DNA of 64,000 bases, taken from assembly GCF_900108305.1 (NCBI RefSeq), contig NZ_FNUX01000012.1, positions 1-64,000 of the forward strand, given 5' to 3'. This stretch comes from Nitrosomonas ureae. GTDB taxonomy: Bacteria; Pseudomonadota; Gammaproteobacteria; Burkholderiales; Nitrosomonadaceae. Made by a program: the position numbers and the translations under genes. A model generated the notes under the pieces. The model worked only from the letters and a program-made list of their open reading frames with translations. It did no database searches and had not been told where the DNA came from. This document shows, one piece after another, positions 1 through 64,000 of this stretch. Positions within the stretch are counted from its first letter, which is position 1. Each line of letters starts with the position of its first letter.

Positions 1-13
1 TCGACTTATCCAC

Positions 14-37
14 AGTGGTATAGTACGCTATACCACT
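14..37. repeat. Perfect 10-base inverted repeat with TACG spacer
   Basis: Two 10-base arms (AGTGGTATAG and its exact complement) flank a four-base TACG spacer. No T-run follows on either strand, so it is more likely a protein-binding site or a short cruciform than a terminator. It lies between the window edge and the truncated methyltransferase fragment. The binding protein cannot be named from sequence. Confidence 0.6.
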
Positions 38-72
38 ATTTCACCTAGTCAAATTTCAATTAGCACAGGTGG

Positions 73-845
73 TCAGTTTTCAGTTAGCAGCAACAACACT
101 TCAGCCCAACGAGGCAATTCTGCCGCTATCCGGTCTTCTTTTTTCGTATTCATGGCACGGAAGATTTCGCTAATGATTTCGTGCGTATTTGAGGAATCCT
201 TCGCGCTCATTTGAGCTATGGTGTCGGTGAACAGGCCGTTGCCAATGAAAATATCCGTATCTTCGGCGAAGAAGCAGAATACAAGCCGCGCCATGAAATG
301 ATTCATGTCATGACGGCGGTGTGTACTCCCCCATTCCGGGTTATCTTTCAGTAGTTCCACATAAAGACGATTGAGGCGGCTGGTCGCTCTGATATCAAAA
401 GCATTTTCACTAATTTGCTTGACGGTCGAAATTCCAGCGAGTGGCAGAAAGAAGCCGAAATGATCTGGAAAATCTTTGTATGCGCAAACTATGGTTTCAC
501 CGCTGATGATGTCTTCTGCTTGAAACTCTTCACCATCGGTAGCGAGGATAAACTTGGTTTTCTGGCGGCTGGTTGCTGGGCTGTTTTTGAGCCTCTCCAG
601 CGTTTTCAGTACTTCACCAGTTGGGCAGGCTGAAATATGTATGTTGTTGTACTGGAGGACTGCACCTGCTATATCGGTTTTATTCGTGTTGCCACTTCTT
701 AGGCGATTGATTGTGGTTGCTTTATTTCCAAATGCCTCCAAAAAAGCGTAGGGAAATTCCGCCGGAACAAATGGCTGCTCTGCCAGTTTGTGGATATTGC
801 TTCTTCAATCTCTACAGCGTTCAAAGCACCGCCTTGTCCGATTTC
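73..845 (-). pseudogene. 5' fragment of an MmeI-like (class I SAM) DNA methyltransferase/restriction enzyme
   Basis: The frame at 73-741 reads through typical MmeI-family N-terminal motifs (FGNKATTINRLRSGNTN, HDMNHFMARLVFCFFAEDT). In the intact family this domain leads into a helical spacer, the gamma-class methyltransferase domain and a target-recognition domain, about 900 residues in all. Here the protein ends after about 240 residues in LPRWAEVLLLLTEN, before any SAM motif. The conserved stretch AEQPFVPAEFPYAFLEAF continues upstream of the first ATG, and the preceding segment (ALNAVEIEEAIS) lies in another frame, so there is a frameshift near 790 and a TAA before it. I see a decayed leftover of a restriction-modification gene, with no catalytic part in the window. 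Confidence 0.75.
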
Positions 846-864
846 TTATGGCTTTTGATAAAGG

Positions 865-1323
865 TTAGGCTTTATACAGAGCAAGACCTGCCGATAGGTC
901 AGAATAGATACCAGCAATGGTTTGTTCATCGCTTTTATATGACGCAGCTCTTTTGAAACCCATTTCACGCAGATGAGCTCTTATTTTCATAACATCACTC
1001 TCATCTTCACAATCGTAAGTGTAAACACAAATGACATAAACCTTGCCTTTGCTTCGCCAAGCAGTGGATACTTTGGCTTGTTTCCATAGTTTCCCGTCTT
1101 CAACAGCTTTCTTTACATTGCGCCATGTATCGTCAATGTATTTTTCAGCAACAAAGAACAGCCATTTGCCTAATCGTATTGCCTCTGCCTGAGGAATATT
1201 TCCTCTGTAGTGTGCAACGATAAATGCCGCGTGAGTGACTTCACTAGGATTGCCTCCTTCAGCAGACTGCACGACATCTGGTTCAGAATCTTTCTTTGCG
1301 CCATATAGTTTCTTATTTGTCAT
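865..1323 (-). CDS. DUF1917 (Bles03-like, putative phosphothreonine-lyase fold) protein
   Basis: This 152-residue protein carries the pattern of the DUF1917 family: LGKWLFFV, then a helical stretch, then KVSTAW, then YVICVYTYDCEDESDV, and finally YKSDEQTIAGIY near the C-terminus. Family members are small soluble proteins, sometimes annotated as phosphothreonine lyase-like; their cellular role is not established. No signal peptide or membrane segment is visible. It lies on the minus strand between the truncated methyltransferase and the kfrB-like gene, so it is probably element cargo. The family assignment rests on remembered motif spacing. Confidence 0.65.
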   Translation of the reverse strand: MTNKKLYGAKKDSEPDVVQSAEGGNPSEVTHAAFIVAHYRGNIPQAEAIRLGKWLFFVAEKYIDDTWRNVKKAVEDGKLWKQAKVSTAWRSKGKVYVICVYTYDCEDESDVMKIRAHLREMGFKRAASYKSDEQTIAGIYSDLSAGLALYKA

Positions 1324-1423
1324 TTTTGCATGCAGCAGTTTATTGGCGGTAATTTATTTATAGGCTGAACGAGATGGACGCTGCAAGTGGTAACTTTTGT
1401 ACGCATAACTTATGCCAGACAAA

Positions 1424-1795
1424 TCAAATTTTCAATGTTCTTTTATTCTTAAGCGTATCTATCGAGATCAACGTGGCCTTCTCCCCATCATACATAATGG
1501 CTACATCTTTCCCAGCAACTGGTTTGCCTTCAACAGCATTTAATTGATGCACAATATAATCTTTGTTGACCTGCTGATAAAAAACAGCATTTTCTTTATC
1601 AATATGAATAATTTGCCCCTCATATTGTTTTTTATCAACTGGTGTTTTAGTTAAATAAATATTGTAGACACCTGGCTTGATACCCTCATCAACCTTCTTG
1701 ATAGTGCCAACCGTCTCCCATTCATTATTATTTTGAGTTTGTAGAATCTTTTGGCCATTCATTACAATCATTCGTAGCTTTGCGGGTGTCGTCAT
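1424..1795 (-). CDS. KfrB-domain protein
   Basis: The 123-residue product has a C-terminal KfrB-type domain: YEGQIIHIDKENAVFYQQV, then IVHQLNAV and DVAIMYDGEKATL. The first half (RMIVMNGQKILQT, KPGVYNIYLTK) also resembles KfrB proteins of IncP-type and related broad-host-range plasmids, where kfr genes sit next to central-control genes and have an accessory stability role. It lies 39 bases downstream of the KorB-like gene on the same strand, as expected for a plasmid maintenance operon. The exact function is unknown even in IncP plasmids. Confidence 0.65.
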   Translation of the reverse strand: MTTPAKLRMIVMNGQKILQTQNNNEWETVGTIKKVDEGIKPGVYNIYLTKTPVDKKQYEGQIIHIDKENAVFYQQVNKDYIVHQLNAVEGKPVAGKDVAIMYDGEKATLISIDTLKNKRTLKI

Positions 1796-1834
1796 TTCAA
1801 ATTAGTTGTTAGTAGGATTGATAGCAAGTCTAAA

Positions 1835-2890
1835 TTATCCCGCTTCCTGTTGTCCGGCAATTTCATCCAGTATTTTCATAAGATCAAAAGGCTCAGCTCT
1901 TTCTATGCCATGCAGAAAGGCGATCAACTGCAGTGCGCCGCTGCCCTTGGCTGAGAAGCTGCCATCTTGCAACGCTTTTATGGTGAACTGAACGATATTT
2001 GGGCAATTTCTGCCTTGCTCAAAATAATCACTAATCTTGGTCTTTAGTAACTCTTTATTATCGTTAGATAGATCACGCATTAAATCCTGTGGCTTGCGTT
2101 TGTCTTTTTTAATCAAATTGTAAATAGAGTCCAGCAATGAATTCGGTGTGGTTTGTTTTTGATCGATGTTATTAGCTGAAGTGGTATTCGATTTGCCTTC
2201 AGCATTGGATGCTTGATCATCCGCAGAATTAGACGGGGGCGTTTTTTTAAGCTTTAAGAATTTACTGAATTGGTATACGTCCAATCGTGATATTTCTTCC
2301 TGTGTACTGAGTGCCAGCCATGTGATTACTTCTTCTGTGTTAGCTTTATACAGCCTTGTTAAATCATAGAGTGCAGTGACATCAGTGCAACGGCCTGTCC
2401 GGTACACATCTGCGAGTGGATCAGGCAGATCAAGGAGTGTGGCATGCATGGTGATATAAGGATTGGTTTTGCCAATGAGCCTGGCAATTTCAGATTTGGT
2501 TTTACCGCCTGCCAGTTGCCGCCCAATGAAGTCAGCAATCTCTCTGGAAGTTAAGTCATCTCTTTGCAGATTCTCGATTACCTGATCAGCTTCACTGTAA
2601 TCGGTATCAATGAATGCCGGAATCTTTGTTAACCCGGCATGAATGCTGGCGCGATAGCGTCTTGACCCATGATTAATAATGTAGGTTCCCGGTTTATCCG
2701 GATTGGGGCGAACCGATATGGGTGATTTTACTCCGCGTAATTTAACCGTTTCCGTTAATTCCCATAACGTTTCCTGATTAAATTCCTTCCTGGGTTGATG
2801 GATATCTTCGCTGATCAGCGTGATGTCAATTTCTGTCGCGCCGATAGGCGCAACGAGCCCTTTTTTATTTTCCTTTTTTCTTCCTGTCAT
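1835..2890 (-). CDS. korB: ParB/KorB-family partition protein and repressor
   Basis: The 351-residue protein has the ParB N-terminal domain at about residues 20-115 (ISEDIHQPRKEF, then SPISVRP, then NHGSRRYRAS). A helix-turn-helix follows near residues 128-150 (GKTKSEIARLIGKTNPYIT) and then a KorB-type central domain. A low-complexity linker near 215-250 leads to a C-terminal dimerisation region. In IncP plasmids KorB binds 13-base operators of the form TTTAGC(G/C)GCTAAA and represses replication and transfer operons while also serving in partition. Two close matches to that operator occur in this element, at 3378-3390 and 36808-36820. The partner ATPase (IncC/ParA) is not in the window and may lie to the left. 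Confidence 0.8.
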   Translation of the reverse strand: MTGRKKENKKGLVAPIGATEIDITLISEDIHQPRKEFNQETLWELTETVKLRGVKSPISVRPNPDKPGTYIINHGSRRYRASIHAGLTKIPAFIDTDYSEADQVIENLQRDDLTSREIADFIGRQLAGGKTKSEIARLIGKTNPYITMHATLLDLPDPLADVYRTGRCTDVTALYDLTRLYKANTEEVITWLALSTQEEISRLDVYQFSKFLKLKKTPPSNSADDQASNAEGKSNTTSANNIDQKQTTPNSLLDSIYNLIKKDKRKPQDLMRDLSNDNKELLKTKISDYFEQGRNCPNIVQFTIKALQDGSFSAKGSGALQLIAFLHGIERAEPFDLMKILDEIAGQQEAG

Positions 2891-3415
2891 TTTTATCGTG
2901 GGCCTAACTTGCGCTCGTTATACCGGGTAAAAATATTTATTTAGATTAAACAATTCTAACCATTTATGATTAGCGAGATAGAAACTATGGATGCAATTAT
3001 CAATAAATAAAAACGCGCAAAAAATTATCTTTGCACTTCGGTGTTTTTGTTCTTCTTGATCAGTTTATTATTGAATGCTTGATCCTCGTATCAGAAAACG
3101 GCTTACGTTTTCAGATTCTCAAGATTTTCTATTAGTTACTCATCTACCCTCTATCCATAACATTCTAAGGTAACTATCAATATTTATTATATTTATACAA
3201 ATCAATGATGTAAGCAATTATTGATTTGAATTCTATTTTAATCCTATTATTAATAATTATCCATAAACTATGTATATAACGAATTATTATTTGGCCCTCC
3301 ATTGAATTAATAAATTTGTATTTTTATTTTGGATTAAAATAGCAGCAAAACTGCTGCAAAACAATGGTGCTGATTAGTTAAGCTGCTTAAACCCTAAATA
3401 TGGCAGGGCTATTAT
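2891..3415. other. AT-rich divergent intergenic region between korB and trbA
   Basis: This 525-base gap has no convincing gene on either strand. It holds a hairpin at 3094-3112 (GAAAACG, spacer GCTTA, CGTTTTC) and the KorB-like operator at 3378-3390. Its high A+T content and its position between divergent units make it a regulatory region. An oriV is possible, but I see no iterons. Confidence 0.5.
3378..3390. promoter_or_regulatory. KorB-like operator upstream of trbA
   Basis: The 13-base sequence TTAAGCTGCTTAA is a palindrome around a single central base. It fits the pattern of the IncP KorB operator TTTAGC(G/C)GCTAAA apart from the AT order in each arm. It lies 25 bases upstream of the trbA start codon. 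The identical sequence recurs at 36808-36820. In RP4 the trb operon is controlled by KorB and TrbA, so binding by the KorB-like protein encoded at 1835-2890 is the natural inference. Confidence 0.65.
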
Positions 3416-3781
3416 ATGTACAATTTAATCTTAATCACAAATATTTTGCGTATCCTTGATGAAAAGGATATGACCAAATCAGAATTGGCAGAGAAGGCGG
3501 GTGTCTCCATCTCTTTTTTTACCGATCTGACCAATGATAAAGCCAATCCATCACTCAGAATTATAGAAGCGGTCGCAGAAGCACTCGAGACCCCACTGCC
3601 AATGCTATTGGATAGTTCGGATATGAGCACGGCCGATCTTGAAGCATTAACCAATCGAAAGTTGAAGCATTTGCCTAAAGGCTTTGTCTGGAAAGGTGGC
3701 GTTCTGAGCGAATATGAGGCGTATCAAGTCGAACAGTGGGATAAAAAGAACAGAGCGTTCTTATTAAAAAATAAAAAGTAA
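3416..3781 (+). CDS. trbA: TrbA-like helix-turn-helix repressor of transfer genes
   Basis: The 121-residue protein has a Cro/CI-type helix-turn-helix with the sequence GVSISFFTDLTNDKANPSL and the following stretch AVAEALETPLPMLL. This closely recalls TrbA of RP4 (about 120 residues). TrbA represses the trb and tra promoters and coordinates transfer with plasmid maintenance. Its place directly ahead of trbB is the RP4 position. The start is the ATG at 3416, with a weak AGGG about nine bases upstream and the KorB-like palindrome just before it. Confidence 0.85.
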   Translation: MYNLILITNILRILDEKDMTKSELAEKAGVSISFFTDLTNDKANPSLRIIEAVAEALETPLPMLLDSSDMSTADLEALTNRKLKHLPKGFVWKGGVLSEYEAYQVEQWDKKNRAFLLKNKK

Positions 3782-3819
3782 GCAAAATAGAAAGTAATAA
3801 AAAAGCAGTAAAAAAAGTA

Positions 3820-3846
3820 TTGCGTAAAATGTAATTACGTTATATT
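3820..3846 (+). promoter_or_regulatory. Candidate trbB promoter with overlapping palindrome
   Basis: TTGCGT at 3820-3825 and TATATT at 3841-3846 are separated by 15 bases, slightly short for sigma-70. The spacer holds the palindrome GTAATTAC. The site lies 34 bases before the trbB ATG, in the only gap between trbA and trbB, where RP4 has its regulated trbB promoter. Evidence is positional plus weak motif matches. Confidence 0.35.
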
Positions 3847-3879
3847 GTAATGTCTTGTGCAAGTTGTTGGAGTACTCGC

Positions 3880-4845
3880 ATGACACTGCAAGATCAATTA
3901 CCTCACATCACAACCGTTAAAGATCGTGCAAAGAGCAAGCTGGAGCGCGATGCACGGGAAATACTGTCCGCACTGCAAGATCCTGAGACGGTTGAAATCA
4001 TGGTCAACGCCGATGGCCGTATCTGGCAAGAGAGACTGGGTCAAAAGATCCAACATATCGGAAATATTCAGGCTGCCCAGGTTGAAGCCGTCATCAAAAC
4101 GGTTGCAGGTTTCCACGGCAAGGAAGTCAATCGATTCAATCCAATGATCGAGGGAGAATTTCCACTCGATAACTCACGCTTTGCCGGTCAACTACCTCCC
4201 ATTGTTTCATCCCCGACTTTTGCCATTCGTAAAAAAGCCATTAAGATCTTTACGCTTGAGCAGTATGTGGAAACCGGTGTGTTGTCGCCCAGACATGGAG
4301 ATGTCATTAAAGAGGCTGTGCGCAAGCACCGCAACATTCTAGTCATTGGTGGCACTGGATCCGGTAAAACAACATTGATCAACGCCATTATCAATGAAAT
4401 GGTTTTGAGTGACCCGGATGAGCGCATCTTCATCCTGGAGGATACCGGTGAGATCCAATGCGCTGCCCGGAATTTTGTTCAGTATCACACCACACTCGAT
4501 GTCGATATGACGCAATTGCTCAAAACAACCTTGCGTATGCGCCCGGATCGCATTCTGGTCGGTGAAGTGAGAGGCCCTGAAGCACTGGATTTGCTCGATG
4601 CTTGGAACACCGGTCATGAGGGAGGAGCTGCAACTTTGCACGCCAATGATGCGCTATCAGGACTAACCCGCCTGGAATCCCTGATTTCACGCAATCCTTC
4701 AGCACCTAAAGAGATCATGTCATTAATCGCGGAGGCGGTTGATATGGTGGTACATATCACGCGCGCACCCCACGGCAGAAAAATCCAGCAGATTATCGAA
4801 GTGCAAGGTTTTAAAAGAGGAAGTTACCAGATCAAAAAGTTGTAA
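3880..4845 (+). CDS. trbB: TrbB, VirB11-type secretion ATPase
   Basis: TrbB is the cytoplasmic hexameric ATPase that drives pilus assembly and DNA transfer. Walker A (VIGGTGSGKTTLINAI) lies near residue 155, the Asp box/Walker B region follows as RPDRILVGEVRG, and a His box (GHEGGAATLHAND) comes after it. The 321-residue length is normal for the family. I chose the ATG at 3880 because GGAG lies nine bases upstream and the product then starts MTLQDQLPHITTVKD; the open frame runs 30 bases further upstream. It is the first structural gene of the trb operon. Confidence 0.93.
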   Translation: MTLQDQLPHITTVKDRAKSKLERDAREILSALQDPETVEIMVNADGRIWQERLGQKIQHIGNIQAAQVEAVIKTVAGFHGKEVNRFNPMIEGEFPLDNSRFAGQLPPIVSSPTFAIRKKAIKIFTLEQYVETGVLSPRHGDVIKEAVRKHRNILVIGGTGSGKTTLINAIINEMVLSDPDERIFILEDTGEIQCAARNFVQYHTTLDVDMTQLLKTTLRMRPDRILVGEVRGPEALDLLDAWNTGHEGGAATLHANDALSGLTRLESLISRNPSAPKEIMSLIAEAVDMVVHITRAPHGRKIQQIIEVQGFKRGSYQIKKL

Positions 4846-4866
4846 ATCATCCATAGGAGCCAGTCT

Positions 4867-5256
4867 ATGAAACTGATTCATATCAAGGATATCTCTCCAT
4901 TCTTTTGTTTCTTCTCAATCGCTTTTTTGTTTGCGCTTTTGTTTTCAACCGATAACGCACAAGCGGCTGTAGGCGCGGGTGGCGCGCTTCCCTATGAAAC
5001 CTGGTTGGTTAATCTCAGAAACTCCGTCACCGGCCCGGTTGCTTTTACCCTATCTATCGTCGGCATTGTCGTTGCAGGCGGCATTCTGATCTTTGGTGGT
5101 GAACTCAATGCATTTTTTCGCACATTAATTTTTATTGTGCTGGTTATGGCATTACTCGTAGGTGCCAACAACATCATGACCAATTTGTTTCAGGGTGCGG
5201 TTATTCCGGGTGAAAGACCCCAAGACCAGGAAACAATCCTCAATTCACAGGAATAG
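4867..5256 (+). CDS. trbC: TrbC, VirB2-type prepilin
   Basis: This 129-residue prepilin has a long N-terminal signal region (about residues 10-36, ending [14 protein letters not shown]) and two hydrophobic segments ([19 protein letters not shown] and [18 protein letters not shown]). RP4 TrbC is processed by LepB and then by the TraF protease into a cyclic pilin. A TraF homologue is encoded at 32770-33309, so the same maturation route is likely. It lies 21 bases after trbB with GGAG upstream. Confidence 0.9.
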
Positions 5257-5267
5257 GTGGCAAACTC

Positions 5268-5579
5268 ATGGCGCTTCGAACCATACCTATCCGCCAATCG
5301 GGAAACCGTCCCAACTTGTTCATGGGTGGCGACCGGGAACTGGTTATGTTCTCTATCCTGATTGCAGCCACATCCATCTTTGTAGCGATGGAAATCAAGG
5401 CTACGCTCTTCGGCATAGCACTGTGGATTTCTGCACTGTTTGCACTGCGATTGATGGCTAAAAATGATCCACAACTACGTCATGTGTATTTACGTCAGAT
5501 TCGATACGAAACATATTATCCGGCGCGAAGCACTCCTTTTTATGACAATACGCTCACACAGGAAAAACAGCATCTATGA
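5268..5579 (+). CDS. trbD: TrbD, VirB3-type inner-membrane protein
   Basis: The 103-residue product starts MALRTIPIRQSGNRPNLFMGG, the characteristic opening of TrbD/VirB3 proteins. One long or two close membrane segments follow (ELVMFSILIAATSIFV and FGIALWISALFALRLM). The C-terminus is polar. Its stop overlaps the trbE start (ATGA), so the two are translationally coupled, as expected for a protein that works with the VirB4 ATPase. Confidence 0.9.
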   Translation: MALRTIPIRQSGNRPNLFMGGDRELVMFSILIAATSIFVAMEIKATLFGIALWISALFALRLMAKNDPQLRHVYLRQIRYETYYPARSTPFYDNTLTQEKQHL

Positions 5580-8113
5580 TTGCCGCCATCACAATTCTTA
5601 TTGCATCCTCTGGAGCTGCGCTGCTCTTGATACTGTTTATCCGTATCCGTGATGCAGGTAAAGAATTAAGACTGGATCAACATCGATCCAAAGTGATGGG
5701 TTTTGCCGATCTGCTGGTGTATGCGGCGGTGGTGGAAGACGGCGTGATTGTCGGCAAAAACGGTTCATTGATGGCTGCCTGGGTATTCTGCGGCGATGAT
5801 ACGGCCAGTAGTACCGAGATCGAGCGTGAGCGCGTGTCATTCCGCATTAACCAGGCTTTATCTCGCTTAGGCAATGGCTGGATGATTCATGTCGACGCCA
5901 TCAGAAAATCCGCACAAGGTTATTCAGACAAAGCGCTTTCCAATTATCCCGATCCGGTGACCGCTGCCATCGATGCTGAGCGGCGCAATCTGTTCGAGCG
6001 TATCGGCACAATGTATGAAAGCTGTTTTATCGTATCACTGACGTACTTACCGCCAATGCTGGCGCAGCGCAAGTTCGTTGAACTGATGTTTGACGATGAA
6101 GCCCAAGCACCGGATCAAAAAGCCAGAACACAAGGCTTGCTGGAATATTTTCAGCGCGAATGTGCCAACTTTGAATCCCGATTATCCAGCGTATTTCATT
6201 TTTCGCGCTTAAAAAGCCGCAAACTGGTGAATGAAGACAATACCACCATCACCCATGATGATTTCTTGCAGTGGCTGCAATTATGCGTGACCGGCCTGGA
6301 TCATCCAATGGTGTTACCGGCCAATCCGATGTATTTGGATACCTTGCTCGGTGGTCAGGAAATGTGGGGCGGGGTCGTACCTAAGATTGGCCGCAATTTT
6401 GTTCAGGTGGTCTCGATTGAGGGTTTTCCGCTCGAATCCTCACCCGGTATGTTAAATCTGCTCTCTGAATTGCCGGGTGTGTATCGCTGGTCATCACGAT
6501 TTATCTTTATGGATACGCATGAAGCAGTCAATCATCTGGAAAAATTCCGCAGACGCTGGAAACAAAAGATTCGTGGATTCTTTGACCAGGTGTTTAATCT
6601 GCAAAGCAGCAACATCGATGAAGACGCGCTGAATATGACTGAAGATGCGCAGTCAGCCATTGCAGAGACCAACAGCGGTTTTGTCGGGCAAGGGTACTAT
6701 ACCAGCGTGGTGGTGCTGATGATGGAAGACCGGGCAGCATTGGAAGAAGCCGGGCGAAAGGTAGAGAAAGCCATCAATCATCTGGGCTTTGCTGCACGGG
6801 TGGAAACCATCAACACGATGGATGCGTATCTGGGAAGTCTGCCCGGTCACGGTGTCGAGAATGTGCGCAGACCCCTCATCAATACGATGAATCTGGCCGA
6901 TTTGTTGCCGGTCAATACTATTTGGACAGGCAAACCCATAGCACCCTGTCCGATGTATCCACCCAATTCACCGCCGCTGATGCACTGTGTCACACAAGGT
7001 GCTACGCCCTTCCGGCTGAACTTGCATGTACGCGATCTGGGCCACACTTTTATGTTCGGACCGACCGGTGCAGGTAAATCCACGCACTTGGCGTTGATTG
7101 CCGCGCAATTGAGACGTTACCCCGGCATGTCGATTTATTGCTTTGACAAGGGGCTATCGATGTATCCACTCACAAAAGCCGTGGGTGGCCAGCATTTTAC
7201 GGTAGCAGGCGATGATGAATCGTTATCTTTTTGTCCATTACAGTTTTTACAGACCAAAGGTGATCGTGCCTGGACGCTGGAGTGGATTTGTTTGATGGTA
7301 GAACTCAACGGCATCACGGTCACCCCGTTACAGCGTAACGAAATCAGCCAGGCCATTACTAACATGCATCAAAGCGGCTCAAAAACCTTATCGGATTTGT
7401 CAGTGACGATCCAAGATGAATCCATACGTGAGTGTCTTCGGCAATACACCATTGACGGCATGATGGGGCACTTACTCGATGCTGAAGCCGATGGATTGAA
7501 TCTTTCAACCTTCACCACGTTCGAGATCGAGGAATTAATGAATCTCGGTGATAAATACGCACTGCCCACCTTGCTGTATCTGTTTCGCCGTATTGAGCGC
7601 AGCCTGCACGGGCAACCTTCCGCCATCATTCTGGATGAAGCCTGGCTGATGCTGGGGCACCCGGTGTTTCGCGCAAAGATCCGTGAATGGCTCAAGGTCA
7701 TGCGTAAAAACAATTGCCTGGTGTTGATGGCAACACAAAGCCTGTCGGATGCGGCCAACAGCGGTATTCTTGATGTGATTGTTGAATCCACCGCCACCAA
7801 GATATTTCTACCCAACGTATTTGCGCGCGATGAGGAAGCATCGGCACTCTATCGGCGCATGGGATTGAATACTCGTCAGATTGAGATCTTAGCTTCTGCA
7901 ATTCCCAAACAGCAATATTACACGGTGTCCGAGAATGGCAGGCGGCTCTACGACTTGGCGCTTGGGCCATTGGCTCTTGCGCTTATAGGATCTACGGATA
8001 AGGAATCAATCGCCACGATTAAAAACCTGTGTGACAAATATGGCGACCGTTGGGTTCACGAATGGCTGGCGATCAAAGGGTTAACGTTATCTGATTATGG
8101 AGTGGCTGCATGA
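5576..8113 (+). CDS. trbE: TrbE, VirB4-type ATPase
   Basis: This is the large AAA+ ATPase of the mating-pair apparatus, 845 residues, close to the RP4 length of about 850. An N-terminal hydrophobic segment (residues 3-22) is followed by the CagE/TrbE/VirB N-domain. Walker A (MFGPTGAGKSTHLAL) is near residue 495 and Walker B (AIILDEAWLML) near 688. The sequence KVMRKNNCLVLMATQSLSDA after Walker B is typical of VirB4. It overlaps both neighbours by four bases, giving a tightly coupled operon. Confidence 0.95.
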   Translation: MIAAITILIASSGAALLLILFIRIRDAGKELRLDQHRSKVMGFADLLVYAAVVEDGVIVGKNGSLMAAWVFCGDDTASSTEIERERVSFRINQALSRLGNGWMIHVDAIRKSAQGYSDKALSNYPDPVTAAIDAERRNLFERIGTMYESCFIVSLTYLPPMLAQRKFVELMFDDEAQAPDQKARTQGLLEYFQRECANFESRLSSVFHFSRLKSRKLVNEDNTTITHDDFLQWLQLCVTGLDHPMVLPANPMYLDTLLGGQEMWGGVVPKIGRNFVQVVSIEGFPLESSPGMLNLLSELPGVYRWSSRFIFMDTHEAVNHLEKFRRRWKQKIRGFFDQVFNLQSSNIDEDALNMTEDAQSAIAETNSGFVGQGYYTSVVVLMMEDRAALEEAGRKVEKAINHLGFAARVETINTMDAYLGSLPGHGVENVRRPLINTMNLADLLPVNTIWTGKPIAPCPMYPPNSPPLMHCVTQGATPFRLNLHVRDLGHTFMFGPTGAGKSTHLALIAAQLRRYPGMSIYCFDKGLSMYPLTKAVGGQHFTVAGDDESLSFCPLQFLQTKGDRAWTLEWICLMVELNGITVTPLQRNEISQAITNMHQSGSKTLSDLSVTIQDESIRECLRQYTIDGMMGHLLDAEADGLNLSTFTTFEIEELMNLGDKYALPTLLYLFRRIERSLHGQPSAIILDEAWLMLGHPVFRAKIREWLKVMRKNNCLVLMATQSLSDAANSGILDVIVESTATKIFLPNVFARDEEASALYRRMGLNTRQIEILASAIPKQQYYTVSENGRRLYDLALGPLALALIGSTDKESIATIKNLCDKYGDRWVHEWLAIKGLTLSDYGVAA

Positions 8114-8874
8114 ATATGATCAACGAACTATTCAAGATAAAACCGGGTGCGGGTGAGACTATGCGTATCAATGACGGTGTGATGGAAGGCGGTCGCCGCT
8201 GCGGTGAAAATGAAAATCCCTATCTGTCAGCAAGGCGTACTTGGAATGATCATATGCGGGAAGTAATTGCTTCGCGCACTATGTGGCAAATGCTAGCATT
8301 GCTTTGTTTATTGATTGCGCTGGCAGGAGTGGGGGGTGTGATTGCAATCGGCAGTCAGTCCAAATTTATCCCCTATGTGGTACAGGTCAATAAACTGGGC
8401 GAAGCCATCGCGGTTTCGCGCGCAGATATCGCTGCGGTAGCCGATCAGCGCGTTGTGCATGCATCAGTTGCCGCATTCATCAATGATTTGCGCATGGTGA
8501 CCCCCGATATCGCCTTGCAACGTCGCGCTATCTTTCGTGCGTATGCCATGCTATCCAATAACGATCCCGCCACGGCAAAAGCCAATGAATGGTTCAGTAG
8601 TGGTGAGGCAAGCAGTCCTTTCAAGCGCGCTGAAACACAAACCGTCAATGTTGAAATCATATCGGTGATTCCCCAATCGCCGGAGACCTGGCAGGTCGAT
8701 TGGCTGGAAAAAGTCTATGACCGGCAAGGGCATTTAACCGAGCCGCCTTTCAAGATGCGTGCTTTGCTCAGGATCTATAACAAGCCGACCACACAAAGCA
8801 CGACGGAAGAGCAGATCAGAAATAACCCGCTGGGTATTTATATTCAGGATTTCTCCTGGTCGAAACAAACATAA
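8110..8874 (+). CDS. trbF: TrbF, VirB8-type core component
   Basis: The 254-residue protein has a short cytoplasmic N-terminus ending SARRTWNDHMREVIASR, then one membrane segment (MLALLCLLIALAGVGGVIAI), then a periplasmic domain starting KFIPYVVQVNKLGEA. This is the VirB8/TrbF arrangement. VirB8 proteins bridge the inner-membrane ATPases and the outer core. The start ATG overlaps the trbE stop. Confidence 0.93.
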   Translation: MNMINELFKIKPGAGETMRINDGVMEGGRRCGENENPYLSARRTWNDHMREVIASRTMWQMLALLCLLIALAGVGGVIAIGSQSKFIPYVVQVNKLGEAIAVSRADIAAVADQRVVHASVAAFINDLRMVTPDIALQRRAIFRAYAMLSNNDPATAKANEWFSSGEASSPFKRAETQTVNVEIISVIPQSPETWQVDWLEKVYDRQGHLTEPPFKMRALLRIYNKPTTQSTTEEQIRNNPLGIYIQDFSWSKQT

Positions 8875-8888
8875 AGGGGTCACTCATC

Positions 8889-9797
8889 ATGAAACCGTTA
8901 TTCGCTTTAAGTATCCTGAGCACATTGATTTTGTCCATCGGATTCGTTGTCCCAAGCTATGCCAATGGATTGTCAGAAGCGTATTTCACCGATAAGAACC
9001 CACAACTCACTCTGCAGGAACGCGCGGCTATTGATCTCGCCAAGAAATGGCAGGCAGTCAATCCCGCCAGTACAAAGCCGGTTGCAGGGCCGGATGGCTC
9101 CATCCGTTTTCTGTTTGGCTCTCAGCAACCCAGCATCGTTTGTGCGGTATTGCAAGTCTGCGATATCGAATTGCAGCCGGGTGAGCAGGTGAATTCCATC
9201 CACCTAGGCGATCAGGCGCGTTGGCTGATAGAACCGGCAGTGACCGGTCAGGGATCTTCTGAGGTGCAACATTTGATTGTTAAACCATTGGATGTGGGAC
9301 TTGAAACATCCCTGGTGGTGACGACCAACCGGCGCACGTATCACATGCGTCTGCGTTCTCATCGGCGCGATTTTATGCCGAGAGTGAGTTTTACTTATCC
9401 GGAAGATGCGCTGATTAAATGGGATGCGATTAGAGATAAAGAAAGTCATGCGATGGGAATCAGGAAATCGCGCACCATTTCTGAAACCGGAGAATATCTG
9501 GGTAATCTGGATTTTGCGTATGCAGTGTCTGGCGATGCTGCTTGGAAGCCGCTGCGTGTCTATAACGATGGTCAAAAAACCATCATACAAATGCCTGCCA
9601 TCATGGCACAGACAGAAGCACCGACTTTGTTACTTTTAACTAAGGAGGGCGGCATTTTTAGCGATGATGAAACGGTTATGGTGAATTACCGTTTGCAGGG
9701 TGATCGCTATATCGTAGATACCGTGTTTGACAAGGCTATTTTGATTGCCGGTGTTGGTGGCAATCAAAGCAGGGTGACGATTACGAGGGGAAATTGA
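8889..9797 (+). CDS. trbG: TrbG, VirB9-type outer core protein
   Basis: This 302-residue protein begins with a cleavable signal peptide (hydrophobic residues 4-22, PSYANG cleavage region). It then shows VirB9/CagX motifs: LTLQERAAIDLAKKW, VCDIELQPGEQVNSIHLGD, and a C-terminal TNRRTYHMRL and YNDGQKTIIQMP. VirB9 proteins form the outer-membrane ring with VirB7 and VirB10. It lies 14 bases after trbF with GGGG upstream of the ATG. Confidence 0.93.
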   Translation: MKPLFALSILSTLILSIGFVVPSYANGLSEAYFTDKNPQLTLQERAAIDLAKKWQAVNPASTKPVAGPDGSIRFLFGSQQPSIVCAVLQVCDIELQPGEQVNSIHLGDQARWLIEPAVTGQGSSEVQHLIVKPLDVGLETSLVVTTNRRTYHMRLRSHRRDFMPRVSFTYPEDALIKWDAIRDKESHAMGIRKSRTISETGEYLGNLDFAYAVSGDAAWKPLRVYNDGQKTIIQMPAIMAQTEAPTLLLLTKEGGIFSDDETVMVNYRLQGDRYIVDTVFDKAILIAGVGGNQSRVTITRGN

Positions 9798-9799
9798 TC

Positions 9800-10261
9800 A
9801 TGAGATCCAATATTTTAATTATCATTTTGTTATTGCTCCTGGGCGGTTGTGCTTCGCAACCGTATGGTAATTTTATTCAAAATCCGTCAATCGTAACCAG
9901 CAAAGTCATGGCTGATGACGTGACAATCCAAATAGTGCGGCTGTATCCGGCGGCCAATACGCAGTTTAATTTGCGCCACGTGGTTAATGATCCGTTTGGT
10001 CATGCCTTGATCGAAAACCTGCGTCTTGAAGGGTTCGCGGTTCAGGAAGCGATTCAGCAATCAATTCAGCAACAAATCTTTGCTGTGCCGAATCAACCTG
10101 ATACTGAACCGCAAAAAGGCTTGATCTTGAGTTACATCATTGACCAATCAGGTGATTTGTATCATGTCAAACTCATGATTGACGATATGCGCTTATCGCG
10201 TGCATTCGCGGTACAGGCCGACAGTATCCATCCTGCCGGTCTTTGGGTCAGAAAAGAATAA
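9800..10261 (+). CDS. trbH: TrbH, lipoprotein of the mating apparatus
   Basis: A 153-residue lipoprotein: the N-terminus is a signal with lipobox LLGGC, and the mature part starts CASQPYGNF. RP4 TrbH occupies the same position between trbG and trbI and probably plays the VirB7-like role of anchoring the core. The ATG at 9800 has GAGGGG upstream and sits just after the trbG stop; an in-frame TTG lies two codons earlier. Confidence 0.85.
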   Translation: MRSNILIIILLLLLGGCASQPYGNFIQNPSIVTSKVMADDVTIQIVRLYPAANTQFNLRHVVNDPFGHALIENLRLEGFAVQEAIQQSIQQQIFAVPNQPDTEPQKGLILSYIIDQSGDLYHVKLMIDDMRLSRAFAVQADSIHPAGLWVRKE

Positions 10262-10274
10262 GGGGATAAGGGTG

Positions 10275-11687
10275 ATGTCAACCAATTCTAAACTCCTGTC
10301 GCCCGATTCATCCCCGGATGTAGTTGCCAAAAGCGTTGGGGTGCGGCGCGTCAATAACCTTCCGATTATTATCTTTGGCGGGATTATGTTGATTTTTATG
10401 CTGCTCATGATGATCGTCGCCATGAATCGCGCAGCTGAGCGCGGTCAATACGATTTGGATGGCAATCATGACACTCAGTCGAGCAATTCCTTTGCCTCAC
10501 TGATTGCCAAAGACTATATCGGCGGCATTATCGAACCTAAAATTCAGCCTGTAATTCCTGAATCCTCTGCAAAGCTATCTGCGCAGGGAATTATTATTGA
10601 ACGGCCATCAGATCTGGATCGGCCGCCTTTGCCGCCCTCTATGGATACTACCGATCCATCGCTTCACGCTGATATTGCTCATATTAGGATGCTGAAACGC
10701 CAGCAACTGGAAGAAGCGATCAAGGCCAAAACCAATGTCAATGTGATTGCACCCAGAAGTACCGGATCCTCGCCGGACTTAACCAATGTCGGCGCGCCCA
10801 AAACACGCGAGGAAATGTTGGCAAAATTAGCATCGGTGCGTCAACAGATTGATGCAAATCTGCGCGAAGATCCTACGGCTGCGTATCATGCGCGCCTGGC
10901 GCAGTTGCGGCAGGATGGGGGAACGACGGGTGTGGCGGGAGGATTGGGAGCACGTAGGGATGATGAATTCATGGATGATGGCACCCCTCGATTGCTGAAT
11001 GACGAGACTGGTACACGGGATAAGGATTATTCGCGCTTTGATTCGGTAGAAGGAGAAGCACGCTGGAAATTGAATAACGAAGTCCAGAAACCTGCATCGC
11101 CTTACGTACTGCAAGCCGGGTTTGTGATACCGGCAGCCTTGATATCCGGTATTAATTCGAGTCTGCCGGGGCAGATCATGGCACAGGTGAGCCAGCATAT
11201 TTATGATTCCCCGATAGGAAAATGGCGTTTGATTCCACAAGGATCCAGATTGGTGGGTACGTATTCCAGCGAAGTGGAATTCGGTCAGGCGCGTGTGCTG
11301 GTTGCCTGGCAGCGCATTATCTTTCCGGATGGTAAAACCATGGATATCGGTGCTATGCCGGGTGCTGACGGGGTGGGTTATGCTGGGTTTAAGGATCTGG
11401 TCAATAACCATTACCTGCGTATCTTTGGTTCAGCCCTGATCATGTCGGCGATTGTGGCTGGTGCCGCGTACAGTCAGCGTGATGCAGGCGGTGCGTTCGG
11501 ACGACAAAATGCTGGCAGCATCATGAGCCAATCGCTCGGTCAGCAATTGGGGTTGGTGACAGCCAATCTCATTCGTAAGAACCTGAATATATCGCCCACG
11601 CTAGAGATCAGGCCGGGATATCGCTTTAACATCATTGTGACCAAAGACATGAAGTTTTCCAAACCATACCAATCATTTGATTATTAA
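10275..11687 (+). CDS. trbI: TrbI, VirB10-type core protein
   Basis: The 470-residue protein has a cytoplasmic N-terminus and one membrane segment (PIIIFGGIMLIFMLLMMIVAM). A proline-rich and charged periplasmic linker follows, then a C-terminal VirB10/TrbI barrel domain (LQAGFVIPAALISGINSSLP, IPQGSRLVGTY, ILVAWQRIIFPDG-type motif). It spans both membranes and senses ATPase activity. The open frame extends upstream over trbH, but the ATG at 10275, after AAGGGGATAAGGG, gives the normal protein. Confidence 0.94.
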   Translation: MSTNSKLLSPDSSPDVVAKSVGVRRVNNLPIIIFGGIMLIFMLLMMIVAMNRAAERGQYDLDGNHDTQSSNSFASLIAKDYIGGIIEPKIQPVIPESSAKLSAQGIIIERPSDLDRPPLPPSMDTTDPSLHADIAHIRMLKRQQLEEAIKAKTNVNVIAPRSTGSSPDLTNVGAPKTREEMLAKLASVRQQIDANLREDPTAAYHARLAQLRQDGGTTGVAGGLGARRDDEFMDDGTPRLLNDETGTRDKDYSRFDSVEGEARWKLNNEVQKPASPYVLQAGFVIPAALISGINSSLPGQIMAQVSQHIYDSPIGKWRLIPQGSRLVGTYSSEVEFGQARVLVAWQRIIFPDGKTMDIGAMPGADGVGYAGFKDLVNNHYLRIFGSALIMSAIVAGAAYSQRDAGGAFGRQNAGSIMSQSLGQQLGLVTANLIRKNLNISPTLEIRPGYRFNIIVTKDMKFSKPYQSFDY

Positions 11688-11704
11688 TGACAGGAGGTTC
11701 AAAC

Positions 11705-12505
11705 ATGACAAACAGTAAAAATCTAACCACCCGATTGATCATGATACTGCTCGTGTTGGGTAATACCGGTTATTCACCGGTTATCAAAGCAGGTGGAATG
11801 GCTGTCATTGATGTGGCAAATATCAAACAAACCACAATTACCGCGCTTGAAGCGATAGAGCAGACCCAAAAGCAAATAGAGCAGTATCAGACGCAATTGC
11901 AGCAATATGAGAACATGATCCGAAATACCGTGGCGCCCCCTGCTTATGTCTGGGCGAAAGTGGAGTATGCGATGAATAAGCTCATCAATTTGACCAATAC
12001 CATACGCTATTATGAACAGCAGTATGGCGGACTGGATGGTTATATGCAACGATTTCGCAATGTTGAATATTATCGCAGTTCTCCCTGTTTTAGTTTGCAG
12101 GAAAAATGCAATGAAGGTGCCTGGAAGCTCCTGAAGGAAGGACAAAATACCAGCACGGACGCACAAAAAAATGCCAATGATTCGCTCCTACGGGGTTTAA
12201 GTGAACATCAGAATCAGATTCCAGTGGATGCTGCTCACCTGCAAGTCTTACAACAAAGAACCGAGTCGGCCCAGGGACAAATGGAAGCGTTGCAATATGC
12301 CAACCAGTTGGCCGCGTACCAGGCAAACCAGTTGTTGCAAATGCGTCAGATGCTGATTGCGCAGCATAATGCCGCCAATACGCAAAGTCAGGCCGAGGTA
12401 GATCAAAAGGCCATGCAACAGGCTGCGCGTGAGGCGGCAACCAAGCGATTGAGTCCTGAAATATTGCCAGCTGGTAGAAACTGGTCTGTAAGAGATGCCT
12501 TTTGA
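11705..12505 (+). CDS. trbJ: TrbJ, VirB5-type minor pilus protein
   Basis: A 266-residue secreted protein with a signal peptide and a long coiled-coil-rich, Gln-rich body (EQTQKQIEQYQTQLQQYENM), as usual for TrbJ/VirB5. These proteins cap or line the pilus tip and help mating-pair formation. I chose the ATG at 11705 because a strong AGGAGG lies seven bases upstream. An earlier in-frame ATG at 11687 overlaps the trbI stop. Confidence 0.9.
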   Translation: MTNSKNLTTRLIMILLVLGNTGYSPVIKAGGMAVIDVANIKQTTITALEAIEQTQKQIEQYQTQLQQYENMIRNTVAPPAYVWAKVEYAMNKLINLTNTIRYYEQQYGGLDGYMQRFRNVEYYRSSPCFSLQEKCNEGAWKLLKEGQNTSTDAQKNANDSLLRGLSEHQNQIPVDAAHLQVLQQRTESAQGQMEALQYANQLAAYQANQLLQMRQMLIAQHNAANTQSQAEVDQKAMQQAAREAATKRLSPEILPAGRNWSVRDAF

Positions 12506-12528
12506 AACACTAACTAAAGGAGATACCG

Positions 12529-12732
12529 ATGAAAAAAGGTCATTCGAGTATTGCAGTTATTTGTTCATTGTCTTTGTTACTGTTGTCAGGGTGTTATAAG
12601 GATGGCGATGGCAAGCTTGAGTTGAAGGAGCCTAAGAAAGAATTAAGTGAAATGCCGGAAAGAAAGAACTGGCTTGAAATGGATATTTCTGATCCTGATA
12701 AATTTAAGAAACAAATGGATGGTGCTGAGTAG
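12529..12732 (+). CDS. trbK: TrbK-like entry-exclusion lipoprotein
   Basis: The 67-residue protein has a signal peptide ending in the lipobox LLSGC at residue 22, then a very polar mature part. RP4 TrbK is a small lipoprotein at the same place (between trbJ and trbL) that blocks entry of a second copy of the plasmid. Sequence similarity in such short exclusion proteins is low, so the assignment is mainly by size, lipobox and position. GGAG precedes the ATG. Confidence 0.75.
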   Translation: MKKGHSSIAVICSLSLLLLSGCYKDGDGKLELKEPKKELSEMPERKNWLEMDISDPDKFKKQMDGAE

Positions 12733-12759
12733 CTAATTACATATTTTGGGAATAGCAAG

Positions 12760-13851
12760 ATGCTTAAGAATCCAGGCGTAATTTTCCTTGTTTTTATTGT
12801 ATTGTTAAGTTTCTCATCTGTTGTATTTGCAGAGCTTGCTTACATTGATCCAGCTACGAATCAAAGTGTATTAGATCAGGTAATTCAGAAGTTTTTAGGA
12901 AAAGCCAAATCTTGGCAAACGGTCATTCAAGGTGCTGCTGAGCGCTTGTTCTGGACGATGGTGCTGATTTCCATGGTGTGGACATTTGGAATGATGCTAT
13001 TGCGGAAAGCCGATATCGGGGATTTCTTTGCTGAGTTTACCCGTTTTATTATCTTCACCGGGTTTTACTTCTGGTTGTTGACTAATGCAGTGTCTGGACA
13101 CAATATTGCGGGTACCATTATTGCCTCGATGCAGCAGTTAGGCGGTACTGCTGCTGGCCTACCAAGTGGTGCCAGTCATTCCAGTATTATGGATATAGGT
13201 GTTTTAATCTGGAACCAGGCAACGAGTAATCTTACATTACTGCAACCGGTCGATAGCCTGATTGCTGTCATCATATCGTTGATAGTTCTCATTGTTTTAG
13301 CGGTAATTGCAGTGAACATGCTGCTTTTGTTAATTTCATCTTGGGTACTCATGTATGCAGGAATCTTCTTTTTAGGCTTTGGCGGCGCACGCTGGACATC
13401 CGATATCGCCATCAACTACTTTAAAACAGTTCTGGGTGTTGGTATCCAGCTATTTATAATGCTTCTGATTGTTGGTATCGGTAGTGACCTGTTATCCAGT
13501 TTTTACGCCAAAATGGGTAAAAACGTTCTGAATTATGAAGAGCTGGCGGTTATGCTAATTTTTACGATTGCATTTTTTGTATTGATTTCAAGATTGCCGC
13601 TGTTGCTGGCTGGCATTATAACGGGTAGTAGCATAGGTTCGACTGTCGGAATTGGCAGTTATGGCGCCGGTGGTTTTATGGCAGCGGCAGGTACGGCAGC
13701 AGCCGTTACGTCTTTTGGCGGCACACTGGCAGCAAGTCGGCTGACAGCAGCAAGGAGTGCAGGAACGGATGCTTTGCGTAATGCCATAGAAAAAGGCCAG
13801 GCTCAGGAATCGTCAGGTATGAACAATATTTCGCAAGGAGGGGGTAAATAA
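12760..13851 (+). CDS. trbL: TrbL, VirB6-type polytopic channel protein
   Basis: A 363-residue inner-membrane protein with an N-terminal signal-like helix and about six further membrane segments. They include LLLLISSWVLMYAGIFFLGF and the motif GGARWTSDIAINYFK, characteristic of TrbL/VirB6. The C-terminus is Gly/Ala-rich and then polar. VirB6-type proteins form part of the DNA path across the inner membrane. It is shorter than RP4 TrbL (over 500 residues), with the reduction mainly in the C-terminal tail. Confidence 0.92.
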   Translation: MLKNPGVIFLVFIVLLSFSSVVFAELAYIDPATNQSVLDQVIQKFLGKAKSWQTVIQGAAERLFWTMVLISMVWTFGMMLLRKADIGDFFAEFTRFIIFTGFYFWLLTNAVSGHNIAGTIIASMQQLGGTAAGLPSGASHSSIMDIGVLIWNQATSNLTLLQPVDSLIAVIISLIVLIVLAVIAVNMLLLLISSWVLMYAGIFFLGFGGARWTSDIAINYFKTVLGVGIQLFIMLLIVGIGSDLLSSFYAKMGKNVLNYEELAVMLIFTIAFFVLISRLPLLLAGIITGSSIGSTVGIGSYGAGGFMAAAGTAAAVTSFGGTLAASRLTAARSAGTDALRNAIEKGQAQESSGMNNISQGGGK

Positions 13852-13883
13852 TGAATAAGGTATTTAAGCGATTCGATCGATGA
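13851..13883 (+). other. Ten-codon mini-ORF between trbL and trbN
   Basis: ATG at 13851 overlaps the trbL stop and follows a strong AAGGAGGGGG. It reads MNKVFKRFDR and ends in a TGA that overlaps the two ATGs of trbN. It may be the remnant start of a lost trbM, a decayed trbN N-terminus, or a translational-coupling leader. Confidence 0.4.
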
Positions 13884-14311
13884 TGGATTTGTCACCGGAT
13901 CTGCAAGAAAGAGTGGTGTGCTCAATCACTGCTGCCGTCAAATATGAGATACCCGCCAATATCTTGCTGGCGATAGCCGAGAAAGAAGGCGGCAAACCGG
14001 GCCAATGGGTGCGTAACAGTAACGGTACGCACGATGTTGGCTCGATGCAATTTAATACCGCATATCTTCAAGATTTATCCAAATATGGCATCACACCTGA
14101 TCATGTAGCAAATTCGGGTTGTTATGCCTATGATCTGGCCGCATGGCGTGTGCGGTCACATATCAAAAATGATCAAGGCGACATCTGGACAAAAGCGGCC
14201 AATTATCATTCGCGTACGCCAAAATATAATGCAAAGTATCGCGCTGATCTGATTGTCAAAGCGGTTAAATGGGCAGACTGGTTGGAAGATCGGTTCCCTT
14301 CGGTCAAATAA
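13880..14311 (+). CDS. trbN: TrbN, lytic transglycosylase of the transfer apparatus
   Basis: The 143-residue protein has the lysozyme-like fold motif LLAIAEKEGG with the likely catalytic Glu, followed by HDVGSMQFNTAYLQDL and AANYHSRTP. These enzymes cut peptidoglycan locally to let the secretion channel through. Normal members carry an export signal; this one starts directly at the catalytic domain, with no hydrophobic N-terminus, and is shorter than I would expect. Export may be lost, or the start may have been altered by a frameshift near 13880. It is the last gene of the trb unit. Confidence 0.85.
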   Translation: MMDLSPDLQERVVCSITAAVKYEIPANILLAIAEKEGGKPGQWVRNSNGTHDVGSMQFNTAYLQDLSKYGITPDHVANSGCYAYDLAAWRVRSHIKNDQGDIWTKAANYHSRTPKYNAKYRADLIVKAVKWADWLEDRFPSVK

Positions 14312-14326
14312 CATAGTAAATAAAAT

Positions 14327-14437
14327 TAAAAAAACTGATCCCGTTTCTTCAGTGCATGATCTACCCTGGTAAGATCATTGGGAGATGTTATTTTCTCCAG
14401 CAGCAAGGTATGGTTTTTATAAGGATCGTTTTTTAAC
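14327..14437 (-). pseudogene. Internal fragment of a RadC-like (JAB domain) gene
   Basis: On the minus strand this stretch reads NDPYKNHTLLLEKITSPNDL followed by HALKKRDQFF. It is nearly the same as part of the intact RadC-like protein encoded at 28573-29694 (KSHELLLEKIASPEDL, then HALKKRDQFF). No start or remaining domain is present. It is a remnant of a second copy, left at the border of the trb operon. Confidence 0.75.
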
Positions 14438-14481
14438 AGGACGTCGCGGGTACTGAATAGTATTACTCTCTGGCTAATCGG

Positions 14482-14973
14482 CTATATCACTACAATATCT
14501 GCATTTGTCATAGCCAGCCCGGCACTGAGTGTAGCAATCTGTACTGCAGCACCAGCGCCATTTCCATTCGCATCATATAGCAGTGCTCCTGTTACATTGT
14601 TGTAAATGACGAATCATTATTATCTTGCGCTTGTGTGCCTACCTTAAACTGACCAGCCGCAAGAGTTTCTGGTGTTGTCAACGCAGTAAATACTGCATTT
14701 TCAAGCTGGATAGTGTCATTTACGATGTTGAAATCTGTGATCGAGTCGATGTGACCTACGGTAAGAACTTGAATAAATCATTGCCTGTTCCACCAGTCAA
14801 AATGTTGGTTCCGGTACCCCATCAAGGATATCATTACCATCGCCACCATTCAGGGTATCGTTTCCTGCCAGCTCAGCTAACTAGTTGGCGGCTGTATTTC
14901 CGGTGATGACATTCGTCAAACCATTGCCAGTGCCATTAATTGCTGTTGCACCAGTCGAAACCAAGTTTTCGAC
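14482..14973 (-). pseudogene. C-terminal fragment of an RTX (hemolysin-type calcium-binding) protein
   Basis: Read on the minus strand in several frames, the segment gives HVENLVSTGATAINGTGNGL, then GNDTLNGGDGNDILDG-like repeats, and finally FVIYNNVTGALLYDANGNG and TNADIVVI before a TAG. This matches piece by piece the end of the intact RTX protein at 47702-50824 (NVENLLLAGPATTGIGNAL; FLIYNTANGNLYYDADGNG; TAADFVII). Frameshifts and an in-frame stop break it. It is a decayed paralogue whose N-terminal part is missing. Confidence 0.8.
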
Positions 14974-15174
14974 ATGCATCAATATATACGGGAAGTTGAA
15001 GCGGAGCCAGTGGCGTGCATATTGTGCATTTTATTGGGCCTGCCGGGTTAAGAGGAAACGCGCGGGTATATCCAACACTGGTTAAGAAACTGTTAAGTTC
15101 AAGAAAAATCAGCTCAGAAGATATTCAGCGCGGCTGACAAACTCATGAAAGCCGGGCAAGTTAAACCAGAGTAA
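14974..15174 (+). pseudogene. C-terminal remnant of an ArdC-like antirestriction protein
   Basis: The plus strand reads MHQYIREVEAEPVACILCIL, then GLPG, a stop, then EETRGYIQHWL. A different frame continues with SAADKLMKAGQVKPE and a TAA at 15172. The pattern EAEAV(A)-YxVC and RGYIQxW is what follows the HExxH helix in zincin-type ArdC proteins. Stops and a frameshift show it is dead. An intact ArdC-like domain is present in traC (29715-32543). Confidence 0.65.
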
Positions 15175-15218
15175 CCACTAAGGCCCCGAAAGGGGCTAAC
15201 CGAACAGGAGAATCAATA

Positions 15219-15498
15219 ATGAAAATAAATTTTTAGCAGATCCCGACCACAGCTGGGCGTAAGTTAAAAGGCAGCTTCTAATCGATCTAGGTACTGAAAA
15301 GGAAATCTCTCAAGTTATTCCTACCAGTTTGGGGAATGGGTTTATCTCGAAGAAGATTGCGACCTATCGCTATTCCTTGAAAAGATCAACGAGAAGGGGG
15401 TGAAGATTGAGTTCAACGATAATTTTGCCAGAACGCAATCGAAAGTTCGCAGTTATCAATCATTCAGATCCATTACAGCACAACAGGTGAAACCATGA
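15219..15498 (+). pseudogene. Remnant of an uncharacterised plasmid gene
   Basis: An ATG with AGGAG upstream starts a frame that quickly hits a TAG. In shifted frames the sequence reads DLGTEKEIS and then YQFGEWVYLEEDCDLSLFLE and SKVRSYQSF, ending at TGA 15496. The motif YLEEDCD plus a C-terminal RSY is familiar from a small conserved hypothetical protein often found near ardC and parB genes on plasmids. I cannot name it. Several frame breaks make it a pseudogene. Confidence 0.5.
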
Positions 15499-15653
15499 AA
15501 TTTTTTCTACTATCAATATTGACCCGGTGCTATTAGTCACTACTTCCTAATACATCTCCATATCTAACTTGAGATCATTCCAAGAAAATTTTAAAAAAGA
15601 TATGATTGTGCCTTAGTAAAAGTTGGTATCTGATTAACTAATTACCTAATCAC

Positions 15654-17048
15654 ATGTTAAATAATAATCTTATTCTCTCTTTAGGAGGGGTGTTTTTAAT
15701 AGCTGTTACAGTTTCGGCACAATCTTCAACGGACTTTTCTTTCCCCGCAGATTCGGACATTCGTCAAATCATTTTGGATCGGATCGAAAGCCGTAAACAA
15801 TCCATGGGTATCGTTGTGGGATTGGTGAAAGCAGGTGAGCGCCGTATCGTCGCTAATGGCCATTTAGGTTCAGACGATCTCCGTCACGTAAATGTAGATA
15901 CAGTTTTTGAAATCGGTTCTATAACCAAAGTTTTTACAGGTTTTCTGCTTGCCGATATGATGCAACGCTCCGAGGTCAAGCTTGATGATCCCATTGCAAA
16001 ATATCTTCCTGAAGAAGTCGTAGTCCCAAAACGGAATGGCAAGGAAATCACATTGGTTGAACTGGCAACCCATACCTCAGGCTTGCCACGGATGCCCGAT
16101 AATTTTTTACCAGCAGATCCAGCCAATCCATATCCTGATTATTCCGTTAAACAGCTCTACCAATTCCTTTCAAACTATCAATTATCACGCGATATAGGCA
16201 CGGAATGGGAATACTCCAATCTCGGTTATGGACTTTTGGGCCACGGTCTTGAACGTCGCAATGGCACTGATTATGAAACCTTGATTCAAGACCGCATTCT
16301 CGAGCCTTTAGGCATGAGGAATACTGCTATTATTCTTTCTCCCAAAATGAAAGCAAGACTTGCCATCGGTCATAATTTGGCATTAGAAGCTGTTACAGAT
16401 CGGGATTCAAAAGCACTTGCTGGTGCGGGGGCCTTACGTTCAACGGCGAGCGATTTGCTGACCTTCTTAGAGATGTCGCTTGGCATAAAGGAATCACCAC
16501 TTGCTTCTGTTTTTGCTGCAACGCTTGAAGTACGGAGGCCCATTGGGGGAAATAACGAAATGGGACTCGGCTGGCTTGTTATGAAAGATGGCGAAGATGA
16601 AATAATTTGGCACACTGGTCTTACCGCTGGGTATTCCTCTTTTATTGGTTTCCTGATGAAAAAGAAAGTGGGGGTCGTTGTACTTTCAAACACATCCGCT
16701 AGCGTCGAGGACATTGGGAAACACCTGCTCAATCCTAAAATACCTCTTTCTCCTCCACCTAAGCTGAACATTGCAGTCACCATAGATACCAATTTATACG
16801 ATGCCTATGTCGGGCGATATCGTTATAAACCGAACTATATTTTGTCCGTAACACGGGAAGGCGATCGTCTCTTTGTGCAGGCCAACGCTTATGAAAAGGT
16901 CGAAATTTTTCCGAAAGGAGAACGAGAGTTCTTTTCTAAAGCAGTGGATACTCAAATCATTTTTAATTTGAACGACAAAGGCCGTGCAGTAAGCTTTACT
17001 CATTATCAAAATGGGGGGGGCGCAGAATTGCATCGAATTGGGGAATAG
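15654..17048 (+). CDS. Exported serine hydrolase of the class C beta-lactamase fold
   Basis: This 464-residue protein has a signal peptide (residues 1-22) and the beta-lactamase/penicillin-binding fold motifs: S89-I-T-K92 (nucleophile and Lys), Y187-S-N189 and H320-T-G322 in place of KTG. HTG is usual for esterase, D-aminopeptidase and PBP4*-type members rather than for AmpC beta-lactamases. A C-terminal lipocalin-like domain (from about residue 360, YVGRYRYKPN) agrees with that. It is probably periplasmic or anchored. Substrate unknown; it should not be called a beta-lactamase without a test. It stands alone among degraded sequence. Confidence 0.85.
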   Translation: MLNNNLILSLGGVFLIAVTVSAQSSTDFSFPADSDIRQIILDRIESRKQSMGIVVGLVKAGERRIVANGHLGSDDLRHVNVDTVFEIGSITKVFTGFLLADMMQRSEVKLDDPIAKYLPEEVVVPKRNGKEITLVELATHTSGLPRMPDNFLPADPANPYPDYSVKQLYQFLSNYQLSRDIGTEWEYSNLGYGLLGHGLERRNGTDYETLIQDRILEPLGMRNTAIILSPKMKARLAIGHNLALEAVTDRDSKALAGAGALRSTASDLLTFLEMSLGIKESPLASVFAATLEVRRPIGGNNEMGLGWLVMKDGEDEIIWHTGLTAGYSSFIGFLMKKKVGVVVLSNTSASVEDIGKHLLNPKIPLSPPPKLNIAVTIDTNLYDAYVGRYRYKPNYILSVTREGDRLFVQANAYEKVEIFPKGEREFFSKAVDTQIIFNLNDKGRAVSFTHYQNGGGAELHRIGE

Positions 17049-17490
17049 TGCGCAAACCAAGTAGCTGCAATGGTCTTGCGTTAAAGTATAAGAATCTTGC
17101 ATTTTTAGTTGGCAAAGGGATATCTACAGCTAATAAACTAGGATAGCCTCAAAAAACCATTCCTGATAGGGATTTAAGCCAAACCGCCAGAATTATTACA
17201 ATCTAGTTGATGAGAAATATATTGGTGAGAAACACGAACCCGAAGATTCTTTTAAAGATTCTGTTATGAAATAAAACAATTTATGAAGCGATTTGTCTGA
17301 CTGATCAATAAATGTAAATTTTGTACCCAATTTAGGAGTGACGAATGTACGTGGATTTAGAATCGGGTGACGGGTATTCTTTCGGTATGCCACTAATATT
17401 CTTGGCAATCATTAAAAGCTTTACTTCGAATGTGAATCCACGTTTTTGTTTTCTTAATAAGCCTCAAATACCTAATTCTAAAATGAAGAA

Positions 17491-17519
17491 CCCCATCCCT
17501 TAGGGCGAGGTATCTGGGG
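17491..17519. repeat. Nested hairpin resembling an IS200/IS605-family end
   Basis: The sequence CCCCATCCCTTAGGGCGAGG followed by TATCTGGGG forms an outer CCCC/GGGG stem around an inner CCCTTAGGG hairpin. Such structures occur at the right end of IS605-type elements, where they are recognised by TnpA and form the end of the TnpB guide RNA. No tnpB frame is left nearby, so this is at best an isolated relic. Confidence 0.35.
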
Positions 17520-17761
17520 CTAAAACAGAGTCAACTGCATGTCTTTATGTAACTTATAATAAGTGATGGCACCGGTTTGCGCCTCGATCAATCGCAACGA
17601 AATGATTGACGGAAACCGGGTGAATGCCTTCATCGACGATGTGACAAGGCTTGTCATTGGATATCTGAAAAATGCGCCAAACACAGACCTCGCGCGCTGA
17701 CAACGAAAACTGCGTTGTCAGACGCGCAACGAATATCCCCAACCGATTCCGACTGCAATCA

Positions 17762-17944
17762 TCAGCTGCAGTAATCCGGATTGATAAAATCACGCAAGCC
17801 ATGGTGTTCGAAAATCTCGCAGTAGTCCGTCTTGCCGCTACTGGACCAGTTGCTGTGCTTGTCGAGGATTTCCATCAGCCGGTTGGCATACTCGTAGCGA
17901 TCCTTGTAGGTCGATCCGGCCATCAGATCTGCGGAGGCATCCAT
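17762..17944 (-). CDS. Unassigned short ORF
   Basis: A 60-residue frame starting MDASADLMAGSTYKDRY and containing ILDKHSNWSSSGKTDYCEIF. The composition looks protein-like, with no low complexity, but I recognise no family. There is no clear Shine-Dalgarno site. It may be the N-terminal remnant of a larger protein disrupted on its C-terminal side. Confidence 0.3.
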   Translation of the reverse strand: MDASADLMAGSTYKDRYEYANRLMEILDKHSNWSSSGKTDYCEIFEHHGLRDFINPDYCS

Positions 17945-18066
17945 TTTGGTAGGTAACCATTTTATCGGGTGACTTTCCCAGAATAACGGTTGTTTGATAC
18001 TTTTTCAGAGCCGACTACTTAACAATCCTCTTACAATCACCGACACACTCAAATACGGCAATACTC

Positions 18067-18903
18067 TTATTTATTATTTCTTTCAAATCTAACATAGTTA
18101 TCGCCATTCTCATGATTTGACCTAAATCTTACTCTCTCAATAGATCTTCCAATTTCTTCGATGTTTATTGCAAGATGAATACGACGCATTACTTCATTTG
18201 AGATATCATCGAGATCAATAAAGTCTCCCGATTCGAATAATTCTTCTAAAGAATCACGTATTTCTGGATATTCTTCGATACAAGCAATTAAATTTGTGAC
18301 AACATCACGAATAGTTGGCTCTTCGATCCCCAGGGTAACGTGCAGACTATCGTCGATTGCTTGGGCAGAATGCGATGTGCCTCGTGGAACATACAACAAA
18401 TCTCCGGCACTCAGTTCGAGAGATTTAGTCAAAATTCCGACATCAAATTTAGATGACTGAAAGTGTTGGCGTTCTGTTGGTTTGGCGAAATTATTACTGT
18501 AGAAATCCCAACGTTTTTTACCGCTGATTTGAATAATAATTACGTCATGGGCGTCATAGTGGGGGATAAGACCCGATTTCTCACTTGGCGTCAGATATAG
18601 ATTTGCTCTGACATTACATTTGAACATTTGCCGAAGTATTTCACATGTTTGCCCTAATCCTGGATGAAAAAAATGTGCACCCCGGACATTAACAGTATAG
18701 CCAGGCTCATACCATTGTTTTACTTTCTGGATATCTACTACATTTTCAAAAGAAAATTTTCCGTACGGTATGTTCCGGCAAATTGCACTCATTGGCAGTA
18801 TCCTGCCTTCACCAGCCATCCTTATAGCTGGTCGGTGCAACATATGATCATTCAAAATGCGATCAAAATCCCCGGGCAAAAATATTTTCGAGTACAAGAA
18901 CAA
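18067..18903 (-). CDS. JmjC/cupin-4 Fe(II)/2-oxoglutarate oxygenase-like protein
   Basis: The 278-residue protein has the cupin-4 iron-binding pattern: H115-Y-D117 in PHYDAHDVIIIQISG, the KRWDFY strand after it, and H178 in VPRGTSHSA. RADLYxTP-like (NLYLTPSEKSG) just before the first His is also typical. Members hydroxylate ribosomal proteins or unknown targets. The frame begins seven bases after the stop of the GlxA-type gene with only a TTG start, and no good Shine-Dalgarno site is visible, so translation may depend on coupling to that gene, or the true N-terminus may be truncated. Confidence 0.75.
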   Translation of the reverse strand: MFLYSKIFLPGDFDRILNDHMLHRPAIRMAGEGRILPMSAICRNIPYGKFSFENVVDIQKVKQWYEPGYTVNVRGAHFFHPGLGQTCEILRQMFKCNVRANLYLTPSEKSGLIPHYDAHDVIIIQISGKKRWDFYSNNFAKPTERQHFQSSKFDVGILTKSLELSAGDLLYVPRGTSHSAQAIDDSLHVTLGIEEPTIRDVVTNLIACIEEYPEIRDSLEELFESGDFIDLDDISNEVMRRIHLAINIEEIGRSIERVRFRSNHENGDNYVRFERNNK

Positions 18904-18909
18904 AGATTC

Positions 18910-19890
18910 TTAGGCTATCTCGGCGGATGCTAAGCGTGGATATTTACCTTGAAAGGTTTTTCGCCATTCACTTGGAGTTACATTAAATCTATGTTTGAAA
19001 TGTTGACGCAGGGAAACAGTAGATTGAAATCCTACTTGCTCTGCAATAGTATCTATTGCTAAAGAGGTAGATTCTAACAATTCCTGGCTTCGCTGAAGAC
19101 GCTCAATTAATAGCCAATCTCCAACTGACATTCCCGTTGCTTTGTAAAATTGTCGGGTGAAGGTTCGTCGGCTCATCATGCTATATTGAGCAAGTTCATC
19201 CAAACCATGTATTTTATTTAAATTATTTCTCAAATAATCTAGAAGTCTATTGATTCTGGCATCTTGTGTTGAAACAGGCACAGGACGTTCAATAAATTGT
19301 GCCTGACCGCCTTCTCTATAAGGAGGAATCACCATACGTCTAGCCAATTTATTAGCAATTGCACTACCGTAATGTTGACGAACTAGATATAGACAACAGT
19401 CAAGCCCAGCTGCTGTCCCCGCTGAAGTAATCAAACGATCATCATCAACATATAATGCATTACAGTCGAGTTTTACATCAGGAAAACGATTTATGAAATC
19501 CTGTTCAAACTCCCAATGCGTAGCCGCCTTATGGTTTTTCAACAACCCTGCATACGCGAGTACATAAGTGCCTAAACAAAGCCCTACAATCTGGCTACCG
19601 CGTGCATATGCCTTAATCATTGCATCCAGCATTGCCTGGTTCGGCTTTTCAGCAGGATCTCGCCAAGAAGGAACAATAATAATGTCTGCTTTCGCCAATT
19701 CCTCTACACTAAGTGAAGATTGAACACTCAGCCCCTCATTTGAACGTATCGGGCCCGATTCCTCTGCATAGATCTTCAGTTCAAATAATTTTTGATCGTG
19801 TAGGAGTTCACCAAAAATAATACATGGTACCGATAAGTGAAAAGGGCTGAAATGATTAAAGGCGACAACCGCAACTAATGGGACAGCCAT
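18910..19890 (-). CDS. GlxA-type AraC-family transcriptional regulator
   Basis: This 326-residue regulator has an N-terminal DJ-1/PfpI-like domain (residues 5-190, with VGLCLGTYVLAYAGLL and THWEFEQDF). A C-terminal AraC helix-turn-helix pair follows (residues 215-320, SMMSRRTFTRQFYKATGMS and VGFQSTVSLRQHFKHRFNVTPS). GlxA-like proteins control small local catabolic or detoxification genes. Its neighbours on the same strand are the MBL-fold hydrolase upstream (124-base gap) and the JmjC protein downstream (near overlap), so those are the likely targets. Confidence 0.88.
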   Translation of the reverse strand: MAVPLVAVVAFNHFSPFHLSVPCIIFGELLHDQKLFELKIYAEESGPIRSNEGLSVQSSLSVEELAKADIIIVPSWRDPAEKPNQAMLDAMIKAYARGSQIVGLCLGTYVLAYAGLLKNHKAATHWEFEQDFINRFPDVKLDCNALYVDDDRLITSAGTAAGLDCCLYLVRQHYGSAIANKLARRMVIPPYREGGQAQFIERPVPVSTQDARINRLLDYLRNNLNKIHGLDELAQYSMMSRRTFTRQFYKATGMSVGDWLLIERLQRSQELLESTSLAIDTIAEQVGFQSTVSLRQHFKHRFNVTPSEWRKTFQGKYPRLASAEIA

Positions 19891-20013
19891 ATTAAAACCT
19901 CGCAGGTTAAACTTTTTTACCGTTCAAATAGTATTTATGATGAAAGCTTGTAAATAATCAGACAATATATGTAAAAAATAATGCATCAATAAGGTAGATG
20001 CATTATTTTGGCC

Positions 20014-20784
20014 TCAGAATGTATATGATTCACCATCATGTGGTACTAATACTCGTTGCGTCATTTCCTTTACTCTAAGAAATTCACCCAGCTCTTTTCT
20101 GGTTAAAGTGGCATGATTCACTGCTTCCATGTGGCTTGCAATAATGGTTGCATTAGGAGCGGCTTTGTAGACCTCATAAATATCTTCCTTGCCCATGATA
20201 ATGGATTCATTACCAATAACTTGTGCATCACAACTATTTAATACAACCACATCAGGATGATATTTTTTCAAGCTTTGTTCGACTTCCGTACACCAAACCG
20301 TATCTCCAGCGATATAAAATGTTTTTTCATTTGGATGTTTGAAAATGATACCGCTCACTTCGCCCAGCAATTCTTTCATGTCTTCAACTACCTTCGGCCT
20401 GCCGTGTTGTCCTAGGGTTTTAATCAGCGTAATACCCTCATAATCGTTGACTTCATTTAGTATTTGAACATTGTTAAATCCGGCGGATTTGACGGCTTTT
20501 GCATCTTTTTCATGTTGGGTAAAAATCAACATGTCTTTAGGAATTGCCTTTTTAGCCGCATCATCCCAATGATCTGGATGATCATGCGTTAAGATAACCG
20601 CATCCACATCAATTATCTCATCGATCGGCATAGGTAATTCCGACGTTGGATTACGAATGTGCTCATTGATCGTCCCGCCAAATCCAGGTAAGGCTCCTTT
20701 TTCCGCTAGCCAAGGATCAATTAATATTTTCTTACCACCATAATTAATTTTAAGTGTGGCATTTCTGATTTGAGTAAATTGCAT
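20014..20784 (-). CDS. MBL-fold metallohydrolase (UlaG-like)
   Basis: A 256-residue protein of the metallo-beta-lactamase fold. The zinc motif T66-H-D-H-P-D-H72 is complete, and the third His (LGQHGRP), the bridging Asp (IAGDTVW) and the last His (ASHMEAVNH) are all present. The family includes lactonases and phosphodiesterases of the UlaG type; the substrate is open. No signal peptide. A strong GAGGAG lies upstream of the ATG. It is probably regulated by, or transcribed with, the GlxA-type gene behind it. Confidence 0.88.
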   Translation of the reverse strand: MQFTQIRNATLKINYGGKKILIDPWLAEKGALPGFGGTINEHIRNPTSELPMPIDEIIDVDAVILTHDHPDHWDDAAKKAIPKDMLIFTQHEKDAKAVKSAGFNNVQILNEVNDYEGITLIKTLGQHGRPKVVEDMKELLGEVSGIIFKHPNEKTFYIAGDTVWCTEVEQSLKKYHPDVVVLNSCDAQVIGNESIIMGKEDIYEVYKAAPNATIIASHMEAVNHATLTRKELGEFLRVKEMTQRVLVPHDGESYTF

Positions 20785-21052
20785 TTTGTGGTGCTCCTCT
20801 AATGGTTTGTGTAGAAGACATTATGAGGAAGCTAATAAAAAATTATTAGTGGCCCTAGGGTCATTTATCAGAGCTTTTGGGCCATATAATATAAAACCGC
20901 TAATGGTTGCTTTAATCTTCAGATTTTATATACATCTAGGAGGGAGAGGGTTAGCAGTCTGACAAGCTTCTATTTTGTTGCTAGTGATTCCAGAATAACC
21001 TATTAATCTGTTCAATATCTTATGTTTTTAATTTATCTGAAATTTATTAAAG

Positions 21053-21196
21053 TTATCTCCTACTCATGCAAGAGTGCATGAATGCTCTTCCCGCTAAGGC
21101 ACATTTATCATTTTGTTCCAACTGATTAGAAGTATCATATGTCGCGCAGCCGATTAAGCCACAAATAATCATTAAAATAATAACGAGAATTTTCAT
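21053..21196 (-). CDS. Small lipoprotein, 47 residues
   Basis: The frame reads MKILVIILMIICGLIGCATY, giving a clean signal and lipobox (LIGC), and ends after AGRAFMHSCMSRR. AGGGAA lies about 17 bases before the ATG, which is far. Size and composition resemble small entericidin-like or unnamed outer-membrane lipoproteins. It lies immediately beside the left end of the IS200-like relic, which may have removed its promoter. Confidence 0.55.
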   Translation of the reverse strand: MKILVIILMIICGLIGCATYDTSNQLEQNDKCALAGRAFMHSCMSRR

Positions 21197-21210
21197 TTTT
21201 TCATCTTGTG

Positions 21211-21706
21211 ATTCCCTGTGGTTTTGCCACGGGAATCTAATTAGGTTTTAGCATGCTGGGATGCGAGATGCCGTAGAAAAGGCGAGCCACTATACGTGGT
21301 AGATACATTATCACATTGTATTTCCTGTGAAATACAGACGAGGGCTGTTAGACGAAGCGGTTGTAAGAATCATTATGATGACTACGAAAGAGATAGAAGA
21401 GCGCTACGACATTGAGTTTGAGCAGATAGGTTGCGCAAAGACCACGTCATATACTTTGTACAGCGCATCCGAAGATTGCACCGGGTCAGATTGTAAGGGT
21501 GTTCAAGAGCATTACAGCGCGAGAATTGTTTAAGAAGAGGCCGGAAGACCTGTGGAATGGAGAGTTTTGGACGGATGGCTATTATCGCAACTGTAGGGGG
21601 AAGAGCGGATTGGAATGTCGTTGAGCGGTATGTAAAGAACCAAGGTAAGCCAAAAGAAGAACTGCGTCAGCTTGCGCTTTTCTAATACCCCGTGGTCTTG
21701 CCAGGG
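21211..21706 (+). mobile_element. Degraded IS200/IS605-family element
   Basis: An imperfect hairpin at 21211-21236 (ATTCCC-T-GTGG, loop TTTTG, CCAC-GGGAAT) marks the left end. A related hairpin at 21688-21706 (CCC..TGG, loop TCTTG, CCAGGG) marks the right end. Between them lies the broken tnpA. Subterminal hairpins in place of inverted repeats are the hallmark of this family. Confidence 0.65.
21281..21685 (+). pseudogene. tnpA: IS200-like transposase TnpA, frameshifted
   Basis: Three frames together restore a Y1 HUH transposase: HYHIVFPVKYRRGLLDEAVV and YDIEFEQIGCAKDHVIYFVQ, then (shifted) IAPGQIVRVFKSITARELF and LWNGEFWTDGYY, then (shifted) IATVGGRADWNVVERYVKNQ ending LRQLALF at TAA 21683. 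A TAG lies in the N-terminal part. At least two frameshifts make it inactive. Confidence 0.8.
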
Positions 21707-21833
21707 AGGTTGTTTATTTCTGAAAATCTGAAACAAGTTGATTATTTGCACTAACAAGCACCCAATCACGCCATGCGAAAAGGTAGAAGTGTCATACGCT
21801 CAGAAAAATAATAAGCTCTGCTGAAATGATTTT

Positions 21834-22673
21834 ATGTTTGAACCTTATTTAAGCCGATGGAATCTCCTTCCCGATGGCGACCCCATTGTCGCGCGCGGCA
21901 GCTATTTATTGCCCGTGCGTATGGATGGGCACATAAATGGCAATCCTGCCATGCTGAAAATTGCCCTGGATGCCGAAGAAAAATTCGGCGGTTTAGTCAT
22001 GCAATGGTGGAATGGCGATGGCGCAGCGCGAGTGTATGCTTACGCAGGTGATGCACTACTGATGGAGCGGGCACAAGGAAAAAATTCTCTCATGGAAATG
22101 GCGTGCCAAGGTCAGGATGATGAGGCGAGCTGCATCGCTTGCAATGTCATTGCCAAATTACACCAACCCCGATCTATGCCGCCGGCAGAGCTTATCCCGT
22201 TAAATATTTGGTTTGAAGCGTTAGAATCGGCTGCACAACGTGAAGGTGGTTTGTTTCTCCAAAGTCTAGCTGCCGCCCGCGAGCTGTTGGCGTCACCGCG
22301 CGACATTGTAGTGCTGCATGGCGACATACATCATGAAAACGTATTAGATTTTGGTCCGCGCGGTTGGCTTGCCATCGACCCGAAGCGCTTAATCGGTGAA
22401 CGCGGCTATGATTATGCGAATCTTCTGTGCAATCCTGAATTGCCAACGGTCACTGATCCCATCAGATTTATTCGCCAATCTCACGTGATTACGCAAGCTG
22501 CTAATTTGGAACGACGGCGCTTATTGCAGTGGACATTGGCGTATGCTGGCTTATCGGCTTCATGGTTTTTGGAAGATGGTGATCGCCAAAACGCAAATTC
22601 GGATTTATCCATTGCTAAACTCGCTCTGCAAGCCCTGTTATGGGAAGTAAATAATCATGACGACTTCCATTGA
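21834..22673 (+). CDS. APH(6)-type aminoglycoside (streptomycin) phosphotransferase
   Basis: The 279-residue kinase belongs to the APH(6)/hydroxyurea phosphotransferase family. Catalytic loop HGDIHHENVL at residues 162-171, metal-binding IDPKRLIGE at 181-189, and the N-terminal layout AMLKIAL followed by WWNGDGAARVYAY and LLMERA match StrB/APH(6) proteins. These enzymes phosphorylate streptomycin at the 6-hydroxyl. It is clearly different from StrB, so substrate and resistance level are uncertain. The stop overlaps the start of a truncated acetyltransferase, giving a two-gene drug-modification operon. Confidence 0.8.
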   Translation: MFEPYLSRWNLLPDGDPIVARGSYLLPVRMDGHINGNPAMLKIALDAEEKFGGLVMQWWNGDGAARVYAYAGDALLMERAQGKNSLMEMACQGQDDEASCIACNVIAKLHQPRSMPPAELIPLNIWFEALESAAQREGGLFLQSLAAARELLASPRDIVVLHGDIHHENVLDFGPRGWLAIDPKRLIGERGYDYANLLCNPELPTVTDPIRFIRQSHVITQAANLERRRLLQWTLAYAGLSASWFLEDGDRQNANSDLSIAKLALQALLWEVNNHDDFH

Positions 22674-22830
22674 CGAACTGCGCATTGAACCTATCACATA
22701 CGATAACGCGACCGATGCTAAGGTAATTGATGGAACATTTATCATTAATACTCGCTTGTTGCTTTCGACTTCATCTGATGGCTTCCGCTACGAGATAATC
22801 TCCATAAGGTTGCTGTGTTTGGCATATTGA
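22657..22830 (+). pseudogene. Truncated GNAT acetyltransferase (streptothricin acetyltransferase-like)
   Basis: The frame overlaps the kinase gene by 17 bases and reads MTTSIDELRIEPITYDNATD, then VIDGTFIINTRLLL and DGFRYEI, and then runs into IS1595 sequence and stops at 22828. The opening resembles SatA-type GNATs (IExLTxxN, DGxFxVxxxLxL). The acetyl-CoA-binding core is missing. The break falls near 22797, where the IS1595 frame takes over. Confidence 0.6.
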
Positions 22831-23168
22831 AACGCGGTGGTAAGGTCTATACGAAGGTTGTTGGAGATACCAAGACAGAAACGTTGATGCCGCCCATTAC
22901 TAGAAAAATAGCACCTGACAGCATAGTTTATACAGACTGTTACCGCAGTTATAATGCTCTCGACGTGAATCATTTTTACCATGAACGGATCAATCATTCC
23001 ACGCTATTTGCTCAAGGTAAGAATCACATCAACGGCATTGAAAACTTTTGGAATCAGGCAAAATGCGTCTTAAGAAAATACAATGGTATTCCTAAAGGAT
23101 CATTTCCTCTGTTTCTCAAAGAATGTGAATTTAGATTTAATTATGGAACACCTAAACAGCAACTATAA
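22803..23168 (+). pseudogene. C-terminal fragment of an IS1595-family transposase
   Basis: The frame reads HKVAVFGILKRGGKVYTKVV, then VYTDCYRSYNAL and GIENFWNQAKCVLRKYNG, ending FRFNYGTPKQQL. These are the central and C-terminal parts of the DDE domain of ISXO2-like (IS1595) transposases, including the second Asp (YTDCYRSY) and the Glu/Asn region (GIENFW). The N-terminal zinc-binding half and the first Asp are absent, so it cannot work. It interrupts the acetyltransferase gene. Confidence 0.8.
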
Positions 23169-23685
23169 ATACACAAACTTTGGACCCAGATTTAACCTAA
23201 TCTACTACAGCCCCTATTTTTTTAAATATGCGATGAGCTGGTATTTAGTGCTACTGTTCTTGCAATTGGTGTAGAACCGATTAAAACAAGATTCTTATAG
23301 AATTTTATAAAAATATTGCGTGGCTCTGGATTGTTGTATCGTTAAAGCAAGAAGCTATATGGGGCACGGATACTTGATCTTGTGCGGCATAACCTGCTCT
23401 AGTAATAGAAAGTGTGTTGTGCAACTGTAGTGCTTTTGTTTTCAGTGCGATTGCTAAATAAAAGCTCAACATCTATAAACTGATGCGATTATGGTCAAGT
23501 GAATAGTGAACGCATGCATTTATTGTGGTACAAACCATCTTTGTCGTTGGATGCAGATGCGCTCGACTTGATGTATTCATAATCAGAGCGATCTTTTCTG
23601 AACACTAGTCGTGCATGGGTTGTGTTAAAAAAACTGGATACTTTATATAGTTACTGTTCAATGCATAGAAAATTGGTGAAATAGC
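23169..23685. other. Non-coding stretch before the methylase operon
   Basis: No convincing gene. A short minus-strand frame near 23500-23620 (FRKDRSDYEYIKSSASASND) may be the tail of a lost protein. The 517 bases probably contain the promoter of the AT-rich operon that starts at 23686, but I see no clear -35/-10 pair. Confidence 0.4.
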
Positions 23686-24651
23686 GTGGCATCAGAATCT
23701 CTCAAAATTAGATCCCTTTCTGGCAGTTTATTGAGATACCCGGGTGGAAAAGGCCGACATGCTAAAATACTCGTGTCTATTTTTAAGCTGAACAAACTGC
23801 AACCGAAAACATTTATTGAACCATTCTGTGGTGGAGCTTCAATTTCTCTAAACCTACTGGAAGCTGATGCAGTTGAAACAATTAGTCTAAATGACTTAGA
23901 TCCAATGATCGCATCTCTATGGAAAGCTGTTTTTTCTACCTCCGATAGCAAATGGCTTTGCGAGCAAGTAATGACCGCTCCTTTGACACTTGAATACTGG
24001 GATTATCAAAAATCAAAAACTCCTCAAACACTTAGAGAACAGGCATTCCAATGCCTCTATCTCAACAGAACCTCTTTTTCTGGTTTATTACATAAGCATG
24101 CAGGTCCTATTGGAGGAAGAAAACAGGATCGCTGGACAATTGGATGTAGATTCAATCGAGAAAAATTGGCTGCACGGATAGAAAAATTGTCTAGTTATGC
24201 AGATAGGGTAAATTTTATTGAAAATAAACCTTGGAGGAATTTTATCTGTCAAAGCATTACTTCCTCATGTTTTCTTTATTTTGATCCCCCCTACTACAAC
24301 AAGGCGGATAGACTTTATAGATATGTATTTGATGAAAATGAACACGCTGCATTATATGAATATTTACATAATTTTTGCGATATTCCTTGGGTTTTATCGT
24401 ATGATGATTCAAAAATTATTCGTGATATGTATCTGTCTGGAAAACAAGTTAACGGCTGCATAATTGATAGTACATACTCAACCCATCCAATTGGTGGGAA
24501 TTCATTTATTGGAAGAGAGCTACTATTAACTAACCTGAAAACTTTGCCAAAGTTTGATACGAACTATTATCACAGTGGAATTTCAATAAGAGATTTTGAT
24601 GCTAAGTCATCAAAATTTATGAATCAAACAAATAATTTCATTCCAGTGTAA
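23686..24651 (+). CDS. D12-class (Dam-like) DNA adenine N6-methyltransferase
   Basis: A 321-residue methyltransferase of the D12 family. The SAM-binding N-terminal motif LLRYPGGKGRHAK is at residues 15-27, FIEPFCGGASISL at 43-55, the catalytic DPPYY at 200-204, and the final strand ENEHAALYEYLHN follows. D12 enzymes methylate adenine, as in GATC-type sites. No restriction enzyme gene lies beside it. Start is GTG at 23686; no better in-frame start is visible. It is the first gene of a tight AT-rich operon with the HIT, membrane and PEP/MazG genes. Confidence 0.88.
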   Translation: MASESLKIRSLSGSLLRYPGGKGRHAKILVSIFKLNKLQPKTFIEPFCGGASISLNLLEADAVETISLNDLDPMIASLWKAVFSTSDSKWLCEQVMTAPLTLEYWDYQKSKTPQTLREQAFQCLYLNRTSFSGLLHKHAGPIGGRKQDRWTIGCRFNREKLAARIEKLSSYADRVNFIENKPWRNFICQSITSSCFLYFDPPYYNKADRLYRYVFDENEHAALYEYLHNFCDIPWVLSYDDSKIIRDMYLSGKQVNGCIIDSTYSTHPIGGNSFIGRELLLTNLKTLPKFDTNYYHSGISIRDFDAKSSKFMNQTNNFIPV

Positions 24652-24694
24652 ATTATTAAGCTTAACTGACCATTTTTTATTAGTGAGTTCAAAA

Positions 24695-25327
24695 ATGAAA
24701 AGTACAACAACTGATTTATGCAGGTTGTGCTCAATCGTAAAAAGCAGACATATAAACGGAATTGTCGATAAACCAATTCATGAAACGCCCAATTACATGG
24801 TAATTCCTTCAATTGGGGCTTTTATAGATGGATGGGTAATGATTGTTCCAAGAAAACATATATATGACATGTCAGAACTGTACGAAGATGATGAATTTGT
24901 AAGATTGGCACTAAAAATTTATAAATATATTGAAGAAAAATTTGGTCGGCCAGTAATGTTTGAGCATGGTGCATCATATAGCGGCTCTCCAACAGGATGC
25001 GGCGTTGATCATGCTCATTTTCATTTCGTCCCATTTGTTGAATCTCTATTAGAAGATTTAAAAGAGACTAGGTTACCGTGGCAAAAATGTATCGCAAGTG
25101 AAATTACCAATAAATCATGTGGCCGAGACTACCTTTTTTATAGTGAAACACCACCAACTCTTAGCAAAATTAATGGGTATTTGCACATAGTTGATAGACC
25201 AGTTTCTCAATTCTTTAGAAAAATATTGGCAAGGAAAACAGGAAATGAGCTTATTAGCGACTACAAGAATTTTCCCCTCCTTGAAAAAACCCAACGAACA
25301 GCACTAGAGCTGCAAGGCCTAAGCTAG
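24695..25327 (+). CDS. HIT-family nucleotide hydrolase/transferase-like protein
   Basis: The 210-residue protein shows the histidine triad H106-A-H-F-H110 within GCGVDHAHFHFVPF, an N-terminal CRLC pair at residues 9-12, and WVMIVPRKHI in the core strand. HIT proteins hydrolyse or transfer nucleotidyl groups on AMP-linked substrates. The part after residue 120 is an extension of about 90 residues that I do not recognise. The ATG at 24695 is preferred; an in-frame GTG lies 12 bases upstream. It sits 43 bases after the methylase and 17 before the membrane gene. Confidence 0.82.
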   Translation: MKSTTTDLCRLCSIVKSRHINGIVDKPIHETPNYMVIPSIGAFIDGWVMIVPRKHIYDMSELYEDDEFVRLALKIYKYIEEKFGRPVMFEHGASYSGSPTGCGVDHAHFHFVPFVESLLEDLKETRLPWQKCIASEITNKSCGRDYLFYSETPPTLSKINGYLHIVDRPVSQFFRKILARKTGNELISDYKNFPLLEKTQRTALELQGLS

Positions 25328-25344
25328 TTTCTGGAATAAATCCG

Positions 25345-25920
25345 ATGAGTAACAATAGCCATGAAGCACATGATCCCAATGCGAGCACGGCTGAGCCTAC
25401 TGATGGAAGGCAACAATATGAATGGCAAAGCAAATATCCTAAAGATGCGATGCAAATTATAAGGTTCGAGTCTATCTATCTATTTATTCTGCTTCTTATG
25501 TCACTTCTCGGAATACTTTTAACGTGGAATAGATATCTCGAAAACTTTCTTTTTAATCCAGAAATATTAGATCCAAAAATTTTTCGTATTTACAGCTACT
25601 ATTGTTTTGCGGGACTATTAGGGGGAACAACCTTTTCGATAAAGTACATGTACCGGGTAGTTGCGCGTGGATATTGGCACCTGGACAGACAAATTTGGAG
25701 ATTGTTATCACCTTTTATGTCTATAAGCATATCTTTTGCTGTCGGTACATTAATTAGCGCAAGTTATATTGGGTCAGATACCATTAAATTTAGTCATTCA
25801 GCAGCATCGGCTATAGGCATTGGATTCTTAGTTGGTTATTTTGCTGACCAAGCAATCGGAAAAATGTATGAAATTGCAATGGTTCTTTTTGGTCCTACAA
25901 GCTTACATCATAAAAAATAA
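25345..25920 (+). CDS. Four-helix membrane protein of unknown function
   Basis: The 191-residue protein starts with a 40-residue polar segment. Four hydrophobic segments follow, at about 43-62 (YLFILLLMSLLGILLTW), 85-102, 120-142 and 152-172 (GIGFLVGYFADQAIGKM). Between helices 2 and 3 is a charged loop, RVVARGYWHLDRQIWRLLSP. I recognise no named family. Small membrane proteins next to nucleotide-processing genes are often effectors in defence operons, but nothing here proves that. It lies 17 bases after the HIT gene and 14 before the next start. Confidence 0.75.
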   Translation: MSNNSHEAHDPNASTAEPTDGRQQYEWQSKYPKDAMQIIRFESIYLFILLLMSLLGILLTWNRYLENFLFNPEILDPKIFRIYSYYCFAGLLGGTTFSIKYMYRVVARGYWHLDRQIWRLLSPFMSISISFAVGTLISASYIGSDTIKFSHSAASAIGIGFLVGYFADQAIGKMYEIAMVLFGPTSLHHKK

Positions 25921-25934
25921 AGTACATAAAAGTG

Positions 25935-28535
25935 ATGTCAAAAAATATTATTAATGGATTAACTCCTATCAATAATATTCTATTGGTACATAAAGATGAA
26001 ATTATTGAATTATTACCCGATCAAGTTTCAACTGAATTAGTAGGTGAAAAAGCTTTCGGTCTTGCTTGTATTCCATCTTTATGGACACTCCCATTTTTTG
26101 TAGTCTCTGGAGAGCTTGTAGCATCTGCAAGCAAGATGGATCACTCACAACTTCATTTGCTAATTGCAAAATGGTTTCTCGAACTAACTTTTGCACTTAA
26201 AAAGACTGGATTAGATAATGAAACGCATCTAACTTTGAGATCTTCCGGGATAAACGAATCCATCCAGAATCGAGGAAAATTCCATACAAAAATAGCAAGA
26301 TCCAATAAACTAGCTGATGACCTAATAAGTTGGCTAGTACAGATCATCTCAGATGAAACGCTAAGAAACGAACAAATAAATCTTATTATTCAGAAATACT
26401 CGTTGGTTTCTGCCAAAGGTCATCTATCAAATGAACGAAGATGCTCCAAAGAATCAAGAGATTGGTTAGGTGAAATAGAAAATGAAAAAGAGCCATTTCA
26501 AATTAATTTGCGCAATTGGCGAAGTAAAGAAAATAATTTTGAGTCTGCGCTAAAACCCCTAGATTGTAATATCAAAATATCTCTACAAAATGTTTTAAAG
26601 AAAGCAGCATCATGGGGAACTGCACATCAATGTCGATTGCATTTTGAATGGGTATGGGATGGCAAAATCATATATTTGGTTCAGGCTGATGTTGAAAGTT
26701 TATTAGGAAATTTTGATCCTGTAAAACACTGTAAAAAAAATAATCAATCACATTCTTCCTTCGTGCCCAAAATACTTTCTAAAATATCGAAAGAACATGG
26801 TAGGAAGTATCATAAGATTAACAATGTTTTTACTTATATGGAACTTGATCTTCCGATAACCAGTTTATATGTTCTAGATAATCAGGGAGTAATAAAAGAA
26901 ATTTCTAATGGAAATTTCCAAGAAGAGTTGTTACACGATATTGGTGAATTGGTAAGATCCTCATTGGTTATAAGAACCGATATTGTTAGTGATGAACTAT
27001 CAAATAAACAGCTTCTTCCTCGCACACATGAAGTCAGAAATATTGAAGATGCAAAAGAATGGTTAATAAATAAATCTAAAATTCTTTTGAGTCAAGTTTC
27101 AGGGCCTATAGAATTAGCTTTCATTTTTCATAACTTTATTCCTGCTGAAGCATCAGCTTTTGCTTTCTCTGCACCAGGGGAAAGGAAAGTCCAAATTGAA
27201 GCTTTATGGGGTATTCCCGAAGGATTGTATTACAACTCACATGATAATTATATTGTTGACACACTATATTCAGATATCGATAAGGCTAGTACATCAATCG
27301 ACAATTACGTTCTCACAGAGAAGAAGAACTTTAAACGTAATTGTGTTGCCCCAAATGAAAATGGTACATGGATAAATCAAGCAATTTCCAAACCGTATGA
27401 TTGGAAAAGCAGCATTAGATATAAAAAATGGATCCAAAAAATAGCTTGTGATTCTAGACTGATATCGACTCAAGAAGATAAGCCACTAAGCATCATGTGG
27501 TTTGTTGGTGTCCCAAAGGAATTTTCTACAGCTTCGGTTTTACCTTGGTATCATGAAGAATATGACTTAAAAAAAATACAAAGAAGTCATGGTCATAGAA
27601 ATAAAACGCATTTTGATAAAATATTTGAAATTAAAAATTTTGAAGATATTGCAAAACTAGAAGCACTTGTAGATTCGAATGACAAGAGTATTAGAAGAGT
27701 GCTTGTAAAACCTCAAGATGAAATATTGTTACGTGATAGAAATGCATTACAAAAAATTGGTGGGCTAGTTAAAAAAATTGATGCTGTTATTTTTCTAGAA
27801 GGAGCTACTCTTTCTCATGCTTATTATCAACTTCTTCAAACGGGCGCAAATGTAGAAGCAGGTACTACATTTAAAGGTGATAATGAGCAGCAGGTATTTA
27901 ATAAGTTAGTTAGAGACAAGATCCCTCAAAAAATTGAATCGGGTGGAGAACTTGTAAAAGCTGAACGTTTAATAGGTGATGACCTATTAAGAGCTTTATG
28001 TGAAAAACTGGTAGAAGAATCTCTTGAAGTTTTAGATGCGAAAGATCATGACTCAATAATCGAAGAATTATCAGATGTCCAAGAAGTTATAGATGGGATA
28101 TTAAATAGTTTAAAAGCAGACATGTCCGAAGTCACAAAAGCAAAGGAAAGAAAACTAAATAAAGTTGGTGGATTTAAGGATGGTGTTGTTCTCGTAAAAA
28201 CCACAAATCCATTGCCTTCTACAAAATACAATTTAGATTCTTCTCAAAATTCACTGCCTCTAAACGAATTTCAGAGTGTCTCTAATTATGCACCTTATCG
28301 TCGTTCCGAAACTAGAATAAATAAATGGACTGATAAAAGAGAACATGCGGCAACTAAGGAAATTTTATTAAAAGTTACAGCACCAATTGTACTTGACTCA
28401 TGGAAGAGCGAAACACCGCAATTTTTTATTGGAGATAAAACCATAAGTGCGGAAATCACCACAATTAGAAAAAAAGGGGATCTAGAAATATCACTTTCAG
28501 TTTTTGCACAGCAAACACAACTAAAGCTTTTCTAA
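25935..28535 (+). CDS. PEP-synthase-like ATP-grasp/phosphohistidine protein fused to a MazG-like pyrophosphohydrolase
   Basis: This 866-residue protein is a multidomain fusion. Residues 30-250 hold pieces of the PEP/pyruvate-binding ATP-grasp domain: GEKAFGL (37-43), LRSSGINES (101-109) and FEWVWDGKIIYLVQ (237-250). A second ATP-grasp-like block at about 340-445 has FIPAEASAFAFSAPGER and EALWGIPEGL. A phosphohistidine swivel domain at about 585-645 has LEGATLSHAYYQLLQTG, with H628 at the phospho-carrier position. Residues 655-755 are a MazG-like pyrophosphohydrolase: KLVRDKIPQ, E694-E-x-x-E698, E711-x-x-D714 and KVGGFKDGV. The last 110 residues are unassigned. It is the terminal and largest gene of the AT-rich operon. 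Substrate unknown; ATP-dependent phosphotransfer plus NTP hydrolysis is an inference from the folds. Confidence 0.75.
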   Translation: MSKNIINGLTPINNILLVHKDEIIELLPDQVSTELVGEKAFGLACIPSLWTLPFFVVSGELVASASKMDHSQLHLLIAKWFLELTFALKKTGLDNETHLTLRSSGINESIQNRGKFHTKIARSNKLADDLISWLVQIISDETLRNEQINLIIQKYSLVSAKGHLSNERRCSKESRDWLGEIENEKEPFQINLRNWRSKENNFESALKPLDCNIKISLQNVLKKAASWGTAHQCRLHFEWVWDGKIIYLVQADVESLLGNFDPVKHCKKNNQSHSSFVPKILSKISKEHGRKYHKINNVFTYMELDLPITSLYVLDNQGVIKEISNGNFQEELLHDIGELVRSSLVIRTDIVSDELSNKQLLPRTHEVRNIEDAKEWLINKSKILLSQVSGPIELAFIFHNFIPAEASAFAFSAPGERKVQIEALWGIPEGLYYNSHDNYIVDTLYSDIDKASTSIDNYVLTEKKNFKRNCVAPNENGTWINQAISKPYDWKSSIRYKKWIQKIACDSRLISTQEDKPLSIMWFVGVPKEFSTASVLPWYHEEYDLKKIQRSHGHRNKTHFDKIFEIKNFEDIAKLEALVDSNDKSIRRVLVKPQDEILLRDRNALQKIGGLVKKIDAVIFLEGATLSHAYYQLLQTGANVEAGTTFKGDNEQQVFNKLVRDKIPQKIESGGELVKAERLIGDDLLRALCEKLVEESLEVLDAKDHDSIIEELSDVQEVIDGILNSLKADMSEVTKAKERKLNKVGGFKDGVVLVKTTNPLPSTKYNLDSSQNSLPLNEFQSVSNYAPYRRSETRINKWTDKREHAATKEILLKVTAPIVLDSWKSETPQFFIGDKTISAEITTIRKKGDLEISLSVFAQQTQLKLF

Positions 28536-28572
28536 TTGAATTCAATACCGCCACAAATAGTCATCCAGTCCG

Positions 28573-29694
28573 CTACCTATTGCGTCCTTTGCCCCTTAAC
28601 TTGGTTAATCCGCCATCTTCCTTCACAAAGGATCTGGGCTTTCTAAGAATGGCGCTTATTTCACCGGGCATTGACGCAAATAATCCTTCTTCCCGCAATG
28701 AACGATAATCAGAGCCCTCTACGGTTAGCACATCTTTTAAGATGCCAGCTTCACAGGCTTTGGATAATACCGGGTGTCTGTAATCATTGGTGTTCGTGAT
28801 GGCAAATACCGTATTGACGCCAGAATTGCGTGCAAAATTTTGTAGTCGTGCCAGAAGCAGATTTTGAGGACGCTCCAATACAGACAGGGGTAACTCACTT
28901 AACGACAATACAAAACCTGTTGCACTAAGCCCTATCAAGTTAAAAAACTGATCTCGCTTTTTTAAAGCATGACCTATCTTTGCCAGATCCTCCGGTGAGG
29001 CTATTTTCTCCAAAAGCAGCTCATGACTTTTATAATGATTATTCTGATAACCTCCTGCCTGATCACCCATCCAATCCACAAAATCGACATGACCGTCTTT
29101 ATCAATGACACTGTATTGACTGGTATTGATTACCACATGGCCTTTGAAACTCGGAACAGTTGATGCCAGTATCTCTGTGAGTCTGACATCCTGACTCGAT
29201 GGCGTAGCACTACCCGATGGATGATTATGCAATAACCAGTAACCATCTGCTTTAACATGTCGTCTAGTCTTTTCTACTAAAACACCCAGATCATGTTTGG
29301 CATGCCCAATCTTCTCCAAATAGACTGCACCCGGTAATCTGGAACTCACAGCCGTATGATGAATGATGCGATTCATACGGGTATAGAAGATTCTCAGTGT
29401 CTCATAACGCGGATCGCGTAATATTTGCGTCATTATTGCCAGATCATGGCCTGACTTGATGCGCTGATTCAGGAAAGTGGTTCCTCCTTTTTCTTTGAAG
29501 TCTTTCGGGAAATCACAACCCAATAAGGTGCCACCTGCCCATCGAGCATGAGCTTCAAGCAGTTCTGTATAGGCACCTCTTCCTTCTTTCTTTTGCTTTT
29601 CTGTAGTACCGGGACGAGTCTCAATTTTTTCATAAAGATCACCTTCATCAGAATCGAATGGGTTTCCTGGAATCTTCAGCATATTATCGCGCAT
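28573..29694 (-). CDS. RadC-like JAB-domain protein of conjugative elements
   Basis: The 373-residue protein has a JAB/RadC metalloprotease-like motif, LLHNHPSGSATPSSQDVRLTE, with both His and the Asp. The N-terminal 90 residues (GRGAYTELLEAHARWAGG) and C-terminal 150 residues lie outside RadC. Such proteins are common next to traC on plasmids and ICEs; their role in transfer or DNA repair is not established. A strong AAGGAG precedes the ATG. Located just downstream of traC on the same strand. A fragment of a paralogue lies at 14327-14437. Confidence 0.8.
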   Translation of the reverse strand: MRDNMLKIPGNPFDSDEGDLYEKIETRPGTTEKQKKEGRGAYTELLEAHARWAGGTLLGCDFPKDFKEKGGTTFLNQRIKSGHDLAIMTQILRDPRYETLRIFYTRMNRIIHHTAVSSRLPGAVYLEKIGHAKHDLGVLVEKTRRHVKADGYWLLHNHPSGSATPSSQDVRLTEILASTVPSFKGHVVINTSQYSVIDKDGHVDFVDWMGDQAGGYQNNHYKSHELLLEKIASPEDLAKIGHALKKRDQFFNLIGLSATGFVLSLSELPLSVLERPQNLLLARLQNFARNSGVNTVFAITNTNDYRHPVLSKACEAGILKDVLTVEGSDYRSLREEGLFASMPGEISAILRKPRSFVKEDGGLTKLRGKGRNR

Positions 29695-29714
29695 CTTATG
29701 GTCTCCTTAAAAGA

Positions 29715-32543
29715 TTACCTGGTCAATGCACGTTTTTGCTTGATTTCCTGCTGCTTAGGTTCAATAGGGACTTGTAACTTCAATAAGCTGTCCTGCTTAG
29801 CCTGCTGAGATATTTTTTCAACAACCGATCCAACTTGTCGTTTGACTGCCTCAATACCCAACGCGCTTTTATTGGCGAGATCATTAAAATCATTTAATTT
29901 CCTTGAGTTCCGTTCACCCGGCGCAAAAATCGGAAATACCACAGCCCCATTTACCAATGTCGCTGCTTCCAACGCTTTTTCCTTGCCGGGGTTTTTGCCG
30001 AGAGTGAATTCCAGGTGATGATCATCGTCGCCTGCGATAACGATTGGCTTGTGCGGGTATTTATGACGTAAATCCTGCGCGACTTTGGGCAAATTGCCCG
30101 AATCAAATGCTGCGACAACAGGATAACCCAGCGCCTGGGATAGCGTGTCTGCGGTGGCATACCCTTCAGCAATCACGATGACAGGTGCTGTATTGATGGC
30201 TGCTTCCAATCCCTTACCGTTATTTCCCACGACATGAAAGGTATTCTCCTTTTTACTGCCCGCTGCAAAAAGCTTTGCACCACTCGCCTGTATCGTTTGC
30301 ACACTCCAGATTTGTCCATGAATATCTTGTGCGGTCAGCAACAAATCACCGGCGGTAAATACCAAACTGTCAGGGTATACTTCGCGCAGCGCTTTGACTT
30401 CCTGCCAGTTTTGACCAATTTTGATGATTGAATCATTGGGTAAATCATCCGCATTCTGCGGCACGATTCTCAGATTGCCTGGCCGGACACGCTTGTCTTT
30501 CAGATAAGGATGCTCGGAATCGGCAGCAGGTGCGATAGTCAGCAATTGTTGAATTGCATCAGCAACCTTGATGTGCAGTGCCTGTTGCTCGGCTTTTCTA
30601 TTTTGCTGCTTGATAGCAGCTTGGGCGATCAATTCTGCTTTTTGCTCATCTGTGAGCGAATACCCCTTGGCCTTCCAACGCGTCTCTATACCGGTTCGAT
30701 TGTTCTTGAAATATCCGGCAGGATGACCATCCAGATGCGCCACATAAAAACCTGATTTCTCGCCCGACTTATCACTCTCAACTTTAATTCTGTGTTTGCT
30801 ACCATCCATCACCGGATGATTGCCATCAACCAAACAACCTTGAGCGCGCAGCAAGTCAGCAAATTCCACGTGAGGATCGATAGCCGGTTCTTGCTGGCTG
30901 GAAACATTCTCCGGTAGCCAGCGTTGCAGTGTTTGAATATCTGCTTCTGACCCTACATACCAGGCACGGGCCTTTTTGTCCCAGCGAGCCCCAGCGGCTT
31001 TTGCTAAATCCTTATCACGATAAGGAACAATCAAATATTGACGAGCATTGTCATCGTCTTGCTCGGTTTTGGCTCCTGATATCGATACTTCAGTACTAAT
31101 TAGATCATTTCGAGTGCGGTTTTCATGGATGTTGACAAGCTTGACGGCTTTTTTATGTTCATTCTTTTCGGCAGCGACATCAATGAGTGCAAGCAAATTG
31201 GTTAAATCTTGCGCTTCCTGTTTGGATTCACAGTCTTTCACCCATTGGAAAGTCTGATCATCACGCTGCATAGTCACGCCCCAGAATTGCGGTTCACAAT
31301 TCAGCATTTGAGCGGATACCACAGATTTGTTGCCATTTTCATCGGTTTGTATCGCATTACCCTGAATCTGTATCTGTCCATTCCAGTCAGCCGGAATGCT
31401 AAAACCCAGTTTGTCTGAAGATACTTCTTCAAACTCCAGATTATCAATGCCGCCGCCCCTCGTAAACTTGAGTGCATCGGCTACCAGAATGATGGCATCC
31501 TGATCTTTTTTTGGCATATCCTGTGTTAGATCATTAAACCGTTTGATATTGTGGGATGCGATGGTGGCCAGATCAGGTGAGAGATTCAGTAAATGAGCTG
31601 TGGTGTTTTGCTTGATTTGATCCATCTTGATTGCCTCCTGCATATCAATTTCCTGTTGTTGTGACAATGCCAGTACATATTCCTGGATTTTTTCAGCATC
31701 AGCAGCAGCACGAAATATCTCTGTCGGATCTTCCTGTAGCGCTTTGATCCATGATCTCACATAAGCCACATGCTGCCCCGGATCATGACCAATACCCAAT
31801 TCACCGCTGAGTAGCATGCTGGCAATTTCAGCGCGTAGCTCTTCTTTGGCATAACCCTCGCTACCGAATGGATGCGATAGATCACGACTTAGGCGCAACT
31901 CATGACCTGTCCAGTGGCCCAGTTCATGCATTGCTGTTGCGTAATAGCGATCGGGTGTCGGAAACTGGTGCTTATGGGGTAAGTGGATACTGTCTGTTGA
32001 TGGCCGGTAAAATGCGCGATCTGCCTCGCCATGATGGATTACGGCATTGGATGCTTGTAATATGTGCTCAGCCCGCTCCAGTGGATCCCAGTCAGGGGCT
32101 TTAATATTGAGTTCAGGCAGATTATCAATCTGCTGCGCATTAAATACGGCGGCATAAAACACCCTAGGACGCTCTAGTCTCACCTGTTCTTTAATAGGAT
32201 TGCCTTCATTATTGAGTACAGGATTATTGTTGTCATCGGTTTTGATGTGCTCCTCAGTAAATTTCCAGTATTGCACGAGCGTGCTTTTTTCACCTTTGCG
32301 CACCTGTGCGCCAAGATTTTCTGCTTGCTTGTACGTCAACCAGCGCGGATCCGTATGCGCACGGCTCATCAAGTTCAGGCTATTAATGCCCCGGTAGCGC
32401 TTACCTGTAGTTGGATTGACAGGTAATACGGCCAGCAAATCACCGGGTTTCCACGGCTTCTGCCAAGGTGCGACTCCCTTTTTGAGTTGCTCAATCAGAT
32501 TCTCAGCGACTTGTTCATGAAAAGCCTTCTTAGCCTCTTTCAT
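29715..32543 (-). CDS. traC: TraC-like primase with ArdC-type antirestriction and metallopeptidase N-terminal domains
   Basis: This 942-residue multidomain protein begins with an ArdC N-terminal ssDNA-binding domain ([13 protein letters not shown] to about 130). A zincin domain follows with HELGH at 206-210. A DUF5710-like domain lies near 525-575 ([20 protein letters not shown]). The C-terminal third is a toprim-type primase ([17 protein letters not shown], then [11 protein letters not shown]). RP4 TraC has the same ArdC-like and toprim parts and is carried into the recipient to prime complementary-strand synthesis. The ATG at 32543 follows GGAGG; upstream codons add 14 residues without a site. 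It overlaps the small gene before it by 14 bases. Confidence 0.88.
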
Positions 32544-32751
32544 CTTCAACCTCCGTCGCATGATCAATCGTGCTATCCAGTGCATCCTGTTCAGTTAAGG
32601 CGTCTTCCTTGAATGCGCCCAGCCTTTCTGCCTCCAAGGGATCAAATTCAGCTTGGAAGCCCGGTATTTCTGCATCAAGTAGCTTTTCCTGTATCACCTG
32701 CTCTTGAATGTCAGGATTGTTTGTTTCAGCATCAATCGGCGGTCTATTCAT
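32530..32751 (-). CDS. Small acidic protein at the traD position
   Basis: A 73-residue, strongly acidic protein ([18 protein letters not shown] in the centre) between traF and traC. RP4 has the small gene traD here. Similarity to TraD cannot be judged by eye, so no symbol is given. It overlaps traC by 14 bases and is probably translated in the same operon. Confidence 0.6.
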
Positions 32752-32769
32752 GGCGTTGACTCCTTTTAA

Positions 32770-33309
32770 TTAGTGACTCCAGTTAAAAATCGGACGAACA
32801 ACCTTTTGAATCTGATCACGCGCAATTAGCCCGAAATAGCGCGCATCGAAGGATTGCGGGTTTAAATCGGATAGCAGCAGATACTCAGCATCATTCAGCA
32901 CAACGTTAAGCCGGTATTGCGGCAATGGTTGACCCTCAGCATCCGCTTTTAGCTGGGCGCTGTTGGGTAAGTGTTCGCCATTCACAAAGATACCAGCCTG
33001 ATCGATGGAAACCGTATCTCCGGATTGTGCAAACACCCGTTTCAGCAGCAAGCCATAACCGCCCGGACAGTTGCCTGTATTGATGTAATGTCGCGCCACG
33101 GCCATATCAAAAACCGCATTCTGTGGTGGGCAGAAAGCGACATAAGTGCCGCTTACAACCGGTTCATCAACGATTCTGTAAAAACCCATTGGCAAGCTTG
33201 GCGTGGTATTGATATAAATCCCGCTGATCTGAAAACCAATACTCAGAATAAACAGGCTAACGCTCATGGTCAGAATCAAAACAGCCAGGATTTTTATGGG
33301 TTTTTTCAT
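32770..33309 (-). CDS. traF: TraF, pilin-maturation signal-peptidase-like protease
   Basis: The 179-residue protein has one N-terminal membrane helix and the S26 peptidase motifs: TPSLPMGFYR with the catalytic Ser position, and GYGLLLKRVFAQSGD with the Lys. The later strand YLLLSDLNPQSFDARYFG is a standard S26 box. In RP4 TraF trims and cyclises the TrbC pilin. TrbC is encoded at 4867-5256. Located between the traD-like gene and traG, the RP4 position. Confidence 0.9.
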   Translation of the reverse strand: MKKPIKILAVLILTMSVSLFILSIGFQISGIYINTTPSLPMGFYRIVDEPVVSGTYVAFCPPQNAVFDMAVARHYINTGNCPGGYGLLLKRVFAQSGDTVSIDQAGIFVNGEHLPNSAQLKADAEGQPLPQYRLNVVLNDAEYLLLSDLNPQSFDARYFGLIARDQIQKVVRPIFNWSH

Positions 33310-33338
33310 GAAATTGACTCAATAGAGTTCGAGGTATC

Positions 33339-35174
33339 TCACAGTCCGGTTAATTTATCGCTGAAACTCGGGGGGGTAACTTTTGCCCGTGCCGCAAAGG
33401 TTTCATCCTGGAAATACAAAGGTTGCGTGCCATAAATGGCCGGGAACCCGGCAACATAAATAATCATGTCTCCTGGCTTGGTGATCTTGCCGTCAGCATC
33501 TTTCATGGGGCCTGGCAGTCGCATACATTCATCCGGGGTTAATAACGCGCGCTGCGTCTCCTGTAGGGTACGGGTAACATGCCCATGCATCATTGATGAG
33601 CGGCGGCCGCTGGTGGTAATCTGCTCTTTGATAACCGTGGTTTGCCCGGTCAGTTTGGATAAGTGTTCCGCTGTTTCAATTCGGTTGGGTGCAAACGCGG
33701 TCTGAATGTGACAGTTGGAAGTAATCGCTTCATCATGCCCGTAGCCGGTCTCGCGACTTTTGAGTTGATTTAAGTCCTGGCAGATCAGATAGGCTTTCAT
33801 GCCGTAGCCTGCGATAAACGCGAGTGATTCCTGAAATATTTCAAGTTTTCCTAAGCTTGGGAATTCGTCCAGCATCAATAGCAACTTGTGTTTGTAATGC
33901 GCGGCTGGTTGACCGTTTTTAAACGTGATTCTATCGGCCAGCTTTCTGATGATCATATTGATCAGAATGCGGATTAAAGGACGCAACCGCGATTTGTCAT
34001 TGGGGTGTGACACAATATACAAGCTGACGGAATACTCATGGTGCATGAGGTCGCGGATTGCAAAATCGGAATCACTGATGTTGTTGGCGACGATCGGATC
34101 GCGATATAAAGATAGATAGGATTTTGCAGTTGATAGCACGGAACCTGCTTCTTCTTCAGGACGATCCAACATATCGCGCGCACTGGCTGCAATCACTGGA
34201 TGACTCTTGCCATCCAGATAGTCCTGCATGGCCATTTCCATCCACAGTTCCCTGATATCGCGATCAGGATCAGACAGCATGGAATCTACTGTGGATAATG
34301 TGGCAGGAGCTCCTTCTCGCTGTGATTTGTATAAAACATGTAAAATGACACCTACCAGCAATGCCTGGCTGGTTTTCTGCCAATGCGTTTGTAATCCCTT
34401 GCCATCCGGATCGACGATTAAGGTGGTCAGGTTTTGCACATCGGCCACTTCCATGCCGCTGCCAATCGGGATTTCATCTAACGGATTCCAATGCGTGCTA
34501 CTGGTTGATGCCGGATCAAAACGCAGCACCTTGTTTTTGGCGTGAAGCTTTCTCCAACCGGCAGTTAATGCCCATAACTCACCTTTAAGATCAGTAATGA
34601 CTGCACTCTGAGTCCAGGAAAGCAGGGTCGGTATAACCAGACTGACACCTTTGCCAGAGCGAGTCGGGGCATAACACAACACATGTTCCGGGCCGCTGTG
34701 TTTCAGATAGCGGGTTTTGCCGGAATTATCCCGCCAGCCGCCGACATAAACCGCATCACTGTGATTACTTTTGCCGGTTGCCAGCAGTCCCGCGCTCTCA
34801 ATATCTTGTTTCTCGGCCCATCTGGCCGATCCATGTAGTCCCTGATTGGTTCGGGATGAATTGGCCAGAACCATTTTAATGACCAGTACCAGAATCAAAC
34901 CAATACTGGAAAATAAAATACCAAAACCTGCCGCCAGATCGAAGATGCCCGAATACTCGCCATACCATTTATTCGCCCACACCAGAATTGCCCAGGGTTC
35001 ATAAATATGAAAAAGGTGTGTACCTAATTGCGGTTGATAATTGAATTGTTGCGCAAAATACTGAGTGGCGACTTGGAATCCGCCAACAAGGCAGACAATG
35101 GATAATGAGCGAACAATAATTTTGTCTTTTGTGATATTTCTGCTGTCTTTAGAACTCAGATTGATGTTATTCAT
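33339..35174 (-). CDS. traG: TraG, VirD4-type coupling protein
   Basis: The 611-residue protein has two or three N-terminal membrane segments (residues 20-40, 55-70, 80-105). Walker A (CYAPTRSGKGVSLVIP) lies near residues 167-182, Walker B is LLLMLDEFPSLGKLEIF, and a TraG/VirD4 C-terminal NTPase domain follows (SNCHIQTAFAPNRIETAEHL). It connects the relaxosome to the secretion channel. Its start overlaps the traI stop by one base. Confidence 0.95.
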   Translation of the reverse strand: MNNINLSSKDSRNITKDKIIVRSLSIVCLVGGFQVATQYFAQQFNYQPQLGTHLFHIYEPWAILVWANKWYGEYSGIFDLAAGFGILFSSIGLILVLVIKMVLANSSRTNQGLHGSARWAEKQDIESAGLLATGKSNHSDAVYVGGWRDNSGKTRYLKHSGPEHVLCYAPTRSGKGVSLVIPTLLSWTQSAVITDLKGELWALTAGWRKLHAKNKVLRFDPASTSSTHWNPLDEIPIGSGMEVADVQNLTTLIVDPDGKGLQTHWQKTSQALLVGVILHVLYKSQREGAPATLSTVDSMLSDPDRDIRELWMEMAMQDYLDGKSHPVIAASARDMLDRPEEEAGSVLSTAKSYLSLYRDPIVANNISDSDFAIRDLMHHEYSVSLYIVSHPNDKSRLRPLIRILINMIIRKLADRITFKNGQPAAHYKHKLLLMLDEFPSLGKLEIFQESLAFIAGYGMKAYLICQDLNQLKSRETGYGHDEAITSNCHIQTAFAPNRIETAEHLSKLTGQTTVIKEQITTSGRRSSMMHGHVTRTLQETQRALLTPDECMRLPGPMKDADGKITKPGDMIIYVAGFPAIYGTQPLYFQDETFAARAKVTPPSFSDKLTGL

Positions 35175-36802
35175 CAGAGGCTCCTTCGGGTGGTGACGGA
35201 GGTGGTGGGTCGTTTTTGACCAACCGATTGCTCTCTACTTAAAGCATGCTGTTTCGTTAACTGCTGCCGGTATTGTTCAAGTTGCTTTTCATCAAATATC
35301 ACGCGCATTTTATTTTGCGCTGCAACCTGTGCTATCTGAAGGCGAAACTGTTCTGTCCCATTGATCGCCAGGTGGCTGCCGTACTTCTTCATGGCCACTT
35401 GCAAAATATCTCTCAAGGCTTTCTGCGATGTATCCGGCAGAACGATGAGCCGTTTGCCGTCATCGCGGATAGTGGTTGATCCTGCTTTATAAGTGACTGT
35501 GCCGATTTTGGTGATCGATTCCACCAAGACATCCTTGAAGTAGCTATTAGCGATGGAACCATCATTGCTTTGCTTAGCTGATACCTGGTTGCCCTTAAAT
35601 TGACCGGATCTTCTGGATCGCAATACGGCCAATGCTTCAGCATTGCCATTTTTGGCCTCAAATGTGAGCCAATCCAGCCACCCCATTCTGGAATGATGGG
35701 CCTTAGAGTGCTGATAGGATTTTTGATAATCACTTTTAATGACTTCGATAGTCGTTTTGAATTGCTGATGTGCGGTTGCATACAGCGCTTTTTTGGCCAA
35801 TCTCCCAGCTTTGATGCTTTTAATGATGTTTCGCTTGAGTTTGGCTTCCCGTTTGGCGCGGTCAATGAGTTGATCTCTGCTTTGGCGCAACATAACCCAC
35901 TGGCTTGAACGATGTCTGACGCTATTCGCTTGCTCTTGCTGGTATCTTGAATAGAGCTTTGAAGTATCCATTTGATTTTGTAGCGGTCTTGGCTGGTATT
36001 GTTTGGTGTCTGGGCTTGAAGATTGAACAGAATGCTCACCAGATACAAAAGCGCCCAGTCTTTGGGTCAAATTGCCTTTGGAGAGAGAACGGTCAACCGA
36101 ACTGGCTTTAACAGCCACACCATTGTTGGCAACCAATACAAACCCGTTGCCACGCTCCTTGATTTCAAGGCCATGTGTTTTAAGCACCTGATGCAAATCC
36201 TGCCAGCTGCACGACTGCTTCATTTCATCCAAGCACTTACGCTTGATCCAGCTAAGCAAGCTCTCCACACCGGTTCTGGTTTCAATTTCCTGCGCCACTC
36301 TGGATGCTTTATCACTCACAGTTTCATGATTAATCTTTACTAAACCATATTCCTGTTCGATTAGCTCGCAAAGATTGGCTATTTTTTTGTAGTCATAGTA
36401 GGGGCTATGGATTGTGAGGGCTCTGGGGTGAATCTTATTGAGTGCAATATGCACATGTAGGTTATTGGTATCATCATGCACAACGCTGATGCGTTGATGG
36501 CCACCAAAACCCAGAGCCTCGCAAAATCGCTCTTCAATAGCATTCAGGTCAGAAAGGGATAAACGTTCCCCTTCAGGGAAGCTCAGTACCAAATGACAGG
36601 TTTTGTCTGATTTAGCGCGAGTGTTCATTTCCTGTGTGTTTTGTATCTCTATCAATGCAGCCATCTGATCGTCTGAATAACAGTTTGATACCTTGATCTG
36701 ACTGATACGTTCACTCTTGCCTTGAGGATCAGTCAGATACTGTATCAGCGCAGAGTAATTGCTTTTGCGCACTGATTTGATGGGTATGATTTTAGCGATC
36801 AT
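35174..36802 (-). CDS. traI: TraI, IncP-type relaxase
   Basis: The 542-residue MobP relaxase keeps the RP4 TraI active-site layout at the same positions: Tyr22 (LIQYLTDP), Ser74 (LVLSFPEGE), and His116/His118 (HVHIALNKIHP). It nicks oriT on one strand and stays bound to the 5' end. The C-terminal half has an LPD7-type domain (RDDGKRLIVLPDTSQKALRD, then MRVIFDEKQL). It is shorter than RP4 TraI, about 730 residues. The KorB-like palindrome lies five bases upstream of the ATG. Confidence 0.94.
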   Translation of the reverse strand: MIAKIIPIKSVRKSNYSALIQYLTDPQGKSERISQIKVSNCYSDDQMAALIEIQNTQEMNTRAKSDKTCHLVLSFPEGERLSLSDLNAIEERFCEALGFGGHQRISVVHDDTNNLHVHIALNKIHPRALTIHSPYYDYKKIANLCELIEQEYGLVKINHETVSDKASRVAQEIETRTGVESLLSWIKRKCLDEMKQSCSWQDLHQVLKTHGLEIKERGNGFVLVANNGVAVKASSVDRSLSKGNLTQRLGAFVSGEHSVQSSSPDTKQYQPRPLQNQMDTSKLYSRYQQEQANSVRHRSSQWVMLRQSRDQLIDRAKREAKLKRNIIKSIKAGRLAKKALYATAHQQFKTTIEVIKSDYQKSYQHSKAHHSRMGWLDWLTFEAKNGNAEALAVLRSRRSGQFKGNQVSAKQSNDGSIANSYFKDVLVESITKIGTVTYKAGSTTIRDDGKRLIVLPDTSQKALRDILQVAMKKYGSHLAINGTEQFRLQIAQVAAQNKMRVIFDEKQLEQYRQQLTKQHALSREQSVGQKRPTTSVTTRRSL

Positions 36803-36807
36803 CGTAT

Positions 36808-36820
36808 TTAAGCTGCTTAA
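36808..36820. promoter_or_regulatory. KorB-like operator between traJ and traI
   Basis: TTAAGCTGCTTAA, identical to the palindrome at 3378-3390 upstream of trbA. It lies in the 41-base gap between traJ and traI, so close to the traI ATG that bound protein would also cover the ribosome-binding region of the DNA. This suggests an internal control point in the Tra1 operon. Confidence 0.6.
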
Positions 36821-36843
36821 GTCAAAAAGGACTATTCCGAAAG

Positions 36844-37212
36844 TTATTTTTTAAGCTTCATAATGGCATCCAGCATCGTGCTTTGCGTATTTCGGATACT
36901 GTCCAAGGTTAAATGCAATTGTGACTTGCCAACATATTTTGCACGCTCGTCATTGGTAAGCCAAAGTTTGATCAAGCCACCCAACCTGCCAAGATCACCA
37001 TTGATTTTTAACAAAGCATCCATTTTCCGATTATCTATAATGCTGTGCACCTGATAACCCAGACCCAGGTTGCGCAGGTACTCGGCAACGGTTAATCCGG
37101 CATTCGCTGCTTTATTCTTTATTGCAGCTTCCTCGATTGGCAAAACAGGAACCCTGAGCTTCTTATCTCTTCTTTCTTTTTTGATTGCCTTGGGGTTCTT
37201 TTTGTCAATCAT
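36844..37212 (-). CDS. traJ: TraJ, oriT-binding relaxosome protein
   Basis: This 122-residue protein matches TraJ of IncP in length (RP4 TraJ has about 123). It carries the signature INGDLGRLGGLIKLWLT at about residues 70-86. The N-terminal half is a ribbon-helix-helix-like DNA-binding region (LRVPVLPIEEAAIKNKAANA, then AEYLRNLGLGYQV). TraJ binds oriT next to the nic site and recruits TraI. It is transcribed leftward from the oriT region. Confidence 0.92.
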   Translation of the reverse strand: MIDKKNPKAIKKERRDKKLRVPVLPIEEAAIKNKAANAGLTVAEYLRNLGLGYQVHSIIDNRKMDALLKINGDLGRLGGLIKLWLTNDERAKYVGKSQLHLTLDSIRNTQSTMLDAIMKLKK

Positions 37213-37340
37213 TTCAGTTTTCCTCGAAGAGCAAGATCAACGTTGAGCACAGAGTGCGAATAAGTTGTGGTGGAGATGGCCATCTCCACATATCTTGCCC
37301 GGTTCTGTGAGTTTCAAGAAATATACTAACACTATAATCG
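37213..37340. other. oriT: Origin of transfer (oriT) with IncP-type nic site
   Basis: Between the divergent traJ and traK lies TATCTTGCCCGG at 37291-37302, one base different from the RP4 nic core TATCCTGCCCGG. The predicted nick is between 37297 and 37298 on the plus strand. A 20-base perfect palindrome at 37270-37289 (GTGGAGATGG joined to its complement) ends just before it, in the place of the RP4 TraJ/TraI-binding inverted repeat. Position, repeat and nic core agree. Confidence 0.85.
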
Positions 37341-37554
37341 ATGTTTGCAAATAATTTATTTCCGTTATATCATAATTTCAAACAGCATAAAAACACTTGA
37401 AAGAAGCTTTATTCAACTAAATAACAGTCACTTGGAAACAAAAAGAAAGGGTAGGAAATTAATTGATACTGAAAGCAACAAAAAGAAACAGAAAGGAAAG
37501 CAAAAAACTAAAAGCTGTTTGTACGCCAAGATAAATATTTTTGTAAAAATTGTG

Positions 37555-37878
37555 ATGACTAAATCCTTATCAGATCGAATCGCACTTTATGCGGATAAAA
37601 ACAAAAGTACCGGTAAGCAATTTTTACCGGCGTTCATCGCGTTGAAACCCGATATCGAGCAGGCATTAAAGGATGGCTGGACGATTCGCCAGATCTGGAA
37701 CATTTTGCATCAGGAAGAAAAAATCAAATGTTCTTATCAATGGTTCAGGACTTTGGTCAATCGACATATTGGCGAAAACAAAAAGCAGCATCCGTGCATT
37801 GATCAAGGAAAGTCAGCTGGGAATGGTCATGAAGGATTTCGTTTTAATTCTGCAACTGAAAAAGAGGAGTTAGTCTGA
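37555..37878 (+). CDS. traK: TraK, oriT-binding protein
   Basis: The 107-residue protein resembles RP4 TraK: FLPAFIALKPDIEQALKDGW and WNILHQEEKIKCSYQWFRTL in the middle, and the diagnostic C-terminus GFRFNSATEKEELV (RP4 ends GFTFNPTPDKKDLL). TraK wraps the leading-region side of oriT. The open frame continues 210 bases upstream, but those codons read as lysine-rich, AT-rich non-coding sequence, so the ATG at 37555 is preferred. Confidence 0.88.
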   Translation: MTKSLSDRIALYADKNKSTGKQFLPAFIALKPDIEQALKDGWTIRQIWNILHQEEKIKCSYQWFRTLVNRHIGENKKQHPCIDQGKSAGNGHEGFRFNSATEKEELV

Positions 37879-38609
37879 TGGCTAAAATACATATGATTTT
37901 GCAAGGAAAGGGCGGAGTAGGCAAGTCGTTCATATCATCCACGCTAGCACAACATAAGTTTGCCCAAGGCGGCAATCCATTATGCATTGATACAGATCCG
38001 GTTAATGCTACTTTTTATGGCTTTAAAAAACTCAATGTTAAGCAGATTAATGTGATGAACAATGATGAGATTGATCCGAGAAAGTTTGATGATTTAATTG
38101 AACTCATCGCCAAAGCTGAAAATGACGTCATTATTGACAATGGTGCCAGCACCTTTGTACCGATGTCGCATTACCTCATCAGCAATCAGATACCCGCCTT
38201 ACTTCTGGATATGGGGCATGAATTGGTTGTGCATACTGTCATCACCGGTAGTCAGGCTTTGCTGGATACATTGAACGGTTTTGTACATCTGATTAAACAG
38301 TTTCCCAAAGAAGCATTATTTGTCGTCTGGTTAAATCCCTATTGGGGAGAAATCAGCATGAATGGCAAACAGTTTGAAGAAATGAAGGCTTATGTGGATA
38401 ACAAAGCGCGAGTATCCGCCATTATCCGAATTCCGCACTACAAGCCTGAGACTTTTGGCAAAGATTTAAGTGAGATTCTGCAATCGAAATTCACCTTTGA
38501 TGAAGCGCTTAAAAATAGCTCTTTGCCGGTGATGGTACGCCAAAGGTTAACGATTATCCGCAGGCAGCTCTTCACCAACATTGAAAATGTGGCTGCGGTT
38601 TTAACATGA
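37878..38609 (+). CDS. traL: TraL, ParA/MinD-like ATPase of transfer region 1
   Basis: The 243-residue protein is close to RP4 TraL throughout: MAKIHMILQGKGGVGKSFI (deviant Walker A at residues 9-17), PLCIDTDPVNATF, DVIIDNGASTFVP and LFVVWLNPYWGE. It is a P-loop ATPase of the ParA type with an unclear accessory role in conjugation. Its ATG overlaps the traK stop by one base. Confidence 0.93.
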   Translation: MAKIHMILQGKGGVGKSFISSTLAQHKFAQGGNPLCIDTDPVNATFYGFKKLNVKQINVMNNDEIDPRKFDDLIELIAKAENDVIIDNGASTFVPMSHYLISNQIPALLLDMGHELVVHTVITGSQALLDTLNGFVHLIKQFPKEALFVVWLNPYWGEISMNGKQFEEMKAYVDNKARVSAIIRIPHYKPETFGKDLSEILQSKFTFDEALKNSSLPVMVRQRLTIIRRQLFTNIENVAAVLT

Positions 38610-39034
38610 GTAGCGACAAATTAGATGCACTCATTGAAAGAATAGCATCGGAACACGGCATTGTACTGTCACAGGATGATCCGGTGTTGATGATGCATAC
38701 GCTCAACGAAGTATTGCTGGAACAAAATGAAAAAGCCCATGCTGAGCTGCTAAGCAATTACCAGGCGATATTGGAAGAAAACTTTAATCGATGGTGTGAG
38801 TACTCTACCAAAAAATCCAATGCCATTATCAGCGCATCCATGAGTAACGCGCAATTAACACGAGACCAATTCCTGGAAAGCTGTATTCAGCTGATCGATG
38901 ACAAGATAAAAAGTGGAGTGGATCAGGAAACTTATGATCTAGTTAGAATTTCCAGACAGGCGGCCATCATCAATTTACTAGCATCAACCTTACTCTTGGC
39001 TTCGGTTGTAACTATCTTTTTGATTTTGTTATAG
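38606..39034 (+). CDS. traM: TraM, accessory conjugal transfer protein
   Basis: The 142-residue protein follows traL with a four-base overlap, as in RP4 (traM there has about 145 residues). A helical cytoplasmic body (HTLNEVLLEQNEKAHAELL) ends in one C-terminal membrane anchor (INLLASTLLLASVVTIFLILL region, residues 121-142). Its function in RP4 is to raise transfer efficiency; the mechanism is not known. Confidence 0.88.
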   Translation: MSSDKLDALIERIASEHGIVLSQDDPVLMMHTLNEVLLEQNEKAHAELLSNYQAILEENFNRWCEYSTKKSNAIISASMSNAQLTRDQFLESCIQLIDDKIKSGVDQETYDLVRISRQAAIINLLASTLLLASVVTIFLILL

Positions 39035-39064
39035 CAAGATTTCTAAAAATAAGTTGGATACTAC

Positions 39065-39394
39065 ATGAAAACATTAAATTTAAGTGAAGCTGCCCAATTC
39101 TTGAAGTTGCACCCTGAAGAAGTGCGTCGTCGCGCTAAAGCAGGAATTATTCCGGGTGCAAAATTAGGTAAACGGTGGGCATTTATTGATGATGATCTTG
39201 CTGATCATATTCGCTCGTTATATGCTTGCACTCGGCAAGCGTTGCAAGTGGGACATGAGGAGAAACAATTATGTCACTCTGTAAACGTGGTAAGACGTGG
39301 TGGATTAGTTTCACCACACCAAGCGGCGAGCGAGTTAGATGCTCTGCTGCAACTGAAGATAAAACCCAGGCGCAAGAATTCCACGATAAGCTGA
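39065..39394 (+). CDS. Helix-turn-helix protein, probable excisionase
   Basis: The 109-residue protein begins MKTLNLSEAAQFLKLHPEEV and continues AKAGIIPGAKLGKRWAFIDD, a MerR-like HTH_17 domain typical of excisionases. The C-terminal 40 residues are coded in a region that overlaps the integrase by 124 bases and look unstructured. Xis-type proteins bend attachment DNA to favour excision. Position just ahead of the integrase supports this. Confidence 0.75.
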   Translation: MKTLNLSEAAQFLKLHPEEVRRRAKAGIIPGAKLGKRWAFIDDDLADHIRSLYACTRQALQVGHEEKQLCHSVNVVRRGGLVSPHQAASELDALLQLKIKPRRKNSTIS

Positions 39395-40284
39395 AAGCGG
39401 AATCCTGGCGGGTTGCAAGACTAGGGGATAAGCCAAGGCGAACTTGGGATGAGGCGGCTTATAAATGGCTGATGGAGACGCAACATAAAAAGTCACATCA
39501 TGAAGATGTGGCTAAAATAAACTGGATCCAACAGTTCTTCAGAGGCAAGTATCTGGATGAGTTGACTCGTGATGTAATCGCAAACATTGGTGAGCTAAAG
39601 CTTCAGCAATCAAGTCCAGCAACAGCTAATCGCTTATTGGCGCTAATTCGTGCGATCTTGCGGCGATCTGCTTTAGATTGGGAATGGATTGATAAGCCCC
39701 CTGTTATCAAGCTGTATCGTGAAGCAAAGCGCCGAGTACGTTATTTAAGTGCAGAGCAAGCAAATTTGCTTATCCAGGAATTGCCGGAACATTTGGCGGA
39801 TATTGTAAGGTTTTCATTAGCTACAGGGTTGAGACGGTCGAATGTCACGAAACTGGAATGGTCGCAAGTGGATATGCAACGAAATGTTGCATGGATTCAC
39901 GGTGATCAGGCTAAAGCTGGAAAGCCGATTCATGTAACGCTCAATGCGACGGCTATAGCAGTATTAACCAAACAGATCGGCAAGAATCCCAAGTCAGTAT
40001 TTAGTTACAAGGGCAGACCAATCATCCAAGTTAATACAAAAGCTTGGTATAAAGCGTTAAAACGTGCAGGTATTGAAGATTTTCGCTGGCATGATTTGCG
40101 CCATACTTGGGCAAGTTGGTTAACTCAGAATGGTGTGCCATTAAATGTCATTCAGGAGATGGGCGCATGGGAATCTGCTGAGATGGTAAGACGTTATGCG
40201 CATCTAGCTCCAGAGCAATTTGCTCAACATGCCAGAATCGTGGATAACGTACTTAATGGCACAAATTTGACACAATCGAAGTAA
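39271..40284 (+). CDS. int: Tyrosine recombinase (integrase) of the element
   Basis: The 337-residue integrase has the catalytic set: Arg in ATGLRRSNVTKLEW, His-x-x-Arg in WHDLRHTWASWL, Trp in GAWESAEMV, and Tyr in RRYAHLAPEQ. A strong GAGGAG lies upstream of the ATG at 39271 inside the preceding gene. It ends 35 bases before the 3' end of the tRNA-Thr gene, which marks it as the attachment-site recombinase. Confidence 0.95.
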   Translation: MSLCKRGKTWWISFTTPSGERVRCSAATEDKTQAQEFHDKLKAESWRVARLGDKPRRTWDEAAYKWLMETQHKKSHHEDVAKINWIQQFFRGKYLDELTRDVIANIGELKLQQSSPATANRLLALIRAILRRSALDWEWIDKPPVIKLYREAKRRVRYLSAEQANLLIQELPEHLADIVRFSLATGLRRSNVTKLEWSQVDMQRNVAWIHGDQAKAGKPIHVTLNATAIAVLTKQIGKNPKSVFSYKGRPIIQVNTKAWYKALKRAGIEDFRWHDLRHTWASWLTQNGVPLNVIQEMGAWESAEMVRRYAHLAPEQFAQHARIVDNVLNGTNLTQSK

Positions 40285-40319
40285 AAGCGGTTCGGTTATG
40301 TTTCTAAGTCTTTGTTTAA

Positions 40320-40395
<76 letters not shown>

Positions 40396-40616
40396 CCGGC
40401 TTAAATTAAGCGAGGTATTATAGATGGTTGAGGAATTGCGGGCAAATGATAACGGGGTGAATGCAATAGTTTGTGTTTTTGTTGTATTTTTTATTGCCGC
40501 AAAATGAACTTTTTCTCAATAATCCCATTCAATACTTTTCTGACAATTTTCGCTTAAGTTCGGCGAATTTCGTCAAAAATCTGTACATTTCTCGTACAAC
40601 GGTACATAATTAGCAA

Positions 40617-41069
40617 ATGGACTCAAAAAAGACGAAAGCTGATAATATCTTGATTATTCATGGACCCAACTTGAATTTGCTGGGTGTTCGGGAGCCCGAG
40701 CTATATGGCGGTGCAACCTTGGAAGATATTAACAGAAATTTAAGTAAATTAGCTGAGAATACTGCGTTTAAACTGGATTTTTTTCAGAGTAATGCTGAAT
40801 CGGCATTGATTGAAAGAATTCAGCAAACGATGGATGATGGAACAAATTTCATTATCATCAATCCGGCGGCCTATACGCATACCAGTATCGCCATGCGGGA
40901 TGCGATTGCCGCAGTCAAGCTGCCATTTATCGAAGTACATTTGTCGAATATTTATTCTCGTGAACTCTTTCGTCAACGCTCCTATTTCTCGGATTTGGCG
41001 ATTGGTGTTATCAGTGGCTTGGGTGCCAAGGGCTATGAATTGGCGCTGAAATATGCGATGACATCTTAA
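40617..41069 (+). CDS. aroQ: Type II 3-dehydroquinate dehydratase
   Basis: This 150-residue shikimate-pathway enzyme converts 3-dehydroquinate to 3-dehydroshikimate. The family signature [17 protein letters not shown] is at residues 14-30, the catalytic Tyr is in ELYGG, and the His/Asn region [10 protein letters not shown] and [11 protein letters not shown] are present. The N-terminus has about ten residues more than usual. It is the first chromosomal gene after the tRNA and heads the classical aroQ-accB-accC cluster. Confidence 0.95.
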
Positions 41070-41134
41070 GAATCTGTTGTTGACTATAGTTATAAAACTT
41101 CCTTACGGCGAGACAATGTCTCGGGAGATTGGAT

Positions 41135-41617
41135 ATGGATTTAAGAAAGCTGAAGAAACTTATTGAGTTGGTTGAAGAGTCAAGTATTGCTGAGCTGGAG
41201 ATTACGGAAGGCGAAGAGAAAGTGCGTATCAGTAAATCCGGTGCGGGTGTGCAGAACTACGCCTTCATGCCGCCTGCCATGGCGGCAGTGATGCCTCCGG
41301 CTTCGCAGTCAGCGCCGGCAGCGATTTCTGAAGCCAATGCATCTGCTGAAACAGCAGACGCCAACCATAAATCCATCCCGGATGGACATATGGTCAAGTC
41401 TCCGATGGTAGGTACGTTTTATCGAGCTGCATCGCCTGGAGCCAGCCCATTTGTTGAAGTTGGACAGAGCGTTAAAGTCGGAGACACACTCTGCATCATT
41501 GAGGCAATGAAATTGCTCAATGAAATAGAAGCGGATAAAAATGGTGTGATCAAAGCGATCTTGTCAGAGAATGGGCAGCCCGTTGAGTACGGTGAACCTT
41601 TATTCGTGATTCAATAA
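41135..41617 (+). CDS. accB: Biotin carboxyl carrier protein of acetyl-CoA carboxylase
   Basis: The 160-residue protein has an N-terminal helical region ([16 protein letters not shown]), an Ala/Pro-rich linker at 45-85, and the C-terminal biotinyl domain with the biotinylated Lys in [10 protein letters not shown]. It carries biotin and carboxylate in the first step of fatty acid synthesis. GGGAG seven bases upstream selects the ATG at 41135 over a TTG two codons earlier. Followed 24 bases later by accC. Confidence 0.96.
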
Positions 41618-41641
41618 TGCTCTGAATAGAGATCGGATACT

Positions 41642-43003
41642 ATGTTTGAGAAGATTCTTATTGCAAATCGCGGTGAAATTGCGTTGCGAATTCAGCGCGC
41701 ATGCCGTGCGATGGGCATCAAAACCGTGGCCGTGCATTCTGAGGCTGATGCAGAAGCCAAATACGTGATGCTGGCCGATGAGTCGGTTTGTATCGGCCCG
41801 GCTCCTGTCGGGCAGAGTTACCTGAATATACCGGCTATTATCAGTGCCGCCGAGGTGACCGATGCAGAGGCTATTCATCCGGGGTATGGATTTTTGTCAG
41901 AAAATGCGGATTTTGCCGAACGGGTTGAAAAAAGCGGGTTTGTATTTATTGGCCCAAGATCGGAAACCATTCGGTTGATGGGAGATAAAGTCAGCGCAAA
42001 GAATGCCATGAAAAGCGCCGGTGTTCCGTGCGTCCCGGGATCGGAGGGTGCTTTGCCGGAAGACCTTGATGAGATAAGAAGGATTGTCAAGGAGATCGGC
42101 TATCCCGTAATTCTTAAAGCCGCAGGTGGAGGCGGTGGACGCGGTATGCGGGTGGTGCATACCGAAGCCGCGCTCTCCAATGCGGTTGTCATGACACGCA
42201 ATGAAGCACAGTCGGCATTTGGCAATCCGACCGTTTATGCAGAGAAATTTCTGGAAAATCCGCGTCATATTGAATTTCAGTTATTGATTGATGAGCATGG
42301 TCATGCCGTTCACTTGGGCGAAAGGGATTGCTCCCTGCAACGTCGTCACCAGAAAATTCTCGAGGAAGCGCCTGCGCCCGGAATATCCGAGAAATTGCGT
42401 AATAAAATCGGTGAACGTTGTGCGGATGCGTGCCGCCGTATCAAATACCGCGGTGTAGGCACGTTTGAATTTCTGTTTGAGAATAATGAGTTTTACTTTA
42501 TCGAGATGAACACCCGCTTACAGGTGGAGCATCCGGTAACAGAGGCGATCACGGGTATCGATCTGGTTCAGGCACAAATCAATGTTGCGGCCGGTAATGT
42601 TTTACCAATAGGTCAGAAAGATATCGTGTTCAAGGGCCATGCCATTGAATGCCGCATTAATGCGGAAGATGCTTATAAACTGACACCTTCTGCCGGGCGT
42701 ATCACGCAATATCATGCGCCAGGCGGTCCCGGAGTGCGAGTTGACTCGCACGTTTACCATAATTATATGGTGCCGCCCTATTATGATTCGATGATTGGAA
42801 AAATCATTACATATGGCGATACGCGTGAGCAAGCGATTGCACGCATGCGGATTGCGCTGTCTGAAATGGTGGTGGCCGGAATCAAGACCAATATCCCACT
42901 GCATCGTGACTTGCTGAATGACGCGACTTTCTTGCGCGGCGGGGTTTCAATTCATTATCTGGAACAGAAGCTTGCGTTGCACAATAAAACCAAGACGGAT
43001 TGA
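41642..43003 (+). CDS. accC: Biotin carboxylase subunit of acetyl-CoA carboxylase
   Basis: The 453-residue ATP-grasp enzyme carboxylates the biotin on AccB. It shows [15 protein letters not shown] at the start, the glycine-rich ATP loop [43 protein letters not shown] and the catalytic [13 protein letters not shown]. Length is standard. The accB-accC pair is an operon. Confidence 0.97.
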
Positions 43004-43035
43004 GCGCCGGATTGGGCCGTAAGCCTACAGTAAGT

Positions 43036-43950
43036 ATGTCCTGGGTTACGTTAATTATCAAAGCTGATGCAGCGAATGCCGAGTTGTTGAGCGATGCATT
43101 GATGGAACAGGGCGCGTTATCGGTGGACATTCATGATGCCGCTGCCGACACGCAAGACGAGCAAATGCTGTTTGGAGAACCCGGAGAGCCTTGCGATGAA
43201 ATCTGGCGCAATGCTGAAATTTCTGCATTGTTCAATCAGGATGCCGATGTGGATGAAATTCTGCACAATGTGATGAATAGCGTGCAGCCGGAAGGACAAC
43301 TGGATTTTCGCCTGGAACGCGTTGAAGAGCAGGATTGGGTGCGTCTGACCCAATCACAATTTGATCCCATTCGGATTTCGCAGCGATTATGGATTGTTCC
43401 CACTTGGCATCAGGCGCCTGATCCTGATGCGATTAATCTGATACTGGATCCGGGCTTGGCTTTTGGAACCGGTAGCCACCCCACAACGCAATTATGTCTC
43501 AGTTGGCTGGATCAAAATTTGCAGCCCGGGGATAAAGTCGTTGATTATGGCTGCGGTTCCGGAATATTGGCGGTAGCTGCTTTAAAACTGGGTGCCAGTC
43601 ACGTCGCCGGTATCGATATTGATCCCCAGGCAGTTAAAGCCAGTCAGGAAAATGCAGTCAGGAATCATTGCCCTGCATCTCAATTCTTTTTTACAACCGA
43701 TCATCAGACGGCTACCCGTAATTTGCAACCGCAGGGGGCGGATATCGTGGTTGCCAATATTCTGGCGAATCCTTTAATCATGCTGGCTCCGGTTCTAGCG
43801 CAATTGGTTCGACAGCAAGGCTCCATCGCATTGTCCGGAATCTTGCAGCAGCAAGCTGCAGAAGTTAAGCGCGCCTACCAACAGTGGTTTGATATGCACA
43901 GTGGCGAAGAGCAGCAGGAATGGGTGTTGTTAACCGGAAGTAAAAGGTGA
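43036..43950 (+). CDS. prmA: Ribosomal protein L11 methyltransferase
   Basis: The 304-residue PrmA trimethylates L11. It has the N-terminal L11-recognition domain, then the Rossmann methyltransferase domain with DPGLAFGTGSHPTTQLCL, VVDYGCGSGILAVAALKLGA and VVANILANPL (the N-P-L catalytic motif region). The ATG at 43036 gives the usual opening MSWVTLII; the frame is open for 36 bases before it, overlapping accC. The accC-prmA order is common in betaproteobacteria. Confidence 0.95.
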   Translation: MSWVTLIIKADAANAELLSDALMEQGALSVDIHDAAADTQDEQMLFGEPGEPCDEIWRNAEISALFNQDADVDEILHNVMNSVQPEGQLDFRLERVEEQDWVRLTQSQFDPIRISQRLWIVPTWHQAPDPDAINLILDPGLAFGTGSHPTTQLCLSWLDQNLQPGDKVVDYGCGSGILAVAALKLGASHVAGIDIDPQAVKASQENAVRNHCPASQFFFTTDHQTATRNLQPQGADIVVANILANPLIMLAPVLAQLVRQQGSIALSGILQQQAAEVKRAYQQWFDMHSGEEQQEWVLLTGSKR

Positions 43951-44036
43951 AATAATTACCTCTTTATCGAGTCTCCGGACTTGCAGATCAAATCACTGAT
44001 CAATTCAACGTGATGATCCAATTCAGGCAATAACCT

Positions 44037-44864
44037 ATGGCACTTGTAACACTTTGTCCCGGTTGCAGCACCACCTTCCGTGTGAATGCCGCGCAATTAC
44101 AGGCGCATGGAGGTGATGTGCGTTGCGGGTGCTGCCAACGGATTTTCAATGGATTTGCCACGCTGATTACGGTCAATGAATCGGCCATCGAATATACATC
44201 CCAGATTCAATTGCAACCTTTCAACACGCCTGAAGATGCGGTGGAAAACCAGGCTACTTCCGAGAACCCGGATAGTCCGATCGAACTGCAAGTTATTTCA
44301 GATTTAAATCAGGAAGTAACTGAAACTACAGAAATAACGGAAACTGCTGCGGATCAGCTATTTGCAGATGAAAAACCGGATAAGCGATCGTATCTGAAGT
44401 GGGGTCTGGTGAATGCTCTTCTGGGGTTGTTCCTGATGGGTCAGATTGCCTATGGCTATCGTACCGAGCTGACTATGATTGCACCGGAAATCAGGCCTCG
44501 TTTGGAACGATTGTGCGAATTCCTGATGTGTACAGTGCCTTATGCGCAAGATATTGACCAGATCGGCATCGAATCATCCGAATTACAGAAAAATACTGCG
44601 CAACAGCCTGAAGTGACTACGATGTACGCGACCATTCATAATTACGCATCTTTTCCACAAGCCTGGCCCGCGTTGCAATTGTCGCTGCTGAATGCACAAG
44701 AAAAATTAATTGCCAGCCGCATTTTTACAGCGCAGGATTATTTACAGGAAGCGGATAAACCATTGCAATTTATTCAACCTCATCAGGAAATAGAAATTAG
44801 ATTGAACTTTAACAGCGATCAACTGGATGCGTTAGGTTATCGCCTGCTCTTGCTATATCCCTAA
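44037..44864 (+). CDS. Zinc-ribbon DUF3426 membrane protein
   Basis: The 275-residue protein starts with an MJ0042-type zinc ribbon ([10 protein letters not shown], then [12 protein letters not shown]), with four Cys. An acidic linker and one membrane helix ([19 protein letters not shown], about 122-140) follow, then the DUF3426 domain outside. This protein follows prmA in many betaproteobacteria. Its function is unknown. Confidence 0.9.
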
Positions 44865-44919
44865 GCCACCTGATCCCGCGGTCAAGTGATATGTGCTGTC
44901 AAAAATGGAGTCCATCGAT

Positions 44920-45173
44920 TTAAGCAGCCAGTAGATTGACATAGTATTGCTGCGTAAATTGTGCTGGTGACAAATATCCCAGTCTTTTCTGTTTTCTCTG
45001 TCGGTTATAGAAGATTCTATATATTCGGTAATCTCCCGAATGGCTTGTTGCCGTGTTTTGAATCTCCGATGATGCACCAGCTCGGTTTTAAGTATTCCCC
45101 AGAAACTTTCCATCGGTGCATTATCATAGCAGTCACCCTTGCGACTCATAGATGCGGTCATGCCAGTAAGCAT
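44920..45173 (-). pseudogene. IS3-family transposase OrfB, C-terminal fragment
   Basis: The minus strand reads [19 protein letters not shown], with the last Glu of the DDE triad, then [15 protein letters not shown] and EYIE. After a frameshift near 45012 it continues [19 protein letters not shown] and ends LLAA at the TAA at 44920. The upstream part with the two Asp is missing. The flanking bases 44873-44919 probably contain one IS end. The relic starts just after the DUF3426 gene. Confidence 0.85.
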
Positions 45174-45317
45174 ACCGAAAACCTGAGAAGTATTTCCAAT
45201 TAGCTATAAATAGCTCATTCCAATCAGTAAGTGCTATACCTTAAGTGTCATACCGTATATAAATCATTAGGTTAAGTTGTTAGCATAAATACTCACCCAC
45301 TTATTTGGAGGTGTATC

Positions 45318-45431
45318 ATGTCAACACAAATCTCTCATTATCATAAAACTGACCGCGTCAATGTCCCCGTGATGTATTATGTTTTGATATATGGTCAGAT
45401 AATTGCAGGCCTGATTTTGTGGAGCATATAA
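45318..45431 (+). CDS. Small membrane protein, 37 residues
   Basis: The ATG follows a very good Shine-Dalgarno (TTTGGAGG, six bases). The frame reads MSTQISHYHKTDRVNVPVMY and ends in a hydrophobic helix (VLIYGQIIAGLILWSI). A hairpin follows at 45447-45476. Ribosome site, helix and hairpin make it a likely real gene. I recognise no family. Confidence 0.6.
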   Translation: MSTQISHYHKTDRVNVPVMYYVLIYGQIIAGLILWSI

Positions 45432-45446
45432 GTATTTTTAACCACC

Positions 45447-45476
45447 CCTATAAACCCGTCCCGGCGGGTTTATAGG
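45447..45476. terminator. Strong hairpin after the small membrane protein
   Basis: CCTATAAACCCG pairs perfectly with CGGGTTTATAGG around a six-base loop. No T-run follows on the plus strand, so Rho-independent termination is not certain; it may act as an mRNA 3' stabiliser. Confidence 0.6.
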
Positions 45477-45667
45477 CACGCAATCGAGCAGAGAGCATTT
45501 TTATAAATTCGGATAATAATAATTCATCAGGTTCTTTGTGTTTATTTCTTCAATTACTCTTTGCCCATACATCTTCGGAACAAATGGCGTTTTTCTTCGG
45601 TCGTATGGCTTTATTCTTAGCGAATCGGTTATAGTGGGCCATTTATTCGCTGCAAAACAAAAAAATC

Positions 45668-46198
45668 ATGCTGATGAAAACCATGAAATCCAAAATCCTT
45701 CATCCATTATTTATTTTTCCCAAAAAACCGGCATGGGTACTGGTGCTGGGATTCTTAATCTGCGCTCAGGCTTATTCTACTGAATCATTGAGTATCAGGC
45801 CACAGGAAACCCCCGATGCCTGCAACACGGATTTCCCGCAAATCAGGGTGACCGTTCATGGCATTGAACCACACGGTGTATTGAACGTTGAGTTGTATGA
45901 TGATCCGGATCATTTTCTTTTTAAAAAGGGACGCAAGCGCAAGGTTCGCGCGCCTGCGGAAGAGGGATCACAGCAAGTCTGTATCAACCTCGAACAGCCG
46001 GGAACCTACGCCGTGGCGGCCTATCATGATCTGGATGGGAATCGTAAATTAAAAAGGCAGTGGAATCTGTTACCAAGCGAACCGTTTGGCTTATCAAACA
46101 ATCCTGAGCGGCACGTGGGCTTTCCGAAATTCAGCGATTCCGCATTTACTGCAACTGGCCTGGGTGCGGATATTGTGATCAATCTGAAACAGCCTTGA
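45668..46198 (+). CDS. DUF2141 exported protein
   Basis: The 176-residue protein has a signal sequence (about residues 20-36, WVLVLGFLICAQAYS) and the DUF2141 pattern: IRVTVHGIEPHGVLNVELYD, then YAVAAYHDLDGNRKLKR, then PFGLSNNPE. These periplasmic or outer-membrane-associated proteins have no known function. It meets the next gene within a few bases, suggesting co-transcription. Confidence 0.85.
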   Translation: MLMKTMKSKILHPLFIFPKKPAWVLVLGFLICAQAYSTESLSIRPQETPDACNTDFPQIRVTVHGIEPHGVLNVELYDDPDHFLFKKGRKRKVRAPAEEGSQQVCINLEQPGTYAVAAYHDLDGNRKLKRQWNLLPSEPFGLSNNPERHVGFPKFSDSAFTATGLGADIVINLKQP

Positions 46199-46209
46199 TT
46201 CATCGTGCC

Positions 46210-47037
46210 ATGCGCATGCTGCTGAATCTGCTCTTTTCGCTGTTTGTTGCATATCTTGCGATGGTTTTATTGGTTTATCTGGGTCAATCCCGTTTGGTGT
46301 ATTTTCCCGACAAGCAACTCAGCAATACGCCGGCTATGTTCGGCCTGGATTATTCATCCATGAGCATCGTCACCGCTGATGGCGAAACACTGCATGGATG
46401 GTGGGTACCTGTGCCGGATGCCACAGGCACGGTATTGTTTTTCCACGGCAACGCCGGAAATATTTCCCATCGCATCAATTATCTGACCATGTTCAAGCGG
46501 TTGGGCTATAACACCCTATTGTTTGATTACCGGGGTTATGGCCAGAGCAGCGGAGCTCCGTCGGAATCCGGCACCTATCTGGATGCCCAGGCCGCCTGGC
46601 AGTATTTGACCGTAACGCAAAAGATCGCACCTGAACAGATCGTATTGTTTGGCGAATCGCTTGGTGGCGCGATGGCAGCCTGGCTGGCTGCGCGCGAGAA
46701 GCCCGGCCTGCTGGCGCTGGCGTCGACGTTCACCTCGGTTTCCGATCTGGCCACGCAAATATATCCCTTCTTGCCGGTACGCTGGATCAATCGCTTTGAA
46801 TACAACACGCTGGGATCATTGCAATCGGTAACTTGCCCGGTTTTTATCGCACATAGCCCGCAAGATGAAATCGTCCCGTTTCAGCATGGTCAACGATTAT
46901 TCCAAGCGGCTTCCGGGGCGAAACAATTTTTAACCCTGCAAGGTGGCCACAATAACGGATTTGTTTTTATGCAGCCTGTATGGCAAAAAGCTCTGGGAAC
47001 ATTTATGGATGAACATCTGAAATCACCCACGGATTAG
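46210..47037 (+). CDS. Membrane-anchored alpha/beta hydrolase
   Basis: The 275-residue hydrolase has an N-terminal membrane anchor (LLFSLFVAYLAMVLLVYL) and a complete alpha/beta-hydrolase core. The oxyanion motif is FFHGNAGN, the nucleophile elbow is FGESLGGA, the Asp is in SPQDEIVPF and the His in GGHNNGF. It belongs to the BEM46/YfhR group of serine hydrolases with unknown substrate. The ATG at 46210 is 12 bases after the DUF2141 stop. Confidence 0.88.
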   Translation: MRMLLNLLFSLFVAYLAMVLLVYLGQSRLVYFPDKQLSNTPAMFGLDYSSMSIVTADGETLHGWWVPVPDATGTVLFFHGNAGNISHRINYLTMFKRLGYNTLLFDYRGYGQSSGAPSESGTYLDAQAAWQYLTVTQKIAPEQIVLFGESLGGAMAAWLAAREKPGLLALASTFTSVSDLATQIYPFLPVRWINRFEYNTLGSLQSVTCPVFIAHSPQDEIVPFQHGQRLFQAASGAKQFLTLQGGHNNGFVFMQPVWQKALGTFMDEHLKSPTD

Positions 47038-47071
47038 CTCGATTTTGCAATAGATAAAAGACAACTTACCC

Positions 47072-47602
47072 ATGACTCGTGAAACACCCGATTTTGATCA
47101 TGATCAAGACCTTTTCGATCTCGCCGTACGCGTCGGGGAGAATCTTATGCAGCGCGGATGGATGCTGGTAACAGCCGAATCCTGCACCGGCGGTTGGGTG
47201 GGCCAGGCGGTTACTGCGGTGGCGGGCAGTTCAATCTGGTACGATCGAGGCTTTATCACGTATAGCAACAGATCCAAATGCGAAATGCTGGGAGTGCAAT
47301 CCGCACTCCTGGATCAATTTGGCGCCGTATCGCCGCAAACCGCACAAGCGATGGTCACCGGAGCGCTTACCCGAAGCCATGCGCAAATAGGTTTATCCAT
47401 TACCGGCATTGCCGGGCCTGCCGGCGGGACAGCCAAAAAACCGGTGGGAATGGTATGTTTTGCCTGGGCGAGCAAGGATGGTTCGGTGCAACACGAAACT
47501 CATCACTTCAAGGGTAACCGTGAAAGCATCCGGCGTTCGGCAGTAACTACTGCCTTACGGGGCATATTGCATTTATTGGACAATGCCATTGTTATGGCAT
47601 GA
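47072..47602 (+). CDS. pncC: CinA-family nicotinamide-nucleotide amidohydrolase
   Basis: The 176-residue protein is the stand-alone CinA C-terminal domain, which deamidates NMN in NAD recycling. Motifs: TAESCTGGWVGQAVTAVAGSS, YSNRSKCEMLGV, AVSPQTAQAM, SITGIAGPAGGTAKKPVG and FKGNRESIRRSAV. Length is standard for PncC. It converges on the RTX gene with a hairpin between them. Confidence 0.93.
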   Translation: MTRETPDFDHDQDLFDLAVRVGENLMQRGWMLVTAESCTGGWVGQAVTAVAGSSIWYDRGFITYSNRSKCEMLGVQSALLDQFGAVSPQTAQAMVTGALTRSHAQIGLSITGIAGPAGGTAKKPVGMVCFAWASKDGSVQHETHHFKGNRESIRRSAVTTALRGILHLLDNAIVMA

Positions 47603-47620
47603 TGTTCTAGCGGTAAAAAT

Positions 47621-47649
47621 ACTGAGGGTACCTTGCGAATACCCTCAGT
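47621..47649. terminator. Hairpin between pncC and the RTX gene
   Basis: ACTGAGGGTA and TACCCTCAGT pair perfectly around a nine-base loop. The convergent genes on both sides fit a bidirectional terminator; T-runs are weak. Confidence 0.6.
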
Positions 47650-47701
47650 ATCATCGTCAAGCATTACCGTGAAAACCAGCAGCAATGCCGGGAACAGGAT
47701 T

Positions 47702-50700
47702 TTAAATGATTACAAAGTCAGCGGCTGTTAACGCAGGTATTCCCGTCAGTGTTGCAAAAGCCACTTGTGCGCCGGCACCATTGCCGTCGGCATCGTAATA
47801 AAGATTTCCATTGGCGGTGTTATAAATCAGGAAATCATTACTATCCAAAGCAACTGCGCCCGGGCCGGATACCAGCGTATTCGCGGGAATAGCGCCTGTG
47901 GCAGCAAACTTGGTAAAAATGGCATTCTCCAAGCGGATAGTGTCATCAGCCACGTTAAAATCCGCAAGCGTATCGACATTGGTAGTCGCATTCAGCGCGG
48001 TATTGAATACGATGAAATCAGAACCCGTACCCCCGGAAATATTGTCGGAACCTGCAGCTCCATTCAGGACATCATTCCCGATTCCCCCGTTGATGGTGTT
48101 GTTTGCGCCATTGCCAGTAATCGTGTTGGCGAGTGCGTTGCCGATCCCCGTTGTTGCAGGCCCGGCCAAAAGAAGATTCTCAACATTCGCACCCAGCGTA
48201 TGATTTGCTACATAACTGATCACCAGATCGGTACCGCCGCCGACCGCTTCGGAATACGTATCGCCTGCATTCTCGACGATAAAGGTATCGTTACCTCCTC
48301 CGCCCACCATGCTGTCATTGCCATCGCCGCCATTGAATATGTCATTGCCGGCACCGCCTGTAAAAGCATCCCTGAACTGCGTACCCTGAAAAATATCATT
48401 TCCGGAAGTCCCTGCGATTGCAATCGGTGCTGCAGGAGCGACGCTCTCATTATCAATGATTGTTGCACTGGCCGAGGCGTTACCGATCGTTGCATTGACC
48501 GCGCCACTCAAGTTGAGTGTAAAGTTCTCCTGCGCTTCCGCAATGATATCGTCAACCAAGGCAACGCGGACAATTTTGGATACTTCACCGGGTGTAAAAG
48601 CCAAGGTTCCGGAGGCATGAACATAATCCGTTCCGGAACCGGCCGTCCCTGCAGCAGTACTGTAATTTACACGAGCACCGCCAGCACTGGGTGCTGCCAG
48701 CGTAATCTGGAAGTCAATAAATCCTTTATCTTCGGATGCAGCGACATTGGCGACATTGATCACGGGCGAAGCCACTGCAGCCCTATCATTGCCAGCTATA
48801 ATGACATGTCCGCGCCCGTCTCCCACCGTCATGCCAACCGGGTTGCTTAATGTCACATCAAATAGCTCCGCATCTTCAACCGCATTATCGTTCAACAGGC
48901 CAAATGTAACCGTTTTAGCTGTTTCACCTGGCGCGAACGCCACCGTGCCGATGTGCAGATTGCGAAAATCACTGCCATTGTTAGCCGTTACATTCTGCCC
49001 TGCCACATTAACCTTCGCGCCGCTGACGCTGGGTTTATCGAGAATAATAGTGACGGTTGCCGTCTGGTCGGTTTCATCCACAACAGTGTCAGTAATTCTT
49101 GCGACAGGCACACCAGAGGTTGCATCATTGTCGATGATGGTGCCAAATGCCGTAGCATCGGCTAAGATCGCATTGGCGCTGGGTGAAGATAGATTGAGTT
49201 CAAAGTTCTCGATCGCTTCAGCGATTGAACCGTTTGACATCGTGACCCGTACCGTCTTAACCATCTCTCCCGGTGCAAAATTCAGCGTTCCCGACGTAAA
49301 CACAAAATCCTGATTACCCCCATAAGTGGCGGTATTCAAATCCGTGCGGTAATTGACGGTCACAGGATTGATATTCGGCGCATCCAGGCGCACCAGAAAA
49401 TCCGCATAGGCTTGCAACTCATCGACAAAAATATCGTCGACGGAAATCCTCGAGTTGCTCACCGCGGCTGCATCGTTTTCAAAAATGATCGCAGTGCCAA
49501 TAGCATCCAGCGTGGTGGCGTTGGTCAGCGCGGACAACGCCAGATTGAACGATTCGGAGGCTTCAAATGCTGCGTTGTTGATCAACGTGACTTTCACCGT
49601 TTTGGCGGTCTCGCCCGGCGCAAATTTAAGCGAACCATTCGTGGCGACAAAGTCCGAGCCCGCCAGAGCGGTGCCATTCTGCGTGGCATAGTTCATCGAA
49701 ACCACGCTGGTCGATGGCCGGTCAAGCGCGATGACAAAAGTGGCTTCCTTCGTCGCTTCGTCTACGGTAAAGTCATTGATCGACACCACCGGCGTGCCCG
49801 ACGGCGCATCATTATCGAAAATCGTTCCAAGCGCGGATGCGTCAACAATGATTGCATTGGCGCTGGGTGAAGATAGATTGAGTTCAAAGTTCTCGATCGC
49901 TTCAGCGATTGAACCGTTTGACATCGTGACCCGTACCGTCTTAACCATCTCTCCCGGTGCAAAATTCAGCGTTCCCGACGTAAACACAAAATCCTGATTA
50001 CCCCCATAAGTGGCGGTATTCAAATCCGTGCGGTAATTGACGGTCACAGGATTGATATTCGGCGCATCCAGGCGCACCAGAAAATCCGCATAGGCTTGCA
50101 ACTCATCGACAAAAATATCGTCGACGGAAATCCTCGAGTTGCTCACCGCGGCTGCATCGTTTTCAAAAATGATCGCAGTGCCAATAGCATCCAGCGTGGT
50201 GGCGTTGGTCAGCGCGGACAACGCCAGATTGAACGATTCGGAGGCCTCAAATGCTGCGTTGTTGATCAACGTGACTTTCACCGTTTTGGCGGTCTCGCCC
50301 GGCGCAAATTTAAGCGAACCATTCGTGGCGACAAAGTCCGAGCCCGCCAGAGCGGTGCCATTCTGCGTGGCATAGTTCATCGAAACCACGCTGGTCGATG
50401 GCCGGTCAAGCGCGATGACAAAAGTGGCTTCCTTCGTCGCTTCGTCTACGGTAAAGTCATTGATCGACACCACCGGCGTGCCCGACGGCGCATCGTTATC
50501 GAAAATCGTTCCAAGCGCGGATGCGTCAACAATGATTGCATTGGCGCTGGGTGAAGATAGATTGAGTTCAAAGTTCTCGATCGCTTCAGCAATTGCATTA
50601 TTGGTGATCGAAACACTGACAGTTTTAGATACCTCACCGGGATTAAAGGTTAAGGTCCCCGATGTAAATACAAAATCCTGGTTACCGCCATAAGTGGCAG

Positions 50701-50824
50701 TATTTAGGTCTGTGCGGTAATTAACAGTGACCGGAGCGGCATTTGCGACATCCAGCCATACGATAAAATTTGCGGTTGCATTGGTTTCATCAACAAAAAC
50801 ATCATCAACTCGAATCGTCGTCAT
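47702..50824 (-). CDS. Large Calx-beta/RTX calcium-binding protein, probable type I secretion substrate
   Basis: The 1040-residue protein has no N-terminal signal. The first about 760 residues are seven Calx-beta domains of roughly 110 residues (each with DDVFVDE- or NDFTVDE-type starts and FEASESFNLALS/IENFELNLSSP ends). Then come RTX nonapeptide repeats (GGAGNDIFNGGDGNDSMVGG, GNGANNTINGGIGND) and a C-terminal region rich in hydrophobic and acidic residues, typical of type I secretion. Calcium folds such proteins outside the cell; adhesion is a usual role. No ABC exporter is nearby. Domains 2-3 and 4-5 are almost identical because of a recent DNA duplication. AAGGA precedes the ATG. Confidence 0.88.
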   Translation of the reverse strand: MTTIRVDDVFVDETNATANFIVWLDVANAAPVTVNYRTDLNTATYGGNQDFVFTSGTLTFNPGEVSKTVSVSITNNAIAEAIENFELNLSSPSANAIIVDASALGTIFDNDAPSGTPVVSINDFTVDEATKEATFVIALDRPSTSVVSMNYATQNGTALAGSDFVATNGSLKFAPGETAKTVKVTLINNAAFEASESFNLALSALTNATTLDAIGTAIIFENDAAAVSNSRISVDDIFVDELQAYADFLVRLDAPNINPVTVNYRTDLNTATYGGNQDFVFTSGTLNFAPGEMVKTVRVTMSNGSIAEAIENFELNLSSPSANAIIVDASALGTIFDNDAPSGTPVVSINDFTVDEATKEATFVIALDRPSTSVVSMNYATQNGTALAGSDFVATNGSLKFAPGETAKTVKVTLINNAAFEASESFNLALSALTNATTLDAIGTAIIFENDAAAVSNSRISVDDIFVDELQAYADFLVRLDAPNINPVTVNYRTDLNTATYGGNQDFVFTSGTLNFAPGEMVKTVRVTMSNGSIAEAIENFELNLSSPSANAILADATAFGTIIDNDATSGVPVARITDTVVDETDQTATVTIILDKPSVSGAKVNVAGQNVTANNGSDFRNLHIGTVAFAPGETAKTVTFGLLNDNAVEDAELFDVTLSNPVGMTVGDGRGHVIIAGNDRAAVASPVINVANVAASEDKGFIDFQITLAAPSAGGARVNYSTAAGTAGSGTDYVHASGTLAFTPGEVSKIVRVALVDDIIAEAQENFTLNLSGAVNATIGNASASATIIDNESVAPAAPIAIAGTSGNDIFQGTQFRDAFTGGAGNDIFNGGDGNDSMVGGGGNDTFIVENAGDTYSEAVGGGTDLVISYVANHTLGANVENLLLAGPATTGIGNALANTITGNGANNTINGGIGNDVLNGAAGSDNISGGTGSDFIVFNTALNATTNVDTLADFNVADDTIRLENAIFTKFAATGAIPANTLVSGPGAVALDSNDFLIYNTANGNLYYDADGNGAGAQVAFATLTGIPALTAADFVII
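49173..50588. repeat. 684-base tandem duplication inside the Calx-beta gene
   Basis: Positions 49173-49904 repeat at an offset of 684 bases with very few differences (for example T/C at 49585/50269 and A/G near 49811/50495). One unit codes for 228 residues, two Calx-beta domains. About 2.07 units are present, with a partial third edge. The near identity shows a recent duplication or gene conversion. Confidence 0.9.
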
Positions 50825-51248
50825 TTTTATTATCCTTATAAAATTTATCAGGCGCTATCGTTGAAATCGCCTTTTTATTAGTCTTTGGCTACAGCATGTC
50901 TTGGACCAAATTCCAGCCGCGACTGCCATACCTGCTTATTCCATTTGTAATGGAACAAGATGAAATCTTAGCACTGAATTCAGTTGAAAATACAATTTTT
51001 GGAGGGGCGTTCGAAAATAAATATATCGATGTTTTCATTGATATATTTATTTTATGAAGCGTACTGGAGGAACTCAGGAACTCATCAAAGTGATCCATGA
51101 TCAGGGCGACCAAAAATAGTCTGATGCGACGGTTACTTTAAAGGCGATCGTAAAACAATCAGGCATCAAGCAGTAGCTTTACCGTTATACATAAACAGCG
51201 TGCAATTACTGATAATGCAATGACCGTATCTTAAGACTAACCATGCAA
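50825..51248. other. Intergenic region upstream of the RTX gene
   Basis: This 424-base gap has no recognisable gene. It should contain the promoter of the RTX gene on its left side. Short frames here (such as minus 50889-51113) show no motif. Confidence 0.45.
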
Positions 51249-51869
51249 TCAGTGCCCACCTGATTGTTGGCCGGTCTGAGAGATCAGACGGTCACAGTAG
51301 GCAATAGCCAAGGCTGAAAGCAAGAACGCCATATGTATTCCGGTTTGCGCAATCAACGTCTTTTCGTCATAAGCACTGGCGTTGATGAACGTTTTCAGAA
51401 GGTGTATCGACGAAATACCGATGATGGCGGTTGCCAGCTTGACCTTCAGCACGGACGCATTGACATGCGACAGCCATTCCGGCTGATCGGGATGCCCCTC
51501 CAGATTCATGCGCGACACAAAGGTTTCATAACCGCCGATAATCACCATGATCAGCAGATTCGAGATCATGACAACATCGATCAGCCCCAATACGACAAGC
51601 ATAATGGCCGTTTCAGTCAGTTTCTCCGGCCTATCGGCACCTTTAATCGTAACGGTATCGAGAATATGCTGTAACGCGCTTTTATTTCCCATCACGGCAC
51701 CGATGAGATCCACCAGCTCGACCCAGAAATGAAACACATAAATGCATTGCGCCAGCACCAACCCAAGATATAAGGGCAGCTGCAACCAACGGGTGAGAAA
51801 CAAAAATTTCGCTATCGGATGAATTCGCCTTACCGGCCGTCCTGGTAAATTATTTTCCATATCTTTCAT
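51249..51869 (-). CDS. UPF0114 (YqhA-like) membrane protein
   Basis: The 206-residue protein has four membrane segments and the UPF0114 signature: FLFLTRWLQLPLYLGLVLAQ, LIDVVMISNLLIMVIIGGYE, then LKVKLATAIIGISSIHLL. The N-terminal tail is polar and longer than in E. coli YqhA. Function is unknown. Confidence 0.9.
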   Translation of the reverse strand: MKDMENNLPGRPVRRIHPIAKFLFLTRWLQLPLYLGLVLAQCIYVFHFWVELVDLIGAVMGNKSALQHILDTVTIKGADRPEKLTETAIMLVVLGLIDVVMISNLLIMVIIGGYETFVSRMNLEGHPDQPEWLSHVNASVLKVKLATAIIGISSIHLLKTFINASAYDEKTLIAQTGIHMAFLLSALAIAYCDRLISQTGQQSGGH

Positions 51870-51977
51870 TGTTCATTCAAAAGTGCGCAAGATTATCATA
51901 GCGACGGTTAAAACAAAATTCAGTCTCTTCAAAACCAATCTTTGTCCGAAATTTGGTGTTGCGGTTCAATAACTCGG

Positions 51978-52007
51978 TAGGATGTGCCGATCGCAAGAAG
52001 GCGCATC
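51978..52007. repeat. REP-like element, left of the RAYT gene
   Basis: The 30 bases beginning TAGGATGTGCCGATCGCAAG form the inverted counterpart of the element at 52580-52609, with three or four mismatches. Together they flank the RAYT gene as an inverted pair. Confidence 0.75.
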
Positions 52008-52014
52008 GAATGTA

Positions 52015-52545
52015 TTATTCAAGCCCCTCAACATCATAGTCCTCACGATTTCCCCAATTTTCGGGATAGACGCCTTGTTCGACATACCGATGAAAACTGG
52101 AATAAGGCCAATCACTGACTCTTTTAGCCCAGCCATGTTTAACAGGATTCCAATGAATATAATCAATGTGCCGGTTAAAATCATTTTGGTCACGTAACAG
52201 ATGTTCCCAAAATCGACGTTACCATATTCCTCTTTCCCGGCGGGACTTCCGGCTGGCGGAAATTCTTTCTCCTTTGGCTACGTGACGGGAAAAGCAACTT
52301 TTCAACAGTTTCCATCGGGTTGAAAAATCTGCATCGGTTTGCGGTAGCGTCCAGATACAGTGCAAGTGATCCGGTAAAATAACGACCACATTCATGCGAA
52401 AAGGGTAGCGCTGTTTGGTGTATTCAAATGCGCTGCGCAGTAAATCGATTTTCTCCACTAATAGCCGATTGTTCTTGCGCTCGGCAAGATTGACCGTAAA
52501 AAACCAGGAACCTCCGGGAACATACACACGCCGGTATTCTGCCAT
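52015..52545 (-). pseudogene. REP-associated tyrosine transposase (RAYT) with a nonsense mutation
   Basis: The frame is open from MAEYRRVYVPGGSWFFTVNL through NVVVILPDHLHCIWTLP (the HUH-type HxH motif) to RRERGIW. It then meets a TAA at 52219-52221 and continues without shift as RRFWEHLLRDQNDFNRHIDY, IHWNPVKHGW and YPENWGNREDYDVEGLE to the stop at 52015. A single C-to-T change (CAA to TAA) is enough to explain it. RAYTs move or maintain REP sequences, and REP-like repeats lie on both sides here. Confidence 0.88.
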
Positions 52546-52579
52546 TTCGTTTGTTTCCCTGTTTTCACACGTTTTTGAT

Positions 52580-52609
52580 GATGCGCCTCCTTGCGGTCGG
52601 CACATCCTA
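52580..52609. repeat. REP-like element, right of the RAYT gene
   Basis: The element begins GATGCGCCTCCTTGCGGTCG and is the inverted partner of 51978-52007. It contains its own short stem (GCGCC and similar). Confidence 0.75.
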
Positions 52610-52622
52610 CCTGGCTCCAATT

Positions 52623-52733
52623 GTAGGTTGGGCTGACAAAGGAAGCCCAACATCTATCGCTTATCACGGAACGAACCCTTTGTTTTTACCGCTGTTTGAT
52701 GTTGGGTTTTCTCCGGCATCCCAACCTACCGCA
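52623..52733. repeat. Second REP-type inverted pair
   Basis: GTAGGTTGGGCTGACAAAGG at the left and the complementary TCCCAACCTAC at the right bracket inner AGCCCAACATC and GATGTTGGGTT. This is a different repeat family from the one that flanks the RAYT gene. Confidence 0.6.
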
Positions 52734-52744
52734 CTCGGAAAACA

Positions 52745-52776
52745 AAAAACCCGGAAATATCAGTCACCGGGTTTTT
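52745..52776 (-). terminator. Rho-independent terminator of mtkB
   Basis: Read on the minus strand, AAAAACCCGG pairs with CCGGGTTTTT around a 12-base loop, followed by TTGTTTT. It lies 26 bases after the mtkB stop. Confidence 0.8.
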
Positions 52777-52801
52777 ATTTTATCAACAACTACAATTACG
52801 A

Positions 52802-53689
52802 TCACAACTTCGCCAGCACTTCTGCCACCGTCTGCCCCATCAGCGATGGCGTCGGGCAGATCGTGACGCCGAGTTCTTTCAGCATTGCCACTTTCTCGGC
52901 GGCGCTTTCTCCGGCGGAGGAGATGATCGCACCGGCGTGGCCCATGCGGCGGCCTTCGGGTGCGGTAAGTCCGGCGATGTAGGCGACCAGCGGTTTGGTC
53001 ATGTGTTCCTTGGCGAATTTTCCGGCGTCGACTTCCTGCGGACCGCCGATTTCGCCGATCATCAGTGCGACTTTGGTTTCCGGGTCTTGTTCCAGTCGTT
53101 TCAGAATATCGCGGTGCGAACTGCCGGGGATCGGATCGCCGCCGATGCCGACCGATGTTGAAATACCAATACCGAGCAGACGCATTTGATCAGCCGCTTC
53201 GTAGCCCAGGGTGCCGGAGCGGCCAACCACGCCGACATTGCCGCGAATGTAGATATGACCTGGCATAATGCCAAGCATGGCACGGCCCGGGCTGATGGTG
53301 CCGGCGCAATTCGGGCCGGTCAGCAGCATACGTTCCATTTTCGGAAAGCGGCGCAGGAAATTCTTGACCGTCATCATGTCTTGCGTTGGGATGCCGTCGG
53401 TGATCGAAACGCAGTATTTGATTCCGGCATCGGCGGCTTCCATGATCGAATCCGCAGCGAAGGCCGGTGGCACGAAGACGATGCTGGCTTCCGCACCGAC
53501 TTGCTCGATCGCTTCCTTGACGGTGTTGAATACCGGCAATCCCAGATGCGTTTGCCCGCCTTTGCCGGGCGTAACGCCACCGACCACGTTGGAGCCGTAG
53601 TCAATCATTTCCTGAGCATGAAAGGTACCGATTCTTCCGGTAAAGCCTTGCACAATAATTTTTGTTTTTTCGTTGATTAATATGGCCAC
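52802..53689 (-). CDS. mtkB: Malate-CoA ligase (malate thiokinase) alpha subunit
   Basis: The 295-residue protein belongs to the succinyl-CoA synthetase alpha family. It has the CoA-binding KIIVQGFTGRIGTFHAQ, GKGGQTHLGLPVF, GPNCAGTISPG, and the phosphorylated His region GRRMGHAGAII (H near 251). Details match MtkB of methylotrophs: opening MAILINEKT, MLGIMPGHIYI and GISTSVGIGGDPI. MtkAB makes malyl-CoA from malate. The mcl gene next to it supports that over a succinate ligase role. It follows mtkA after nine bases. Confidence 0.85.
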   Translation of the reverse strand: MAILINEKTKIIVQGFTGRIGTFHAQEMIDYGSNVVGGVTPGKGGQTHLGLPVFNTVKEAIEQVGAEASIVFVPPAFAADSIMEAADAGIKYCVSITDGIPTQDMMTVKNFLRRFPKMERMLLTGPNCAGTISPGRAMLGIMPGHIYIRGNVGVVGRSGTLGYEAADQMRLLGIGISTSVGIGGDPIPGSSHRDILKRLEQDPETKVALMIGEIGGPQEVDAGKFAKEHMTKPLVAYIAGLTAPEGRRMGHAGAIISSAGESAAEKVAMLKELGVTICPTPSLMGQTVAEVLAKL

Positions 53690-53698
53690 TTTGAACTC

Positions 53699-54880
53699 CT
53701 AGGCTTTTTGAGCGACGACTTCGTTACGGGCACGGACGACTTTTTCCGCGGCTTCCGCTAACGTATCGGCGGTGATGATGGGCAGGCCGCTGTTCTTGAT
53801 GATGCTACGGCCTTCTTCGACGTTTGTTCCCGATAGCCGAACCACCAATGGGATTTTCATATCGATGTTCTTGACCGCTTGCACCACGCCTTCCGCAATC
53901 CAGTCGCAACGGTTGATGCCCGCGAAGATATTCACCAGCATCGCTTTAACGCCTGAATCGGCAAGCACCAGACGGAATGCTTTTTCGGTGCGCTCGGCGG
54001 ATGCGCCGCCACCGACGTCGAGAAAGTTTGCCGGTTCGCCACCCGCCAGCTTGATCATGTCCATCGTCGCCATCGCCAGGCCTGCACCATTGATCATGCA
54101 GCCAATGTCGCCATCCAGGCCGACATAACTCAAACCGGCCTCGGCAGCAGCGACTTCGCGCGGATCGACTTGCGTATTGTCACGCAGTTCAGCGATTTTA
54201 TGACGGCGGAACAATGCGTTTTCGTCAAATACCATTTTGGCGTCGAGTGCCACGATTTCGTTATTGGCGGTGATGACCAGCGGGTTGATTTCCAGGATAT
54301 TGGCGTCGAGATCGCGCAACGCACGATAACAGCCTTTAATGGTTTTCACCGCATGGTTCAGTTGTGCCGGATCGATACCCAGGCCAAACGCCATTTTACG
54401 CGCTTGAAAATCCTGCAATCCGACGGCAGGCTCGATATAAATCTTGATGATCGCTTCCGGATTGGTCTCTGCCAGTTTCTCGATTTCCATACCGCCCTCG
54501 GCGGCACCGATCATGATGACGCGCTCACTGGCGCGATCGATCATGAAGGACAGATACATCTCCTTGCTAATATTGGTTCCGGCTTCAATATAAACGCGGG
54601 AACAAATTTTTCCAGCCGGGCCGGTTTGATGGGTCACCAGTTTCTTGCCGATTAATTCCTCTACCGCCTGCTCGACTTCCGTATGCGTTCTGCACACCTT
54701 GATGCCACCCGCCTTGCCGCGCGCACCGGAATGAATTTGCGCCTTGACGACCCATACATCACCCTCTATTTCTCTGGCGCGCTGTACCGCTTCGACAACG
54801 CTGTAAGCCAAACCGCCTTCAGCGATCTTGACGCCGTACTCCGCCAGAATTTCTTTTGCTTGATATTCGTGAATGTTCAA
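53699..54880 (-). CDS. mtkA: Malate-CoA ligase (malate thiokinase) beta subunit
   Basis: The 393-residue ATP-grasp subunit has [56 protein letters not shown] and [17 protein letters not shown]. The last motif has NRCDWIAEG where ordinary SucC has VRCDLIADG, and agrees with MtkA as I remember it. It works with MtkB. Transcribed in the same direction as mcl but after a terminator, so it probably has its own promoter at about 54881-54950. Confidence 0.85.
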
Positions 54881-54950
54881 TTCAATTTCCCCAACAATTG
54901 CAATAACTGCGTTAACTCAATAAATTCAATTCATTGCATGATAAAAACAA

Positions 54951-54969
54951 AAGCCGCAATCAGCGGCTT
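54951..54969 (-). terminator. Terminator of mcl
   Basis: Read on the minus strand, AAGCCGC, loop TGATT, GCGGCTT is followed by TTGTTTTT. On the plus strand it also has a T-run. It separates mcl from mtkA. Confidence 0.8.
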
Positions 54970-54979
54970 TTTTAGTCAT

Positions 54980-55936
54980 TCATCGCCGGCCGTTTTTGAC
55001 GGCAATCGCATCGGCGATTTTCACCACATTATTGGCCATTCTTTCCGAAGCGGCGTCAATTAAACGGCCATCCAGCGCTGCAGCGCCTTTGCCCTGGGCG
55101 GCAGCTTCTTTAAGCGCGGCCAGAATGCGCTTGGCTTTCTCAATCTCTCTTTCCGGTGGTGTAAATACATCGTTGGCCAGTTCAATCTGCGTGGGATGAA
55201 TGGCCCATTTGCCTTCGCATCCCAGCGCAGCTGCGCGTTTCGCCGCCAGCGCGTAGCCATCCGGATCTTTGATATCGCCAAATGGCCCGTCGATGGGCCG
55301 CAAGCCATAAGCACGGCAGGCCACGATCATGCGGCTGATGGCGAAATGCCACTGGTCTCCGGGATAATCCGGATTCAACCCGCCGATATTGGTGGTTCTG
55401 GCGCGGTTGCTGGCGGCATAATCGGCCACACCAAAGTGCAACGCTTCCAATCTCCCCGTTGCGCCATGACGCGCGATATCTTCCACATTGGCCATACCCA
55501 GCGCGGTTTCGATCAACGCTTCCAGACCGATACGGTTGGTCAGGCCTTGCTGCTTCTCAAGCTGCGTCACCATGGCTTCCACCATGTAAACATCGGCATA
55601 CACACCCGCTTTCGGGATCAACAGCGTATCGATCTTGCTTCCGGCCTGCTCAACCAGATCCACCACATCACGTACCATATATTGTGTATCAAGGCCATTG
55701 ATGCGCACTGAAACCGTGATGCCATGCCCCTTCCAATCCAGATCGTTAAGCGCTTGAATAACATTCTTACGTGCCTGAACTTTGTCATCGGGAGCAACGG
55801 CATCCTCCAAATCGAGAAAAACAAAATCTACGCCGCTGTTCAATGCCTTTTCAAACATCCCCGGATTGGAACCCGGAACGGCCAATTCACAGCGTTGTAC
55901 CCGCTGTACGGTGGTTTCATAAAGCGTGTGACTCAT
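54980..55936 (-). CDS. mcl: Malyl-CoA lyase of the HpcH/CitE family
   Basis: The 318-residue aldolase of the citrate lyase beta family shows RCELAVPGSNPGMFEKAL, DFVFLDLEDAVAPDDK (metal-binding region), VRINGLDTQYMVRDV, GLEALIETALGM (metal-binding Glu) and EALHFGVADYAASNRAR. With MtkAB it would convert malate to acetyl-CoA and glyoxylate. The neighbouring ligase genes favour Mcl over citramalyl-CoA lyase. Confidence 0.83.
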   Translation of the reverse strand: MSHTLYETTVQRVQRCELAVPGSNPGMFEKALNSGVDFVFLDLEDAVAPDDKVQARKNVIQALNDLDWKGHGITVSVRINGLDTQYMVRDVVDLVEQAGSKIDTLLIPKAGVYADVYMVEAMVTQLEKQQGLTNRIGLEALIETALGMANVEDIARHGATGRLEALHFGVADYAASNRARTTNIGGLNPDYPGDQWHFAISRMIVACRAYGLRPIDGPFGDIKDPDGYALAAKRAAALGCEGKWAIHPTQIELANDVFTPPEREIEKAKRILAALKEAAAQGKGAAALDGRLIDAASERMANNVVKIADAIAVKNGRR

Positions 55937-56340
55937 TTTTCCTCCAGAATTAATAAATTTTTAAGTTTCAATAGCGCTAATTAACGAGCATGCCGGATGA
56001 GTTTAGAGGTGCCCTTAAGGCATTCTGTGATTCGTGGATTAGCAACGCAGGTAATCTTGATGAGGTGAATTGTTAGAATAAATAGTTTTTGGTTTCTTAT
56101 TGTAAAGGCTAATTATTCAGAGAATTATATCTTCTCCACGGGAATTTATCTACTGACAGCCTTTCCCGATATGAAATGAACCCGAGCACCGAGATCCAGA
56201 ATCAGGCATTCTGCGCGCCGGAATGATCGATGGGAATGAGGCAAAAGTTACAATCTAATTGAGCATCGCAATGCTAAAATGACATCACTTATCCAGTGAT
56301 AACCGATCCCCAAAATACAAAACTATCGTGATTTTTCTTC
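55937..56340. other. Divergent intergenic region between mcl and tsaD
   Basis: This 404-base gap should hold promoters for mcl (leftward) and tsaD (rightward). No gene is visible. No promoter pair is clear enough to report. Confidence 0.5.
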
Positions 56341-57375
56341 ATGCTTGTTCTAGGTATTGAAACTTCCTGCGACGAAACCGGAATTGCGCTTTTTGATACA
56401 GAGCGCGGCCTGTTGAGTCACGCATTGTATTCGCAGGTAGAAATGCATAGTGAATATGGTGGCGTGGTGCCTGAGCTGGCATCGCGCGATCATATCCGGC
56501 GCGTATTGCCTTTGATTAAACAGACATTGACCGCTGCTAAACGTGATTTGCACCAAATCAATGCAATCGCTTATACGCAAGGCCCCGGCCTGGCCGGCGC
56601 GCTTCTGGTCGGTGCCAGCATTGGCGCGGCAATGAGTTTTGCATTAAAAATTCCTGCATTGGGCATTCATCATCTGGAAGGACATTTGCTGTCCCCGTTA
56701 TTATCCACCCCGGCACCGGATTTCCCATTCATTGCTTTACTGGTATCGGGAGGACATACGCAATTGATGCAAGTGGACGCGGTCGGCCACTATGGATTGC
56801 TAGGTGAAACCGTAGACGATGCTGCCGGTGAGGCATTTGATAAAACAGCCAAATTACTGGAATTAGGTTATCCGGGTGGCGCGGCGTTATCGAAACTCGC
56901 CCGGCGCGGCCGGCCCGGACAATTTAAATTGCCACGGCCAATGCTGAACAGCGGGGATCTCAATTTCAGTTTCAGCGGACTGAAAACTGCGGTTCTGACT
57001 TTAGTCAGCAAACAGGAACTTACAGAACAAATCCGCGCGGATATCGCTCTGGCGTTTCAAGACGCGGTTGTGGAGGTATTGACGCAAAAATCGCTGACAG
57101 CCTTATCACAATCGGGGCTAACGCAACTGGTGGTAGCCGGTGGGGTCGGCGCCAACGAGCAATTACGTGAAAGTCTCAATTATAAAGCGGCTCTGAAAGG
57201 CGCGACGGTCTTTTATCCGGAACTTGAATTTTGTACCGATAATGGCGCCATGATTGCATTTGCCGGCGCAATGCGGCTCCAGGCAATGCCGGAAAAGAAT
57301 TGGCAACCCGCCAGCAGTTTTACCGTCAAGGCACGCTGGGATCTGGAAATGCTTGAGATACCGGAAACTGATTAG
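56341..57375 (+). CDS. tsaD: tRNA N6-threonylcarbamoyladenosine transferase
   Basis: The 344-residue enzyme transfers the threonylcarbamoyl group to A37 of ANN-decoding tRNAs. Motifs: [27 protein letters not shown], the iron-binding [15 protein letters not shown], and [12 protein letters not shown] near the C-terminus. Length is normal. It is a single gene facing plsY, separated by a small repeat. Confidence 0.97.
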
Positions 57376-57379
57376 GGAA

Positions 57380-57466
57380 GCACTGATTAATCCGGCGAAC
57401 GGGATGAGGCACGAGCCGCGTAACGAAGTGATTCGCTCGTGCAGCCAATGAATCAGCGTTTTCTTA
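57380..57466. repeat. Imperfect inverted repeat between tsaD and plsY
   Basis: AAGCACTGATTAATCCGG at the left and CAATGAATCAGCGTTTTCTT at the right form imperfect arms around a centre containing another inverted pair (GCACGAGC and GCTCGTGC). It looks like a short non-autonomous repeat; its right edge lies just beside the plsY stop. Confidence 0.5.
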
Positions 57467-58078
57467 AATACCGGGAGATTTTTTTTCGCCAATGCGACCT
57501 TCCTTGCCTGCCAGTAAGTTAACAATATTCGACTGATGCCGCCAAATCAGTATCAATGACATCAACAACACAGCTAATGTATTGCTTTCAAAGCCCAACA
57601 GAGTTGCGGCATATACCGGAGCCAGCGCGGCTGCAATTAAAGCCGATAGCGAAGATATGCGCCAGATCAATGCGGCCAGAATCCAGGTTCCGATAGCCAG
57701 CAAACCCAACCAGAAATCCAATCCCAGCAATACACCCACTGCAGTTGCCACACCCTTGCCACCCTGGAAACGTAAAAATACCGGAAACACATGCCCCAGA
57801 AACACCGCCAAGGCAACCACCGCCACTGCTTCGTTCCCCAATCCCCAGGATGGGGCGTAAGTTTGTGTCAGAATCACTGCAACCCAGCCTTTTCCGGCAT
57901 CGCCCAGCAGAGTAAAAACCGCCGCCGCTTTCTTGCCGCTACGCAAAACATTGGTCGCCCCAGGATTTTTTGAGCCGTACGTGCGCGGATCCGGTAATTT
58001 AAAAATCCAGCTGGATATCACGGCAAAGGAAACCGATCCCAGAAAATACGCCAACATAGCACATACCCATAACGTCAT
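57464..58078 (-). CDS. plsY: Glycerol-3-phosphate acyltransferase PlsY
   Basis: The 204-residue membrane enzyme acylates glycerol-3-phosphate with acyl-phosphate. Five or so membrane segments and the family motifs GSKNPGATNVLRSGKKAA, GHVFPVFLRFQGGKGVATA and a final DUF205-type stretch are present. The ATG at 58078 gives the normal start MTLWVCAMLAYFLGSVSFA; the frame is open a further 87 bases upstream. Confidence 0.95.
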   Translation of the reverse strand: MTLWVCAMLAYFLGSVSFAVISSWIFKLPDPRTYGSKNPGATNVLRSGKKAAAVFTLLGDAGKGWVAVILTQTYAPSWGLGNEAVAVVALAVFLGHVFPVFLRFQGGKGVATAVGVLLGLDFWLGLLAIGTWILAALIWRISSLSALIAAALAPVYAATLLGFESNTLAVLLMSLILIWRHQSNIVNLLAGKEGRIGEKKSPGI

Positions 58079-58185
58079 GTAATTAGCACCACCCGGACAA
58101 AATAGAATAGAATCGCGACTTGTTCGCACCCATGAAGCTTTTGATACCTCCAGAATAACCCCCATATTTTAGCGCTTAATCACCG

Positions 58186-58581
58186 ATGGATATTATTTTT
58201 CTGCATGACTTCAAGGCCAAGACCCTGATTGGCATTTACCCCTGGGAACGCATCGTTCCGCAAACCATCCAGATCGACCTGGAAATCGCACTGCCCACCA
58301 GCCATGCCTGTCAATCCGATAACATTGCGGATGCACTGGATTATGCTTTGATCATTGAAAAAATTAATGAGATTCTGGCGACACATCATTTTTCACTGCT
58401 GGAAGCATTGGCCGAGCATATCGCACAAACTGTTCTGACGGAATTTCAATCCCCGTGGATCAAGGTCAGCGTTGCCAAGCTTGGTATAATACGAGGGGTT
58501 AAAAAGCTGGGAGTGCGTATCGAACGGACATCCGACGCTATATCTGAGATTCGTTCGCACATAAGTTTAGTTAACAGCTAA
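58186..58581 (+). CDS. folB: Dihydroneopterin aldolase
   Basis: The 131-residue folate enzyme begins MDIIFLHDFKAKTLIGIYPWE. It shows ADALDYALIIEKI (Tyr/Glu region), FSLLEALAEHIAQTVL (the catalytic Glu) and VSVAKLGIIRGVKKLGVRIE. It cleaves dihydroneopterin. It is divergent from plsY, as in many proteobacteria. Confidence 0.95.
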   Translation: MDIIFLHDFKAKTLIGIYPWERIVPQTIQIDLEIALPTSHACQSDNIADALDYALIIEKINEILATHHFSLLEALAEHIAQTVLTEFQSPWIKVSVAKLGIIRGVKKLGVRIERTSDAISEIRSHISLVNS

Positions 58582-58726
58582 TCAGGGCTTTAGATACGAG
58601 CTCGCACCTTTCCGCTTTCCTGATTTCAAAACCATATACTTGCGAACGCCTGGTACAAATCTTGCCGGTTGTCCGTTTGCTTGACTTCAAGCAGACATCT
58701 TCGCATCCAAATTTGAAGGAGATGCA

Positions 58727-59005
58727 ATGAAATATGAATTGCTGGGTGAATATCACGCCTTTATGAAACAAGCCAAGAGTGCAGCGGAAAAACGCTTTGC
58801 CATACTTCACAATCTTGCGGTACAAATACGCAGCTTAGCTGAAGATCCGATCCGGACAATTGATGCGGAAACAGAAGCAATAGAAAGAGCAATAGCCGAA
58901 GCTAAAGCAGCGGAATTTGAAATGACTGCCGCAATCGGCTGCGTCAATGAAACCGCCAAGTTATGCGGAAAGGAAGAAATTACGACAGGCAATTTCAAAC
59001 GTTGA
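58727..59005 (+). CDS. Small helical protein of unknown function
   Basis: The 92-residue protein follows a very strong Shine-Dalgarno (GAAGGAG, six bases). It is almost entirely helical and charged, with RTIDAETEAIERAIAEAKAA as a clear coiled-coil candidate. No signal or membrane segment. The regular codon use and ribosome site support a real gene; no family is recognised. Confidence 0.65.
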   Translation: MKYELLGEYHAFMKQAKSAAEKRFAILHNLAVQIRSLAEDPIRTIDAETEAIERAIAEAKAAEFEMTAAIGCVNETAKLCGKEEITTGNFKR

Positions 59006-59247
59006 ACCGTAAACCCAGGAGTCCGGAAACTCCTATGTTTCTCCACGCCAACGCAATAAGCAACCAAAATGGTGACGGATAAAAAACAATCGGAGCGGAC
59101 GCTACGCTGCGCTGCGGATTGATCTTCTGCAATTTTGCGGTCTCTATAAGAGAGACACCGTATCAACTTCCTTATGCCGGTTTCGTAATCGCCGGGGGCA
59201 AATATACAAAACGACTGCGTGCATGGAATTCACACTGCTCGCGCCAA

Positions 59248-62200
59248 TTACATTTTATTTTTCACCAGACCGGACAAATAATTTAACAACTCCTCTTCTT
59301 TATAGGGTTTACCTAGAAATATATCAACGCCTAAACCCTTGGCAATCTTGCGATGCTTTTCTGCGGTTCGTGAAGAAATGATGATCATCGGAATATGAGC
59401 TGTTTCCGGGTTTGCGCGTACCTTTTCGATCAATTCAAAGCCGTTCATTTTAGGCATTTCCAAGTCAATCAGCATGACGTCAGGGATGATTTCCCGAAGG
59501 CTTTCGGTCGCTTCGATGCCATTTTTCGCGATCACCACATTGCAACCTTCACGTTCCAGAAGGCGGCAGGTTACTTTACGCACGGTTAATGAATCGTCCA
59601 CTACCATGATGGTGGGCGTTTTGACAGATTTCTTCTGTGTCGCGGCAGCTAATTCAGGCATCGGTGTACTGAGTGTTTTTTGTACATCGCTGCGTTGCAT
59701 CAATTTGACCGGATTCAGGATCAGAATGATTTCGCCGTCACCGGTGATGGTGGCGCCTTCGATGCCGGGCGCATGAGCGAGTTGCGAGCCGGCATTCTTG
59801 ATCACCACTTCGGTATCGCCTAGAAATTCATCAGTGTGAATCGCCAGATATTGGGTACCGCTATGCAGAAATAACACCGGGTTGTGCCGGGCAATCTCCG
59901 GATTGTGACCGGATTCGCCCAATAAATGCGCCAGATGGGAAAACGGATATTTTTTTCCGTTAAATTCAATACAATGATCCTGATAGATTGTCTTTAATTC
60001 CTCCGGATCAAATTCCCGATGATGCTCCACAATGAACGCCGGTATCGCATAGGTTTGTTTTCCCGCGCGGATCATGAATGTCTGCGCCACGGACAGCGTG
60101 AGCGGCAGAGACATCGTGAAGCTTGTACCTTGATGCAGCGCGGAATGGACGCTGATGCGGCCACTCAGCATCAGGATTTCATTCCGCACGACATCCAATC
60201 CAATGCCGCGACCGGAAATTCCGGTGATGGAATCGGTAGTTGACAGACCTTGCGCGAAAATCAATGACGTGATCGCATCGTCGTCCAGGGCCTCGTTTTC
60301 CTGAATCAATCCAAGCCGTTGTCCTTCCTCGCGGATACGCGGCAGACTCAAGCCACGGCCATCATCGCTGAGCGTGATAATCACTTCATTGCCTTGCTGG
60401 CGCAATTGCAGGGTTATTTTCCCGGTCTCGGGCTTGCCCGCCTGTTGCCTCTGCACCGGTTCTTCGATGCCATGCGCAATGGCATTGCGTAGCAGATGTT
60501 CGAGTGGGGGGTTGATTTTTTCCAATACATTGCGATCTATCTCAACTTCCGCGCCAAGAATTTCCAAATGAACTCTTTTTCCCATATCCTCAGAAACTTG
60601 TCTGACAATGCGGTAATAACGCTCGGCATAATTGCTAAACGGTATGGTGCGAATCTGCAGCAAGGATTGCTGCAACCGGCGGTTGATGACGGATTGCTGC
60701 GCAACGGATTCTTCAGCGGCATGATGTGTCGTGCGTAGACTCTTTTGCACGGTAATTATGTCATCAACACTTTCCGCCATCAGTCGCGTCAATTCCTGCA
60801 AGCGGGAAAAACGATCGAATTCGAGAGGATCGAATGCATGTTGATTTTCATGTTGTTGCGCAAGGTGGGATTGCATTTGCGTTTCCGCCTGAATTTCCAC
60901 TTCGCGCAACTGATCATGCAGGCGGTGGGTGCTTTCGGCAAGATCCTGCAAAGACTGCTTGAAACTGTTCAGTTGCGCTTCAACTCCGGATCGCAGAATG
61001 CTGGCTTCTCCGGAATCATTCATCAGCCGGTCAATAAGCTCGGAATTGATGCGTAAAATGGCCTTGGATTGAAGCAGATCTGTTTTCTCGGGTGAGGCGT
61101 GATTCTGCTCTGATGAATCCGCTACGCTAGGGATATCGACTGGTTCCGAAACCGCAGGAGCGCTCATACTTTGCAGCTGTTCAATCTGGCTGCTGATGAT
61201 ATCAAATTCACTCTCGAGCTGATCCAATGCAGAATCCGCTATGTTACGCTCATGGAAAGCCGCTTCGACATGACTTTCCATGGCATGAATCGAGTCGCCC
61301 AGCAATACCGCTCCCGCCATGCGGGCGCTTCCCTTCAGGGTATGCAGCAGTCGTAGCATCGCATGGTGAATATCATCATCTTCCGGCAACATGCGCCAAG
61401 CTCGCAATTTGCTGCCAATTTGCGGAACAATGTCATAAGTTTCTTCAAGAAATGCCTGAAGCAGCTCCCGGTCGATCTGCCCAATAGCATCGGAAGCCGG
61501 AGTAGATCCCGCTGATGGGGGGCGAGGCGATACCTCCGGCAATGCGATCAATTTTTCGGATGTCACTGCGAGCTCATCGGCATTGGCACCAGCGCTCATA
61601 GTCCCGGCTTTTGTCTGTTGAACCAGCAATTCTTTTGCCGCCAGCAACAATGTCTTAGCGTCAACATGAACAGCGCCCTGTTCACGCAACTCTCTGCACC
61701 ATCCGGCATAAGCCTGGTGCGCACGGGTGATCAAGTCTGTTAATTGATCGGTAATCGGTCTTTGCTCATCCAGCCAATGATTCAGCACTTGCTCCAGATT
61801 CCATGCAACATCGCTCATTTCCTCCAGCTTGACCATGCGGCCGCTGCCTTTCAGTGTGTGAAACTCTCGCCGCAAGCTGGAAAGTGCATCGCGATTGGCA
61901 GGATCGGCACAGCACCTCTGTAGATCACAGATCATTTCCGCCAGTACCTGATCCGCTTCTTCCAGAAAAATCTCGAGCAACTCCGAATCAACATCGGTGC
62001 TTGTTGCTTCATTACGCACTGTTTCCGGTTTAGCTTTGGTAGCGTGCAAGGCTACATTTTCCGGATTCGGTGGCAAGGCGTCTTTTTGTATCGCTGTCAT
62101 TTGAAACAATGCAAGCGCTTCCTCGATAATCTGAATACAATCGGGTTGCCCGCTCCTGAGCGCTTCAATAAAGAAACCCAGGCTGCTTAATCCATCCACA

Positions 62201-63792
62201 AGCAGAATCTGTTCTGACTCAATGATTTCATAATCCGGCTCTAGCAGTCTCTCGACCAGATTCTGGCAAAATTTCGATAAAGTTTGAGCGCGCTCCAATT
62301 GCAGCATCACCAGAGCGCCCGAAATTTGCTTGAATAAACCTGAAAGCAAAGACAATTCGTATCGTTTGCTTGGCTCAAAAAAGAATTTATCCAGAATGCA
62401 CTCGATTTGCCCCAGATTGGTCAGCATTTCTTGTGCAACCCGCGCCAGCAAATCTTTATCCTGCGTATTACTTTCTAACGCATTAAAAAAAGGAAGCGCG
62501 GGTAATTCGTTAACGTTGACATCGCCAGCGGTAACGCCCTGTAAACGGGAAACCAGTACATCGACCTGATGTGGCAGCTCCGGCGGCAGTTTGTAGAAAT
62601 CATCGAGAATGCTCTCAATCGTCAATAAAGCGGTAGCCATTTCCATGGCCAATTCCTCGTTCATGTCTTGCGGCTGGGCATGCAAATACACGGCGGTATT
62701 GCTCATTGCTTCGATCAGCTTTATCAGCGGCGCACATTCCGTTTGCTGCGCTTGGTGCAAGAGCCAGTCGATATACTCTGACAACGAAACCAGACTTTCC
62801 TGATCCCCGGCACAAAACTCCCGCCAGATATCATTGGTTTGCATCAACGTACTACGCAATCTCTCCAATACGGGATTCAGAAATTCCGATTGTTCAAAGG
62901 TCACTGCACCGGTGGCTGACAGACTTGGCCAAGCAAAGCTGCGCTTGATTTCATCAATGCGCTGCCCGGTCGATGCGCTATGCGCCAGGTGATACAGCAA
63001 TTCACGCATTAACACTGCAGGGTTACCCGGTGCTTCGGCAGCAAGATGACGAATCGCTTGCTCAATTTTCCCGCACAACCGCCGGATCGTGAGGTCAATA
63101 TGAGTACTATCCAAATGCAGCAAATCTTCCAGGAAACCAGCCGCCACCCACCAGAAAACACGTTGCTCGGGAGTTCCCGGGAATGTCTCGATCTGATTCA
63201 CAGCCACTGCCATTTGCTGCAAACCCTGCTGATCCGAAGGATCACGCAGCCACTTCAATAAGCCGGCCTGATATTCGGCGCCCAACTGTTTGGCGAGGGA
63301 TTTGACGGATACTGCATCACTATGCACGGCTTGGGCTTTCAGCGCCGGATTCACCGTTAATCGCGGGAAAAACAAATCGCTCTCGGGCGCATTCTCGGAA
63401 CCATACACTTGCATCAATGCGCGATAAGCCGGAAACAGCCGCAGCGCATTTTCTTCGGCGCCATCGATGAGTTCGTTTAAATAGAACAATAAGGCTTTGG
63501 TGGATTGTCTCAGCGCGTCGATAACCGGCGCACTAATTTCAATCTTTTTATAAATCAGTGCATCAACCGCTTGCTCCATCTTTTCGGTGACAAGGGTGAT
63601 ACTCGTCAGATTGAGCATCTCCAGCAAGCCATCCAGCTGATGAATATAATCCCGGCAGTCTTTGATCAGCTTGTCGTTGCCGGGATGCTGGCTATATACC
63701 TCCAGATTCTGGTCTATCAATGCAAATATCTGATAAATACCGTCCTTGATGCCGATAATGGCCGAAATGTTAAGTTTGGGTTGAGCGCTCAT
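59248..63792 (-). CDS. ChpA/PilL-type hybrid CheA histidine kinase
   Basis: The 1514-residue kinase controls twitching or type IV pilus function in related bacteria. It has degenerate Hpt-like regions in the N-terminal half and two full Hpt motifs, FHTLKGSGRMVK near residue 643 and LHTLKGSARMAG near 815. The CheA dimerisation and HATPase domain (LLRNAIAHGIEEP near 1100, DDGRGLSL) comes next, then a CheW-like domain (about 1250-1370), and a C-terminal receiver (MVVDDSLTVRKV, phosphorylated Asp in LIDLEMPKMNGFE near 1437). It lies 40 bases after pilJ on the same strand. Confidence 0.92.
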   Translation of the reverse strand: MSAQPKLNISAIIGIKDGIYQIFALIDQNLEVYSQHPGNDKLIKDCRDYIHQLDGLLEMLNLTSITLVTEKMEQAVDALIYKKIEISAPVIDALRQSTKALLFYLNELIDGAEENALRLFPAYRALMQVYGSENAPESDLFFPRLTVNPALKAQAVHSDAVSVKSLAKQLGAEYQAGLLKWLRDPSDQQGLQQMAVAVNQIETFPGTPEQRVFWWVAAGFLEDLLHLDSTHIDLTIRRLCGKIEQAIRHLAAEAPGNPAVLMRELLYHLAHSASTGQRIDEIKRSFAWPSLSATGAVTFEQSEFLNPVLERLRSTLMQTNDIWREFCAGDQESLVSLSEYIDWLLHQAQQTECAPLIKLIEAMSNTAVYLHAQPQDMNEELAMEMATALLTIESILDDFYKLPPELPHQVDVLVSRLQGVTAGDVNVNELPALPFFNALESNTQDKDLLARVAQEMLTNLGQIECILDKFFFEPSKRYELSLLSGLFKQISGALVMLQLERAQTLSKFCQNLVERLLEPDYEIIESEQILLVDGLSSLGFFIEALRSGQPDCIQIIEEALALFQMTAIQKDALPPNPENVALHATKAKPETVRNEATSTDVDSELLEIFLEEADQVLAEMICDLQRCCADPANRDALSSLRREFHTLKGSGRMVKLEEMSDVAWNLEQVLNHWLDEQRPITDQLTDLITRAHQAYAGWCRELREQGAVHVDAKTLLLAAKELLVQQTKAGTMSAGANADELAVTSEKLIALPEVSPRPPSAGSTPASDAIGQIDRELLQAFLEETYDIVPQIGSKLRAWRMLPEDDDIHHAMLRLLHTLKGSARMAGAVLLGDSIHAMESHVEAAFHERNIADSALDQLESEFDIISSQIEQLQSMSAPAVSEPVDIPSVADSSEQNHASPEKTDLLQSKAILRINSELIDRLMNDSGEASILRSGVEAQLNSFKQSLQDLAESTHRLHDQLREVEIQAETQMQSHLAQQHENQHAFDPLEFDRFSRLQELTRLMAESVDDIITVQKSLRTTHHAAEESVAQQSVINRRLQQSLLQIRTIPFSNYAERYYRIVRQVSEDMGKRVHLEILGAEVEIDRNVLEKINPPLEHLLRNAIAHGIEEPVQRQQAGKPETGKITLQLRQQGNEVIITLSDDGRGLSLPRIREEGQRLGLIQENEALDDDAITSLIFAQGLSTTDSITGISGRGIGLDVVRNEILMLSGRISVHSALHQGTSFTMSLPLTLSVAQTFMIRAGKQTYAIPAFIVEHHREFDPEELKTIYQDHCIEFNGKKYPFSHLAHLLGESGHNPEIARHNPVLFLHSGTQYLAIHTDEFLGDTEVVIKNAGSQLAHAPGIEGATITGDGEIILILNPVKLMQRSDVQKTLSTPMPELAAATQKKSVKTPTIMVVDDSLTVRKVTCRLLEREGCNVVIAKNGIEATESLREIIPDVMLIDLEMPKMNGFELIEKVRANPETAHIPMIIISSRTAEKHRKIAKGLGVDIFLGKPYKEEELLNYLSGLVKNKM

Positions 63793-63832
63793 TTATCCGT
63801 ACTATCAGTTCATAGTGAGATCAGCAATACCA

Positions 63833-64000
63833 TCACACCTTGAAATTAGACACCGATGCTTTCAGCTCGGATGCAAAACCCGTAATCTGTTTAATCGATC
63901 CGGTGGTTTTCAGGGTTCCTTGGGTATTCTGGCGGGTAATATGAAGAATTTCTTCCATATTGGCAACCACCTTGTGCGCTGCCCGGGTTTGCGTATTCGT
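63833..64000 (-). CDS. pilJ: PilJ-like chemoreceptor, C-terminal end (partial)
   Basis: Only the last 55 codons are in the window: TNTQTRAAHKVVANMEEILH, then ITRQNTQGTLKTTGSIKQIT and FASELKASVSNFKV. This is the C-terminal helix of a methyl-accepting protein of the PilJ type, which ends ELKxSVSNFK. Its place directly upstream of the ChpA-like kinase is as in pil-chp clusters. Confidence 0.75.
   Translation of the reverse strand, partial: TNTQTRAAHKVVANMEEILHITRQNTQGTLKTTGSIKQITGFASELKASVSNFKV

Follow-up and report, generated by a model that had tools for sequence, protein, structure and literature searches.

Four adjacent genes on a conjugative element of Nitrosomonas ureae form a real, recurrent and mobile module. 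The module is rare, and it is probably (at roughly 60%) a mobile, undescribed candidate anti-phage system; defence is suggested by context, because the genes travel together on mobile DNA and often lie where virus-defence genes sit. The window referred to below is the whole stretch of 64,000 nucleotides that was analysed, and its relevant features are as follows:

23686..24651, + strand, D12-class adenine-N6 DNA methyltransferase, 321 aa (PF02086, 3.1e-21; PADLOC PD-Lambda-5_B, 2.9e-70)
24695..25327 (earliest start GTG 24683), + strand, HIT-superfamily hydrolase-like protein, 210 or 214 aa (PDB HIT profile, 7.2e-6)
25345..25920, + strand, predicted four-helix membrane protein (TM), 191 aa, without a Pfam family (AlphaFold2, hydropathy, phrog_22917)
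25935..28535 (earliest GTG 25932), + strand, predicted tandem ATP-grasp (x2)-swivel-MazG-C-terminal beta domain protein, 866 or 867 aa (AlphaFold2, RPH/PPDK ATP-grasp matches, motifs)
28573..29694, − strand, RadC/JAB-like gene of the conjugative element (PF04002, 7e-7), which marks the cargo spot for sibling comparison
22815..23168, + strand, truncated ISXO2/IS1595-type transposase (PF12762, 4e-18, model positions 41-153), upstream of the module, as context and not a part of it

An earlier note on this DNA had described four co-directed genes with short gaps, more AT-rich than their flanks and carried as cargo by a conjugative element, and this description was borne out. The intergenic gaps are 43, 17 and 14 bp if genes 2 and 4 start at ATG, and 31, 17 and 11 bp if the first GTG is taken as the start; GC content is 34.5% over 23686-28535, compared with 45.3% in the window and 41.8% and 45.2% in the 10-kb flanks, and is as low or lower in 2 of 592 sliding windows of module size. 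The element carries VirB4/TrbE-type and VirB11-type ATPases, TrbI, a relaxase, a coupling protein and ArdC. Upstream of the module, the window also has an APH(6)-family gene.

HIT, TM and the 867-aa enzyme are encoded side by side, in this order, in 12/12 further loci with a complete stretch, and a D12 methylase gene lies within 3.3 kb of the stretch in all 12, which are not all independent since L010/L022 and L012/L014 are close pairs. Five loci with 99-100% copies of the window protein (L004, L005, L006, L011 and L020) were left out of the further-loci count, and L021, whose contig begins within the large gene, and the variant L015 were left out of the complete loci. The four proteins co-vary over 13 loci (r 0.62-0.90), with 0 of 2000 permutations reaching this for each of the six pairs. 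Because the set recurs in every further complete locus, it is more than a chance arrangement. The earlier note had held that rare adjacency and metabolic neighbours would speak against a system; adjacency proved to be the rule, while the neighbours are mixed, with defence or mobile genes at some loci and housekeeping-looking genes at others. Among plasmid records, 25 match the large protein, 24 of them in the MazG region only, and one (L002) holds a real module. Viral-contig relatives of the large protein were rejected as the module, since the best 80 of 120 matches cover its MazG region only (query about 642-779). In L015, HIT is fused to a similar scaffold, and a weak profile match (probability 19%) is the basis for relating it to the large protein; no plasmid match was obtained for this fusion or for the TM of L189. 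A SLATT identity for the two-helix protein of L015 was considered and set aside, as Pfam had no SLATT match for it.

The PF02086 match of the methylase is above the cut-off, and residues YPG.K and DPP are kept in 14/14 proteins, the next position being Y in 13 and F in one. Of the four genes, that of the methylase has the loosest tie to the module, as its side and strand vary and a D12 gene is missing from several versions; none was seen in L110, L189, the viral-contig TM-HIT pairs or L015. The HIT protein falls just under the Pfam cut-off (E=7e-4, 20.6 bits vs 21.5) and is placed by its profile match to PDB HIT proteins and by the H-phi-H-phi-H-phi-phi triad (His 110/112/114), all three histidines being kept in 14/14. 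The third product, the small membrane protein, has four long helices in the AlphaFold2 model (pLDDT 78), with hydropathy as a further basis, and matches phrog_22917 at 8.3e-11; it has no matching Pfam family, and the fold search gave no usable match, with a best E of 1.3 among the matches listed. A HIT gene adjoins TM at every examined locus having this TM family. Weak partial TM matches occur in the family (G808, 7.7e-6; G813, 2.9e-4).

The large protein is predicted to be a tandem ATP-grasp, swivel and MazG enzyme and not a simple PEP/MazG fusion, so that the MazG half of the earlier assignment stands and the PEP-utilising half gives way to two ATP-grasp modules and a swivel. For the window protein, Pfam gives PRA-PH alone, at E=0.21, and the PRA-PH match of the L002 protein is at 3e-4; the parts of the protein are supported by the family alignment and fold search. 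A PPDK_N-type ATP-grasp fold is present in the fold search and the AlphaFold2 model, with HpeI and RPH as the closest fold matches: two tandem PPDK/rifampin-phosphotransferase-type ATP-grasp modules are followed by a swivel-like histidine domain, and then by MazG and an end of roughly 110 aa. Some PEPS/PPDK structure alignments extend to model residues 643-646, with rmsd 6-10. In the swivel motif GGxxxH, the histidine, His629, and the first G are kept in 16/16 and the second G in 13/16 (A in the window), and the MazG motif EExxE..ExxD is kept in 16/16. Conserved motifs of predicted active sites are thus found in all three enzyme families of the module. Pfam searched up to E=1 showed no PEP/pyruvate-binding TIM barrel or drug-binding domain. 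At the place where ATP-grasp enzymes usually have Q-x-R, module 1 has D/N and module 2 lacks E/Q/R, so ATP-grasp catalysis may be altered. The T/S before GG, named in the relevant passages of PMC12167813, is not kept in the family alignment.

The RPH/PPDK/HpeHI dikinases, as far as they are treated in those passages, share the ATP-grasp fold and the swivel histidine in GGxxxH, but the large protein has two ATP-grasp modules, carries MazG in place of the PEP/pyruvate or drug-binding domain, and occurs in another genomic setting. It likewise shares EExxE..ExxD with the MazG and all-alpha NTP pyrophosphohydrolases but has its MazG fused behind a dikinase-like scaffold. The best fold matches to HpeI and RPH, together with the upstream APH(6)-family gene, would suit a small-molecule (drug or aromatic) phosphotransferase cassette unrelated to phages. 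This is extremely improbable: the swivel leads into MazG and not into an RPH/HpeH-type substrate-binding domain, a methylase is the recurrent partner, and the compared stretches of the 14 other loci showed no APH homologue. A metabolic role linked to the APH gene nearby was also rejected: of the compared loci, L004 and L006, both copies of the Nitrosomonas element, are the only ones with a homologue. Nucleotides or DNA are the substrates of all enzymes in the module, and PMC7824862 considers MazG-type enzymes in connection with modified bases used by jumbo phages, so the methylase and nucleotide enzymes might instead build a modified base, as a DNA hypermodification or nucleotide-metabolism pathway. 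However, the D12 methylase is the sole base-modifying enzyme found among the four genes, TM, with its link to HIT, has a central place, and several versions lack the methylase, which makes such a pathway very unlikely.

TM and HIT make up a core of two genes that can be separated from the rest, and prophages also have them as an overlapping pair on its own. With the divergent TM of L189 as query, the pair was found in 4/4 viral contigs, two of them (L191 and L192) nearly identical; it is present in 7/5426 E. coli genomes, and both of the two regions viewed are P2-like prophages. In L194, the pair lies between genes resembling, by similarity, replication protein A and portal, and it thus appears to sit in the P2 gpA-gpQ interval, a defence hotspot in the sections concerned of Rousset et al. 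(PMC9122126). Searches of phage records with the large protein, with three TM queries and with one HIT query gave no protein match, but PHROG profiles do match. A TM alignment search of viral contigs returned 38 pattern matches, of which 0 were confirmed. A Wadjet identity of the four-gene operon before L189 was not confirmed: three of its proteins have no PDB sequence match, a genome search did not find JetD_C, and SbcC_Walker_B is not at that place.

The pairs bear on the possibility that effector function lies in the large enzyme, with MazG, helped by ATP-grasp or HIT, destroying NTPs or dNTPs on infection and the membrane protein anchoring or sensing. The invariant MazG motif agrees with this, and DefensePredictor has MazG among predicted, unvalidated defence domains in the relevant part of PMC13092281. 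Yet TM-HIT pairs are kept where the large enzyme is missing, which makes it likely that the executor does not depend on MazG, and mere hydrolysis should need no tandem ATP-grasp scaffold; nucleotide depletion is therefore rather unlikely as the main action.

The insertion spot offers further context for the anti-phage reading. A homologue of the RadC-like gene occurs in 30/125 Nitrosomonadaceae genomes, and 20 of the 24 non-module copies, at no less than 88% identity, formed the sibling set, with G770:C41, G773:C32 and the partial copies G780 at 1708431 and G786:C38 left out. Sibling elements carry IetS, SspC, HsdR (type I RM) or type III Res at this spot in 8/20 cases vs 1/10 random controls (p 0.10), or 9/20 if L155 is counted by BLAST (p 0.06), while the control becomes 2/10 if a partial mad3 match counts; the sibling spots are mutually related and the comparison is small, so hotspot enrichment is statistically weak. 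Elsewhere, L016 contains PD-Lambda-5_A (3.5e-84) beside the module, and none of the other compared loci showed a homologue of this protein; L015 is flanked by type I RM and a NucC-like nuclease; and L007 has HsdM and DUF1016 as neighbours. L110 adjoins a YhdP-like gene, housekeeping-looking neighbours, judged from their first residues, occur at L008, L013, L014 and L018, and PADLOC has no match for two proteins flanking L010 and L022. Several loci, then, are placed in a defence hotspot or near one. Integrases adjoin L010 and L017, and the ICE-borne location, with a methylase and a putative membrane effector resembling selfish RM logic, could also mean that the methylase belongs to an addiction module securing the mobile element in its host, with protection against phages missing or secondary. 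This is a clearly less probable reading than depletion, as prophages carry this TM-HIT core at cargo positions with no methylase and the spot alternates with named defence systems, though some of these (RM) can be addictive.

Comparison with known systems agrees with the earlier note, which knew of no named system with this set. PADLOC matched the methylase alone (PD-Lambda-5_B, PDLC04018) and none of the other three proteins. In the portions of Vassallo et al. 2022 (PMC9519451) concerned, PD-Lambda-5 has a D12-type methylase B, the protein that the window methylase matches, but by PADLOC none of the four window genes encodes its A protein, and no PD-Lambda-5 model exists for HIT, TM or ATP-grasp/MazG. 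In the P4-satellite section of Rousset et al. 2022 (PMC9122126), a HAD-like hydrolase and transmembrane pair inhibits T7, and its transmembrane protein is proposed there to work through abortive infection; that pair likewise joins a small hydrolase to a TM protein on P2/P4-type elements, but in the present candidate pair HIT replaces HAD. No CD-NTase (CBASS) or TIR (Thoeris) model matched among the four proteins in PADLOC, and no restriction endonuclease model of type II RM matches the three partner genes, where an REase of another family is conceivable. BREX, DISARM and Ssp also combine a DNA mark with several further genes, but none of their PADLOC models matches the three partners. None of the titles and abstract openings listed from the open PMC literature describes the gene set, subscription papers, bioRxiv preprints and supplementary tables being outside that scope.

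The anti-phage reading is favoured because the ICE spot is shared with named defence systems, the prophage pair lies in the P2 hotspot and RM genes are neighbours at some loci; also counted for it are the adjacency, the co-variation, the PD-Lambda-5_A neighbour, the ATP-grasp and swivel architecture and the HIT fusion of L015. Counted against it are the weak hotspot statistic, the related sibling spots, the housekeeping-looking neighbours, the unmatched L010/L022 flanks, the methylase absences, the altered ATP-grasp residues, the TM without a fold match and the weak L015 kinship. The phage-defence role proposed earlier is accordingly favoured by genomic context and weakened by the spot statistic and the mixed neighbours.

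In a hypothetical order of steps, the D12 methylase would mark host DNA, so that self is told from entering phage DNA. Phosphate from ATP would be relayed by the large enzyme via its swivel histidine, in the manner of RPH/HpeHI, onto or off a nucleotide on which the MazG domain acts; in this way the enzyme could make or remove a nucleotide signal when a phage disturbs the pool. The membrane protein may be kept inactive or active by a nucleotide, a phosphoramidate or nucleotide-linked compound, that HIT hydrolyses, and it would then damage or arrest the infected cell. TM and HIT would be the minimal executing unit, as in prophages, with methylase and large enzyme as an added recognition or signal layer. 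ATP-grasp/phosphohistidine dikinases are known from carbon metabolism and drug inactivation. It is a tentative idea, more doubtful than the defence role itself, that the module represents a new class of immunity in which such a dikinase makes or removes a nucleotide signal read by HIT and a four-helix membrane effector, the methylase serving as self-mark and TM-HIT as a portable core of phages and conjugative elements, used alone or with sensor layers. If this is right, it would be anti-phage enzyme chemistry (phosphohistidine dikinase plus MazG) without precedent in immunity in the searches made, and the two-gene TM-HIT unit of E. coli P2-like prophages would be testable in standard strains. 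The Nitrosomonas conjugative-element spot, with its swapped defence systems, is a place to seek more.

Four co-directed ORFs occupy 23686–28535 of the window, with gaps of 43, 17 and 14 bp counted from the ATG starts, as the earlier note had described, and encode in order a D12 methylase, a HIT protein, a membrane protein (TM) and a tandem ATP-grasp/swivel/MazG enzyme (gene 4). The AT-richness it had claimed was also found, with a GC content of 34.5% vs 45.3% for the whole window, and GC is equally low or lower in 2 of 592 windows of module size. The proposed conjugative element is present around the module, with the following components:

5576–8113, VirB4-type ATPase
3850–4845, VirB11-type ATPase
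10179–11687, TrbI
29715–32585, ArdC-type anti-restriction protein
33339–35174, coupling protein
35174–36802, relaxase

The module methylase is the single D12 match genome-wide, no second one being found; close relatives of this genome are Nitrosomonas, G811 belonging to the same genus and one contig being common to G811 and the module copy L006. The element also holds a serine beta-lactamase/esterase-family protein with DUF3471 (15654–17048) and a metallo-beta-lactamase-fold protein (20014–20784); an APH(6)-family kinase gene (21834–22673; 4.8e-80), followed by a truncated IS1595-type transposase, is further cargo.

One scan of genome contigs from 84,980 species yielded 19 loci; since its patterns were taken from gene 4 alone, the partner genes were not in the query. 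Five loci (L004, L005, L006, L011, L020) are 99–100% copies of the window protein, and of the remaining 14, the contig-cut L021 and the variant L015 are excluded from the 12 complete loci, which include the close pairs L010/L022 and L012/L014. The co-occurrence expected of a single system was borne out: HIT, TM and gene 4 lie side by side on one strand, in the order of the window, in 12/12 of these loci, with spacings of overlap up to 28 bp. A D12 methylase lies nearby in 13 of the 14 further loci, L015 being the exception, in three arrangements:

Upstream, same strand: L008, L013, L017, L018, L019
Upstream, divergent: L012, L014, and L016 at 3.2 kb
Downstream, convergent: L007, L009, L010, L021, L022

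By record title, the loci include Burkholderia, Achromobacter, Candidimonas, Nitrospirota and Sulfurimonas. The four proteins co-vary across 13 loci including the window (pairwise distances, r 0.62–0.90), each r being reached by 0/2000 permutations. Two divergent relatives were found: L002, on a Caulobacter plasmid, has a 618-aa annotated methyltransferase without Pfam match, and L110 lies in a different genome (G274) of the same phylum, with no methylase seen within 17 kb. The contigs of L004 and L005 are labelled Bacteroidetes MAGs, with a protein about 99% identical to that of the Nitrosomonas module, and L004 DNA is 96% identical across 13 kb of the window; the label reflects either mis-binning or very recent transfer.

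The module is rare. Among 398 genomes sampled from the phylum, 2 have full-length gene 4, including the window's own (3 further genomes match in the MazG region only). The class has 1 among 369, again the window genome (2 others, MazG only), and the order 2 among 399, the second being that of L016; 6 of 125 family genomes match at E up to 1e-30, 3 of the 6 being cut at contig ends. TM was found in 3 of the 398 phylum-sample genomes, 2 of them also with gene 4; across the 125 family genomes, 3 matches were full and another 2 weak and partial.

About a dozen flank proteins were scanned across loci, and as they were picked by eye, their matches give no frequency. At L016, PD-Lambda-5_A, a protein of the anti-phage system PD-Lambda-5, lies between methylase and HIT; L007 has HsdM and a gene of the DUF1016 nuclease family nearby; a phage-type integrase adjoins the module at L010 and L017; and neighbours at L008, L013, L014 and L018 look like housekeeping genes from their first residues. 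PADLOC gave no match for one flank protein each from L010 and L022. The L016 module region is bracketed by two oppositely oriented 513-aa ORFs (5824–7365 and 13113–14654) that are identical in their first 40 residues, and is perhaps a composite mobile element. At L019, small gene pairs, toxin-antitoxin-like judging from first residues, lie either side of the module.

In the variant L015 (Desulfovibrio), gene 4 is preceded by a 763-aa protein (L015:6885–9173) with a canonical PPDK_N (4.7e-15), a swivel-like part and a C-terminal HIT (0.0026), which stands as a paralogue-like partner to gene 4. This fusion is collinear with gene 4 through the swivel motif (hhalign E 0.0012; probability just 19%), and thus HIT and MazG seem to be interchangeable tails on one scaffold. 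Between the two genes sits a different membrane protein, with two helices, and the neighbours are a type I RM system and a NucC-like nuclease.

TM and HIT also occur as a pair. At L189, in the third TM genome of the phylum sample, they overlap by 8 bp, with neither gene 4 nor methylase within 19 kb, and a search with this TM gave four viral contigs, all with an overlapping TM–HIT pair, two of which (L191, L192) are almost one element. At L194, the pair lies between putative replication protein A and portal genes, assigned from first residues and annotations of matching phages; this position corresponds to the gpA–gpQ interval, which excerpts of Rousset et al. (PMC9122126) describe as a P2-like defence hotspot. 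The pair was found in 7 of 5426 E. coli genomes; the two regions viewed both belong to P2-like prophages, in which TM–HIT runs on the opposite strand and is flanked by baseplate V and virion morphogenesis genes; this position was not found named as a hotspot in those excerpts. From these pairs it follows that TM–HIT is a separable unit, gene 4 and methylase being additions. The nearest analogue found is the HAD-like hydrolase and TM pair that inhibits T7 in the same excerpts; no phage test of TM–HIT was found in open-access PMC literature among the matches listed. Directly before the L189 pair, a four-gene operon (L189:2517–8960) encodes, by eye, an SMC-like ATPase of 1229 aa together with a toprim-like protein; Wadjet was not confirmed, JetD_C being absent from the matches.

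The window module lies 3' of a RadC-like gene (28573–29694) with homologues in 30 of 125 family genomes. The cargo side of 20 of 24 other copies at at least 88% identity was fetched (L152–L171), some contigs stopping inside 9 kb, and the largest ORF within 9 kb was scored, a rule set once ORF lists were known and ahead of the PADLOC scans. Named systems were found as follows:

IetS: L154, L163, L168
SspC: L158, L166
Type I REase: L160, L164
Type III REase: L167

At L155, the second-largest ORF is the L163 IetS gene at 93.5%, the largest being a helicase with generic matches; L156, L162 and L170 have a DEDDh exonuclease also matching the candidate model PDC-S48; L157 (largest of several ORFs scanned, one weak match) and L159 gave weak results, and the largest ORF gave none at L152, L153, L161, L165, L169 and L171. 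Of ten random 9-kb stretches from four Nitrosomonas chromosomes, one had a named RM enzyme, of type IIG, four matched only partially or generically (one of them mad3, 1.9e-31) and five were without match. The defence-island setting stood in part: named systems at 8 of 20 spots are suggestive of enrichment rather than proof (Fisher one-sided p 0.10; 0.06 counting L155), the spots being related and not independent. In this Nitrosomonas ICE family, the spot beside RadC is a hotspot for cargo, with IetS, SspC, type I/III RM, DnaQ/DinB-like and other genes alternating. In the window genome's second copy (L170, contig 22), exonuclease/DinB-like cargo replaces the module.

Module integrity, motif conservation, the separable TM–HIT core and a mobile, partly defence-rich context are established, and the predicted fold of gene 4 is counted with them. 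By analogy with PD-Lambda-5 and RM logic, methylation would serve as self-mark; gene 4 may run an ATP-driven phosphohistidine relay onto or from a MazG-bound nucleotide, HIT may control the ligand of TM, and TM would be a putative membrane effector, the mechanism being weakest at the trigger and at killing by TM. Rival explanations of the gene set are nucleotide depletion, addiction, base modification and small-molecule phosphorylation. The claim that no named system has this set agrees with PADLOC 2.0.0, which did not match genes 2–4, and no paper on such a set was found in open PMC literature by titles and abstract starts among the matches listed; MazG is among the predicted, unvalidated defence domains in excerpts of DefensePredictor (PMC13092281). 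The module is put forward as a candidate multi-gene, methylase-linked, membrane-effector defence with an unusual central enzyme.
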